Source: Closterium sp. NIES-65 (taxonomy: Eukaryota > Streptophyta > Zygnematophyceae > Desmidiales > Closteriaceae). From it: a DNA stretch of 64,000 bases. Each line of letters begins with the position of its first letter. Positions within the stretch are counted from its first letter, which is position 1. The stretch is from contig CANXME010002088.1 of assembly GCA_948144175.1 (NCBI GenBank), forward strand, positions 372,001 through 436,000. The letters run 5' to 3'. Positions 1 to 64,000 of this stretch are shown here, piece after piece. The notes below the pieces were generated by a model that searched no databases, was not told where the DNA came from, and worked only from the letters and a program-made list of their open reading frames with translations. The translations under genes and the position numbers were made by a program.

Positions 1-3000
1 AGCAAGTAGCGGGGAGGCGGGCTGTAAATGTGACTGCGACTGGACAGGCTGTGGACACTCTAAGGGAGGAGCAAGACCAGGAGAGGGCGGTAGACCAAGA
101 ACCTGCTCCAGGAGCGGAATGAAGTACGGCCTCGGCCGCTCAGCGCCTCCAGAACCAGCAAGGACGGGACCATTACCCCCAGCGGCAGCACCAGCGCCAG
201 CAGCACCTCCAGCTCCAACAACGCCAACTCCAGCACCCTCAGAAGCACCAGCGCTAGCAGCACTGCTAGCGCCAACACCCCCAGCAGCTCCACCTTCAGC
301 AGCACCAGCACCGCTAGCAGCTCCAGCAGGACCAACTCCAGGAGCTCCAGCAGCACCCTCAGTCTCAGCAGCACGTCTCCAGCGGCGGGCAAACCACTCG
401 CGCAGCTCCTGTCGAGAGAGCGGCTCCCGCCTTGACGAAGCACTGCCAACGGACACACAAACCGACCCAACGCCCCCAGGCTCCGCACCCCCAGGCTCAG
501 CACCCCGAGGCTCAGCACCCCCAAACTCAGCACCCCCATGCTCAGCACCCCTGGACTCAACACCCCCAGGCTCAGCACCCCCAGTCTCAGCACCCCCAGT
601 CTCAGCACCCCCAGACCCGGCATCCGCAGGCTCAGCACCTCTAACAGCACTAGAGTCAACAGCTACTTCGACAGGCTCGACTGCGTCTACCTAGGACACA
701 CCTGACGGGGCAGGACCCTGAGGGGGGAGGGGGTCTACCTGGGGAGGACCTGGCGCAAGGAAGAGCGGCGGCGGGGGGAGGGGCGCAGTGCAGTAGGGGA
801 AGAGACGGTAGTAAGGCACCGACTCATCAAAGGTGACGTCCTGGGAGGACAGAACACGGCGCGAGGTGGAGTGGTAAAACTGCCAACCAGGCGCGTCAGG
901 GGGGGACCCAAGGAAGACGCAGGGAATTGCACGGGGGGACAGCTTGTCCGCAGACAAGTCGCGGACAAACGCCCGCGATCCCCAGACACGAAACGCAGAC
1001 GCATCGCCAACCTTCCCCGTCCACCGCAAGGTGGGGGAGGTCTCAGGCAAGGAGACCCGGGGCTGAAGGTTGATCTGATGCGCGGCGTACTGAACCGCAA
1101 ACGGCCACAGAAAATGGGGGGTAGCCGCATGCATCATGGACGTACGAGCGACGTCCATGACCATGCCAATGCGGCGCTTAGCAATCCCATTTTGCTGTGG
1201 AGAGGCCGGAAGCATGAAGGTCTGGCGGATGCCCTGTGCACGACAGAAGGCTCCCACACGGCAGAGGAAAACTCCCCGCCTCTGTCCGAGTGCAGACGCA
1301 GAACAGGAAAGTCCGAGCCGAAACTCTCTCTGAGCTGGAGACGAGCTGCGCGAATCCAGTCGATCAACACCTCAGTGACGTCACCCTTGCTACGCAAGAG
1401 GAAGACTGTGGTGTAACGCGAGTAGTCGTCAACCACCAGCAGAAAGTACCGCTCTCGCCCCTGCCCACGGACGCGGGCTGGGCCCCACACGTCCATGTGG
1501 AGAGTCTGCAGCGGAGCCTCTGTCGGAGGAAACTCGAAGGAGTGAGGGGCGGCGCGCTGTCGCCCCTCGACGCAGGGGACGCAGGTAGGGCCAGGCCCCG
1601 GAGGAAGGGGAGGGAGAGACCGAGGGAGACCAGAGATAAGGACACGGGAGGCCATGCCTCAGAGACGAGGCAAGGAGGGGTGACCAAGGCGGTGGTGCCA
1701 AAGGAGAGTCTGGTGGGACAGCACACGACACGAGCAGGGGGCAGACTCAGGACCAGACCTGGACGCCGCGGCAAACACCGTACTCGACGCAGCTACCTGG
1801 GCAGACTCAGCAGCAAAAGGAGACTCAGTAGTAAGGGTGTAGAGGCCCGACCTTGGCCGACGGGTGAACGTGGCCAAGTGTCGGTGTGTCCGAGCACACG
1901 TGCAGTGGGTCACTCGCTGACTCGCAGGAGTGAACTGGTCAACCCCCCTATCCTGTAGGTTCGCTCCACTCACCAAGTTCGTAGAGAACGAGGGGAGGTA
2001 GAGACCAGACAGGGTGCCAGAAGGGGCTGCAAGGCACGGTAGGACAGTGGAGAAGCTAGCAAGGACAGGACCCCCAGAGGGGTCTGCCAGGGAGACTGCA
2101 ACCGGCCGACTGAGCGGCGTATGAGTGGTGCGGTCTCGAAAGAAGGAGCGGGACGCACCCGAGTCCAGGTTGAAGGTGTGGAAGGCCTGAGCCGACGTAG
2201 TACCTGAGAGAGCAGACTCACCAGCACCTGGGGCAACAGACGCACTGGCACCTGGGGCAGCAGACGCACTAGCACCTAGAGCAGCAGCCTCACCAGCACC
2301 TAAAGCAGCGGCCTCAATGCCCGGGTCAGGAGGTACACACACGTAACATGCACCCTTAATAGTAGTATCAACAGCATACATGGCAGCAAGAATAGCATCA
2401 AAGTCAAGATCAAAGATAGCAACCCCGGCCTTAGTCAGATCTCCCCAGCGAGGGATCTCTGACGCCTCAGGGAACTGGCGACGCCACGCGTCCGTCAGGC
2501 GACCAAAGCAGCACTAGATGGAGTGCGGGCCTCCGCACTGCTCACCAGCGCGGTCGCCGAAACGGAGGACGTAAGCGCAGGGACCAAAACCCCCACCGCC
2601 CTGACGCGTAGTGTACCACTCACGAAGCTACTGAGGGGATAGGGTCACACCACTCCACTGCTGCTGGCGCGGACCACCACCTGAGCCACTCCTCTGCGCA
2701 GAGTCGCGACCCGCTCCACTACTGCCGCCGCCGCCGCCGCCGCCGCCACCGCCGCCTCCGTCGCCTCCTCCACCTCCGCCACCTCCGCCGCCTCCGCTCC
2801 CTCTGCCACCTCCACCGCCTCCGCCTCCTCCACCGCTGCCGCCGCCGCCGCCCCCCCCGGCACCACTCCCACCACCACCCCCACTCCCTCCACTGCCTCC
2901 ACCACCACCTCCACCGCCCCCTCCAGCCCCTCCAGCGCCCTTGCCCCCCTTGCCCTTGCCGGTGCGGCGTCTCCCGCTCGGGGCAGACGCAGCGCTAACC

Positions 3001-3732
3001 GACTCGAAACCAACGAGGTCGGCCGCAGCAGCAGAGGCAACAGAGGTCAAGAGGGGGGAGGGAGAACACCCCTCAAAGACGGGGGTGCGAGGGTCACCAC
3101 GAGAGGCTCCTACAGTGACTATGCTCTTCTCTATCGCTAGGAGGGCCTTCTCGAGGAGGTCAACGGTGAGAGTGGTGGGGCAAACAGAGAGGAAGTGGTC
3201 CCTGACTACGCGGAGAGAGTCAGGGAGCCGGGTGACTATGTAATAGAGGGTGATGTACATGGGGGGGGGGGTTCTTGGCGCAGAACTCAGCACGAAGCGC
3301 AGCGCAGTAGCGAGTGTCACTAGTGCGGAGATGCGTAATGAGGTCAGCGACAGTGGGAAAGGCAGCAAGGTCAGGGAAGAGGTACGGTAGCATGAGGCGG
3401 CTCAGTGCAGCAGTGGCAGGGGAAGAGTAGCATGCTACTACAGCGTCATACAAGGTCTGAGCACTCTTGTACTGGCTAAAGTGTGCACGCTCAGGGGTCG
3501 GTAAGTGGCGGCGCACAGCAAGGCGAGCAGCAGCATTGCGAGTGGCCCACTGTGAGCGAACAGTGGCGTCAGCATCAGCAGCAGGGGCAGGAGAGGCACC
3601 AGAAGTGAGGTCAAACAGAGAGAGGCCGTCTGCCCTATCGCATTGCACAAAAAGCTGCAGATCATCTACCCAGACCTCAAAGTCAACTGCCTGACCCTCG
3701 GCGTCAAAGGTGAGAACGCTAGGGGAGGCCAT
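1..3732 (-). pseudogene. Broken gag-pol of element A (gag, protease, integrase, hinge)
   Basis: The reading frame starts at 3732 with MASPSVLTFDAEG, matching the gag start of elements E and F. Gag runs to about 3250 and changes frame at an 11-G run (3261-3271, a proline run in the protein). It resumes at 3368-2628 through a Gly-rich segment. A protease segment with DSGASRSFF lies in 2381-1659. Integrase follows in 1655-691, with HMDVWGP and a normal SPQQNGIA-like motif altered by small changes. The hinge with Gly-Ala-Glu-Pro-like repeats is in 659-60, in another frame. At least four frame changes make this non-coding. Intact E shows the ancestral order. Confidence 0.85.
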
Positions 3733-4670
3733 ATCACCAGTAGACAGGCAGTGAGTACAGTGGGGCAGGGCATTGCAGTGGCAGAGACTCTGCTCTTACC
3801 AGGCAAGTGGGGCAGTCGAGCGGCTCGGCAGTTGAGCGGCTCGGCTGCGGTGCGGCTCGGCTGCTCGGCGGCTCGGCTGCTGGGCGGCTCGGCGGTCGGG
3901 CGGCTCGGTTGCTGGGCGGCTCGGGGGTCGGGCGGCTCGATTGCTGGGCGGCTCGGCGGTCGGGCGGCTCGACTGCTGGGCGGCTCTGCGGCTCGGCGGT
4001 TGGGCTGCTCGGCGGCTCGGGCGCTGGGCGGGTGAGCGGCAACGAGGCTGTGGAAGGGCGGCGACCGGCCGCTGAAAGGGCGGCGACGGGCCGCTGAAAG
4101 GGCGGCGACGGGCCGAGGGAAGGGCGGCAACGGGCCGCTGGAAGGGCGGCGACGGGGCCCGCTGAAGGGCGGGCGGCGACGGGGCCGCTGAAAGGGCGGC
4201 GGTGGGGCCGCTGAAAGGGCGGGCGACGGGCCGCTGGTAGGGCGGCGACGGGCCGTTGAAAGGGCGGCGACGGGGCCCGCTAAAGGGGCGGGCGGTGACG
4301 AGGCCACTGAAAGGGCGGCGGTGGGGCCGAAGGGAAGGGCGGCGACGAGGCCGCGTAAGGGGCGGCGCGACGGGGCCGCAAGGGCGGCGCGACGGGGTTG
4401 GAAGGGCGGCGTGACGGGGCCGCGTAAGGGCGGCGTGACGGGGCCGCAAGGGCGGCACAACGGAGCTGCAAGTGCGGCGCGACGGGGCCGCAAGGGCGGC
4501 GCGACGGGGCCAAAAGGGCGGCGCGACGGGGCCGTTAGGGGCCGCTAGAGGCCGCTAGAGGGGAGACAACTTGGGGCGCGACTCGGGCAGGGTCCAAGCG
4601 TGCTTCGGGCAGGAAAAAAAAGGTGGTGGGCCCTAGGAACAGTTCCCACGAGGGAACCAGCTCTATACCA
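3733..4670 (-). repeat. GC-rich untranslated leader of element A
   Basis: About 940 bases between the gag start and the LTR, made of imprecise short GC-rich repeats: units like GGGCGGCTCGG in 3810-4030 and units like GGGCGGCGACGGGGCCG in 4040-4550. Long open frames here on both strands are a by-product of GC content and periodicity. The same kind of leader precedes gag in D, E and F, so it is a family trait. The end next to the LTR carries the primer site (4661-4670) and a hairpin (4642-4657). Confidence 0.8.
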
Positions 4671-4803
4671 TGTTAAGAATGAAATGAGAGAATGGTTGAA
4701 CTATGAAAGAGTTGGGTACAAGTACTAACCCTAATTGGGTTGTACCCCTTATAGGCTACCCCACTACAGCCTACACAAATGTATAAGCTATAATGTTCTG
4801 ACA
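4671..4803 (-). repeat. 5' LTR of element A
   Basis: 133 bp. Read on the minus strand it starts TGTCAGAAC and ends TTCTTAACA, the usual TG...CA ends. It is followed directly by TGGTATAGAGC, which is one base short of the plant initiator-Met primer site TGGTATCAGAGC. It shares with the D, E and F LTRs a core around GTAGGCTATAGTGGGGTA and TGTACCC motifs. Confidence 0.85.
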
Positions 4804-7347
4804 GCATGGTGGGTTAGGTGAGTCCGCGGTGAAAGAGCCGTTTCGAAGAAGGAGGAGCGCGTCGTTGTGGAAGACTTCGACCTTGAGCGAGTATTTTAGC
4901 GTGGCGTGGGAGGGATGGTCGAGCCGTTGGTGCCATGTTTCTGGGTCCGTACGGTAACCGATCGTCTTCTAATAATATTTTTGTCGTGCTTCTTCGTCGT
5001 TTGCCTCCCCTTCAGGGCCTGCGTTGGCGGCGTTGTCGGTATCGGCGGCAAGCGCACGAATTGCCTTTCGCTCCAGAAGCGCGCGGGGAATACCGATGAC
5101 GTCGTCGGTGTCGCCAGCTTCGACTTGGTCTCCGGTGACGAGCAGGCACTGGTTGGGCCACTCCCGAACTAGGAGTCGCGTCATGGGGATTCTGAAGTAA
5201 CTGTATTCAGCGCCGATGACCTCAACTTCTTGTGGTCCTTGTACTGGCGGCTCCGGCTCTTCGGTGGGTTCAGGTAACTCTGTTGGTTCTCCCATTAATT
5301 TGTAGGTCTCTTCTTCGTCTGACTCTTCTGGCATTGGCTCGGGTGTGTCACGGGCGTATTGATCAGGGAGAGGTGGACCTCCCCAGCAAGTGCCGCGAGT
5401 TGCCCAGTATGGGTCGACGACGGTGACTTCCGCAGGAGGAAAACCAGTTGCTTCAGTGTGCCCTTGTTCTGCTTCGGTCGAGGTTCCCCATCCTCCTTTG
5501 GCGCCCGTTGTGACTTCAGCTATCTCTGCTTCTCCGACTGCTTCTCCTGCTGTTGTACCAGCTTCCTCTGCTGGGGCAGGGGAAGTCCCCCGGTCGGTCG
5601 CGCCAACTTCTTCTTCCGTTGAAACGGCATCCCCCCCGCTCGCGGCTGCCTCTTTTGGAGTCAAAACTTCTCCCCAGGATCCGAGCGCGGGCTCGGAAGT
5701 GTTCCAGCCCATGCAGCGTGTCTCCGTCGTCTTGTTTTCTTTGGTTGCAGGTTCTGACGTGTCGATATCTTCTTCCATTGTGGCAGGTCCGGTTCCTGCA
5801 GGGTTGGAGGTCGAGGCAGTCGGGACTGTGCACAAGCGCAGGAGGCCGTCGGAGGCACGTTGCTCGAGATCCATCTCGTCGGGATGTGACCATGTTGGTG
5901 GCTCTGTGGGAGTTGTTTTTAGTAGCAGTGTGCGGTGGGAATTGCCGGTGGTGCCCTGAGCTGAAAATTGCAGCTCGAAGACTCCATCGTTATTGATCGC
6001 CTTTCCGATGTAAGTTTCTTTGGGGAAGAGCTCGAAGGTCTTCTCCTTTCGATTGCTGCGAATGTCGATTCCGCGCCGCATGAGTTGCGCTGACAAGAGC
6101 AAATTGTATTGTAGGTCAGGTGCAACGAGGATGTCTCCGATGTGAATGGTGAACTTTGTGTCATTGGCCTCGAGGTAGATTTCGCCAATCTCATATGCCT
6201 TCATTTTTCCGTTGTTGGCGGCGGTGATTTCGCAGGGCCGTCGCATACGCCGCGAGTTGCTGATAAACTTTGGTGATCCCACCATGTGTTGCCCGCAGCA
6301 ACTGTCGAGGTACCATGTGTCCAAATCCTCGTAGCGCTGACGAGCGAAGTTGGCGATCTTGGCCGTGACGATGCGATCAAGGTCGCCGGCGTACGGTCAG
6401 AGGGCGAAATATCTGTTTGCGGAAATGCTCGGCGGCGATTCCGGAGTAGGAGGGGGGAGCTCGAAGTCAGGAGGAATGTCTGAGGGGTGAGAGGACCTGG
6501 TAAAGAATGTTGGATCATTGTTTGTGCTGGGCGCAACGGGGTTGATGGGATCATCGCGAACGAATGTTACTCTATCCCAGTAACGGATCCCTCTGTTGCG
6601 GCGAGCCATGCAGCTTATGATTGTCCCTTTTCCTTTGTCCTTTGCCGTGATGAGTGCAGGAGATTGAGAAGTGCTGGCGACGGAAGGAGGCGACACAGTG
6701 GCGGGGGGCTTTGTTTGCGCCAATGGTTGTTGGTTGGAGGCGTTGTGTCGCTCATCAGCGGCCTGACGCTTGTAGCACAGGTCAATAGTGTGGCCAGACT
6801 TCCTGCAGTATTTGCATAAGGCTCCCTTCTTTCCGCGTTGCTCCCCTTGTGATGCTCCTGTGTAGAAGACCAATTTTTCTCGCTTGACATTCTTCTCGTT
6901 GTACACGTCAATCTCCTTCTGCTTCGAAAGAAGCGTGGCGCATAGAGCCGACTCCGATATGGTTGCTCGGGCGCGAAGGAGTGATTGGCACTGTCGCCAG
7001 TCGGGGCCGAGGCCAAAGATGACCATCAAGATGAAAATGTCGTCGGGGATAGTCCCACCGCATTTCTTGACTTGGTCACCCAGATTGCGGCACAGGTTGA
7101 CATACAGTCCCGCTTTCTCCCCTTGCTTCATTTTAACCGATGTTAGCTGGCTGAGCACACAAGTCATCGTAACTGGATCTGTTGCCATATATGAGTTGCG
7201 CAGGTGTTCCCAAGACGCGTGCGCGGGACCCCACTCCGTCTTCTAAGGACGAATGCCAAGCTGTTCTTTAGGTGAGAGGTTGTGAAGGAGAGCCGTGTAC
7301 GCGAGGAGTGATTTGTGGTAGTATTGATGCTTCTCTTGGATGGTGCC
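4804..7347 (-). pseudogene. Element B gag C-terminus, zinc knuckle, protease, start of pre-integrase
   Basis: Minus-strand reading gives a gag UBN2-type segment (7342 to about 6900), then a canonical CCHC knuckle, CKYCRKSGHTIDLCYK (C-X2-C-X4-H-X4-C, near 6830-6770). The copia protease follows at 6324. Its catalytic site reads LDSCCGQHM where active copies read DSGxS/DSGCS, so the catalytic glycine appears lost. An unusually long acidic Glu/Pro/Thr-rich linker of about 300 residues comes next. A TAG at 4969-4971 ends that frame, but the same frame continues as TWHQRLDHPSHATLKYS, the pre-integrase HxRLxH motif, until A cuts it. A stop near 7244 also interrupts gag. Degenerate copy. Confidence 0.82.
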
Positions 7348-7474
7348 TGTCAAACTCATATGCTATAGTCTGTGTAGGCTGTAGTGGGGTAGACAATATG
7401 GGGTACAACACTTCTAGGTTTTCCTACTTGTACCCACCTGCTTGCTAGTTCATCTCATTCCTCATTTCTTCACA
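7348..7474 (+). repeat. 5' LTR of element C
   Basis: 127 bp, TGTCAAACTC to TTCTTCACA. It is followed at once by the primer-binding site TGGTATAGAGTAGG (from 7475) and a small hairpin (7488-7503). Confidence 0.9.
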
Positions 7475-7715
7475 TGGTATAGAGTAGGTTCCATAGTCGG
7501 AACGCTTCCTTGGGCCCACCACTGAAAACTTTTTTTTCTGACCGGAGCGACAGTCGCTCCTGCCCGAGGCGCGCCTTGTAGGCTGCCCTTCTGTCGACCT
7601 CTCTTAGAGGCCCCTCTCACGGCCCCTTGCGCCACCCTCAGCGGCCCCGTCGCCGCCCCTAGCGGCCCCGTAGCCACCCTTCCAAACCCCTAGCGGCCCA
7701 GTCACCGCCCCTACG
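7475..7715 (+). repeat. Start of element C leader, up to the D insertion
   Basis: Primer site, post-primer hairpin, then GGGCCCACC and CCGTCGCCGCCCCTAGCGG-like units. The leader is cut at 7715 by D and resumes at 12518 with the same units. No coding function seen. Confidence 0.75.
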
Positions 7716-7850
7716 TGCTGGAATAACTGAACAAGAATGAATGAACTAAGGGTGAAAACAGTACAAATACCTAACCCTAGAATTGTGTACCCCCTACAGG
7801 CTAACCCACTGTAGCCTAAACAAGCACAACAACATATATAATGTTTGACA
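7716..7850 (-). repeat. 3' LTR of element D
   Basis: 135 bp. It matches 12378-12512 except at four sites, including the terminal TGT/TGC. The CTACG target duplication abuts it at 7711-7715. Confidence 0.9.
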
Positions 7851-8085
7851 CACCCCCATAGGCGAAGTGGGGGAGAACTAGGGGTCACAAGACCAGTCAA
7901 GGCAAAGCAAGGCAAAACAAGCTCAGGGTGGATCTCAAGGATACCACACAAATTCCGAGCACAAGCAAGTGGTCACAAGACCAGTTCACATGCAGGTTGA
8001 TAATAGAGCAAAAGGTACAATGATCACAACCTAGCAAGAGTAAACATGCAAGTATATATATATAGAGATCACAGTACAAACAGGC

Positions 8086-11000
8086 TCAAGAAGTAAGCAA
8101 GTGAGGTCCAGTAGGCACAAGGCCTAGAAGAGTGCAAAAGCGCTGATGGTCACAAGGCTGAAGCGCCTTGGTGAACACATCAGCAGTGTTGGCCTCAGAG
8201 GCCACGTAACGCAGGCGAAGCTGACCACGCTGCTGTAGCTCTCGAGCAAGGAAGAAACGCAGAGCAATGTGTTTCGTTCTGTGCTCCAGTCTGTGCTCCT
8301 CGCACAAGGCAATGGCTGCCTTGTTGTCGACGTACAGCACTGGAGGAGAACGAGGTTGCTCTCCGAGGTCGGTCAGCAAGTAGGTGAGCCAGCGTAGCTC
8401 CTGGGCTGCCATGGCTGTGGCGTAGATCTCAGCCTCACAACTGGAGCCGAGAGCAGAAGACGAGCGAGTAGAACGCCAAGAAACTGAACCAGAGCCAAGA
8501 CTGAAGGAGTAACCCTGAGACGACCGCTGAGTAGCCTGGTCGTCTGCCCAAGAAGCGTCTGAGTGCCCAGTGAGAACAACTGGGACTCGCCCTCCAAGCA
8601 CTAGCCCCATGCCCGACGTACTGCACAAATAGCGCAACACCCTCTTAGCTGCATCCATGTGCTCCTTCCGGTGACGGCCCGGAGCGACATAGCGTGCAAG
8701 AATGCTGAGAGGGTATGCAAGGTCTGGTCGAGTGCAGGTCATCAGGTACATGAGGCAACCCACAAGCTCTGGATACGAGCCACTCGACTCTATGGACTCA
8801 TCCGAAGGTAGAGCTGAGAGCGAGTGACCGGTAGGCAGAGGAGTGGGCTGAGGCGAGGAGTACGTGAAGCGGAAGCGCTGAAGGACCTGCTGCACCATGT
8901 GTGACTGAGTCAAGGTGATGGTGCGGCGTGCTCTGTCCCGGGTGATCCGCAAGCCAAGATAGCTTGTCAGTTCACCCAGGTCTGTGCGCGTGTGTCTCTT
9001 CTGCAGCTCCGACTTCACGTGGGCCAGTGCCACAGTGTCAGCAGTAGCAAAGACCAAGTCGTCGACGTACACAAGGACGTAGAACGGCGGCAGTGAGGTG
9101 TCAGTCCGTAGAAACAGCGACGGGTCAGCAGTAGAAGGCGCGAACCCAAGAGCCGCAAGTGTAGTCCTTAGTGTGTCGTGCCACTCACGAGGCGCCTCGC
9201 GGAGACCGTAGATCGGCCGTCGGAGGCTCCACTAGGTACCAGGAGGGAACGACCCAGTGAAGCCAGGTGGACGGCGCAGCTAGATCTCCTCGTGCAGGCT
9301 GCCCTGTAGGAAAGCAGTGCTGAAGTCAAGCGAGTGGAGCTCGTAGTCACGCTGAGCGGCGACGTGCAGCAGAACCCGAAGAGTGGTCATCTTCGAGGTC
9401 GGGGTGAAGGTCTTGAAGAAGTCAACTCCCTCTCGCTGACTGAAGCCTCGTGCAACATAACGCGCCTTGAAGACAGGTGGAGAGCCCGGCGGCCGCTTCA
9501 CCCTGAAAATCCACATGCCACTGACGATGTTCGCCCCAGGTGGGGGAACCTCGTCGACGTAGGTGCCTGTGGACTTCCAGGAAGCCATCTCTGTGTCCAT
9601 GGCCGACTGCCACTGAGAGGAGTAGGGACCGGCCATCACCTCTGCGTAAGAGCGTGGGGTCGGGATGTCTGGTGCATCCGGGTCTCCCTCAAGGGCAACA
9701 AGTATGGACACGAGATGGGGCAAAGCGGCAGCAAAGCACTCAAACTCCTCCTTCCTATCCTCAAGGACGTCAGTGCCAAGAGCACACTCGCCCCCGACGG
9801 ACGGAGGACAGACAGACTCAGACTCAGCAACCAGGCTAGCAGCATAGTCTAGACGACAGGTGGTAGCAAAGTCGACAAGCTCAGCAACTAAGGCAGACGC
9901 AGCAGCAGACTCAAAGGAAGGGTCAGTGACAACAGTAGCCAGGAGACGCGTGACAGTAGGACTAGCAGCACGAAGAGAGTCTGACCCAGGGTCAGCAAGA
10001 GCAGGAAGAGAGGAAGCAGGAGGAGACGGCAGTGGGACACGCTGTGGAGCAGTGGACGGACGAAGCGCCATCCAATGAGTGCCGGGGACAGCAGGAAGAC
10101 GCTGACGCTGGACACGACTACTAGTGAGAGCAGCACGGACAGGCGACGCAGGACGAGACTTAGGCGACGCAGGACGAGACTCAGGCTCACGACGCTCGGA
10201 CCAGTGTAAGGAGCAGGACCAGGGAGAGAGGAGGCAGACGGTAACTGCGACTGCAGCTGGACAGACGGAGGACACGCTAAGGAGGGAGGAGGACAAGGAG
10301 GAGGGAGCTGACCAAGAACCTGCTGAAGGAGCGGAACGAATTACGGCCGTGACCGTGCAGCGACACCAGAGCTAGCAGGGACACCTGTACCAGGGTCCGT
10401 AGCACCAGCAGCAGCTCCAACACTTGGGTCCGCAGCACCAGCAGAAGCGCCAACGCTCGGGTCCGCAGCACCAGCAGCAGCTCCAACGCCCGGGTCCGCA
10501 GCACCAGTAGCAGCTCCAACACCCGGGTCCTCAGCACCAGCAGTAGCTCCAACGCCCGGGTCCGCAGCACCAGCCGCAGCTCCAACACCCGGGTCCTCAG
10601 CATCAGCAGCAGCTCCAACGTCCGGGTCCGCAGCACCAGCAGCAGCGCCCACGGCAGCGGGGTCCGCAAGACGAGGCACGCCACTCCGAAGAGTGCAGCG
10701 CCGCTCGCACCACTCACGGATCCGCTCACGGGAGGGGAGCTCCCGACTAGGAGGAGAAGCACTAGCACCAGTCCCAGCAGCATGCCCGGCTCGAGCGGCA
10801 CCTCTCCTGAGGCTGTAGTACTGTAAGTACCACTCACCCAACTGCTCTGAGGAGAGGGCTCCTCCAGGTGCAGGACTCCCAGGTCCAGTACCTCCAGACC
10901 CAGAACCTCCAGACTCCGGACTCTGCGGCTCAGCACCCCAAAGCTCTGCACCCCCAAGCTCAGCACCCCCAGGCTCCACACCCCCAAGCTCAGCACCCCC

Positions 11001-11736
11001 AAGGCTCCGCACCCCCAGGCTCCGCACCCCCAGGCTCCGCACCCCCAGGCTCAGCACCCCCAGGCTCTGCACCCCCAGGCTCAGCACCCCCAGGCTCCGC
11101 AACCACAGCAGGACGAGAGTCGACAGCTACCTCAACAGGCTCAACCGGGTCTACCTGAGACACACCTGAGGGAGCGGCACCCTGAGGGGGGAGGGGGTCT
11201 ACGACAGAAGCACCTGGCGCGAGGAAGAGAGGCGGGGGGGGGAGCGGGGCACTGCGGTAGGGGAAGAGGCGGTAGTAGGGGACGGACTTGTCAAAAACTA
11301 TCAGGAAGTACCTCTCCTGACCCTGACCATGGCCGCGGGCTGGCCCCCACACGTCCATGTGGAGCGTCTGCAAGGGAGCAGTCGTCGGGGGAAACGAGGA
11401 GGAGTGAGGAGCGGCGCGCTGCCGTCCCTCGACACAGGGGAGACAGGTAGGAGCAGGTGAGGGTGGGAGGGGAGGAAGGACCCTGGGCAGGCCAGAGACA
11501 AGGTACCGGGAGTTGCGAATAGCGAAGTGAGCATGGGCATCACGAGTCTGCCATTGTGAGCGAGCAGTGTTGTCAGCAGTAGCAGCAGGGGCAGTGACAT
11601 GGCCTAGGGCGTGATCGTACAGTGAGATGTCATCCTTGGCTGTGAGCTGTAGGTAGAGGTGCATGTCATCTAGCCAGGTGTCAAACTTCACTGGGCGGCC
11701 CCCAGCATCAAAAACTAGAACCTGTGGGCTAGCCAT
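8086..11736 (-). pseudogene. Element D shortened gag-integrase fusion, hinge, RT and RNase H
   Basis: The frame starts at 11736 (MASPQVLVFDAGGRPVKF). After only about 75 gag residues it passes in frame into the pre-integrase/integrase start (LVSGLPRVLPP, then HMDVWGPARG). At YFLIV it jumps in frame to FDKSVPYYRLFPYR at the integrase C-terminus. So gag core, zinc motif, protease and the catalytic D and E of integrase are gone. The proline/Gly-Ala-Glu-Pro hinge (11102-10341) shifts frame. RT covers 10296-9073 with stops TAG at 9280-9282 (a Trp codon in E) and 9232-9234 (a Gln codon in E). YVDDLVFA and RNase H (YVDNKAAIALC) follow in 9072-8086. It cannot support its own transposition. Confidence 0.85.
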
Positions 11737-12377
11737 AGGAGCAGTAGAAGAAGCAGCAGTAGTAGTAGAAGAACTAGTTACAGCGGCTCAGTTCGGGTAG
11801 GGCGGCGCGGCTCAGGTGGGGCGGCTCAGTTCGGGTCGGGTCGCGCGGCTCGTCTGGGTTCGCGCGGCTCGACTCGCGTCGCGCGGCGCGGGTCGCGCGG
11901 CTCGGTCCGGTCGCGCGGCTCGGTTCGGTCCCGGGCTGTGGCGGTACCAAGCCGCTCGGGGCCTCTAGGGACGGTGGGCGCGGGGCCAACGGGGCCGTTT
12001 GGGGCCTTTTAGGGAGGTGAGCGCGGGCCGTTCGGGGCCTTGTAGGGGTCGACGGGGCTGCTAGGGAGGTAAGCGCGGGGCCGTTTGGGGCCGTTTAGGG
12101 GTCGACAGGGCCGCTAGGACGGTGAGCGCGGGGCCTAACGGGGCCACTAGGGGCCGACGTGGCCGTTTGGGGCCGCTAGGGAGGTAAGCGCGGGGCCGTT
12201 CGGGGCCTTTTAGTGGTCGATGGGGCCGCTAGGGAGGTAAGCGCTTGGGCCGTGAGGGGCCTCTAGGGGCGGGCCGGCAGTGCCTTAGGCGCCCTAGGTA
12301 GGTAGGTAGGTAGGCAGGTAGGTAGGTAGTGGTGGGCCCTTAACAGTTCGGTCCTAGGAAGGACCTGCTCTATACCA
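11737..12377 (-). repeat. GC-rich leader, hairpin and primer site of element D
   Basis: Imperfect GC-rich units (GGGGCCGTTTGGGGCC type) in 11990-12270, a GTAGGTAG run (12295-12330), a 6-bp-stem hairpin at 12350-12365 and the primer site complement at 12367-12377. No gene. Confidence 0.75.
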
Positions 12378-12512
12378 TGTTGGAATAACTGAACAGGAAT
12401 GAATGAACTAAGGGTGAAAACAGTACAAATACCTAACGCTAGAATTGTGTACCCCCTACAGGCTAACCCACTGTAGCCTAAACAAGCACAACAACATGTA
12501 TAATGTTTGACA
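12378..12512 (-). repeat. 5' LTR of element D
   Basis: 135 bp with TG...CA ends on the minus strand. The target duplication CTACG follows at 12513-12517, inside the leader of C. Confidence 0.9.
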
Positions 12513-12517
12513 CTACG

Positions 12518-13200
12518 CGGCCCCGTCGCCGCCCCTAGCGGCCCTGACGCCGCCCCTAGCGGCCCCGTTGCCGCCTCCCTACCTACGCGGCCCCTTTGCC
12601 GCCCCTACGTGGCCCCGTAGCCTCCCCTAGCGGCCCCGTCGCCGCCCCTACGCGGCCCCATTGCCGCCCCTAGCGGCCCCGTAGCCGCTCCCCTCCCTAC
12701 GCGGCCCCGTAGCCGCCCCTACGCGGCCCCTTCGCCGCCCCTAGCGGCCCCATCGCCGCCCCTAGCGGCCCCGTCGCCGCTAACCTCCCTACGCGGCCCC
12801 GTTGCCGCCCTTGCGCGGCCCCGTCGCCGCCCCTACGCGGCCCCCTCGCTACCCCTAGCGGCCCCGTAGCCACTCCCCTCCCTACGCGGCCCCGTCGCCG
12901 CCCCTACGCGGCCCCGTCGCCGCCCCTAGCGGCCCCGTCACCGCTGATCTCCCTACGCGGCCCCGTTGCCGCCCCTACGTGGCCTCGTCGCCACCCCTAC
13001 GCGGCCCCGTCGTCGCTCCCCTCCCTACGCGGCCCCGTCGCCGCCCCTACGCGGCCTCGTAGCCGCCCCTGCGCGGCCACGTCGCCGCCCCTAGCGGCCC
13101 CGTCGCCGCTCCCCTCCCTACGCGGCCCCGTCGCCACCCCTAGCGGCCCCGTCGCCGCCCCTACTTGGCCCCGTCGCCACCCCTAGCGGGCAGCCGAGCC
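12518..13200 (+). repeat. GC-rich array in element C leader
   Basis: Tandem, imperfect units of the form GCGGCCCCGTCGCCGCCCCT with interspersed CTCCCTA, about 680 bases. This resumes the leader interrupted by D. No coding function seen. Confidence 0.8.
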
Positions 13201-13620
13201 GCCGAGCCGCCCAGCAGCAGCAGCCGCCCCTGGAGCAGCCGCCACTGCAGCAGCCGCCCCTGGAGCAGCCGCCACTGCAGTAGCCGCCCCTGGAGCAGCC
13301 GCCACTGCAGCAGCCGCCCCTGGAGCAGCCGCCACTGCAGCAGCCGCCCCTAGAGCAGCCGCTACTGTAGTAGCCGCCCTTGGAGCAGCCGCCACTGCAG
13401 CAGCCGCCCCTGGAGCAGTCGCCACTGCAGCAGCCGCCCCTGGAGCAGCCGCCACTACAGCAGCCGCCCCTGGAGCAACCGCCACTGCAGCAGCCGCCCG
13501 TGGAGCAGCCGCCACTGCAGCAGTCGCCCCTGGTGCAGCCGCCACTGCAGCAGCCGCCCCTGGAGCAACCGCCATTGCAGCAGCCGCCCCTGGAGCAGCC
13601 ACCCCTGCAACTGCGCCCTA
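13200..13620 (+). repeat. 30-bp CAG-rich array in element C
   Basis: About 14 copies of a 30-bp unit containing GCAGCCGCCCCTGGAGCA. Because 30 is a multiple of 3 it stays open in several frames (Gln-Pro-Pro-Leu-Glu or Ala-rich), but this is not evidence for a gene. It occupies the place where intact E has the gag N-terminal half. Confidence 0.75.
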
Positions 13621-13759
13621 CAGTGGTAGCGGCATCGTCGTTGCCGCCGTCGTACGCTTGCCCTTCTAACCACTGGTGAGCATTGCCCTGCCCGTACTGC
13701 TGTTATTGTTGCTCTTACTACTACTGCTCTTTCTACTGCTACTGCTTCTCCTGGCATGC

Positions 13760-14110
13760 CCAGATGCAGCTCCAGCGTCGCCCGCGTGAGTCCCTCACCC
13801 CCCAACAGCTTCGTGAGTAGTACGCTAGTTGGGGTTGTCGGGGTGGCCGTAGTGGGAGTCGTCCTGGAGTGAGTAGTTCCGCAACTGCTTGTAGTGGCAG
13901 GATGCAGCTTCAGCGTCGCCCGCGTGAGTCCCTCACCCCTCAACAGCTTCGTGAGCGGTACACCAGTTGGGGTTGTCGAGGTGGCAGTAGTGGGAGTCAT
14001 CTTGGAGTGGGTATTTTGGGAGTTTCTTGTAGTGGCCCACTGTAGTAGCAGCGTTGTCCCCGCGAGACTCTTTCACCCCAGCAGCTTCGTGAGTGGTACG
14101 CTCAGAGTGG
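13760..14110 (+). repeat. Triplicated ~140-bp segment in the gag remnant of C
   Basis: Three successive copies, starting near 13762, 13902 and 14046, of a segment reading CAGCGTCGCCCGCGTGAGTC...CAACAGCTTCGTGAG. It corresponds to the Gln-rich, QQLREWY-like part of E gag just before the zinc motif. The third copy is shorter and more diverged. Confidence 0.7.
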
Positions 14111-14114
14111 AGGG

Positions 14115-17100
14115 TCGCTGAGTCCTGCTTACTGCCCGTACGTTACTAGCACGGGTGTTCGGACTGGTCAGACTTGCGGGACGCGTGGTCACACGGAGTC
14201 CCGCTGCTTCGCGTGTCAGAGCGACACTTGGCGTATAGAGTTTGGCGACGACGCTGAGCTCTCCGACTAGGTGGAGATGCTTAGGCAGAGGGTAGATATC
14301 TTTGCTCTTGACTATGATGCTATTCTCACTGCAATATATGCATTGTCTAGTAGTGCAAAGGGAGTCTGTCACCTGTGTGTGCCGCCTGACCCCGGTATCC
14401 AGTTTGCTGCTCTAGATGCTGGTGAGGCTGCTGCTGTAGGTGGTCGTGCGTCTGCTGCCCCAGGTGCTGGTGAGTCTGCTCTCTCAGGTACCACGTCGGC
14501 TCAGGCCTTACACACCTTCACCCTTGACTCGGGTGCTTCCCGCTCCTTCTTTCAAGATCGCACCACGCTTACGCCACTTAGTCGGCCGGTTGCAGTCTCC
14601 CTGGCGGACCCTTCTGGGGGTCCTGTCCTTGCTAGCTTCTCCACTATCTTACCGTGCCCAGCAGCCCCCTCTAGCACCCTGTCAGGTCTCTACCTCCCCT
14701 CGTTCTCTACAAACTTGGTGAGTGGAGCTGATCTACATGATAGGGGGGTTGACTAGTTCACTCTTACGAGTCAGCGCGTGACCCACTGCACGTGTGCTCG
14801 GACAGGCCAACACTTGGCCACGTTCACCCGTCGGCCGGGGTCGAGCCTGTACACACTTACTACTGAGTCTCCTCCGACTGCTGAGTCTGGTCAGGTAGCT
14901 GCGTCAAGTCAGGTGTTTGCTGCAGCGTCCAGGTCTGGTCCTAAGTCTGCTCCCAGCTCATGTCGTCTCCTGTCCCACCAGACTCTCCTTTGGCACCACC
15001 GCCTTGGTCACCCCTCCCTGCCTCGTCTCCGAGGCATGGGCTCCCGTGTCCTTGTCTCTAGTCTTCCCCGGTCTATCCCTCCACTACCTCCGGAGCCTGC
15101 CCCTACCTGCGTCCCCAGCATCGAGGGGCGACAGCGCGCCGCCCCTCACTCCTCCGAGTTTCCTCCGACAGAGGCTCCGCTGCAGACTCTTCACATGGAT
15201 GTGTGGGGCCCCGCCCGCGTCCGTGGACAGGGGCACAAGCGTTACTTCCTGTTGGTGGTTGACGACTACTCGCGTTACACCACAGTCTTCCCCTTGTGCA
15301 GCAAGGGTGACGTCACTGAGGTGTTGATCGACTGGATCCGCGTAGCTCGTCTCCGGCTTAGAGAGAGTTTCGGCTCAGACTTTCCTGTTCTGCGTCTGCA
15401 CTTTGACAGAGGCGGGAAGTTTTCCTCTGCCCGTTTGGGAGCCTTCTGTGGTGCACAGGGCATCCGTCAGACCTTCACGCTTCTGGCCTCTCCACAGCAA
15501 AATGGGATTGCTGAGCGCCGCATTGGCATGGTCATGGACGTCGCTCGTACGTCCATGATCCATGCGGCTCGCCGCCATTTTCTGTGGCCGTTTGCGGTTC
15601 AATACGCCGCGCATCAGATCAACCTTCAGCCCCGGGTCTCCTTGCCTGAGACCTCCCCCACCTTGCGGTGGACGGGGAAGGTTGGCGATGCGTCTGCGTT
15701 TCGTGTCTGGGGATCGCGGGCGTTTCTCCACAACTTTTTTGCGGACAAGCTTTCCCCACGTGCTGTTCCCTGCCTCTTCCTTGGCTTCCCCCCTAACGCG
15801 CCTGGGTGGCAGTTTTACCACCCCACCTCGCACCGTGTTCTGTCCTCCCAGGACGTCACCTTTGACAAGTCGGTGCCTTACTACCGTCTCTTCCCCTACC
15901 GCACTGCGCCCCTCCCCCCGCCGCCGCTCTTCCTTGCGCCAGGTCCTCCCCCGGTAGACCCCCTCCCCCCTCAGGGTCCTGCCCCGTCAGGTGTGTCCCA
16001 AGTAGACGCGGTCAAGCCTGTCGAGGTAGCTGTTGACTCTGGTGCTGCTCGAGGTGCTGTGCCTGCGAGTGCCGGGTCTGGGGGTGCGGAGCCTGGGGGT
16101 GCTGAGTCCAGGGGTGCGGAGCCTGAGGGTGCTGAGTCTGGGGGTGCTGAGCCTGGGGGTGCTGAGCGTGGGGGTGCTGAGCCTGGGGGTGCGGAGCTTG
16201 GGGGTGGTGGGTTTGTTCGTGTGACCTCTTGCGGTGCTTCGTCGAGGCGGGAGCCGCTCTCTCCGCAGGAGATGCGCGAGTGGTTTGCCCGGCGCAAGAG
16301 CTGTGCTGCTAGAGCTGGAGGTACTACTTTTGCTACTGGTCCCGGAGGTGACCGTACTGGCGTTACTGGAGCTGCTGGGGGTGCTGCTGCAGGTACTGCT
16401 GGAGCTGCTGGCGGTACTGGAGCTACCGGTCCTATTGCAGTTCGTGCTGCTGGAGCTGCTGGAGTTACTGGAGCTGGAGCTGCTGGGGGTGTCGGCGCTC
16501 GTGGTTCTGCTGGCGCTAGTGCGTCTGAGGGTGCTGGAGTTGGTGCTGGCGGTGCTGCTGATACTAGTTCTGCCGCTGGGGGTACTGGTGCTGTCCCTGC
16601 TGGTTCTAGAGGCACTGCGCGGCCGCAGCCGTACTTCGTTCCACTCCTTGAGCAGGTTCTTGGTCTCCCGCCCTCTACTGGCCCTGCTCCTCTCTTAGAG
16701 TGTCTACAGCCTGTCCAGTTGCAGTCACAGTTACAGCCCGCCTCCCCCCTGCCTGCTCCTTCTCCCTACACTGGTCCTACAGGAGGTCTTGCTGAGCGTC
16801 GTGAGCCTGCGTCTCGTCCTGCGTCGCCTATTCGTGCTACTCGCCCTAGTCGTCGTGCTCCACGTCCGCGTCCTCCTACGGTCCCTGGCACACACCAGAT
16901 GGCACTCCGTCCGTCCAGTGCTCCTCTGCATGTCCCGTTGCCGTCTCCTCCAGAGTCCTCTCTTTCTGTCCTTGCTGACCCGGAGTCTCACTCTCGTCGT
17001 GCTGCCAGTCCTACAGTCACGCGTCTCCTGGCTACTATTTTCAGTGACCCTTCCTTTGAATCCACTCCTGCGTCTGCCTTAGTTGCTGAGCTTGTCGACT

Positions 17101-18884
17101 TTGCTACCACCTGACGTCTAGACTACGCTTCTAGTCTCGTTGTTGAGTCTGCGTCTGTCTATCCTCCGTCCGTCGGGGGTGAGTGTGCTCTTAGCAAGGA
17201 TGTCCTTGAGGACACGCAGGAGGAGTTCCAGTGTTTTGCTACTGCTTTGCCCCATCTCGTGTCCACGCTGATTGCCCCTGAGGGAGACCCAGATGCACTA
17301 GACATCCCGACTCCTCGATCGTACGCTGAGGCGATCGAGGGTCCCTCTTCCTCTCAGTGGCAGTTGGCCATGGACGCAGAGATGGCTTCCTAGAAGTCCA
17401 CAGGCACCTACGTCGACGAGGTTCCCCCACCTGGGGGGAACATCGTCAGTGGCATGTGGATATTCAGAGTGAAGCGGCCGCCATGTTCTCCGTCTGTCTT
17501 CAAGGCGCGCTACGTTGCTCGAGGCTTCAGTTAGCGGTAGGGAGTTGACTACTTTCATACCTTCTCTCCCACCCCTAAGATGACCACTCTTCGGGTGCTA
17601 CTGCACATAGCCGCTAGGTGCGACTACGAGCTTCACTCTCTTGACTTCAGCACAGCTTTCCTGCAGGGCAGCCTGCACGAGGAGATCTGGCTGTGCCGCC
17701 CACCTGGCTTCACTGGGTCGTTTCCTCCTGGTACCCAGTGGAGCCTCCGGCGGCCAGTCTATGGTCTCCGCCAGGTGCCTCGTGAGTGGAACGACACACT
17801 AAGGACTACACTTGCGGCTCTTGGGTTTGCTCCTTCTACAGCCGACCCGTCGCTGTTTCTGATCACTGACACCTCTTTGCCGCCGTTCTACATCCTCGTG
17901 TACGTCGACCACTTGGTCTTTGCTATTGCTGACACTGCTGGACTCGCCCACGTGAAGTCCGAGCTGTAGAAGAGACACACGTGCACAGACCTGGGTGAAC
18001 TGCGCAGCTACCTTGGCTTGCAGATCACCCGGGACAGAGCACACCGCACCATTACTCTGAATTAGTCACACATGGTGCAGCAGGTCCTTCAGCGCTTCGA
18101 CTTCACATACTCTTCACCTCAGGCCACTCCTCTGTCTACTCGCTACTCGCTCTCAGCTCTGCCTTCGGATGAGTCCGTAGAGCCGAGTGGCCCGTACCCA
18201 GAGCTTGTTGGCTGCCTCATGTACCTGATGACCTGCACACGACCTGACCTTGCATACCCTCTTAGCATCTTGGCACGCTATGTTGCTCCTGGGAGACACC
18301 GACCAGAGCACATGGCTGCAGCGAAGAGCGTGTTGCGCTACTTGTGCAGTACGTCGGGCATGGGGCTTGTCCTTGAAGGGCAGAGTCGAGTGGTCCTCAC
18401 AGGTCACGCTGACGCTTCTTGGGCTGACGACCAGGCTACGCAGCGGTCGTCACAGGGTTACACCTTCAGCCTTGGTTCCGGCTCTGTTTCGTGGCGGTCT
18501 ACCCGCTCGTCTTCTGTTCTCAGCTCCAGCTGTGAGGTCGAGATCTATGCGGGGGCCATGGCTGCACAGGAGTTACGCTGGCTCACCTACCTGATGACTG
18601 ACCTAGTAGAGGCGCCTTGTTCTCCTCCAGTGCTGTACGTAGACAACAAGGCCATGCTGGCCTTGTGTTGGGAGCACAGACTGGAGCACAGAACAAAGCA
18701 CATTGCTCTTCGCTACTTCCTTGCTCGTGAGCTGCAGCAGCATGGTCAGCTGCTCCTTGCTTACGTGGCCTCTGAGGCCAACACTGCTGATATCTTTACC
18801 AAGGCACTTCCGCCTTGTGATCATCAGCGTTTCTGTACGATGATAGGTCTTGTGCCTACTTGGCCTCACTTGCTCACTTCTTGA
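14115..18884 (+). pseudogene. Element C pol remnant: zinc motif, protease, integrase, RT, RNase H
   Basis: A Cys/His motif begins at 14133 (CPYV... CGTRGHTESRCF). Protease has DSGASRSFF (near 14530). The pre-integrase LLWHHRLGHPS and integrase (HMDVWGPARV, VVDDYSRY, SPQQNGIAERR) lie in 14778-15960. A Gly-Ala-Glu-Pro hinge follows in 16080-16210. RT starts near 17370 and contains YVDHLVFA where E has YVDD, so the catalytic motif is damaged. RNase H ends at 18884 (TWPHLLTS). In-frame stops sit at 14754, 17112, 17391, 17532, 17538, 17967 and 18063. The frame is otherwise kept, so decay was mainly by point changes. Confidence 0.88.
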
Positions 18885-19081
18885 CCTTGCTTGTACTGTG
18901 ATCTTTCTATACCTGCACTTACTTGTTTACCTTCATATATGATCTTGCATGTGAACTGGCCTTTTGGCCTTGCTCTTGTGCTCGGATTGTGTGGTGACGT
19001 TGTGATCCACCGTGAGCTTGCTTTGCTTTGCTTGACTGGTCTTGTGACCTCTTGTTCTCCCCCATTTTGCCTATGGGGGTG
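18885..19081 (+). other. 3' untranslated region and purine tract of element C
   Basis: Between the RNase H stop and the 3' LTR, ending in GCCTATGGGGGTG directly before the LTR. The same tract precedes the 3' LTRs of D, E and F, as expected for the plus-strand primer. Confidence 0.75.
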
Positions 19082-19208
19082 TGTCAAACTCATATGCTAT
19101 AGTCTATGTAGGCTGTAGTGGGGTAGACAATATGGGGTACAATACTTGTAGGTTTTCCTACTTGTACCCACGTGCTTGCTAATTCATCTCATTCCTCATT
19201 TCTTCACT
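19082..19208 (+). repeat. 3' LTR of element C
   Basis: 127 bp. It differs from the 5' LTR at six sites including the last base (T for A). Target duplication GTGCC follows at 19209-19213. Confidence 0.9.
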
Positions 19209-19672
19209 GTGCCTTCCGAACGAAAAGGTAGGCTTCCATCGTAGTACATCCATATCTGAGCGGTTGTCTCGAGAAGCTCGAATTCAAAACTCCACGTGTA
19301 GAAATCCTTTCCGTCGAACGGGATTGAGGTATTCAATTTTGAAGTCAATACAAATTTGGTTTGCATTGAAGCGATGTCTGACCGTCAGCATTCTAGGTTG
19401 TCTTGTGCAGGAGCTGACCCTTGACGATTGTCTAAGGTGAATGATCTCTCGGAGTTGACGCGGCGGTCTTCTCTAGGAAGAGGGAGTCCAGCAACGCCAT
19501 GTGCATAGGTTGAGCCGTCAATGCTCATTGCTTGATGGCTTTTAAGGGCGTTGATGCGTGCGACCAGCTCCTCAACGACGGCGGCGTTGACGGAGGTCAT
19601 CGCTGAAGGCACGTTAGTCGTTGCTGGTGGTGGGCCCGGTGAGTCTGCTGTGGCTTTTCCTTCAGGAGCCAT
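19209..19672 (-). pseudogene. Element B gag N-terminus
   Basis: Starts at 19672 (MAPEGKATADSPG) and is open to a TGA at 19385-19387. The same frame then continues with IPFDGKDFYTWSFEFE, the copia gag N-terminal motif (small/polar, F.W..), and runs into the C insertion at 19209. The rest of the same gag resumes at 7342. One stop plus the insertion make it non-functional. Confidence 0.82.
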
Positions 19673-19774
19673 AGATTGCAGACTTAGAAATGTATCGAGT
19701 ACGTTTGTAATGAGATTGTTATAGGAAGAACTAAGACTTGACAGATCTTACAATCTACTCTTGCTCTTATACCA
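19673..19774 (-). other. Element B leader and primer-binding site
   Basis: A short leader, unlike the long GC-rich leaders of the other family. On the minus strand TGGTATAAGAGCAAGAG directly follows the LTR; 11 of the first 12 bases match the initiator-Met primer site. Confidence 0.75.
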
Positions 19775-20113
19775 TGCTAATATAACTAAAGGATCCAGTA
19801 GATAGGATAAAATCTGTTAAGTTTGAGAGGAGACAAAGAAGTCTTTGTAGTGACCTTGTTGAATAATAATTCAAAGAGAACAAGATGATTTGAAAGATAG
19901 GAGTACAAGAGATTAAATAGAAATCTAGCTAGCCATGTACTATGAGGGGTACATTCCCTTGTTGACTGTATTGCATAGCTACAGTAACCACGACTATTGT
20001 TATTCTCGACAGTTACCATGTTGCAGCGAATTAACTGTCGCGCGGTTACTGGATCGTCAAAGGTCACGACCGTTGACTTTCTCAGACGGTTGACCTTCGG
20101 GTGACCCTCGACA
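19775..20113 (-). repeat. 5' LTR of element B
   Basis: About 339 bp, TGTCGAGGG to ATTAGCA on the minus strand, directly before the primer site. The partner 3' LTR is outside the window, so the outer boundary rests on the TG terminus alone. Confidence 0.65.
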
Positions 20114-20687
20114 TTCCGCATGGTCTATATGAGCTATTGCGGTATTGGTACAGTGGAGCAGCTTCGGGAATGCTTTATATAACCTTTCAATTGTTTCAAC
20201 ACCTGGTATCGTGGCACTTATCTGTAAATACAATTACGAACTCTGTAAATACAGTTACGACTATCACTGCTTTGTACATTTCTATAGTGTACAAGGCTCG
20301 ACGATGAACGTCGTAAGGGTTGCGTAGAGTTGTTTCTAGTGGTATAAGAAACATATGAAAGAACATTATTTATTATACTAATGGAGAAGACATATTAGAG
20401 AAAAGTATAATTAAGTACATGTTTGTACGCTTGTCTAGTATTAAAAGGCAACGATTTGGACAGTGATGATATTTTTTATTATAATAAACATTTTGTTTTA
20501 GCTCCATCTTACTATATTGCACCATCCAATTACTATAGTGGGTTCGTTGTTTTCAGCTGTAGTTTGATAACGTAGTTATGCGTGTGTTTTACGTGACACA
20601 TCTTTCAAATTAGTATCTTGCTCATGTTTCTACATATACACCTAAATGAATTATTGTCCATGCCAAGTTTATTCTGCCCTAACAATA
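20114..20687. other. AT-rich host DNA between B and E
   Basis: About 570 bases of AT-rich sequence without a convincing gene, domain or repeat family. Open frames are short and of biased composition. Confidence 0.5.
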
Positions 20688-20692
20688 CAATC

Positions 20693-20823
20693 TGTGAAAC
20701 TATGAGCAGAGGAATGAATTGACTAAGTCAGAGTTGGGTACAAATACAACCCTAGCAAACTGTACCCCATATGTGCTACCCCACTATAGCCTACAAACAT
20801 GCATCAGCTATAATAATCTGACA
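20693..20823 (-). repeat. 3' LTR of element E
   Basis: 131 bp, TGTCAGATTATTATAGC to CATAGTTTCACA on the minus strand. By eye it is the same base for base as 28048-28178. Confidence 0.93.
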
Positions 20824-21027
20824 CACCCCCATAGGCAAAGTGGGGGAGAACAAGGGGTCACAAGACCAGTCAAGCAAAGCAAAACAAGCTCAGGGTGGAT
20901 CACAAAGTCACCACACAGTCCGAGCACAAGAGCAAGGCCAGAGGCCAGTTCACATGCAGGAGTAAAGACATATATATAAAACTAGACAAGCAAGAGCAGG
21001 TATATATATGTCAAAGTACAAGTAAAG

Positions 21028-24000
21028 TCAAGAAGAGAGCAAGTGAGGCAAGACAGGTACAAGACCCAGCTGGGTACAAAAGCGCTGATGGTCGCAAGGC
21101 GCAAGTGCCTTGGTGAACACATCAGCAGTGTTGGCCTCAGAGGCCACGTAAGCAAGTCGCAACTGACCACGCTGCTGCAGCTCACGAGCAAGGAAGTAGC
21201 GGAGAGCAATGTGCTTCGTTCTGTGCTCCAAGCGCTGCTCTCGACACAAGGCCAACATGGCCTTGTTGTCTACGTACAGCACTGGAGGAGAACGAGGCAG
21301 CTCTCCAAGGTCAGTCAGCAGGTAGGTGAGCCAGCGAAGCTCCTGTGCAGCCATGGCCCCGGCGTAGATCTCAGCCTCACAACTGGAGCCGAGAACCGAA
21401 GACGAGCGAGTAGACCGCCACGAGACAGAGCCGGAACCAAGGCTGAAGGTGTAACCCTGTGACGACCGCTGCGTAGCCTGGTCGTCAGCCCAAGAAGCGT
21501 CTGCGTGCCCAGTAAGGACCACTGGACTCCGCCCTCCAAGCACTAGCCCCATGCCCGACGTACTGCACAGGTAGCGCAATACCCTCTTCGCTGCAGCCAT
21601 GTGCTCTGGTCGGTGTCTCCCAGGAGCAACATAGCGTGCAAGGATGCTCAGAGGGTATGCAAGGTCAGGTCGAGTGCAGGTCATCAGGTACATGAGGCAG
21701 CCAACAAGCTCTGCATACGGACCACTCGACTCTACGGACTCATCCGAAGGCAGAGCTGAGAGTGAGTGGCGAGTAGGCAGAGGAGTGGCCTGAGGCGAGG
21801 AGTACGTGAAGCCGAAGCGCTGAAGGACCTGCTGCACCATGTGTGACTGAGTCAGGGTAATGGTGCGGCGTGCTCTGTCCCGAGTGATCTGCAAGCCAAG
21901 GTAGCTGCGCAGTTCACCCAGGTCTGTGCACGTGTGTCTCTTCAGCAGCTCGGACTTCACGTAGGCGAGTCCAGCAGTGTCCGCTGTGGCAAAGACCAAG
22001 TCGTCGACGTACACGAGGATGTAGAACGGCGGCAGGGAAGTGTCGGTGCGAAGAAACAGCGACGGGTCAGCAGTAGAAGGAGCAAACCCAAGAGCCGCAA
22101 GCGTAGTCCTCAGTGTGTCGTGCCACTCACGCGGTGCCTGGCGGAGACCGTAGACTGGCCGTCGGAGGCTCCACTGGGTACCAGGAGGGAAAGTCCCAGT
22201 GAAGCCAGGCGGACGGCGCAGCCAGATCTCCTCGTGCAGGCTACCCTGCAGGAACGCAGTGCTGAAGTCGAGAGAGTGAAGCTCGTAGTCGCGCTGAGCG
22301 GCAATGTGCAGCAGCACCCGAAGAGTGGTCATCTTCGGGGTGGGAGAGAAGGTCTGAAAGTAGTCAACTCCCTGCCGCTGACTGAAGCCACGAGCCACGT
22401 AACGCGCCTTGAAGACAGGCGGCGAGCCCGGCGGCCGCTTCACCCTGAAGATCCACATGCCACTGACGATGTTCGCCCCAGGAGGGGGAACCGCGTCAAC
22501 GTAGGTGCCTGTGGACTTCCAGGAAGCCATCTCTGCATCCATAGCTGCCTGCCACTGAGAGGAGTAGGGACCCTCTACGGCCTCCGCGTAAGAACGCGGA
22601 GTCGGGATGTCTAGTGCATCCGGGTCTCCCTCAGGGGCTAGCAGTACAGACGCGAGACGAGGTGAAGCAGCGGCTAGACACTGGAACTCCTCCTGCCTGT
22701 CCTCTAGGACGTCCGTGCCAAGGGCACACTCACCCCCGACGGACGGAGGACAGGCGGACTCAGACTCAGCGACAAGACGAGCAGCGTAGTCTAGACGACA
22801 GCGCGCAGCAAAGTCGACAAGCTCAGTGACAAGGGCAGACGCAGCAGACGACTCGAAGGAAGGGTCAGTGACAGCAGTAGCAAGGAGACGCGTGACAGTA
22901 GGACTGGCAGCACGAAGAGAGTCCGACTCCGGGTCGGCAAGAGCAGGAAGAGAGGAAGCAGGAGGAGAAGGCAAAGGGGCACGCAGAGGAGCAGTGGACG
23001 GACGCAGTGACATCCGGTGCGTGCCAGGGACAGGAGGAGGACGCTGACGCGACCCGCGACCACTAGCGCGCTCAGTACGAACAGGCGACGCAGGACGAGA
23101 CGCAGGCTCACGACGCTCAGTAAGACCTCCAGTCGGACCAGCGTAGGGAGAAGGAGCAGGCAAAGGGGAGGCAGGCTGTAGCTGTGGCTGTGACCGGACA
23201 GGCTGCGGACCCTCTAAGGAAGGAGGAGGAGGTGTAAGACCAAGAACCTGCTGCAGGAGCGGAACGAAGTACGGTCGGGGCCGCGCGGCGACGCCAGAAA
23301 CAGCAGGAACAGCACCAGCACCCCCGGCAGGAGCACCCACTCCAGCAGCACCTCCAGCAGAACCACCAGAAGCTCCAGAACCTCCAGCAGCAGCACCAGG
23401 AGCACCGTCAGTCGGACCACCAACCGCAGGCTCAGCGCCAACGTACTCAGCAGGACCAGCTCCAGGAGAACACTCAGACCCAGCAGCTCCAGCACCCACA
23501 GGACGAGCACCGCCAGGTCGCGTGGCAGCAGCGCCCTCCGCAGCCGAAGAACCACCAGCACCAGCGGCACGCCTCCAGCGCCGGGCAAACCACTCACGCA
23601 GCTCTAGTGGAGAGAGCGGCTCCCGGTGAGACGAAGCACCCCCAGGCACAGCACCTCCAGGCTCGGCACCTCCCGGCTCAGCACCCCCAGGCTCAGTACC
23701 TCCAGACACAGCACCCCCAGGCACAGTACCCCCAGGCTCAGCACCCCCAGGCTCAGCACCCCCAGGCTCAGCACCCCCAGGCTCAGTACCCCCAGACACA
23801 GCACCCCCAGGCACAGCACCCCCAGGCTCAGCACCCCCAGGCTCAGCACCCCCAGACTCCGCACCCCCAGGCTCAGCACCCCTAGACTCCGCACCCCCAG
23901 GCTCAGCTCCCGCAGCAGCACCGGAGTCACCAGTGACCTCGACAGGCTCGACCGCGTCTACCTGAGACACACCTGAAGGGGCAGGACCCTGAGGGGGGAG

Positions 24001-27000
24001 GGGGACTACTGGGGGGGGACCTGGAACCAAGAAGAGGGGGGGTGGGGGGAGGGACGGAGTGCGGTAGGGGAAGAGGCGGTAGTAGGGTACCGACTCGTCG
24101 AACGTGACGTCCTGGGAGGACAGAACACGTCGAGAGGTGGGGTGGTAAAACTGCCACCCAGGGGCGTCGGGGGGGAACCCGAGGAAGACGCAGGGAGAAG
24201 CACGAGGGGACAGCTTGTCCGCAGACAGGTCGCGAACAAACGCCCGAGATCCCCAGACCCGGAACGCCGACGCATCGCCAACCTTCCCCGTCCACAACAG
24301 AGCTGGGGAGGTCTCCGGTCGAGAGACCCTGGGGTGGAGGTTGATCTGGTGCGCAGCGTACCTGACCGCAAACGGCCACAGAAAATGGGGAGCAGCCGCA
24401 TGCATCATGGACGTACGAGCGACGTCCATGACCATGCCAATGCGGCGCTCAGCGATCCCATTCTGCTGTGGTGAGTCCGGAAGCGTGAAGGTCTGACGGA
24501 TGCCTCGCACACGACAGTAGGTACTCAGGAGGGCCGAGGAGAACTCTCCGCCTCTGTCCGAGTGCAGACGCAAGACAGGGAAGTCAGAGCCAAAGCTTCT
24601 CCGAAGCTGAAGACGAGCTGCGCGGATCCAGTCGATCAACACCTGAGTGACCTCACCCTTGCTGCGCAAGGGGAAGACTGTGGTGTAACGCGAGTAGTCG
24701 TCAACCACTAGCAGGAAGTAGCGCTCCTGACCCTGTCCACGGACGCGGGCTGGGCCCCACACGTCCATGTGAAGCGTCTGCAACGGGGCCTCTGTCGGAG
24801 GAAACTGGGAGGAGTGAGGGGCAGCACGCTGGCGCCCCTCGACACAGGGGACACAGGCAGGGCCAGGGCCCGGAGGAAGGGGAGGGAGGGACCGGGGAAG
24901 ACCAGACACAAGGACCCGCGAGGCCATGCCTCTGAGCCGAAGCAGAGAGGGGTGGCCAAGGCGGTGGTGCCAGAGGAGGGTCTCGTGAGACAGACGACGA
25001 CACGAACAAGGGGCAGACTCAGGACCAGACCTGGACGCTGCAGCAAACACCTGACCAGACGAAGGGGCTCTACCAGACGCAGTACCTGGAGGAGAAGCAG
25101 TGGTCAGTGTGTACAGGCTCGATCCCGGCCGACGTGTAAACGTAGCCAGGTGGCGACCTGTATCCGCCTCCGTACAGTGGGTCACCCGCTGACGAGCAGG
25201 GGTGAACTGGTGGACACCTGCATCCTGGAGGTCAGCACCACTCACCAAGTTCGTCGAGAACGAGGGGAGGTAGAGACCAGTCAGGGTGCCAGAGGGGGCC
25301 GCCGGACACGGGAGGACAGTGGAGAAGCGAGACAGGACAGGCCCCCCAGAGGGGTCCGCCAGGGACACCGCAACCGGCCGACTCAGCGGCGTGAGAGTGG
25401 TGCGGTCCCTAAAGAAGGAGCGAGACGCTCCAGAGTCAAGGGTGAAGGTGTGAGAGGCCGAAGCCGACACAGTACCTGAGAGGGCGGACTCACCAGTACC
25501 TGAAAGCACAGACGCACTGGCACCTAGAGCAGCAGCTGCACAAGTACCTGACGCGGCAGTACCAATGCCCGGGTCAGGCGGGAAACACCGGTAACAGTCA
25601 TCCTCATCACTACCAGTCACAGCATACATAGCAGAGAGAATAGCATCAAAATCAAGATCATAAATAGCTACACCAGCCCTAGACAGCTCTCCCCAGCGGG
25701 GGATCTCAGCGGCCTCCGGAAACTGCTGACGCCAGGCGTCGGTCAGGCGGCCAAAGCAGCGACGGGCTGTGTGGGCGCCTCCACACCTCTCCCCTGCACG
25801 GTCACCAGTGCGAAGAACGTAGGGGCAGGGACCAAGCGCACCACCGCGCTGACGCTGCAAGTACCACTCACGGAGCTGCTGAGGGCCGGGGACGGTGCGA
25901 GAGCGCTGCTGCTGCTGCGGCTGCTGCTGTGGCTGCTGCTGCTGCTGCTGCTGGCGCTGACCACCCCCAGAGCTGCTCCGCTGGGACGAGCCACTCCGAC
26001 CCCCTCCTCCACCGCCACCCCCGCCTCCACCGCCACCCCCGTCGCCACCGCCACCTCCCCCACCAGGACCGTCGCTCCCACCGCTCCCACCGCCTCCTCC
26101 GCTACCACCTCCGCCGCCACCTCCGCCTCCACCGCCGCCACTACTACCTCCACTCCCGCCACCACCCCCCCCGCCACCCCCACTCCCCCCTCCACCCCCA
26201 CCGCCTCCTCCACCGCCCCCTCTGGCTCCACCCGCTCCCTTGCCCCCTTTGCCCTTGCCAGTGCGGCGTCTGCCACTGGGGGCAGACGCCGCGCCGACCG
26301 ACTCAAAACCGACGAGGTCGGCCGCAGCGGCAGAGGCGACAGAGGGCAGCAGGGGGGAGGGACCACACCCCTCAAAGATGGGGGTGCGAGGGTCACCCCG
26401 AGAGGCCCCTACAGCGACAATACTCTTCTCAGCCGCTAGCAGGGACTCCTCAAGGAGGTCGACAGTGAGAGTGGTGGGACAGACAGAGAGAAACTGGTCC
26501 CTAACGACACGAAGGGACTCAGGAAGACGGGTGACGAGAAAGTAGAGAGTGATGTACATGGGAGGAGGGTTCGCAGCGCGGAACTCAGCAGGAAGGGCAG
26601 CGCGGTAGCGGGTGTCACTAGCGCGGAGGTGGGTAACGAGGTCAGCGACAGTGGGAAAGGAAGCGAGGTCAGGGAAGAGAAACGGTAGCATGAGGCGGCT
26701 AAGGGTAGCGGAGGAAGGGGAGGAGTAGCGCGCAACTACAGCGTCGTACAAGGCCTGAGCGGTCTTGCACTGACTAAAGTGGGCACGCTCAGAGGAAGGG
26801 AGGTGGCGACGCACAGCAAGACGTGCAGCAGCATCGCGGGTCGCCCACTTGGAGCGAACGGCAGAGTCAGCATCAGCAGGCGGGGCAGGGACAGCGCCAG
26901 AGACAAAGTCAAAGAGAGAGACCTCATCTACCGCATCACACAGTAAGTACAGCTGCAGATCCTCGATCCAGACGGCAAAGTCAATGGCCCTCCCCTCAGC

Positions 27001-27030
27001 GTCAAAAGTGAGAACATTGGGGGTGGCCAT
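21028..27030 (-). CDS. Intact copia gag-pol polyprotein, 2000 aa
   Basis: A single frame encodes all copia functions for cytoplasmic particle assembly, reverse transcription and integration. Start chosen at 27030 (MATPNVLTFDAEG), as in A, D and F; the frame is open a little upstream but without ATG. Order: gag N-terminus; Gly-rich tract about 266-347; Cys/His motif C402-X13-C416-X3-H420-X4-C425, not a canonical CCHC knuckle; protease DSGAS 532-536; pre-integrase HHRLGHPS; integrase D756, D825, E861 (the last pair spaced D-35-E); Pro-rich and GGAEP repeat hinge about 1034-1150; RT with YVDD 1674-1677; RNase H with VDNK (D1921). The copia order PR-IN-RT-RH is clear. At 2000 residues it is longer than usual copia polyproteins because of the Gly-rich and hinge repeats. 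Activity is inferred, not shown. Confidence 0.95.
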   Translation of the reverse strand: MATPNVLTFDAEGRAIDFAVWIEDLQLYLLCDAVDEVSLFDFVSGAVPAPPADADSAVRSKWATRDAAARLAVRRHLPSSERAHFSQCKTAQALYDAVVARYSSPSSATLSRLMLPFLFPDLASFPTVADLVTHLRASDTRYRAALPAEFRAANPPPMYITLYFLVTRLPESLRVVRDQFLSVCPTTLTVDLLEESLLAAEKSIVAVGASRGDPRTPIFEGCGPSPLLPSVASAAAADLVGFESVGAASAPSGRRRTGKGKGGKGAGGARGGGGGGGGGGGGSGGGGGGGGGSGGSSGGGGGGGGGGGGSGGGGGSGGSDGPGGGGGGGDGGGGGGGGGGGGGGRSGSSQRSSSGGGQRQQQQQQQPQQQPQQQQRSRTVPGPQQLREWYLQRQRGGALGPCPYVLRTGDRAGERCGGAHTARRCFGRLTDAWRQQFPEAAEIPRWGELSRAGVAIYDLDFDAILSAMYAVTGSDEDDCYRCFPPDPGIGTAASGTCAAAALGASASVLSGTGESALSGTVSASASHTFTLDSGASRSFFRDRTTLTPLSRPVAVSLADPSGGPVLSRFSTVLPCPAAPSGTLTGLYLPSFSTNLVSGADLQDAGVHQFTPARQRVTHCTEADTGRHLATFTRRPGSSLYTLTTASPPGTASGRAPSSGQVFAAASRSGPESAPCSCRRLSHETLLWHHRLGHPSLLRLRGMASRVLVSGLPRSLPPLPPGPGPACVPCVEGRQRAAPHSSQFPPTEAPLQTLHMDVWGPARVRGQGQERYFLLVVDDYSRYTTVFPLRSKGEVTQVLIDWIRAARLQLRRSFGSDFPVLRLHSDRGGEFSSALLSTYCRVRGIRQTFTLPDSPQQNGIAERRIGMVMDVARTSMMHAAAPHFLWPFAVRYAAHQINLHPRVSRPETSPALLWTGKVGDASAFRVWGSRAFVRDLSADKLSPRASPCVFLGFPPDAPGWQFYHPTSRRVLSSQDVTFDESVPYYRLFPYRTPSLPPPPLFLVPGPPPVVPLPPQGPAPSGVSQVDAVEPVEVTGDSGAAAGAEPGGAESRGAEPGGAESGGAEPGGAEPGGAVPGGAVSGGTEPGGAEPGGAEPGGAEPGGTVPGGAVSGGTEPGGAEPGGAEPGGAVPGGASSHREPLSPLELREWFARRWRRAAGAGGSSAAEGAAATRPGGARPVGAGAAGSECSPGAGPAEYVGAEPAVGGPTDGAPGAAAGGSGASGGSAGGAAGVGAPAGGAGAVPAVSGVAARPRPYFVPLLQQVLGLTPPPPSLEGPQPVRSQPQLQPASPLPAPSPYAGPTGGLTERREPASRPASPVRTERASGRGSRQRPPPVPGTHRMSLRPSTAPLRAPLPSPPASSLPALADPESDSLRAASPTVTRLLATAVTDPSFESSAASALVTELVDFAARCRLDYAARLVAESESACPPSVGGECALGTDVLEDRQEEFQCLAAASPRLASVLLAPEGDPDALDIPTPRSYAEAVEGPYSSQWQAAMDAEMASWKSTGTYVDAVPPPGANIVSGMWIFRVKRPPGSPPVFKARYVARGFSQRQGVDYFQTFSPTPKMTTLRVLLHIAAQRDYELHSLDFSTAFLQGSLHEEIWLRRPPGFTGTFPPGTQWSLRRPVYGLRQAPREWHDTLRTTLAALGFAPSTADPSLFLRTDTSLPPFYILVYVDDLVFATADTAGLAYVKSELLKRHTCTDLGELRSYLGLQITRDRARRTITLTQSHMVQQVLQRFGFTYSSPQATPLPTRHSLSALPSDESVESSGPYAELVGCLMYLMTCTRPDLAYPLSILARYVAPGRHRPEHMAAAKRVLRYLCSTSGMGLVLGGRSPVVLTGHADASWADDQATQRSSQGYTFSLGSGSVSWRSTRSSSVLGSSCEAEIYAGAMAAQELRWLTYLLTDLGELPRSPPVLYVDNKAMLALCREQRLEHRTKHIALRYFLARELQQRGQLRLAYVASEANTADVFTKALAPCDHQRFCTQLGLVPVLPHLLSS

Positions 27031-28047
27031 AGCAGCAGCTGAAAGTCTCACCGGGATGGGAGAGTCGGGTAGGTCAGCAGCAGGCGGCTCGGGCTGCTCG
27101 TGCAGCTCAGGCGGCTCGGGCTGCTCAGGTACCGGGCGGCTCGGCTACTGCGGGGCGGCTCGGCTACTGCAGGGCGGCTCGGCTGCTGCTGGGCGGCTCG
27201 GCTGCTGCTAGGCGGCTCGGCTGCTGCTGGGCGGCTCGGCTGCTGCTGGGCGGCTCGGCTGCTGCTGGGCGGCTCGGCTGCAGTGCAGTGGCGGGGCCGG
27301 GACAAGGCCGGCGGTAGGGCCGGCGGTAGGGCCAGGTAGGAGCCGGCGGCGGGCCGAGTAGGAGGCCGGCGACGGGCCGAGTAGGAGGCCGGTGGCAGGG
27401 CCGTGTAGGAGGCCGGCGGCAGGGCCGTGTAGGAGGCCGGCGGCGGGCCGAGTAGGAGGCCGGCGGTGGGCCGAGTAGGAGGCCGGCGACGGGCCGAGTA
27501 GGAGGCCGGCGGCAGGGCCGTGTAGGAGGCCGGCGGCGGGCCGAGTAGGGGGCCGGCGGCGGGCCGAGTAGGAGCCGGGGCCGGGTCGTGTAGGAGGCCG
27601 GCGGCTGGCCGTGTAGGAGGCCGGCGGCGGAGCCGAGTAGGAGCCGGCGGCGGGGCCGTGTAGGAGCCGGCGGCGGGCCGAGTAGGAGGCCGGCGGCGGG
27701 CCGTGTAGGAGGCCGGTGGCGGGCCGAGTAGGAGGCCTGCGGCGGGCCGTGTAGGAGGCCGGCGGCGGGGCCGAGAAGGAGGCCGGCGCGGGGCCGCGTA
27801 AGGGGCCGAGTAGGAGCCGGCGGCCCAGGGCCGCGTAAGGGGCCGGCTCGGAGCCGCGTAAGAGGCCGGCGCGGGGCCGCGTAGGAGCCGGCGGCGCAGG
27901 GCCGCGTAAGGGGCCAGCGCGGGGCCGCGTAAGGGGAGAGGGCGACCCGAAGGGTCGCTAAAACAAAAAGGGCGCGCCTCGGGGGGGCGCGCTTCGGTGG
28001 GCCCAAAAAAAAAAAATTCGGTCCTGGAGGGACCTAGCTCTATACCA
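27031..28047 (-). repeat. GC-rich leader, hairpin and primer site of element E
   Basis: About 1 kb between LTR and gag. It holds GCTGCTGGGCGGCTCG-type units (27130-27280) and many GGCCGGCGGCGGGCCGAGTA-like units (27300-27800). Then come an A-run (28005-28016), a hairpin (28020-28034) and the primer site complement (28036-28047). No coding function. Confidence 0.8.
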
Positions 28048-28178
28048 TGTGAAACTATGAGCAGAGGAATGAATTGACTAAGTCAGAGTTGGGTACAAAT
28101 ACAACCCTAGCAAACTGTACCCCATATGTGCTACCCCACTATAGCCTACAAACATGCATCAGCTATAATAATCTGACA
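28048..28178 (-). repeat. 5' LTR of element E
   Basis: 131 bp, no difference found from 20693-20823. The CAATC duplication follows at 28179-28183. Confidence 0.93.
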
Positions 28179-28183
28179 CAATC

Positions 28184-28730
28184 ACCTTAACAATGTGAAT
28201 CGAATCTGCCCCATACATTACACACTATTCTAACGAGAAACAACTGTATTTTTTCCTTTCACACTTAACTCCAATTTGACGCTCCTCTCTTCTTGGTTCT
28301 TGGTTTTGGTTCTTGATTTTGGTTCTTGGTGAGTTCTTGGTTCTTGGTTCTTGTGACTACATAGCTATCCCGTTTTCTCCAATCTCAGTATCCTCTCCCT
28401 CCCATCCCGCCAGCGCCTCTCCCTCCTCCCAACCGCCGTCGCCTCTCCCTCCCATCCCGCCATGGCCTCTCCCTCCCGCCCCGTCATAGCCGCTCCCTTC
28501 CTCCTCGCCGTCGCCTCTCCCTCCCTTCCCGTCGTCGCCTCTGGTGGGTGCACGAGCGTGAGCGCGTGTTGCTGAACGACCTCGCGTTGTTTTCACCGTT
28601 GTCTCAGGTGCGTAGACGTTTCTCGGACCTTTTTACCTCCCTCCTTTGCTTAGGTTTTCTACTTTCTTCGTGAGTTCTCTATGCCAAGATTTCTTAGCAT
28701 TACACTCCCATTGCTCTCCTCTTTGGTCGC
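28184..28730. repeat. Intergenic simple repeats
   Basis: Host DNA to the right of E. TTCTTGG-type repeats lie at 28285-28350 and a CCTCTCCCTCCCATCCCGCC-type repeat at 28390-28540. No gene supported. Confidence 0.6.
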
Positions 28731-29570
28731 CTAATGCGCTGGCGCCTAGCGCGCTGGTGCCTAACGCGCTGGCGCCTAGCGCGCTGGCGCCTAGCGCGCT
28801 GGCGCCTAGCGTGCTGGCGTCTAACGCGCTGGCGCCTAGCGCGCTGGCGCCTAAGGCCCTGGCGCCTAAGGCGCTGGCGCCTAGCGCGCTGGCGCCTAGC
28901 GCGCTGGCGCCTAGCGCGCTGGCGTCTAACGCGCTGGCGCCTAGCGCGCTGGCGCCTAGCGCGCTGGCGCCTAGCGCCTGGCGCCTAAGGCGCTCGCGCC
29001 TAGCGCCTGCGCCTAAGGCGCTGGCGCCTTGTGCTCTGGCGTCTAGCGCGCTGGCGCCTAGCGCGCTGGCGCCTAGCGGCTGGCGCCTAACGCGCTGGCG
29101 CCTAGCGCGCTGGCGCGTATGGCGCTGGCGCCTAGCGCGCTGGCGCCTATCGCGCTGGCGCCTAGCGCGCTGGCGTGTAACGCGCTGGCGCCTAGTGCGC
29201 TGGCGCCTAAAGCGCTGGCGCCTAAGGCGCTGGCGCCTTGTGCTCTGGCGTCTAGCGCGCTGGCGCTTAGCGCGCTAGCGCCTAGCGCGCTGGCGCCTAG
29301 CGGCTGGCGCCTAAGGCGCTGGCGCCTAGTGCGCTGGCGCCTAAGGCGCTGGCGCCTAGCGCGCTGGCGCGTATGGCGCTGGCGCCTAGCGCGCTGGCGC
29401 CTATCGCACTGGCGCCTAGCGCGCTGGCGTGTAACGCGCTGGCGCCTAGCGCGCTGGCGCCTAGCGCGCTGGCGCCTAGCGCGCTGGCGCCTATCGCGCT
29501 GGCGCCGAGCGCGCTGGCTTCTAAGGCGCTGGCGCCTAGCGCGCTGGCGCCCAATGCGCTGGCGATTAGC
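28731..29570. repeat. 15-bp minisatellite, GCGCTGGCGCCTAGC
   Basis: Roughly 55 tandem copies, with variants in the last bases (CTAAC, CTAAG, CTTGT). The unit contains GGCGCC and GCGC palindromes. Because 15 is divisible by 3, long frames stay open on both strands (Ala-Leu-Ala-Pro-Ser repeats); these are not gene evidence. Confidence 0.9.
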
Positions 29571-29696
29571 TCGCTGGCACCTTGCAGCGTGCCGCGCGCT
29601 GGTGGCTTGTGCGCTGCTTGTTGCGGCAGTGCGCTGGCGAATTCCTGCAGCGGCCTTGCAGCGCTGCGCGCTGGCAAATTATTGCGCACGCCTTGC
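29571..29696. other. Spacer between two minisatellites
   Basis: About 125 bases joining the 15-bp and 21-bp arrays. It carries GTGCGCTGCTTG and GCGCTGGC fragments that look like degenerate units. No gene. Confidence 0.5.
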
Positions 29697-30980
29697 TCCA
29701 GTGAGCTCACGCCTTGCTCCAGTGAGCTCACGCGTTGCTACAGTGAGCTCACGCGTTGCTGCAGTGAGCTCACGCGTTGCTGCAGTGAGCTCACGCGTTG
29801 CTGCAGTGAGCTCATGCCTTGCTGCAGTGAGCTCACGCCTTGCTGCAGTGAGCTCACGCCTTGCTGCAGTGAGCTCACGCCTTGCTGCAGTGAGCTCACG
29901 CCTTGCTGCAGTGAGCTCACGCCTTGCTGCAGTGAGTTCACGCCTTGCTGCAGTGAGCTCACGCGTTGCTGCAGTGAGCTCACGCCTTGCTGCACTGAGC
30001 TCACGCCTTGCTGCAGTGAGCTCACGCCTTGCTGCAGTGAGCTCACGCCTTGCTGCAGTGAGCTCACGCCTTGCTGCAGTGAGCTCACGCCTTGCTGCAG
30101 TGAGCTCACGCCTTGCTGCAGTGAGCTCACGCCTTGCTGCAGTGAGCTCACGCCTTGCTGCAGTGAGCTCACGCCTTGCTGCAGTGAGCTCACGCCTTGC
30201 TGCAGTGAGCTCACGCGTTGCTGCAGTGAGCTCACGCCTTGCTGCAGTGAGCTCACGCGTTGCTGCAGTGAGCTCACGCGTTGCTGCAGTGAGCTCACGC
30301 GTTGCTGCAGTGAGCTCACGCGTTGCTGCAGTGAGCTCACGCCTTGCTGCAGTGAGCTCACGCCTTGCTGCAGTGAGCTCACGCGTTGCTGCAGTAAGCT
30401 CACGCCTTGCTGCAGTGAGCTCACGCCTTGCTGCAGTGAGCTCACGCCTTGCTGCAGTGAGCTCACGCCTTGCTGCAGTGAGCTCACGCCTTGCTGCAGT
30501 GAGCTCACGCCTTGCTGTAGTGAGCTCACGCTTTGCTGCAGTGAGCTCACGCCTTGCTGCAGTGAGCTCACGCGTTGCTGCAGTGAGCTCACGCGTTGCT
30601 GCAGTGAGCTCACGCCTTGCTGCAGTGAGCTCACGCGTTGCTGCAGTGAGCTCACGCCTTGCTGCAGTGAGCTCACGCGTTGCTGCAGTGAGCTCACGCC
30701 TTGCTGCAGTGAGCTCACGCGTTGCTGCAGTGAGCTCACGCGTTGCTGCAGTGAGCTCACGCGTTGCTGCAGTGAGCTCACGCGTTGCTGCAGTGAGCTC
30801 ACGCCTTGCTGCAGTGAGCTCACGCCTTGCTGCAGTGAGCTCACGCGTTGCTGCAGTGAGCTCACGCCTTGCTGCAGTGAGCTCATGCCTTGCTGCAGGG
30901 AGCTCACGCCTTGCTGCAGTGAGCTCACGCCTTGCTGCAGTGAGCTCATGCCTTGCTGCAGTGAGCTCATGCCTTGTTAC
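29697..30980. repeat. 21-bp minisatellite, about 60 copies
   Basis: Unit GCTGCAGTGAGCTCACGCCTT (20 bases plus G/C variation at one site, giving GCCTT or GCGTT). Copies are very uniform over about 1.28 kb. Each contains CTGCAG and the 10-base palindrome GTGAGCTCAC. The period is a multiple of 3, so several frames are open throughout, for example (SSLQQGV)n on the minus strand and (SRLAAV S)n on the plus strand. No splice or domain evidence for translation. Confidence 0.92.
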
Positions 30981-31906
30981 GGCAGCCCGCTTGCTCCTCT
31001 GTTAGTGCCTTGCTGCAACTCTCTGGCACCTTGTAGCATGGCGATGCCCAGCTCGTTGCACCAAGGCACCTTGCTCGCTGGAGCCTTGCTGCACACCAGC
31101 GTGGTGTGCGTGACCCTAGGGGATCTTTGCTTCAAACCACGCTTGTGAGTCGTCGAATTCGGTTATCTTCTGTACTTATCATATTTCTTTCAAGTTCCAT
31201 TTCACAATCAAGTGCGTGTTCGTCATTGAATAGTTCACTCCGTTTTCCGACTACAATTCATTTTCTGCTTGACCTGTTTGTTTTGCAAGGTGTGCGAGAC
31301 GCGTTGTGGGGAGCAGGGAGGGATCGAGAGAGAAGACAATGTGGAAATGGGTGGGAGGAGATTTCGATGGTAGAGGGAGAGGAAGGAAGGTAGAAAGGGG
31401 GAGTAAGGGGGGGGGACAAGGTAGCAGTGATTGATACATAATTAACTTATTGCAACTCTTTGTTATGCTTGTCTGCTCCCAAACCTATTTGTGTATGTAT
31501 GTGTGTGCGGTGCGGGTGTGTTTGTGCGTGTGTGTGTTTATGTGTTGTCATTGTGTTTGTTTCACTGTGGGGTTTTACGCGCGTTTGCATTCGTGTTTGT
31601 GGGATGTGTGTTTCAAAGTGTGGTGTTAGTATGTGTTATGTATGCAATTAGAGGTTGTTAATCGTCTTTGGGGCAGCGTGTTTTCGCTGTTTCAACGACC
31701 CCATCAACCTCTGTTGCTGCATGATGCATTTTAACATTCATTTTGAAGCATTCACTCCACCTCATACCTTGTTGTTCATTTGTACAATTGCATTCGTTCA
31801 TGTCGATGCCAGAATGTTATGTCCGGCCGTACAATCCGCCGTATTTATCGACGAGGTTGTGACGGTCGAGCAAGTTCATGGTTTCAACATGATACGTACG
31901 TGCTTA

Positions 31907-32046
31907 CATGTTTTGGGGATCTCATTCAAGAGTGTTTTTTTATCCACTCTTTGAGGCATCCGTTTGAACACAGTTTCAAAACATTCAAACGAGTGCTCCA
32001 AAAAGTGCGTAAATAACACTCTTTGAATGATATCCCCAAAATGTGA
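31907..32046. repeat. Imperfect 140-bp fold-back (MITE-like)
   Basis: The left arm (from ACATGTTTTGGGGATCTCATTCAAGAGTG) pairs with the right arm ending CACTCTTTGAATGATATCCCCAAAATGT. Inner segments around CCGTTTGAACAC and CATTCAAACGAGTGC also pair, so nearly the whole length folds on itself. No protein coding. Confidence 0.65.
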
Positions 32047-32148
32047 AACCAAATATAAAGGGTTGCTACGCAACCCAATAACTGCATATAAATAAAACAA
32101 GAGGCGACGAAATCGTCTTAGGGTTGCGAAGCGTTTTGCATAATTACA

Positions 32149-32234
32149 TACCGTAATCCCCCGCATAGTACACCCTAGGGTGTACTGATAAATACCCCCC
32201 TTTTGGGGAGTGTACTCTGCGGGGGATTACGGTA
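32149..32234. mobile_element. 86-bp element with perfect 14-bp TIRs and TA flanks
   Basis: CCGTAATCCCCCGC and its exact complement bound a short interior that contains a perfect 20-base palindrome (32167-32186). Both ends are flanked by TA. The form fits a Tc1/mariner-type miniature element with a TA duplication, or an unrelated stem-loop. No transposase is seen nearby. Confidence 0.55.
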
Positions 32235-32867
32235 AATTTGTAGAACTTACAATTTACATTATGCTGTAGTATGACACGAAGTAGTACTTCTTGTCGCTAG
32301 GCAAAGATCAAAAGCATCACACCAGAAGGAATCGATCTGGAAACCTTTCGATTCTACGTTCAATCTTATACGACTACGATAGCGCTAATGTCCATTTCGA
32401 ATAGCTGATTTGAACAGAATGTTACTTTTGCGACGAATCTGAGACTACCTTAAGGTTTGTTCGTCCCTTTTTTCTCCCGCTTCTCCTTCTCGCTGGTCAC
32501 GCTCTACCAGCTTCTCCACCTACTCTGACTGCAACTTAGGTAAGAAGATCCCTCAGCTCTAGCTCCAACTAAGTTAGATGCCTATTAGATAGAGTAACAT
32601 TTAGTCAATCCGTATCCTTACTGTGTAAATGGATGAGTATTAGCTAGACTTAGTTGTTTAAACGTAGGTTCTAGGCCCTTTGTAAGATTTCGTTTCTTCC
32701 TGCATAAGCTTGCATCTGTTTCTTCTATTCTTCATCCTTCAACTTTCCTTTCGTCGGTTGCCTTTTCTTCATATTTGCATGTTTTAGTTCTTTTTTTTTT
32801 TTCAACCTCGTCTTAGGTTGTACATAAAGATTGTAATAGGTTGCACGTTCAGTCCATTTCGTTCTCT

Positions 32868-33365
32868 CTCGCTCGTTCTCTCTCTCCCGTTTCTCTCTCT
32901 CCCGTTCTCTCTCTCCCGTTCTCTCTCTCCCGTTCTCTCTCGCTCGTTCTCTCTCTCTCCCGTTCTCTCTCTCCCGTTCTCTCTCGCTCGTTCTCTCTCT
33001 CCCGTTCTCTCTCTCCCGTTCTCTCTCTATCGTTCTCTCTCTCTCGTTCTCTCTCTCGTTCTCTCTCGTTTTCTTTCTCCATCTCTTTCTCTTGTTCGTT
33101 CTCTCTCTCTTGTTCTCTCTCTCTCTCGTTCTCTCGTTCTCCCGCGTTCTCTCGTTTTCTCTCTCTCTCTCTCTCTCGTTCTCCCTCTCTCTCGTTCTCT
33201 CTCTCTCGTTCTCCCTCTCGCGTTCTCTCTCTCTCTCGTTCTCTCTCTCTCTCTCTCGTTCTCTTTCTCTCGTTCTCTCTCTCTCTCTCTCACTCGTTCT
33301 CTCTCTCGTTCTCTCTCTCTCGTTCTCTCTCTCTCGTTCTCTCTCTTTCGTTCTCTCTTTTTCAG
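32868..33365. repeat. CT-rich (CTCTCTCCCGTT)n tract
   Basis: About 500 bases of almost pure pyrimidine on the plus strand, built of CTCTCTCTCGTT and CTCTCTCCCGTT units of 8-14 bases. Long Ser/Leu/Arg or Arg/Glu frames here come from the repeat. Confidence 0.9.
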
Positions 33366-35562
33366 TCATTCCTTTGTTTTCGTCCGTCCTCTTTTCCTAT
33401 CTCGATTCCTACTTGTATCTTGTCTTCCCTTTTGTTTATTTCCACTTCTTTTTGCTGGTTTTTATTCCGCTTTCAGTTTGGTGAATCATACTTATTTCCC
33501 TCCTTCCTCCTTTTTTTTCTGTTTACTCCTTCAGTGTGATGCTTCCGTTTTCTGCTTCCTCATTATGCTTCTGTTTTCTGCTGTGTTTGATGTGCAACTT
33601 GTCGCACCTTTTTTTGCGACACTAAAATCCCTCCTCATTCGTCCCTTCTGTCCCCCCCCCTCCCCTTTTTTTTCTATGTTGTACTCCTCAGAGGCTTTGC
33701 TGTTTTCTTGAGGCAGTCTAGTCAAATTCTGAAGTGGAAAGATAACAGTGATGACGGTGACCTGTAGGATCGTATTGTATTGGTAAATTTCATTTGCTTC
33801 TGTTTTATTGTTTGTAAAGCTTGTGCATTGAGCTTTTGTGTTTGTTTGAATGTGCATGTGTTTGTATGTGTCTGTATGTGTGTGTATGTTCATGTGTGTG
33901 CGTGGGTGTTCTCGGTGTATAAATCTCCATATCCATTGCAATAATAATGCATGTCTGTGATTTTTAAAAAGAAAGCTCAGGTCTATCATTTCACATAAGG
34001 TTCATTGGCGCACTCAGTGACTCGTGTGCGACCACTTCGAACTGGATTTGATAGAGTTGACTTCTTTTTTAGATTTCACAGATTGTGTTGTTTCATGTGA
34101 TTGTTGATTATTCAAAATCTATGCTATTGACCTCCCCCCCATGCTAGGCAGGGGATGGCGGTAGCTTAGTTTTTGGGTCGTTAACTGTCACGCATTTTAT
34201 TGTGTGCATGCATGTGCATCATGATTCATGACATCATACTATTAAACATAATGCATCATATAGCATTATTTATGCATCATGCATCTATTTATCATTACCA
34301 CAGCACCATTTAATAGTAACACATACTAATATATAACAGTACAGCATATATTCACCAAACCACTGACCAGAAAAACATATGGTTTAATATATTGTGAACA
34401 ACATTTAAAATTCTTCAACATGCACACGGTGTGGGAAGGGTACTGTAGTTTACGGATTTTATTTTCATGTTCTATTAAAAATGATAAACATGAAAATAAA
34501 ATCTGGCAAAATCGATCGTAAAGGGTTGCTTCGCAACCCAAAAACAAGCCGTTAGGACGGGTCCAGCGCTCACACATCCGTACATTACAGTTCATCCAGT
34601 GCAGTAATCTGTAGTGCGTCGAGGTTCAAAACTGTGCAATTTGAAAACCGCTGTGCACCTTCTGATATCTTTTCTTACCTCGACGAATGGACGGTATAGT
34701 ACCTGTAAACGTACGCACTGGACACGTCCTTATTGTGTTGAAAGTTCTGTACAACCAGGCCAATATGCAACACAAGGCTGGTTGCCAACACGTTTCTGAT
34801 CTTGCCCGTGCAAAATTTTATTCTGTTCACTCTTCTAACCTCACTCTAAGTTGTGGCAGACTGTTGAAGAGGAACAAGCGCTTCGATTGAGTGATCGCTT
34901 TGGGTTGGCGAAATCCACCGCAAGCAAGTGGCGGCCCTACTTCTCTAATAAATTGACCTCGTGCTATGAAACTGTATGCTCCTCTCCAATTGGGCGAGTC
35001 GATTGCAGAAAAACAGATGGTTTTAGTGAGTTGTGTGAGGGTCTCGTACGGTGCTGTGAGCCCCGAGTGAAGCCAACTCAGCTCGTCGTGGAACACAAGT
35101 TGCCTTTCGCCAAAAGCGCAACTTCTGCTGCATCGGCGAACGTCGTCAAGGGGATATCGGTTTCGACGACCGTGGTTACCGGCTCCAAATCTGGCTCAAC
35201 CCGCAACTCGTGCACCCTTTTAGACGCACGGAGTGATCCTCGCCGTCCAGTATCTCGATCTGCACGGTCAGTGCGACCTCGATTTTGCGCTGAACCAGCA
35301 CAGCCCAGAAAACTTTGTCTTTCTGTCACAGAACCTCGATTTCTGCCTTTTCTATGTAGGAGCCTACTCTCTTAGTTCCACCTCTGACACACACTCACAA
35401 CTACTCTCCTTCCATATGATCTCTCGGACTATTCCTGCAGGTCGAGTAGACTTGGAAACTACCATCTGCTCGACTTGTTTTACGGTAGTTTCTTAGTAGC
35501 AGGTAATCGCACCTGCTTATTACTCCCGATTTCAAAACCATTTCCATATTTTGCAACTGACA
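33366..35562. other. Intergenic and presumed 5' region of the first kinase gene
   Basis: No gene supported. It holds a pyrimidine-rich stretch to 33700, TGTATGTG repeats (33850-33905), ATGCATCAT-rich AT DNA (34195-34300), a perfect inverted repeat at 34455-34503 and a GGGTTGC hairpin at 34523-34539. The last few hundred bases probably include the 5' untranslated region of the next gene; I cannot place its promoter. Confidence 0.5.
34455..34503. repeat. Perfect 17-bp inverted repeat
   Basis: GATTTTATTTTCATGTT (34455-34471) and its exact complement (34487-34503) separated by 15 bases. It could form a strong AT hairpin. Confidence 0.75.
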
Positions 35563-38500
35563 ATGGACGTCACCCTTGTTGAATCTCGACCCCGCTCGCA
35601 CCATTCTCGGGAGCCGGGACATCGCGTCGCGCAAATGAACAGTCCTGATGTCTCGGAACAACAGGAGCGCGTGTCTCGTGCGGTGTCGCCTGTTCCTCCT
35701 CGGCCTGTCAAGCCACGTCATCGACGAAGCCAGTCCGACAGTTTCCAGTTCGACCCGACGAATCTGACTCAAGCATCTGGGACTCGGCTTCAGGCCGTAA
35801 CTTACAGCCATCAGTCTGGCGCGAGTTCTCGTGTCGGAGGTGAAAGCGAAGATGCTATTATAGAAAATGAAGTTGCGGAGGCTCCTATCCGTCATCGCCG
35901 TCGGCATTCGGGAGTCATTCCGTCTCCTGATTATTCGCCAGACCCGCAGCATTCTCCGGACGAAATGAAACACGCTCGACAACAGCCTTCTGACGGATAC
36001 ACCCATAACGCGTACAGTACGCAGCCTCGTTCGGGACGACAATATTCACCGCAGAAATCGCCGCCATATGCGGAGCTTAATCATAGTGCTGGAAAGGAGG
36101 TTAGACGTTCTCAATCAACCAATCAGCATCTGCCGCTAAAAACGTCTTATCCTGGATCCCCTAAATTAAGCGGCGAAACCTCTACCAGTAAAACCAGCAG
36201 CATCGACGGCTACAACAACCGCATCAGCAGCATCGACGGTTACAACAACCACAGCAGCGGCAGTCCTAGCAGGAGCGTAAACAGCGGCGTCAGGCGCGCG
36301 GGTGGAGGTGGAAACAGTAACTCCGGCTACAGTGATGGTAACAGCGACATCACCTCGGCTGGTTACAATAGTGGTTACGGCAATGTTACGGCTAACAGTA
36401 CGCATAACAGCATCAACAACAACGCGGTCTACGGCTTATCCGGTAGTAGCAGCTTCGGCGGTATTAGTGGCGCTGCTGGCGGGTATGCTTATTCACAATC
36501 AAAGAACCCGGTCGAGGGTAGCAAGCCTCCTAAGCCCATGGCGGCTCGTCACCGTCGAATCCGCTCTGAGGAGTTTGTCATCGCCGCGTTTTCCGCTGCC
36601 GACGCGACCGACGAGTTGCAAGGCCCCCCTGTAACGAACGCCGTCGCGTATCGCGGCGCGCCAGAGGCAATTAAAGCCAGCGGCTCGAGAGGCAAGCAGC
36701 CCCCGCAAGCGCATCCCCCGCGTAGTAAACCGCAAGAATGGCCGCTCGCTGCGGGAGCTGGACCGACCGGTCGAAGCAACCGGCCAGCGACGGCTAGCAG
36801 TGAGCAGACTGACGGTCCGGCAGGTTGGAGCCCAGTTCCCAAACACGCGATCCCGGAGGGGAACAAGACGAGACGTGAGGGGGAGGGGCCTGGAATAATC
36901 GGCGCGTTTAAGCACGGGCATAGGCGGAGCCAAAGCGGCGGACCAGGAGGCGTCGTGGGAGGGGGCGGCATAGCAGGAGAGAACCGCCGGCAAGTCAGTC
37001 CCCAACCGCGACCGTCAGCCGTCAGCAATCATTCTGACGGTCCGTCAGGAAGGCCGGGCAGCGCACCACGGAACGCCAGCCCCGAGGAGAAAGGCCGGCG
37101 CGAAGGGGCGATTGTGGGCGCGGGTGGGGGGGACGCAAGCGGAACGGGCAGAGCAGTAGGGCCGCGGAGCGGCGTGAGAAGGGGGGGGCGGAAGGTTTCC
37201 GCCATGGGGAATATCGAGGGGAGCGTGGGGGAGAAAAGGGGCGGGAGTTACGGGGAGAGATCGCGGGGTGGCGTAAGAAGCCCCGCTGACGATGAGTACG
37301 ACGGGGAGGCGGAGGATGTGCAGGGGAGGCGGGTGCGCAGCAGCGGAGGGGGAGCAGTTGGGGGAGCAGGAGGGGGAACAAGTGGGGAATACGGCGGGGG
37401 AGTGGTAGAGGGAGCGGCCATTTGGGATAGGCGACAGGCCCGCGCCAGCAGTGATAAGGAGCGGCAGCAGCAGCAGCAATCACAGCAGCAGCAGCAGCAG
37501 GTGCAGCAAGGAACCCAGCAGCACTCCCCTCCCCGCCACGACCAGCAGCAGCAGCAGGCCGCGCAGCCATTGCAGCAGCCGCTGCCACCCTTGGGAATAC
37601 CCACTGTCAGGCGGAATTCACGCTCTTATGACGGCGGCCCGTTAGACCTCAGGCGCTCTGTGAAAACCCCCCCTAAGAGCCCTGTGCTGCCCTATCTGGG
37701 CGGCGCAGGCGCAGCAGGCGGAGCGACAGGGGGAGCAGCAGGGGGACGGGGGGTGTCCGCCTATGGGAGCCCCTTGCGCAGCAGGCAAGGGGGGCAAATA
37801 TCTTCCCAAGGCGCGCAGAGGGGCTCCGCAGCAGGCGCAGGGGGGTATGCGGGGGGAATGGGGGGAGGGGGAGCTGCGCCTTCAGGAGGGCACTCTGTGC
37901 GCCCAAGCCCCGGGTGGCTGGCGGGCGCACCTGGGGGAGGGGCAAGCGGAGTCGGGGGAGGCGGGGCAGGGGCAGGGGGAGGGGGAGGGGCAAGTGGCGG
38001 AGGGGGGGGCGCGGCAGGGGGAACGCCTGTCAAGAAGAAGATGGGCCACAGGAGGTCTGCTAGCTGTGAAGCCTGGTTCAATCCAGAGGCGGGCTTTAAT
38101 CCCCATATGAGCGGCTTTAATTCCCCTGCTAGCGGCTCTAGTCCGCAATCTGGCAGCTCTAATATTCCAGGGAGGGGTTCCCCCGGAGGGGGCATGGGCG
38201 GAAGCCCTCCAGGCGGGGGGAGCCCCTATGCGGGTCCCCCCCGCGCTGGGGGAATGCGGATGGGGGGAGGGCCCGGGGGAGTAACCAGAGGAGTTGGGGG
38301 AGGGGGAGGGGGAGGGGGAGGGGGAGGGGGAGGGGGAGGGGGAGGGGGAGGGCTAGGCGGAGGAGGGGGAGGGGGAGGCGGAACAGGAGGGGGATCTGAG
38401 AAGGAAGGAAGGGAGGCGTTTACCCCAGGGGGGGGAGGGAGAACAGAGGTTGGGGATAACCCTGTAGGAAAGTCAAAAGCAATTCCAATCCAAAGCCCAC

Positions 38501-41500
38501 ACAAGCCCAAAATCGTCCTACCTTCTACCAGTCCCCACGCCAGCCCCTATGCTAGCCCCTATGCCAGCCCACGCATGGGATCCCCGCTAGTAGGCTCCCC
38601 GTTAGTAGGCTCTCCGTTACTAGGCTCCCCCATGCTGTCTCAAGTGAGTTCCCGTACCGGGTTTGTGACCCCCGGGGCTATGACTCCTGGCGGGGGAAGT
38701 ATGGTGGTTAGCCCCGGTACCTTAGCTGCGCAGGAGGATCGGGACCAAGCCAAGCTGGCCGAAATCCAGAGCATGTTTGCCAATTGGAATCACGGAACGC
38801 CGATCCCGTCCCCCAAAGCTGGAGCCTCGGCTCGGGCCGAAGCTGGCTTCCCGCTTCGGACGCCCCAGCCTAGCGACTACTACCGAATCGACGGGGGGGA
38901 AACGGAGGGGGGAGAGGGGATGGGCGAGGAGGAATCTGCAGCAGAGGAGCTAGGGCCGACTCGTGCGAATGTGCTGGGAGAGCCTTATTCGGATATCAGG
39001 AAGAAGTACAAACTAGCTGAGAAGGAGCTAGGGCGGGGGAACTTTGGAGTGATCCACGTGGGGGAGAATTTGCAGACTGGGGAGCAATTTGCATGCAAGA
39101 GCATCACCAAGGCTAAATTCGAGGTGAGGAGATATTTGATTTTGAGATTTGAGAAGCTGTTTGCCTGCAAGTTTATCACAAACGCCTTCGAGGTGAGCAT
39201 TGCTGCTTGCTTTCTTTCTCTGCTTGTTATAACATTTAGGCTTGCTCAAACAGAGCATTCCTTGTCCCACTATAGTTCGGCTATACACAGTACAAGGAGC
39301 TAGGGAAGGGGAGTTCTGGTAGGGTTCTTGTGGCAGGAAAGTTTGAGCGTTGCTGCTTGCCCTCTTGTTATAGGGACGCCAGGACTTTCCTCCACTATAA
39401 ACTTGCTGAACCTTCCCCTTCGTCCCCCTCTCCCAGTGCCGGGACTACGTCGAGGATGTGAGGAGGCAGGTCAGCGTGCTGAAGGCACTTTGACAAGTCT
39501 TCCTTCCCCCCACTCATTTTTCCGTTGCTCCCTCTGCCGCTAATCCCCTTCTATCCCCCAGTGCCGGGACTACGTGGAGGACGTGAGGAGGCAGGTGAGC
39601 ATGCTGGCGTCGCTTTGACAACTGTGGCCCCGCCCCTGTACCCCCTCTACTCTCTCTGCCTCTGACTTCTCCCTGTGGCCCCTCTGTTCCCCCAGTGCTG
39701 GGACAACGTGGAGGATGTGAGGAGGGAGGTGAGCGTGCTCGAGACGCTTTGAAAACTCACACTGCCCTTCACTCATTTCCCCTCCTGCTCCCTGTGTACC
39801 CTCGGTTCCCTGCCCTTTCTGCTCCCTGTGTACCCTCGGTTCCCTGCCCTTTCTGCTCCCTGTGTACCCTCGGTTCCCTGCCCTTTCTGCTCCCTGTGTA
39901 CCCTCGGTTCCCTGCCCTTTCTGCTCCCTGTGTACCCTCGGTTCCCTGCCCTTTCTGCTCCCTGTGTACCCTCGGTTCCCTGCCCTTTCTGCTCCCTGGT
40001 CCCCCCTCCCCTCCCCCCAGTGCTGGGACGACGTGGAGGATGTGAGGAGGGAGGTGAGCGTGCTTGAGACGCTAAGGGGCCATCCGTTTGTGGTGTCGAT
40101 CGTTGAGACCATGGAAGATGAAGATGTGAGTGGTAATACTTATTGCAAGGCCATTCATTGGGTCGTGTTGAAGATATGCCGGCCTGAGACACTCAGAGGC
40201 CATCCGTTTGTGGTGTCAATCGTTGAGACCATGGAAGACGAGCAGGTGAGTGTGGGCAGTGAAAGTTATGGGGCCATTTGTTGAGTCATGTTAGGAAGAT
40301 GCACAGGGTGAGACACTCAGAGGCCATCCCTTTGTGGTGTCGATCGCTCAGACGATGGAAGACGAGCAGGTGAGACTTGAAGCACACTCAAAGACACCCC
40401 GAGACACTCAGAGGCCATCCCTTTGTGGTGTCGATCGCTCAGACGATGGAAGACGAGCAGGTGAGACTTGAAGCACACCCAAAGACACCCTGCGACACTC
40501 AGAGGCCATCCCTTTGTGGTGTCGATCGCTCAGACGATGGAAGACGAGCAGGTGAGACTTGAAGCACACTCAAAGACACCCCGAGACACTCAGAGGCCAT
40601 CCCTTTGTGGTGTCGATCGCTCAGACGATGGAAGACGAGCAGGTGAGACTTGAAGCACACCCAAAGACACCCTGCGACACTCAGAGGCCATCCCTTTGTG
40701 GTGTCGATCGCTCAGACGATGGAAGACGATCAGGTGAGACTTGAAGCACACCCAAAGACACCCCGAGATACTCAGAGGCCATCCCTTTGTGGTGTCGATC
40801 GCTCAGACGATGGAAGACGAGCAGGTGAGACTTGAAGCACACCCATGGACACCCCGAGACACTCAGAGGCCATCCCTTTGTGGTGTCGATCGCTCAGACG
40901 ATGAAAGACGAGCAGGTGAGACTTGAAGCACACCCAAAGACACCCCGAGACACTCAGAGGCCATCCCTTTGTGGTGTCGATCGCTCAGACGATGGAAGAC
41001 GAGCAGGTGAGGCTTCCAGCACGCCCACAGAGGCACTGAGACGCTGAGAGACTGAGAGGCCATCCGTTTGTGGTGTTGAGTTGGTTTTTGAGGCACCCAA
41101 CCAAAGACAATCTAAGGCACTGAGGGGCCGGCCCTTTGTGGTGTTGACTTGGTTTTTGAGGCACCCAACCAAAGACAAACTAAGGCACTGAGGGGCCACC
41201 CCTTTGTGTTGTTGAGTTGGTTTTTGAGGCACCCAACCAAAGACAATCTAAGGCACTGAGGGGCCACCCCTTTGTGTTGTTGAGTTGGTTTTTGAGGCAC
41301 CCAACCAAAGACAATCTAAGGAACTGAGGGGCCACCCCTTTGTGGTGTTGAGTTGGTTTTTGAGGCACCCAACCAAAGACAATCTAAGGCACTGAGGGGC
41401 CACCCGTTTGTGTTGTTGAGTTGGTTTTTGAGGCGCCTCAAAAACAATCTCAATGGACGCACCCAACCAAAGACACTCTATGGCACTGAAGGGCCGGCCC

Positions 41501-44190
41501 TTTGTGGTGTTAAGTGTTGCGACAATGAAAGACGAACATGTGAGTGAGTGGTACTAGTTGCTGTTGGGGTATTTTCTTGAAGCCCACATTTCTTTGCGAT
41601 GCTTAGTAAGAAGCAGATGTGACACGCTGAGGGGCCACCCCTTAGTGAGATGCGCATACTGATGCTTCCCCACTCCCCCCTTCTCCCCCCCACCAGAAGG
41701 TGCACATAGTGATGGTGCTGTGTGGAGGCGGAGAGCTTTTTGATCCCGAAGGCAGGTGGCATCGTTGATTTCACCCACCCACACATTTTCCCCTCTCCCT
41801 CCCCCACACCCAACAGTTTTGAGACGTTTCAAAACTCTACTTTTATCACGTGGTTTATTTCACCCACCCGCCCATGTTCCCCCTCCCTCCCCCACATCCA
41901 CCAGGAGGTGCACATAGTGATGGAGCTGTGTGCGGGAGGAGAGCTCTTCGATCACATTCTCGACCGCAAGTACTACGGGGAGAGGCAGGCCGCGCGGGTC
42001 ATTCGCTCCGTGGTGGAGGTTCTTGCTTACTGCCAAGCCTGTCAGGGGGGAATTGTTTGTGAGCCGAGACTCACGCTCTCTCCCACGCACCCTCCAATCC
42101 TTTCCTCACCTCCTCGCTTCTCCCCCGTTTCCCCCTGTTCCCCCATTTTCCCCCTCTCCACTTCACCAGGAGGTGCACATAGTGATGGAGCTGTGTGCGG
42201 GAGGAGAGCTCTTCGATCGCATTCTCGACCGCAAGTACTACGGGGAGAGGCAGGCCGCGCGGGTCATTCGCTCCGTTGTGGAGGTTCTGGCCTACTGCCA
42301 AGCACGAGGGATCGTGCACCGGGACTTAAAGCCCGAGAACATTCTGCTCGTGTCGAAGAGGAGTGATACAAGGGTTAAAGTGATTGACTTCGGCATGGCG
42401 TGCATCTTGAAATCGGGTACGGTCCGTTTCGCCCTTGATTATCAAGGGTACTTTTTTAGGTTTTTTTTTCCCGATTATAAGCATAGGTGCAGTGTATTTT
42501 AATCTAGAGCCATCCCTCCCTCCCTCCCTCCCTCCCTCCCTCACTCCCTCACTCCCTTCCTAGGCGAGCGCTGCAAGCTGAGGGCAGGAACGCCCAACTA
42601 CATTGCTCCAGAAGTGATAGCGAAGAACTACGGAGCAGAGGCGGACGTGTGGAGTGCGGGGGTGATCCTGTATGTGCTGCTGTGCGGGCTGCCGCCCTTC
42701 TGGGGGGACACCACAGAGGACGTGTTCAAGAGCATCCTGTGGCAGGAGCTCGACTTCGAGACAGAGCCATGGCCCGTGGTCAGCACCGCTGCCAAGGACC
42801 TCGTTCGCCGCATGCTGTGCCGCAAGTATGAGCGGCGGATTACTGTCGCCGAGATTCTGAGTAAGTCCGGGAGAAATCTGGGGCTGAATCGGGCTGGGGA
42901 ACCTAACCTTACCCAACCGGACTAAACAACCCTTCTGAGGGGACACCACAGAGGACGTGCTGAAGAGCATCCTGTGGCAGGGGCTGGATTTCGAGACGGA
43001 GCCTTGGCTGGTTGTGAGCACTGCTGCCAGGGACTTGGTCAGACGGATGCTTTGCCGCAAGTACGAGCGGAGGATTACAGTGGCCTGAGATTCTGAGTAA
43101 GTCGGTGTTTGGGTTAGGTGGGTGGGCTCTATGCTTCTGAAGGGAAAATCTGGGGTGGAATCGGCCTGGGGAACCCAGGAGGGCGGGGGGGTGAGAGACA
43201 CCACAGAGGACGTGTTCAAGAGCATCCTGTGGCAGGAGCTGGCTCTTGACGCCCAGCCCTGGCCCGTTGTGAGCACCGAACTGAATCGCACTGAACCACA
43301 GAGGAGAAGGGGCGGGTGAGAGAGCATCCTGTGGCAGGAGCTCGACTTTAACACCCAGCCCTGGCCCGTTGTGAGCACCGAACCGAACCGCACAGAACCA
43401 CAGAGGAGGAGGGGCGGGTGAGAGAGCATCCTGTGGCAGGAGCTCGACTTTGACGCCGAGCCATGGCCGGTGGTTAGCACTGAACCGAACCGCACTGAAC
43501 CACCGAGGAGGAGGGGCGGGTTCAAGAGCATCCTGTGGCAGGAGCTCAACTTCGACACCCAGCCCTGGCCCGTTGTGAGCACCGAACCGAATCGCACTGA
43601 GCCACAGAGGAGGGGCGGGTTCAAGAGCATATTGTGGCAGGAGCTCGACTTTGACACCCAGCCCTGGTCCGTTGTGAGCACCGAACCGAACCGCACAGAA
43701 CCACAGAGGAGGAGGGGCAGGTGAGAGACCATCCTGTGGCAGGAGCTCGACTTTGACACCCAGCCCTGGCCCGTGGTTAGCACCGCTGGCAAGGACTTGG
43801 TCAGACGGATGCTGTGCCGCAAGTATGAGCCAACTGTTGCTGAGATTCTCAGTGAGTTGGTGTTGGGGGTGGGGTCATGAGCGGGTGGACTAGATGTTTC
43901 TGTGGGGGGAATTTGGGAAAAGGAGCGCCTGTCGATGCCCCGGGAAAAGCAGCTTCGACCTTTGCGTGGCTTCGACTCTCTCCTGTTCCACCCCTACCAC
44001 TCTCATTGCCTCCCTCTCTAATTGCCTCCCTCAGGATCTCTCTCATTCTCCCTCTTCGTTTCCTCTCTCATTTTCTCTGTCATTCCCTCTTCATTCCCTC
44101 TTCATTCCCTCTTCATTCCCTCTCCCATTCCCTCTCTCATTCCCTCTTCTGTTCCCAACAGAACACCCATGGATTAAAGCGTTAACTTAA
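35563..44190 (+). CDS. CDPK-like Ser/Thr protein kinase, no EF-hands, 1412 aa, 5 exons
   Basis: Model: exons 35563-39123, 40021-40125, 42170-42416, 42564-42860 and 44162-44190. All introns are GT-AG, and joining gives one frame ending IKALT-stop. Start is the first ATG (35563) of the long frame. Residues 1 to about 1145 are low-complexity and rich in Gly, Ser, Pro and Gln, with a Gly run near 910-945. The kinase domain is complete: Gly loop GRGNFG 1157-1162, ATP lysine K1179, HRD 1272-1274 with [11 protein letters not shown] 1295-1297, APE 1319-1321, and ending HPW. It resembles the CDPK/CRK/PEP-kinase group and should transfer phosphate from ATP to Ser/Thr. It has no autoinhibitory or EF-hand segment, so direct calcium binding is unlikely. 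Introns hold many partial exon copies (listed separately), so alternative splicing is possible. Paralogue at 46223-50433. Exon 2 choice is supported by equal length (105 nt) in the paralogue. Confidence 0.8.
39155..39192 (+). repeat. Partial copy of exon 1 end in intron 1
   Basis: Reads TTTGCCTGCAAGTTTATCAC... CTTCGAG before GTGAGC. It resembles the exon 1 end ([11 protein letters not shown] before GTGAGG), including the donor site. About 70 bases downstream of the real donor. Confidence 0.65.
39437..39756 (+). repeat. Three partial exon 2 copies with acceptor sites
   Basis: Copies start at 39437, 39562 and 39696, each after a pyrimidine tract and CAG. They repeat the first about 55 bases of exon 2 (TGC-GGGAC-ACGT-GAGGATGTGAGGAGG), then diverge at a CTTTGA where the real exon (40021) has CTAAGG. 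Used as exons they would bring an in-frame stop. Confidence 0.8.
39786..40000 (+). repeat. 34-bp minisatellite in intron 1
   Basis: Six uniform copies of a 34-bp unit (TGCTCCCTGTGTACCCTCGG plus TTCCCTGCCCTTTC) just before the pyrimidine tract of the real exon 2 acceptor. It lengthens the pyrimidine-rich 3' end of intron 1. Confidence 0.85.
40187..41016 (+). repeat. 91-bp array made from the exon 2 end plus donor site
   Basis: After one copy at 40187-40245, eight copies of the exon 2 3' half (GGCCATCCCTTTGTGGTGTC...GAAGACGAGCAG) follow, each joined to GTGAG. From about 40318 to 41010 they are spaced exactly 91 bases apart. The intronic filler between units (ACTTGAAGCACACCCAAAGA) is repeated too. 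The real exon 2 ends at 40125. Confidence 0.88.
41045..41545 (+). repeat. 68-bp array, more decayed exon 2 end
   Basis: Units spaced 68 bases (near 41117, 41185, 41253, 41321, 41389), each with CTGAGGGGCCACCCCTTTGT, the same exon 2 motif, plus GAGTTGGTTTTTGAGGCACC filler. A fuller copy with ACAATGAAAGACGAACATG and a GTGAG donor closes the array at 41482-41545. A further fragment is at 41624. Confidence 0.82.
41697..42040 (+). repeat. Two partial exon 3 copies with acceptor sites
   Basis: The copy at 41697-41755 is short and diverged. The copy at 41905-42040 is nearly the same as the first 136 bases of real exon 3 (42170 onwards; about 4 differences). Both follow pyrimidine tracts and CAG. 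Neither reaches the HRD motif, so splicing to them would give a broken kinase. Confidence 0.85.
42936..43860 (+). repeat. About seven partial exon 4 copies in intron 4
   Basis: The first (42936-43098) repeats the exon 4 second half through GAGATTCTGA and its GTAAGT donor, with a stop from a one-base change. Shorter units of about 100 bases (near 43200, 43322, 43422, 43520, 43620) carry AGCATCCTGTGGCAGGAGCT and CCGTTGTGAGCACCGAACCG. The last (43725-43860) again reaches an exon-end-like GAGATTCTCAGTGAGT. Confidence 0.85.
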
Positions 44191-46222
44191 TGGGAGTCTG
44201 TATTGGGAATGTGACAAACAGGGAGCCACGTTGTTTCAAAACACGTGAATGAAGAAGACAGTAATCAGGGTCCTCTCAATCAAGTCAGTAGATGGATAAG
44301 AGCATTCAACGACGTACATACACCTTCAACTGTGCTTTCATCAAATGTGGTAATGTGTGTGGTGCAAATCGGAAAAGGAGGGTGTGGTAGTGTGGGAGAG
44401 GAGGAGCGAGAGCAGGAGGGATGGTTGGGAGGAAGGAGAGGAGGAAGGGAGGAAGGAGAAGAGGAAGTGAGAAATTTGAAGTAGTGGCCGGTTCACTGCT
44501 ACTGCTACCCAAGCACCTTGGTTGGGTTTTCTGAAGCGCGAGTGGCATCGGTGGCAGTAGCATCACCACAACAGATGGCTTTTGAGTCGACTCAAAAGTT
44601 GGGTGTGGCATCGGTGGGAGTATCAGCAGCAAGAGTGCCAGGACAATCAGAAGCAATGGTACCAGCATAAGAAGCTGGGTCCAGCTTGACATACCATCTG
44701 ATCTGTCGTCTCATCTGCACCATCCAATCCGCTGCTGCATCGTCTGCAACTTGCTGATATGTATGCGATGCTCCCTTTCTGACACAGTCTGGTCTGTCCC
44801 AACAAAACTATTTTCTGTGGAAAAGTATAAGCCGCAGTTTTTCATTAGATGTACAATGTTTCACACCCTTAGACTCTCTCGTTTCACACCATTTCCCATG
44901 TAACTTCAACTCACCCTTCTCCTTTTTTGTTTTTTGCACTTGAAAGCACCTTAGTGATCCATAAAGCCATTTTGAATGTTGTACTGTTGGTAAGGAAATG
45001 CTATTCTACATTCATACTTTCTCTAAATAACACTGGAAAAGACATGTACCTTCATAGTACAACAGCTGTGCCTTCACTTGAGCTGATGCCAGGCTTGCAT
45101 TTTACCTGGTCCTTTTATAAAGAGGACCGACCACCCTGGCCTGCGTGGTACCACCTGTTGCCACCTCACGCTTCCACCTGCCCCTGCTGCCGCATTGATG
45201 AGTAGCACTGTTACACTGGATGCAGTTCTTGGTGACCGCGTCAGGCTTTGCCAGTGCCACTTCTGGTGTCCTTTTGCCAGAGGAGATGAAACGGAGCAAA
45301 CTGTTGCTTGACTGTAGCATGGAGCCCACCAGTCTGAACCGTAAATAATTTTGTATTGACCAGACTACAACGTTTATGCACCACGCCCGTCTGGAAAATG
45401 AAGCGCATGACGGACCCTCAGTGAACGGCTGCTGCTGCTTGCACAGTTGCTCACTGCTACATGACGTGAATCGTTTCCCGCACGCCGACACAAACTGATT
45501 TGATACAGAAACATGGATGTCTGTGACTGGCAGCACTCTCATGATTCATCTGCAAAGGGAACGTGTCACCTCCTCAGGGTACAAGATCCACCGTGTCGTT
45601 GTGCCGTGACGTATCCGCAAGGCCCTATCATTTCGTTCCATCCAAATCGGCGCGGATGCATCCAAACCATCCAGGCTGCACAACTGGCAACATCCGTCGT
45701 CCTGAAACCCACCCGCCAAACCTCCCCCACAAAATCAAAGCCCAACCTAAACCGCGTCGCGTGCACGCATTGCATCCGAATCTTCACCTTCAGAAACCTC
45801 GGTTCCGCGCGGTATCGATGGGGAATTGTGTAAGTAGCTTCCAACCACAAGAGCCAGAACATGCAACTCTGGAGCCACTGGGTCTTCTGTTCCCGCCATT
45901 CAAGCTTCGACAACGTGGGTTCGAGCTTTCCATTTCGTCGAATTTCCAGGTGAAAGTTGAGCTTTCTATCGTGGTTCAGGTGAAAAGTTGAGTTCTTCAT
46001 TCCGTCGAATTTTCTCCCGTCAAATGCTCAATGAGCTGCATCAATAAGATGTTCCGAACTGGAATTTCGCTTCTAGTAGTGGCGCGACGACCATCCTGAA
46101 CCATTCCCCCTCGCATTGAAATTAGGACAGTATTATTAGCGACTCGCTCCATAAATCGTCGATCTGGTGTTTCAGAGCAACGAGTCGCGCACAAACGAGT
46201 TGTTTCAACGAATCAACCGCAG
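44191..46222. other. Spacer between the two kinase genes
   Basis: About 2 kb with no supported gene. No EF-hand-like sequence follows the first kinase. The last few hundred bases presumably include the 5' untranslated region of the second kinase; an unspliced leader intron cannot be excluded. Confidence 0.5.
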
Positions 46223-49200
46223 ATGGCTCTCGTGCAGCAGCGCTCCCAGCGACGATTAGCTCCCGCCGCTGGTGGCGCGCTTGGTTCTTACCAGCCGCCC
46301 AGCCACTATGGCGCCGCGCCGGGGGCGGCGAGTGTGACGATGAACGTGAGACCGCAGCTCGCGCCGCAAGGCGCGCAGCAACCGGCGCCGACGAAAGCGG
46401 AGCTTCAAATGGCAAAGGCGCAGGAGCTTATGCGGAAACTGAACCGGCCGGATCTGCACGCGAAGCAGCCTACCCCGGAAAACGACAAGAAAGAGAAGAA
46501 GGAGAGGCCGCGTCTATCGAATTACGATATGCAGCAGCTGGTGAACCCTAATCTCTCTAAGATGAAAGGCGCTCCGGCTTTATCACAGAAGATTCAGAGG
46601 CAGTCTTCCGGGATGACGTGTCAACAGAACGGGGCGAGCCAGCCGCCGCAACACGCGGCGCAGTTTCAGCAGCAAAACAGGCCGTCGGGGCAACACGGAC
46701 CGGAAGCTTCCCCGCAACTTAACAAAAACACGTCGCTGCCGGTTGGGCGGAGAAACGCGGCTCCTCTGGGAGCTTCCGGTCAGCCGAACCGAAGCACCGC
46801 CGCTGGTACGGTGAGTCCGAACCAGCAAGGTAGGTTCGGAGCCCCTTCGGGGCAAGCGCCCGGACCTGGAAATTTGGGGCGGCGGGTGAGTCTTCCGGCC
46901 GGATTTTCAGGGGAAGCTGATGTAGGGTATGGCTCGCTAGGGCAGCTGCCGCCGCAATTGTCGCCGCACGGACCGCCGCAGGCGTCGCCGCGAAATGCGG
47001 CCCCGCCCCCGCTGAAGAGCCCCGTGGGGGCGGGAATGAGGTCGCCCACATCCTCTCGGGGTGAATTTGCGGGGTCCGGAGGAGGAGGGACGGGCGGAGG
47101 CGGGGGAGTCGGAGGAGGTGGGATGAGCGGAACGGGGTCGGAAACGCGTTCGTTAAGCAGCAACAGGTCACTAACGAGGATTCTTGAATGTAAGGAGGTC
47201 AGTGGTGATAGTAGCCCGCGAGTTTCGGGGGGCAGGTCCATCCGAGAAGGGCAACTACGGCCAGAAATTCCTCCACGTGGTTCGATTGATGACGATCGCT
47301 TCGGCGCGGGTTGTGATTATAGCGAACAGGGGGGCCCAAACCCGTCTGCGGTGGGATACGCAAAAGACGAGGATATGTACGGCGGAACAGAGTCGGCAGA
47401 AAGGGAACAGGGGGAGGCGTGGTGTGAGCGGAGCGTGGAAGATGAGCGGAACGTTCGCGGAGCGGCGCTGTCAGGCGCTGTCAGGTCTCCGCAAGCGACC
47501 ACGTCCCCCATTTCCGCTTCCCCCAACGACGGAATTTCTTCCGCAAGCGCATCCTTTCCCCCGCAATCCCCATCCCCGCAATGCCCGTCCCCGCAATGCC
47601 CGTCCCCGCTCCTTCCCCCCCAGCGGCCCCGTCGGAGCGGCTCTAACGTGGACCAATTATTAAGGGCGTCCTTAGAAGACCTCCAGGCCGACTCGCGGAA
47701 TTGCAGGAGCCTCTGCAACTCCAATAGTAGTTCTCCAAGTGTCAGCCGCTGTAACAGCGTCGACGCTACTAACGACGGCCCCTTCAGTACTACCGGGGAG
47801 GCTACAAACGGGGATGGAGCAGCCGCTGCTGCTGCTCGAGGAAGGTCCAGGCTCGGCCCGAGCCGGCAAGGCAGCCTCGTCTCAGGCTCCGCCGCCTCCG
47901 CAGCCGCCGCCGCCGTTGGCGCTGGGGCTGGCGCCCCGGCGGGAGTCGCGCGGGTTTCCGGCGCTCCGCAGCCCGTCGCGCTAAGCGCCGCAGCCGCGCG
48001 CAAGTCGCTCCAGAACTTGCGGAAGAACCCCGCGGCCGGCGGAGGAGGCGGAGTGGCAGGGCCAGATTTCTCGTCCTCCGCGCCGGCCGGCGCCCTTGCC
48101 GGCCCGCGATTGGCGGCGGGGCAACAGGCGCCGCCAGCTGCGCGGGGCGGAAAGGGCACGGTGGCGCGCACACAGTCGTTGGATTGCTCGAGCGGTGCGC
48201 ATTTGGGGAAGATGGTACTTAAATCCCGCGCCGCGTCGGTCGATATGGCAGGCGTGGCCGCACAAGCCGCCGCAGCAGTAGGGGCAGCAGCAGCGGGAAC
48301 AGCGGCGGCGACGGCGGCCGGAGCGGGGGGAGCGGCGGGAGGGCCTCCGGTGGGAGGGAAGGTCCCCAAGTCCTTCTCCGCAACTGGCGCCGCGTCTTTC
48401 AGCGGAAAAGCCTCTCCGCCCGTGGCACGGGTCGCTCGCTCCCTCTCCTCCCTCTCCGGCGAGCTCGCCGCTTCGTCCGCTGCTTCTGGCGGAATTAACG
48501 GGATTGGTTCCATCGCCGCCGCGGCCGCCGCGACTGCCGCGCTAGACGACGAAGTCTGCAGTGTGGAGGAGATCCGATCCGCGTTTTACAAAGCCAAGGG
48601 TGGCGGAAAGGGGATTTTAGGGCTTGCGATGCGCGGACTGTCGCAACTGTCGGGGATGTTGGGAGGAGGGGGCGGCTTGACGGAAAACGTTCTTGGAAGG
48701 GAGTTTTCCGCGATTGAGAAGAAATACTTCGTCATGATGGATCAGGAACTTGGGGCGGGCCAGTTTGGCGTGACGCGGATGGCCAAGTGCAGACAAACGG
48801 GGAAGCAGTTTGCGTGCAAGTCAATCTGCAAGGCAAATCTCAAGGTAAGTTTCATTGCTAGAAGATAGTGATTTGAGTGTCAACCCTCCCCCCTCCTTTC
48901 CCTCACTCTCATCTGCTTCTCTAGCTCACTCCCCTCGCTCCTTGCATTCACTTCCCTCACCCACTCCCTTCTCTAACTCGCTCCAATCCCTCAGTCACTC
49001 TCTTCCCTCCTCACTCCCTTCCCTCGCTCACTCACTCCCCTCACTCAATCACTTCTCTGAATCACTCCCCTCTCTCACTCACTCCCTTCCCCACTCTTCC
49101 CCCATCCTGACCCCATTCGGCAGAGCAAATCAGACTTGGAAGATATCAGAAGAGAGGTTTCGATGCTCGAGACCTTAAGGCCCAACCCTAACATTGCGCG

Positions 49201-50433
49201 GCTAGAAGAAGTGTTTGAAGATGAGGAGGTGAGGAAAGAGAATGATACGATGCACATTGACATTCACATGCACATTGTGAGGCACCTCACTTCTGTTGTA
49301 TGACCTGATCCTGAAATTGCCTGGCTTCAGTAAGAATTTGACGATGAGAGGGTGTGAGCACGAGGATGTACATGCACATGCACATGCGCATACAAGTGCA
49401 TGCACATGCATATCCACGTTCACATGCATGCACTCATTGATATGAACTTGCACGTGCACTTCCACGTACACATGCAGAATCACATGTGCATGCACTTGCA
49501 CAATGCATCATAACGGTTCCTTCTCATTCCAACCACTCACTTCCTCATTCACTCACCCTTCACCTTATCTTCCTATCCCCCCTTCCATGGCGTTCACATG
49601 GTGATGGGGCTGTGTGCTGGAAGGGAGCTCTTCCGACAAAAGAGGGTGTCCAAATCAACCTTCATCCTATGTTCCTCATGTGTCCCCCTCCCCCTCTTCC
49701 AGGGTGTTCACTTGGTGATGGAGCTATGTGTTGGAGGAGAGCTCTTTGACAAAATCAAGGAGAAGAAGCGATACGAGGAGAGAGAAGCCGTTCCAGTCAT
49801 GCGAACCATCCTCGACGTGCTCGCATTCTGCCACATGCGCGGCATCGTGCATCGCGACATCAAGCCCGAAAACGTCCTCCTTACAAGCCCCGACTCGATA
49901 ACGGAATGCAAGCTCATCGACTTTGGCGTGGCTACTGTGGTCAAGCCGGGTGCAAAGCCTCTATGTGACTTTGTCGGATCGCCGTTTTACGTCGCGCCGG
50001 AGGTGATAGAAGGGAGCTATGGGATTCCGGCAGATGTGTGGTCAGCCGGGGTCGTACTCTATGTGTTGATCTCAGGTGTTCCCCCTTTTTGGGCGCGCAC
50101 TGATGCTGGGATAATGAAAGCGATTAAAGAGGCAAAGCCGTGCTTCAAAGGGGAGGCGTGGCGTGATGTATCGTTGGAGGGAGTGGACCTCATAAGGAGG
50201 ATGTTGACACGGGATCCAAAGAAGCGACTAACAGCTCGAGCTGCTCTTGGTACGTCAATGTGTGGGAGATATTTGTTTATCTCCAAACCATACGATTATT
50301 GCCTGCCTTCATTCAGGTCTGTTCTTTAGCACCAACTCCCTGCCATCTCGCCGTGTCTCACGATCTCGTTTTTACCCCCTTCAACCCAAAATTTCGTGCA
50401 GAGCACTCATGGTTCTCCGTCTGGAACGACTGA
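46223..50433 (+). CDS. CDPK-like Ser/Thr protein kinase paralogue, 1101 aa, 4 exons
   Basis: Model: exons 46223-48844, 49124-49228, 49703-50249 and 50402-50433, all GT-AG, one frame ending EHSWFSVWND-stop. Residues 1 to about 830 are disordered, rich in Ala, Ser, Gly and Pro, with basic phospho-like motifs such as RTQSLD. The kinase domain is complete: GAGQFG 844-849, K866, HRDIKPEN with HRD 959-961, DFG 982-984, APE 1007-1009. It ends right after the HSW motif with no EF-hand or autoinhibitory region. Intron positions after the ATP lysine region and after the 105-nt exon 2 match the upstream paralogue, but here exon 3 (547 nt) equals exons 3+4 there, so one intron was gained or lost. Function inferred from the family: Ser/Thr phosphorylation. 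Substrates unknown. Confidence 0.85.
49304..49352 (+). repeat. Decayed copy of exon 2 end in intron 2 of the second kinase
   Basis: CCTGATCCTGAAATTGCCTGGCTTCAG... GACGATGAGAGG mirrors the exon 2 end (CCCAACCCTAACATTGCGCGG...GAAGATGAGGAG), with a stop inside. It is followed by GTGTGAG, a donor-like sequence. Confidence 0.65.
49361..49505 (+). repeat. CACATG-type microsatellite in intron 2
   Basis: About 145 bases of CACATGCACATG and GCATGCAC variants, alternating purine-pyrimidine. Confidence 0.75.
49584..49650 (+). repeat. Decayed copy of exon 3 start in intron 2 of the second kinase
   Basis: GGCGTTCACATGGTGATGGGGCTGTGTGCTGGAAGG... resembles the real exon 3 start (GGTGTTCACTTGGTGATGGAGCTATGTGTTGGAGG) at 49703. 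It keeps the pyrimidine tract but its AG is changed to TG (CCATGG). Confidence 0.7.
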
Positions 50434-52753
50434 GGCGCACATTGCCATGTGTAAAGAGAAAACAATACCGTAGGCTGCATACAATTCTGTTTCAGACTGA
50501 ACGAGAGTGTTCTCCACACTTAGTATTTCTACACGTGATAGTGCAGTGTAACTGGGTTGTTTTGCTCCTGTTATTGCAAATGTTTTGAAGTATGTATTGT
50601 TTATGGTTTTTTTTCTCCTGGATCCACACTTGTTCCACATTCCTACCTGTACAGTTATAATGGGGATATCAGTGAGATTTTCATACCTTACGTCAGCGTG
50701 CTGTCTTGTATATGTTCATGAAGAATGCATGGCTCGCCTTGCTCCTGCGTAAAGTGAACGAATCAACTACACCTGACGTTGCCTGACGCTTCCCTCCACC
50801 GCTTGTTGTGGCTGACGAGACGAAGCAGATGGCAAGGCAAGCAGGCGCACTCGTCCTCGCTTTGCGCAAAACCGCCGCTGGCCGTCACATTGCCACATGG
50901 GCGTTGGCACCAACAATTGATTGCTCTTCGGCTGGTGGCTCATGTTCTCTACAGACCCGGAAAGCGGGCACCACACCTCAGGCTCCGAGGGGCTGGAAGA
51001 TTTTGAAGGGTCAAGAGTGTGTTAGATGCATGAACGGTACAACATGGGTCTCTCTTCTGTACTTATCAATCCTCACTTCTGACTCCAGTTTTACGGGAAA
51101 ATAGGAGCCTAGAGCAGCTCCACACTTCATTTGAAGTACAACACAGTGCATTTCAGGCAAGCCTTCAAAACCAGGAGTGTCAGAAACAAACACCTTGAAA
51201 ACGTATTTCATTCAACTATTTGTCTGCTTTGTCACTTGCACCGGCCTCCTTCACCCGTGCTCTCACCTTGTTGCGCTGTACAGCACCAGTCGCGCCAACA
51301 GCTGTCACATACTGTACACCCTGTTTCTCGACCCTCTCACCTTGCGCGATTCGCTGCTACAGTGCGGTCAGGTGCCATAAACCGTATGGCTGAAACCTGC
51401 GGGCAAAGCCGCACCAGCTGACGGAGTGGTACTGGGGGCAAAAATTTTCTATATCGCTGTATACCCTTTTCAACCGTTTTGAAACGCTTTGTTAATGTTC
51501 TTTACCATGCAGCATCCTAGCTAACCGCTTTCTTGTGAATGTGCTTGTACCGTCGGTGATAAGACCATTTCAAACGTGGTGACGTTCTACAACCAGTGCA
51601 TGTTCTGCAACCAGATGCTCTGCTAGCGCGAAACAGGGTGTATTTGACCAATGTGCTCCTGATGGAACTGATGTGGGCGGGGCTTCTCGTTTTCAACCCT
51701 TGTCGCCTGTCACTGTATCTCCACTATCTGATACTACAGTTTACTTCTGCACACACACTGTGTAGAGCTACAAAGACTTTAGTGTGTTGATTGAGTGCTA
51801 GGGTTTCAAGCCAGGACCACCCCGTAATTTTGGGAGACTCTCGATGTACTGCTTCACAACAGTTCCATTATTAGGAAGATTACTGATGACCAGATATAGA
51901 GGTTTGTAACGTCTAGGTAAAATAGCAAAGTAAGTCCTCCCTCGTTGCTGAATATGTAGGGTCGTCTCGACATATTTTTCCTTGTAATAAAGGCATCGTC
52001 AAGCCTGCCCGGAACCGCTTTCGTGCCACCCATAATTCCCCATTCCGCCACCACAACCCCCTTTCCTTCCCCCCTCTCGTCCCAAACTACTTGTCTCGTT
52101 GACAGCTGCACATTACAACAATCACCCCACTGCGAGAAAAAAATCATCCCCTCTGTACACCTTTTTTCTCATCTTTCTCACCATCGCGCGCACTTGCTAC
52201 AGTGTTTGGAAGTAGCGGGCTGGTGCGATAACCCGGTTGCGGGGTGATGAAACAAGCCTTGGGCAGTAAAAAATCGTTAACGCTGATTAGCCTTTCCGTT
52301 TTGAAAACGACAGTACCATTTTATAAGGTTTGAAACCCTGACTGACCACCTTGGGTCAAACTGTCACTATAACGCATGTGATAGGACCTTCTTTGGTCCG
52401 TTGTGGTTACACTAGGCGTTGCGGTCAGTATAACATATGCCAGTCTATCGAGAAGAGGGTCTATTACCTCGCCTCGTGCGAATTCCAATCCAACACCCCT
52501 CCCGCTCCGAGACCCCCACCCACCCACCCTCTCCACTTCCATACCTTCCACTCCACCCCTACCCGACTAAGCTAGGTAGCTTGGGGAACTCTCAGCTTTC
52601 TTCCACAACGCCAGCTAATTAATTACCCCACCCTCCCTGATCGTATCCCATTCCTACCATCCCGTTAGATTACATCATCGTCCGTAGATTTTTACTAAGC
52701 TTCTGTGCTGTACAGTCTATATCTCCGCTCCATCTGTTTGCACTAACAGTGTC
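50434..52753. other. Intergenic, no feature recognised
   Basis: 2.3 kb between the second kinase and the next gene. Only short unconvincing frames. The left part presumably holds the kinase 3' untranslated region, the right part the 5' region of the next gene. Confidence 0.5.
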
Positions 52754-54874
52754 ATGTCAGCTGAAGTCGCCTTGCTGGTTGAGCGGCATTCCAGAGCTCA
52801 ACAGCCTTTCCCGCGCAACCCCGCAGAACCTCAGTTAGACTTACGGCCGAGTCAGTTCAACTCAAGACCAGATTTCTTACCATCTCGTTCGCCGGCGCCG
52901 CGTCCGCATCCATTCGACGGCGGCTCGCGCTCCGTTCGCAATTACGTGGATTCCACGGCTCCAACCGCATCAGCTCCCAGCTCCTGCACCGCCACGGCCG
53001 CCGCGAGCTGCGGCGCTGCTCCCGGCGAGAATTTCGGTGCCATGACTGAGTCTACCACGTCAGCATCGGCGTCAGAGTCGGCTACGTACCCTTCAGCATA
53101 CGCCCCTCGTGCCGCTCTCCCATCAGCGTATAGTAACCGGGGCGGCGCGTTGCACGGCAGAGCGGCTAGTTTTGACTTTATCGCTACTACTAGTAATAGC
53201 GGGCGGCACACGTCAGCATCGAAGAAATCCAACGTGGCTTTCGTGAGCCACCAGAAGCAGCCCTCAGAGCAGTTCGATACGATCGCCGCCGCTCGATTGT
53301 GGCTCCATTCTCCTTCGCTTGTCTCTAATGGAAGCGCTTCCGCATCTCCCGCTGCCGCCGCATCTCCCGCTGTATCTTCACGCGGCGCATTCCCGATTCG
53401 CCCCGACTCGCCGCAGAAGGCAGCGACTCGCGCATTATCCCCAGCGCGAGAAGCGCCGACAATGCCGCAGCGGGCCGTCGTGGCGGCAAGCGCCGTCACG
53501 CCGGCGATGCCGCGGCAGAGAAGCGCGAAAAGCACCGACAACTCCGCTCCTGGCGCCGTTTCTCACGCCGGCGGCGTCTGCCGGCCACGACCCTCACCGA
53601 GTCGGCGGACGGCACTTGGGATCGCCGACCTAATGGCTCTTCAGGCCGGCAGGTCTAAAGTCGGCGGCGACGGTCGCGGCTCGGGCGCCGCGGCTCGAAC
53701 GATATCGACCTCCCCAGCGGCGACTGTGGGGGTGGCGCTGCAGCCGGGATCTGCGCCGCGAACGACGACCGCGCCGCCCGCGATGATTGCGCCTACGGCG
53801 CGCTTGCCGCCGCAGAGTGGGGCACCGTTCTGTTTCCCCTCAATCAGCCAAATCAACGGCGCCGATTCTTCGCTTTCTGTGTCACCCCCCTCCGCATTTT
53901 CCGGTACGGGCGCGCAGTTTGCGCTGCGCAAAAGCCCCCCGCATGCTAACCCACGCGGAAGCGCAGCGATGAGGTTCCCCCGGTCCATGTCAGACGGGCA
54001 AGCCGTGCCACGTGGCAGCAGCAGAGCAAAGCCCGCTTTCCCGATAGTCGCAAGAGCTGAGACAAACAATGTGTCTGAACCTTCGGAGCCGGATCGCGGC
54101 AGCGCCGATTTGCCGAGCCTGCACCAAGCCTGCCCGCCGGGTTCGGCAGTGGTGGAGAGTCGCGGGGCTGCGAGGGTCGGGAGGAAGTCGAGGCTCGGGC
54201 AAGGATGGGATGGGAGCGGCAGCAACAGCAGCAGCCGGGACTCTAGCCCCTCTGGCAGTATCGACACGGCGAAATGTGATAATAATGAGTGTTCCGAAAA
54301 CAACGTCGAGGAAGCAGCTGCCCAATCGCGTGGGGGCTTGGGAATGGCGGGTGCGGGAATGGCGGGCGCGGGAATGGTGGGCAGTGGAAGGGGTCGCAAC
54401 ATCTCCAAACCATTCCCTGTCATTGCTATTCCAACCGATCAGAACTCCTATACCTCTCCTTCCTCTCCCACGTTCCGCCTCTCGCCACTTGTCCCCAGAG
54501 GCCCTTCCCCCTTATCCCCGCGCGTGTCTTCCCCCTGTGGTCCCTCCCCCTTGTTCAACCGCCATCCTTCCCCCCTCTCCCCCTGCATGCCCCCGCCAGT
54601 CTCCCCCTGGGGCCCTTCCCCTCTCTCCCCGCGCGCTTCCCCCCTCTCCCCTCGTCGCCCTTCCCCACTCTCCCCTAGAGGCCCCTCCCCTCTTTCCCCA
54701 AGAGGATTCTCCCCCCTGTCCCCACGCCGCCCGTCCCCCCTCTCCCCCCGTGTGGTAGCCCCGCGCCCTTCCCCTTTGCATACTGCCTCGGGCCTGAGTT
54801 CACTGAAAGAACATCACTCGGCTGGATCTTCCTTTGCCGCAGCCTCTGTAGGTTCGGATCGGCACATGATGCAA

Positions 54875-54938
<64 letters not shown>

Positions 54939-55360
54939 TGATTCAACAGTTTTTGCAAATGGGTGTAAATGATTTCAGGTCCGTATCAGCTCCAATGTCA
55001 GGAGCGGCAGCGGCAGCTGCAGCAGCAGTTTCAGCAGGGGAAGCTGCTTCAGCAGCATCACCACAAAGGAAATTCCCCAAGGGGAAACGGATGTTCCTGT
55101 CCCCTTTAGAGTGTTCTCCCATATGCTCTCCAGACCTCCAGCGTGTGATGAACCGAAACCTCGTATCAACTAGATCGGACAACAGTATACTGCCGAACGG
55201 GGCCGGCTGGGCTACGGAATCCGCGGCAGCAGCAGTTGCGTGTGGCGTTCCCAAGTCGATACTTGCGCTGAAGGATGATGAAGGTGCAATCACTCGCACT
55301 CGGTCGTTGGACCGTCGAGTTAGGTTTAATAGGGAGGTGGAAGTGCATGTTTTCTCCTAA
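52754..55360 (+). CDS. Disordered 868-aa protein with SPLSPR repeats, poly-Gln and C-terminal RVRF motif
   Basis: A single uninterrupted frame with no recognised domain. Composition is Ser/Pro/Ala-rich and probably disordered. A Pro-directed repeat block (PSPLSPR type, bases about 54490-54770) offers many Ser-Pro phosphorylation sites. A Gln run of about 23 residues (near residue 706-728, pure CAG) and an Ala run follow. The end is better structured in character: SILALKDDEG, then RTRSLD and RRVRF, with RVRF at 855-858, matching the (R/K)-V-x-F docking motif for protein phosphatase 1. A regulatory or targeting role for PP1 is therefore possible, but this is inference from a short motif. RTRSLD fits a basophilic kinase site and a similar RTQSLD occurs in the neighbouring kinase. 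ATG at 52754 is the first in frame; an unseen upstream exon cannot be excluded. Confidence 0.75.
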
Positions 55361-55826
55361 GCCAATGTATAATTTTTGCATGTTTAAACTACTACGGTAA
55401 TTGCTGGTTTAACACCTGAAGGATACTAATATCCAGGCTATAACTGTCTTTATTTTCATATATAGTAGAGTGTGGTATTTCACCATGCTCTGAGACCTGA
55501 ACACAACCTCACCGAGTTGTCTATGTTTTGTTGCGCAACACCGCTCTCGATTAGAATCAAACCGCTCTGGAACGAAAAGCACCATACTGAGGCAGGGCTT
55601 ACTTTAGTGCCAGGGCCCGTCTGACGTTAAGACCGGGTCCTGGAGCCTTGTCTGATGTTCAGACGAAAGTTTTAGCCTACGGTAGTCTTACGTTTCAGAC
55701 GAATCAAAAACACTTGTCAGAGCCGTCAGACGGAATTAGATAGTTAATTTTTATACGGTAGCTAGCAAATTTCCTAGCCTACGTAGTTTCTAGACTTAAA
55801 AGAATCTACCGACATCCTATTCAATT
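55361..55826. other. Intergenic between convergent genes
   Basis: About 465 bases between the stop of the disordered protein (plus) and the 3' end of the hAT-like gene (minus). It has two near-repeats around GTCTGACGTTAAGACC / GTCTGATGTTCAGACG. No gene. Confidence 0.5.
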
Positions 55827-57030
55827 CTAAGAGGAATCACTAGCATTACTGCTTTCACTGTTATCACTACCACTGCCACTGTCATCACTACCACTGCCAC
55901 TCTCAGAGGTTTCAACAATTGTGGCTCTGGGTTTGCCCTTCCTCCAGGTAGGCAGTTCCCATGCAGCTTCTTCTGCTTCCCTCTCTCTCTCCCTTGTTGC
56001 AGCCTCTTCTGCCTCTTTCCGTGCGCGTGTAGCTGCTTCTGCTGCTGCTGATGCTGCAGCGCGTTTCTTCAGGTGATGGGACCGCCGTCGCTTCACCGAG
56101 CGTGATCCTTCAGCCATAACCACCTCACGAGCCGGCCGCCTCTTCTTGCTGGCATTTCACCTATCCACCAGCTCCTCTGTGTTCAGCTCGTAATCCAGAA
56201 GAGACACCGTCATCAGGTCGCCCAGTGTTGTGTCGCACAAGCTGCCGCGCACCCAGCTTTTGATGATGTTCTGACGGCTGAAGCCGCGCTCACACTCAAC
56301 AGTGCTGAGCGGTAGCACAGCAACAGCTATCCACAGGCGACCGAGGTTCGGATAGGCTGACTCCCAATCCGGCGTTGAGAGCATCTGCGACAGGCTGTCG
56401 TGGAAGGACAGGTCTTCATGGTGAATGGAGAGGATGGTGGTGAAGCTGGTGAGCTCTTTGGCGGCTTTGCCCCAGTCGACACCTGAGGGTGAGGGTAGGG
56501 TAGGGTGTGGGACATCGGTTATCACAAAAAAGAGTCCAGTTAAGGCACGGCAGCACTAACGGTTAGAGGAAGATACGTTGTTTTAAATGCAAACGCTAAC
56601 CAGGGAGGGTGTCTGGATGGTGGGGCTTCTTCTTGAACAGGTTGCGCAGCGACTCAAGCCATTCGCGAAAACGACGCGCTCTCTTAGCGCGCGAACGCGG
56701 GTACCGTCCCTGCCGAAACAGACGGGCCCCGTCCAACGACTTGAGACTCGTGAAGCGATCCTCGATGAAGAACACAGTCCTCCCAGCGAACTTAGATGCC
56801 GTCTCCACGCACGACGCCAGGTCGCCCCCAAACTTCTCCTTCCCGATTAGGTCCTCGTGCAGCAAGTAGGTGTGACTCACGGGTGCTCCCGCACTGTCGA
56901 TGCTTTCGACCTTCACCTCGCGAAGCTCGGTGCTCCCGTGGTTCTTCAGGAAAGTCGCAAGACGACCACTGTTGTCGCCGAATGTGGAGCCGTACTCCAC
57001 ATAGCGACTTGTCAAGATCAGGGTGGTGTG

Positions 57031-57165
57031 TGTGAGAATGAGAACGAGAGAATGGTGTGAACTATGAATGAAGCGAGTACAAATATGAAACCCTAGTTGG
57101 GTTGTACCCCCTATGGGATACCCCACTATAGCCTACACAATAGCATAAGCTATAATGTTCTAACA
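57031..57165 (-). repeat. 3' LTR of element F
   Basis: 135 bp. Its outer terminus reads TGTTAG on the minus strand where the partner reads TGTCAG, and there is one further difference. Confidence 0.92.
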
Positions 57166-57307
57166 CACCCCTATAGGCAAAGTGGGGGAGAACAAGGGGT
57201 CACAAGACCAGTCAAGCAAAGCAAAGCAAAGCTCAGGGTGGATCACAAAGTCACCACACATTCCGAGCACAAGTTCAAAGGCCAAAAGGCCAGTTCACAT
57301 GCAAGAG

Positions 57308-57309
<2 letters not shown>

Positions 57310-57342
<33 letters not shown>
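57310..57342. repeat. (TA)n microsatellite
   Basis: A run of about 16 TA units in the 3' untranslated part of F. Element E has only short TATATATA at the matching place, so the run expanded in F. Confidence 0.8.
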
Positions 57343-57344
<2 letters not shown>

Positions 57345-57393
57345 GCTAAGCAAGCAAGAGCACGAGTATATATATGTGACAGTACAAGCAAGG

Positions 57394-60300
57394 TCAAGAA
57401 GTGAGCAAGTGAGGCAAGACAGGCACAAGACCCAGCTGAGTGCAGAAGCGCTGATGATCACAAGGCGCAAGTGCCTTGGTGAAAACATCAGTAGTGTTGG
57501 CCTCAGAGGCCACGTACGCAAGCCGCAACTGTCCACGCTGCTGTAGCTCACGAGCAAGAAAGTAACGGAGAGCAATGTGCTTTGTCCTGTGCTCCAGTCG
57601 CTGCTCTCGACACAAGGGCAGCATGGCCTTGTTGTCTACGTACAGGACTAGAGGAGAACGAGGCGGCTCTCCAAGGTCGGTCAGCAGGTAGGTGAGCCAG
57701 CGAAGCTCCTGGGCAGCCATAGCCCCGGCGTAGATCTCAGCCTCACAACTGGAGCCGAGAACAGAAGACGAGCGGGTAGCCCGCCACGAAACAGAGCCGG
57801 AACCAAGACTGAAGGTGTAACCCTGTGACTACCGCTGCGTAGCCTGGTTGTCAGCCCAAGAAGCGTCCGCGTGCCCAGTGAGGACCACTGGACTCCGCCC
57901 TCCAAGCACTAGCCCCATGCCCGACGTACTGCAAAAGTAGTGCAACACCCTCTTCGCTGCAGCCATGTGCTCTGGTCGGTGTCTCCCAGGAGCAACATAG
58001 CGTGCAAGAATGCTAAGAGGGTATGCAAGGTCAGGTCGTGTGCAGGTCATCAGGTACATGAGGCAGCCAACAAGCTCTGGATACGGGCCACTCGACTCTA
58101 CGGACTCATCCGAAGGCAGAGCTGAGAGTGAGTGGCGAGTAGGCAGAGGAGTGGCCTGAGGCGAGGAGTACGTGAAGCCGAAGCGCTGAAGGACCTGCTG
58201 CACCATGTGTGACTGAGTCAGGGTAATGGTGCGGCGTGCTCTGTCCGGGGTGATCTGCAAGCCAAGGTAGCTGCGCAGTTCACCCAGGTCTGTGCACGTG
58301 TGTCGCTTCTACAGCTCGGGCTTCACGTAGGCGAGTCCAGCAGTGTCAGCTGTGGCAAAGACCAAGTCGTTGACGTACACGAGGATGTAGAACGGCGGCA
58401 GAGAGGTGTCGGTGCGCAGAAACAGCGACGGGTCGGCAGTAGAAGGAGCAAACCCAAGAGCCGCAAGCGCAGTCCTCAGTGTGTCATGCCACTCACGTGG
58501 CGCCTGGCGGAGACCGTAGACTGGACGCCGGAGACTCCACTGGGTACCAGGAGGGAAAGACCCAGTGAAGCCAGGTGGGCGGCGCAGCCAGATCTCCTCG
58601 TGCAGGCTGCCCTACAAGAAAGCTGTGCTGAAGTCGAGAGAGTGGAGCTCGTAGTCACGGTGAGCAGCAATGTGCAGCAGTACCCGAAGAGTAGTCATCT
58701 TCGGGGTGGGAGAGAAGGTCTGAAAGTAGTCAACTCCCTGCCGCTGACGGAAGCCACGAGCCACGTAACGCGCCTTGAAGACAGGCGGAGAACCCGGCGG
58801 CCGCTTCTCCCTGAAGATCCACATGCCACTGACGATGTTCGCCCCAGGAGGGGGGATAGCGTCAACGTAGGTGCCTGTGGACTTCCAGGAAGCCATCTCT
58901 GCATCCATAGCTGCCTGCCACTGATAGGAGTAGGGACCCTCTATCGCCTCCGCGTAAGAGCGCGGAGTCGGGATGTCAAGTGCATCCGGGTTTCCCTCAG
59001 GGGTAAGCAGTACGGACACGAGATGAGGTGAAGCAGCAGCCAGACACTGGAACTCCTCCTGCCTGTCCTCAAGGACGTCCGTGCCAAGGGCACACTCACC
59101 CCCGACGGACGGAGGACAGACAGACTCAGACTCAGCGACAAGACTAGCAGCGTAGTCTAAGCGACAGTGAGCAGCAAAGTCGACGAGCTCAGTAACGAGA
59201 GCAGACGCAGCAGTAGACTCGAAAGAAGGGTCAGTGACAACCGTAGCAAGGAGACGCGTGACAGTAGGACTGGCAGCACGAAGAGAGTCCGACTCAGGGT
59301 CGGCAAGTGCAGGAAGAGAGGACTCAGGAGGGGAAGGCAAAGGGGCACGCAGAGGAGCATTAGACGGACGCAGAGACATCCGGTGCGTGCCAGGGACAGG
59401 AGGAGGACGCCGGCGCGAACTGCGACCACTAGCGCGAGCATCTCTAACAGGCGACGCAGGACGAGACGCAGGCTCACAACGCTGAGTAAGAACTCCAGTA
59501 GGACCAGCGTAGGGAGAAGGAGCAGGCAGAGGGGAGGCAAGCTGTAGCTGTGACTGTGACGGGACAGGCTGTGGACACTCTAAGGGAGGAGGAGGACCAG
59601 TAGAAGGAGGAGGACCAAGAACCTGCTGCAGGAGTGGAACAAAGTACGGACGAGGCCGCGTGACGACGCCAGAAGCAGCAGGGACAGCACCAGTACCCTC
59701 AGGAGGAGCACCCGCTCCAGTAGCACCTCCAGCAGCACCAGGAGCACCCCCAGTAGGACCGCCAGCGGTAGTCTCAGCGCCAACACCCTCACCAGCACCA
59801 GCTCCAGGCGAACCCGTAGGCCCAGCAGCTCCAGTACTCCCAGTACGAGCACCTCGGGGACCCGCGATTGCAGTACCCTCAGCAGCCGAAGAACCTCCAG
59901 CACCAGCAGTACGGCGCCAGCGCCGAGCAAACCACTCGCGCAGCTCCTGTGGAGAGAGTGGCTCCCGGCGAGAAGAAGCACCCGGAGAACCTCCAGGCGG
60001 AGCACCTCCACCCCCAGCACCCCCAGGCGTAGCACCTCCAGGCTCAGCACCCCCAGGCGTAGCACCTCCAGGCTCAGCACCCCCAGGCGTAGCACCCCCA
60101 AGCTCAGCACCCCCAGGCTCAGCACCCCTAGGCTCAGTACCCCCAGGCTCAGCACCCCCAGACGCAGTACCCCTAGGCTCAGCACCCCCAGACTCCGCAC
60201 CCCCTGGTCCAGCACCCCCAGGCTCAGCACCCCCAGCAGCACCAGAGTCACACCTCTACGAAGGCCCGCGACCAGCTCCACCGCCACCCCCACCGCCTCC

Positions 60301-61296
60301 GCCGCCTCCGCTACTGTCGCCGCCTCCACTGCCGCCTCCACTGCCGCCTCCACCGCCACCTCCGCTCACACCGCCACCGCCGCCGCCGCCTCCGCCTCCA
60401 CCGCCGCCACCGACCCCCCCACCCGCACCTCCACTCCCACCGCCACCCCCACTACCCCCACCGCCTCCACCTCCACCTCCACCGCCCGCTCCTCCAGCTC
60501 CCTTGCCCCCCTTGCCCTTGCCAGGGCGGCGTCTCCCGCTAGGGCCAGACGCCGCACCGACCAACTCAAGACCAAGGAGGTCGGCCGCAGCAGCAGAGGC
60601 AACAGAGGGCAGCAGGGGGGAGGGAGAACACCCCTCAAAGATGGGGGTGCGCGGGTCACCTCGAGAGGCTCCTACAGCGACAATGCTCTTCTCTATCGCG
60701 AGGAGGGCCTTCTCGAGGAGGTCTACAGTGAGTGTGGTGGGACAGACTGAGAGAAAGTGGTCTCTGACTACTTGAAGGGAGTCAGGGAGGCGAGTGACTA
60801 GGAAGTACAGAGTGATATACATGGGGGGGGGGGGGTTCGCGGTGCAAAAGTCAGCAGGAAGTGCAGCGCGGTAGCGAGTGTCACTAGTGCGGAGGTGCGT
60901 AATGAGGTCAGCAACGGTGGGAAAGGCAGCAAGGTCAGGGAAGAGGTACGGCAGCATGAGACGGCTCAGTGCAGCAGTGGAAGGGGAGGAGTAGCGCGCG
61001 ACTACAGCGTCGTACAAGGTCTGAGCACTCTTGTACTGACTAAAGTGCGCACGCTCGGAGGTAGGGAGGTGGCGACGCACAGCAAGACGTGCAGCAGCAT
61101 CGCGCGTGGCCCACTGGGAGCGAACAGTGGCGTCAGCATCAGCAGCAGGGGCAGGGGAAGCGCCAGAGGTGAGGTCAAAGAGAGAGAGGCCGTCCGCCCT
61201 ATCGCACTGTAAGAACAGCTGTAGGTCATCTACCCCGACCTCAAAGTCAATGGCCCGACCCTCAGCGTAAAAAGCGAGGACACTAGGGGTAGCCAT
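57394..61296 (-). pseudogene. Element F gag joined to hinge, RT and RNase H; protease and integrase deleted
   Basis: Gag starts at 61296 (MATPSVLAFYAEG) and is open through MYITLYFLVTRLPD and the Gly-rich tract to a stop near 60256. Sequence then jumps directly to the Gly-Ala-Glu-Pro hinge (60250-59990) that follows integrase in E, so about 2 kb with the Cys/His motif, protease, pre-integrase and integrase is gone. RT resumes at 59379-58612. Stops: TAG at 58612-58614 and 58309-58311 (both Gln codons in E) and at 57829-57831 (a Ser codon in E). YVNDLVFA stands where E has YVDD. RNase H runs to 57394. Gag alone may still be translatable (about 347 aa). Confidence 0.85.
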
Positions 61297-62363
61297 GACA
61301 GTAGGAGACCAGCAGTGCAAGCAGTAGGGGAAGGGCACGCAGTGACAGAGGGTCTGTGCTCACCAGACAGGGCTGCTCGGGTGGCTCAGCTGCTGGGCGG
61401 CTCGGCAGCTGGGCGGCTCGGTGGTTGGGCGGCTCGGCAGCTGGGCGGCTCGGCGACTGGGCGGTCGGCTGCACGGCTGCTCGGCTGGTGGGTGGCCGGG
61501 CGGCTCGGCTTCAGCGCGGCTCGGCGGCGGGGCGGCTCGGCTGCTCTGCTGCTGGGCGGCTCGGCTGCTCTGCTGCTGGGCGGCTCGGCTGGGCCGCTGA
61601 AGTAGGGCGGCGGGGCCGCTGTAGAGGAGCGGCGGGGCCGCTGCAGAGAGGGCGGCGGGGCCGCTGGATAGGGCGGTGGGGCCGCTGCAGAGAAGCGGCG
61701 GGGCCGCTGCAGAAGGACGGCGGGGCCGCTGCAGAAGGACGGCGGGGCCGCTGGGTAGGGCGGCGGGGCCGCTGCAGAGGAGCGGCGGGGCCGCTGCAGA
61801 AGGGCGGCGGGGCCGCTGGGTAGGTCGGCGGGGCCGCAAGATAGGGCGGCGGGGCCTCGTGGTAGAGTGGCGGGGCCGCGAGGTAGGGCGGCGGGGCCGC
61901 GAGGTAGAGTGGCGGGGCCGCGCGATGGGGCGGCGGGGCCGCGAGGAAGGGCGACGGGGCCGCTAGGTAGGGCGGCGGGGCCGCGCGATGGGGCGGCGGG
62001 GCCGCGAGGAAGGGCGGCGCGGCCGCTAGGTAGGGCGGTGGGGCCGCGCGAAGGGGCGGCGGGGCCGCGATGGGGCGGCGGGGCCGCGCGATGGGGGGGG
62101 CGGGGTCGCGAGTAAGGGCGGCGGGGCCGCTAGGTAGGGCGGCGGGGCCGCGCAATGGGGCGGCGAGGCCGCGAGGTAGGGCGGCGGGGCCGCTAGGTAG
62201 GGTGGCGGGGCCACTAGGTAGGGCGGTGGGGCCGCTAGGGCGGCTCGACGCGACCGTAAGGGCGGCACGACAGGCCGCTAGAAAAAAAAAGGAGAGCGCG
62301 ACTCGAGGCGCGCTTCGGTGGGCCCTAGGAACAGTTCCTAGGAGGGGACCTGCTCTGATTCCA
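61297..62363 (-). repeat. GC-rich leader, palindrome and primer site of element F
   Basis: GGGCGGCTCGG units (61380-61590) then GGGGCCGCGAGGTAGGGCGG-like units (61600-62240). A perfect 9-bp-arm palindrome lies at 62324-62342 and the primer site complement at 62350-62363. Confidence 0.8.
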
Positions 62364-62498
62364 TGTGAGAATGAGAACGAGAGAATGGTGTGAACTGTGA
62401 ATGAAGCGAGTACAAATATGAAACCCTAGTTGGGTTGTACCCCCTATGGGATACCCCACTATAGCCTACACAATAGCATAAGCTATAATGTTCTGACA
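62364..62498 (-). repeat. 5' LTR of element F
   Basis: 135 bp, TGTCAGAAC to TTCTCACA on the minus strand. Target duplication GTGTG at 62499-62503. Confidence 0.92.
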
Positions 62499-64000
62499 GT
62501 GTGCTGCACCATCGACCGCACCTGCGTCGCATCAAGCTACACATATTAAACAGAAACAGAATTAGGCTCGACACGGGAGGACAGGATGGTGGTTGCAACT
62601 ACACAAAATCACCTGTCGATGCTGGAACTTGAGATTCAGGCTGTTCAGCTCTTGAAGCACGTCAACCAGAAAGAAGAGGAAAAACTGAAACTTCAAACTG
62701 GTGACAATAGTGTAAGTTGCCTTGTCGTACTCATGCAGAAGGACAACGGCAGCAGGCAGCACGTCTGCAAAGTGCTCGATGGCGTCCCCGCGTGACAGCC
62801 AGCGGCCGTCTTTAATCCCTTGCATCTCCAGGTTGGTCTCTGTAATCACCTCCTCCAGCTTCTTGAATTGCGCATGCTGCACGATGCTGCGGCCGAGAAT
62901 GTCCGCGAAGGAACTCTTCAGCAGCATCCTTAGCAGCCAGAGCCTCCCTGCACTCATAACACGAGTAGGATTAGTGGGCGGGAAACATGTGAACGCAACA
63001 TCACAACATAAAAACAACACACTACCTGTGGGCCACGCAGTGGCACGGCACAATATGCGGCACCCGTGTTCGTAATCGCGCCACTAGGCCTGTCTGCCCG
63101 CCCGTCATCACGCTCACGCCGTTCGTGGTCATGCCGCTGACCCTTGTCAGTTCGAGGCCGCACGCAGCAAGGTGCATCAGCAGGACGGCCTCAAGCGACC
63201 CGGCGTCACACTTCTCAACGGACAAGTTGGCGAAGAACTCGGTAGCCACCACCGTGCCACGGAGAAACGTGGCATACACAATCATGTGTTTGCCACGCCT
63301 TCGGTCGGTGCTTTCATCGAGTTGAAGGCCAACGAAGGGACTGACGCTGATGTGCTGCATCTGCTTCGCCTTCAAGTAGCACACCAGCGTCTCGACCAGC
63401 TGTTTGAAACCATACCTGTGTCAAAGAGTACAAGAAATAAATGGATAGTAGGGGGTTTTCAGAAACCACAGCGATAACAACTGCAAAACTCACCATGAAC
63501 AATAAGTCCCTTGGTCCTTCGCCGGCATATCTGGCGTTCCCATCTCCGCCATGAACTGCACGAGTGTCATGAACATGACAATGGGGATGTCGGATTTGCA
63601 AAGGAAACGCACAGTCAGAAACAACTTTACCAACCGCCGCGTTTCCGCACTCCTATCTCTGAAGTTGGAGAGAGATGCCTGCTTCTTCTGCGGGCCTTCA
63701 CGCTGCTCCAACCGGTCCTTCGCCTCCCGGTGCCGGATGCTCCACTGATGCTTCCTCATCATCTGCTTCTGTATGTCGATGCCTCCCTTGCCCCGAGCGC
63801 CGTACTGTGAATCTGGATCTGCGTACACCATGCAGATCTTGCACCTCATGCAAGGTTGACCTTCGGATGTGTCACCGATGATGAGCCAAGGGAAGTGGCG
63901 ATTCCACTGCTGCTTGGCTTTTAGCTGCAGCTCCTCTAGCGTCAGAATCCGGGGTCCGCCATTCTCAGCTCCGTGGCTCTCCCTTCCATCTTCCTTAGTA

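Follow-up and report, generated by a model that had tools for sequence, protein, structure and literature searches.

Short copies of the edges of neighbouring exons fill much of the introns of a protein kinase gene (K1, 35563-44190, plus strand), and these fragments are probably relics, without coding function, of numerous short duplications that arose locally, each reaching from an exon into the intron beside it. The gene lies in a stretch of 64,000 nucleotides from Closterium sp. NIES-65, referred to here as the window; searches were extended to the 874-Mb assembly of 2400 contigs that contains it. The interpretation builds on the homology of the fragments to the exons, a strict rule as to the side of the exon on which they lie, duplication of the donor-side intron flank, tandem arrays, differences between haplotypes, and three copies without codon structure. 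Such fragments are common to many, not all, of the genes sampled in this genome.

The sequence of K1 is consistent with five exons separated by GT-AG introns. Predicted exon 1 (35563-39123) encodes a long low-complexity N-terminal part and the start of the kinase domain, and is followed by exons 2 (40021-40125), 3 (42170-42416), 4 (42564-42860) and 5 (44162-44190), all on the plus strand, with introns of 897, 2044, 147 and 1301 bp. The spliced model gives a protein of 1412 amino acids without an inner stop. Its C-terminal part matched Pkinase in Pfam with an E value of 1.9e-73 and the best PDB match was calcium-dependent protein kinase 3 (9vhu), which together identify a kinase domain of the CAMK/CDPK type. 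C-terminal EF hands are absent in the model, an absence that hinges on the predicted last exon; as the model ends four residues past HPWI, where the kinase domain closes, K1 is best described as having a CDPK-like kinase domain only.

Other features of the window were recorded beside this gene. Between 29687 and 30976 there are 61 copies of a 21-bp repeat (96% matches) adjoining a 15-bp array, and the long open frames present there on several frames are a by-product of the repeats. A further long open frame (52688-55360) stands in line with two kinase genes and had no Pfam match at an E value of 0.001. The stretch 21028-27144 and similar ones contain open frames which we take, from their sequence motifs, to belong to Copia-like retrotransposons, and which include long glycine-rich and repeat-rich parts.

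In total, 31 sense fragments of the adjoining exons were counted in K1, 30 of them by BLAST of the exons against the adjoining introns and the last, an exon-1 end copy, by local alignment, its score being matched in 0 of 500 shuffles. They comprise two exon-1 end, three exon-2 start, 17 exon-2 end, two exon-3 start and seven exon-4 end fragments, differ from their exon by 3-25%, and account for 28% of intron 1, 48% of intron 2 and 50% of intron 4. The original prediction of more than 25 partial exon copies, in at least three of the four introns, is thus borne out for introns 1, 2 and 4. Local alignment revealed neither exon-3 end nor exon-4 start copies in intron 3, and no exon-5 copies in intron 4. 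The accompanying statement that the copies always include the splice junction is wrong, since 18 of the 31 do so: seven of the 17 exon-2 end fragments are without it, and five of the seven exon-4 fragments end at exon column 223-225. Where the junction is present, inspection by eye indicated that GT was kept at 13 of 13 donors and CAG at 5 of 5 acceptors.

All the fragments lie on the plus strand. In intron 1, the exon-1 end copy found by local alignment (39138-39192, donor GTGAGC) is followed by a glycine-loop fragment of exon 1 without the junction (39294-39345) and by three exon-2 start copies with the acceptor kept, namely C (39437-39480, CAG, 88.6% identity), B (39562-39614, 84.9%) and A (39696-39748, 96.2%), the last being closest to the exon. 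Intron 2 begins with exon-2 end copy 1 (40182-40245, 90.0%, donor GTGAGT), through which an open frame runs on from exon 2 (ORF 39733-40284). Then come eight exon-2 end copies in an array of 91-bp units (40309-41006), each with the donor GTGAG, six exon-2 fragments without junction within or bordering a 68-bp array (41045-41434), another end copy with donor GTGAGT (41491-41539, 75.5%) and a fragment without junction (41620-41647, 82% over 28 nt). Two exon-3 start copies complete this intron, B (41697-41745, 87.5%, acceptor kept) and the 134-nt copy A (41905-42038, 97.0%). Intron 4 contains the exon-4 end copy c1 (42921-43096, 84.4% from 42930, donor GTAAGT), which has one in-frame stop and a 1-nt insertion, fragments c2-c6 in a 102-bp array (43197-43683), all without junction and ending at column 223-225, and the end copy c7 (43726-43851, 81.5%, donor GTGAGT).

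The level of chance similarity was set by 100 dinucleotide shuffles of the K1 introns, in which the best match averaged 24.9 bits and reached a maximum of 34.6 bits. Consequently 23 of the 30 BLAST fragments, with 35.6-224 bits, are singly above chance. The other seven (26.5-33.7 bits) fall singly within the chance range; they are an exon-1 fragment that did prove significant when aligned locally (0 of 500 shuffles), the 28-nt piece at 41620, and five pieces of 28 nt each from the 68-bp array. Chance similarity was therefore ruled out as an explanation of the K1 fragments, with the qualification that the seven short matches are not significant singly.

On the donor side, the duplicated segments extend beyond the exon. 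Alignments, that of exon-4 copy c1 among them, showed that the intron flank had been duplicated along with the exon end: the flank of exon-2 copy 1 in K1 gave an identity of 0.79 against 0.44 for shuffled sequence, and that of an exon-2 copy in K2, the other kinase gene sampled in the window, gave 0.79 against 0.46, the coordinates used for the latter being off by one or two bases. On the acceptor side the flanks are rich in pyrimidines and low in complexity, and their identity showed no clear step over shuffled sequence; the three exon-2 start copies of K1 leave the exon at about one place and have the first bases beyond it in common. Tandem units of 91, 102 and 68 bp occur among the K1 copies. 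Intron 1 also contains a 34-bp array without exon sequence, which shows that tandem duplication is generally active there.

Many of the kinase matches listed occur on pairs of contigs, and a second copy of K1 (L009) was found on contig C1834. It is identical to K1 in the last 144 nt of exon 1 and in exons 2 and 5, and 99.6-99.7% identical in exons 3 and 4. The fragment families of K1 are present in L009 too, apart from the 134-nt exon-3 copy A (L009 being 265 bp shorter there) and one 91-bp unit; judged by unit spacing, the 68-bp array did not differ between the two haplotypes. In another kinase, exon-4 partial copies numbered 14 on one contig and three on the other (L021, L038). The contig pairs are of two kinds: the exons are identical in L018/L036 and L019/L037 and diverged in L017/L035 and L021/L038, the latter pairs showing about 4-11% exon divergence, mostly synonymous, as homeologs would.

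The architecture, originally described as a feature of K1, is real in that gene and not special to it. Among 15 genes sampled, 12 contained fragments: nine of 12 kinases (all but L015, L020 and L022) and three of three actin-related loci, one of which was chosen after overlapping profile ranges had been noticed. The kinases were K1 and K2 from the window, four best-matching relatives, and six (L017-L022) chosen from the list of kinase matches prior to any fragment search. Among further loci, fragments were found in one of five ubiquitin-conjugating-enzyme loci, read over 1.6-1.8 kb only, and in one of seven actin loci, so that they were present in 14 of the 27 loci examined and absent in 13. 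The six fragment-free actin loci are all on contigs C213 and C1739. Within about 3 Mb of contig C213 (L041, L042, L045-L047) lie several actin-like matches, divergent and made up of pieces with short gaps between them; their G+C content is 0.47-0.53, no paired contig was among the matches listed, and the contig may come from a different organism or be an unusual part of the assembly. In K2, the copies include a decayed exon-2 end copy (49299-49354, plus strand; 0 of 500 shuffles) and an exon-3 start copy whose acceptor CAG has become CAT (49589-49641, plus strand). In K1 and K2 the introns with fragments measure 474-2044 bp and are longer than those without, which measure 147-279 bp.

The position of the copies relative to the exon was counted over 38 exons of the 15 genes, using one contig per gene and E values below 1e-4; the exon ends of many sampled genes are ends of protein or profile matches rather than proven splice sites. 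This count covered neither second-haplotype and homeolog loci nor exon 1 of K1, K2 and some others, nor three anchors at actin loci (L053 a, L053 b2 and L055 b). Among 96 sense copies there were 27 of the start type, upstream of the exon, 36 of the end type, downstream, 32 internal and one full-length, defined as reaching to within 12 nt of both exon ends. All 63 edge fragments lay on the predicted side and none on the wrong side. Four antisense matches were found in all, one of them in this count, a weaker one in L016 (E 7.6e-4) and two at L055 b, where the match of 828 bases does not correspond to a single exon and yielded two more end-type copies. Repeated local duplication anchored at exon-intron borders, as first proposed, is supported by the donor-side flanks, the tandem units, the side rule and the differences in number between haplotypes.

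According to the relic model, each duplicated segment would have straddled an exon border, with one of its ends in exon and one in intron sequence. A duplication over the donor would create an extra exon end with its donor downstream of the whole exon, and one over the acceptor an extra acceptor and exon start upstream of it. The splice site next to the complete exon would still be available for splicing, so that the protein would be unchanged and the relic would stay in the lengthening intron, where it may multiply further into a tandem array. If the genome makes or keeps boundary duplications often, several long introns would come to be built largely of them. The anchoring at borders needs no special process, since exon sequence can be copied into the intron beside it only by a duplication that spans their border. 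From the DNA sequence we infer that splicing ignores the relics, and likewise the mutational mechanism of the duplications.

The differences between copies and their own exons have a marked codon pattern. At codon positions 1, 2 and 3 they numbered 142 of 2114, 109 of 2119 and 508 of 2090, in a tally over the copies of the side count in which array copies were counted repeatedly. For a neutral copy beside a constrained exon, simulation with branch lengths set by hand gave a non-synonymous share of 0.54-0.63 against 0.29 observed (P 0.0007 or less for the four nearest K1 copies). The idea that the copies are purely neutral and share one clock with the exon was thus rejected, and it follows either that synonymous sites of the exon turn over several-fold faster than the copies or that diverged coding sequence is involved. 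Constrained coding copies were in turn dropped on the evidence of three copies common to the homeologs L017 and L035, in which the differences by codon position were 7:5:8 as compared with 4:0:43 in the exons (Fisher P 2e-5); these copies are not under coding selection. The tested copies are therefore dead, with the synonymous excess on the side of the exon. Between L017 and L035 divergence was 0.189 at exon third positions, 0.055 in the copies and 0.143 in other aligned intron, difficulties of alignment having probably raised the last figure. The synonymous bias of the copy-exon differences counts against the relic model.

It is tempting to speculate, as a tentative possibility, that exons are periodically broken and then replaced by complete copies from a sister, homeolog or paralog, the halves of the predecessors flanking the present exon. 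The specific course of events, in which a broken exon would be repaired by insertion of a complete copy with its intron edges and its two halves would stay behind as an upstream start fragment and a downstream end fragment, is considered unlikely. A diverged coding template would account for the synonymous bias of the copy-exon differences, and synonymous differences between alleles or homeologs are clustered in three scans, the windows of which were chosen post hoc, with the data already seen. The P3 haplotypes, otherwise about 1% different, show eight differences in a 94-bp patch of exon 3 (L013 4511-4604; scan P 9e-4), seven of them at third codon positions; in exon 4 of L017/L035, 15 of 24 third-position differences fall within 63 nt (P below 1e-4), and in exon 3 of L021/L038, 16 of 24 fall within 72 nt (P 1e-4). 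The changes are clustered as if diverged coding sequence had replaced the original. However, a search with one patch revealed no donor: once the gene itself and its second allele were set aside, K1 was the best match, at 88%.

Comparison of haplotypes gave differences at exon synonymous and intron sites of 3/1015 and 23/4137 in K1, 3/703 and 4/753 in K2, 2/182 and 11/2696 in P2, and 11/179 and 20/1673 in P3, for which whole stretches were aligned as anchors were not found. Faster exon synonymous change at this short range was accordingly not observed in K1 and K2; it was seen in P3, where eight of the 12 exon differences fall in the 94-bp patch. The exon-replacement idea also draws on six exons in which the end of the upstream fragment meets the beginning of the downstream fragment within 0-11 nt, the respective ranges being 1-71/68-137 in L059, 1-128/128-290 in L017, 1-48/47-105 in L016, 1-68/62-156 in L019, 25-71/62-195 in L053 and 1-53/42-101 in exon 2 of K1. 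These are only six of the 13 exons with both kinds of fragment, and the complementarity, with P 0.024 for uniform breakpoints, was not significant by permutation (P 0.12); moreover, many exons have fragments on one side only. In a test for mosaic exons, the sites split two to two in exon 4 of L017/L035 included none consistent with the tree and five in conflict (seven when only one homeolog's copies were used), and the outcome for L021/L038 was mixed. Exon replacement is kept as a rival on account of the synonymous clusters and the meeting breakpoints, the latter with the reservation just given.

That the fragments are present or former alternative or decoy exons under protein-level selection, as the original prediction had suggested they might be, is improbable. 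The low pN/pS between copy and exon (0.12 pooled over the four nearest K1 copies), the splice sites kept in K1 and the frame that stays open from exon 2 through the first end copy would agree with such a role. For the copies that could be tested it is nonetheless unsupported: the three orthologous copies have no codon structure, some copies contain stops or frameshifts, and the K2 exon-3 copy has lost its AG. Ahead of those end-type copies of L017 and L019 that were inspected there is no pyrimidine tract with AG, and thus no convincing acceptor. Mutually exclusive exons would be expected to leave full-exon copies, of which there is one in 96. Aberrant use of the splice sites retained in the copies may nevertheless occur.

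An origin of the fragments in diverged paralogs rather than in the local exon, through unequal exchange or ectopic insertion, is similarly improbable. It would suit c1, which is coding-like in its divergence from K1 exon 4 and which, in a small tree, fell outside the cluster joining exon 4 to the nearest paralog, a cluster with a support of only 0.53. Yet among the 22 matches of c1 listed from the 874-Mb assembly, c1 itself and its other allele aside, the best was to the local exon, with 84% over 167 nt; a single higher identity, 87% over 100 nt, belonged to a fragment beside a paralog's exon 4 on both contigs of that paralog, and the edge fragments all adjoin the matching exon on the matching side. 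A live paralog as the source of c1 was rejected, there being no closer full-length match among the matches listed. In the closest paralog of K1 (L011, L012), exon 4 contains a TGA in frame on each of the two contigs, at oriented positions of about 5420 and 5510, and the gene may therefore be a pseudogene or be spliced differently. Lastly, assemblers can miscount tandem arrays, but an assembly artefact is hardly credible when the same fragments occur with small differences on two contigs, the copies differ from the exon by 3-25% and the window contains no N.

Gao and Lynch in 2009 reportedly described internal gene duplication as ubiquitous, and the present case resembles theirs in the frequency of duplication within genes. 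The nearest described case is the RdRp gene of potato, in which a tandem genomic duplication over an intron-exon boundary copied the acceptor, the pyrimidine tract and the exon start, with an exonic cryptic donor within the upstream copy (PMC4974935). The duplicated segment crosses the boundary in both systems. In potato there was one boundary event in one gene, and reads demonstrated that a spliced intron had been created (PMC4974935), whereas here dozens of relics on both sides of the exons of many genes are known from DNA alone. Drosophila has gained introns where exonic proto-splice sites were duplicated in tandem (PMC2891723), and the Rogers model also derives introns from tandem duplication (as cited in PMC4974935); an interplay of splice sites with local tandem duplication is common to these cases and the present one. 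There the duplicated segments are internal to exons and make new introns, whereas here existing introns grow. Exonize, which catalogues degenerate or partial intronic duplicates of exons and gives match classes in 20 genomes, deals with comparable exon-like matches in introns of the same gene (PMC12343006). Related reports concern Daphnia neointrons with internal direct repeats (PMC4202315), intron gain in Drosophila (PMC2809761), and the genomes of Closterium (PMC10407611) and Zygnema (PMC11096116). In the titles and opening lines of abstracts from a mainly open literature, with most subscription journals outside it, genome-wide arrays of exon-edge fragments were not described. The copies contain exon and adjoining intron in the original order on the donor side, and they lie in direct orientation on the side set by the junction; the K1-type fragments were rated as an extreme variant of boundary-crossing tandem duplication, and as new.

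In this alga, much intron sequence is visibly made of neighbouring exons, and intron growth could thus be read as a series of duplications. Gene finders may be misled by incomplete exon copies whose splice sites are good, and such copies raise the question of how the spliceosome chooses the right site among many near-copies. The system could be used to test intron gain by boundary duplication as it happens, and copies that preserve former states of an exon could allow neutral and synonymous rates to be measured. If exon replacement were true, the introns would be a fossil record of former exon versions, and the synonymous sites of the exons would turn over patchwise, faster than neutral neighbouring sequence.
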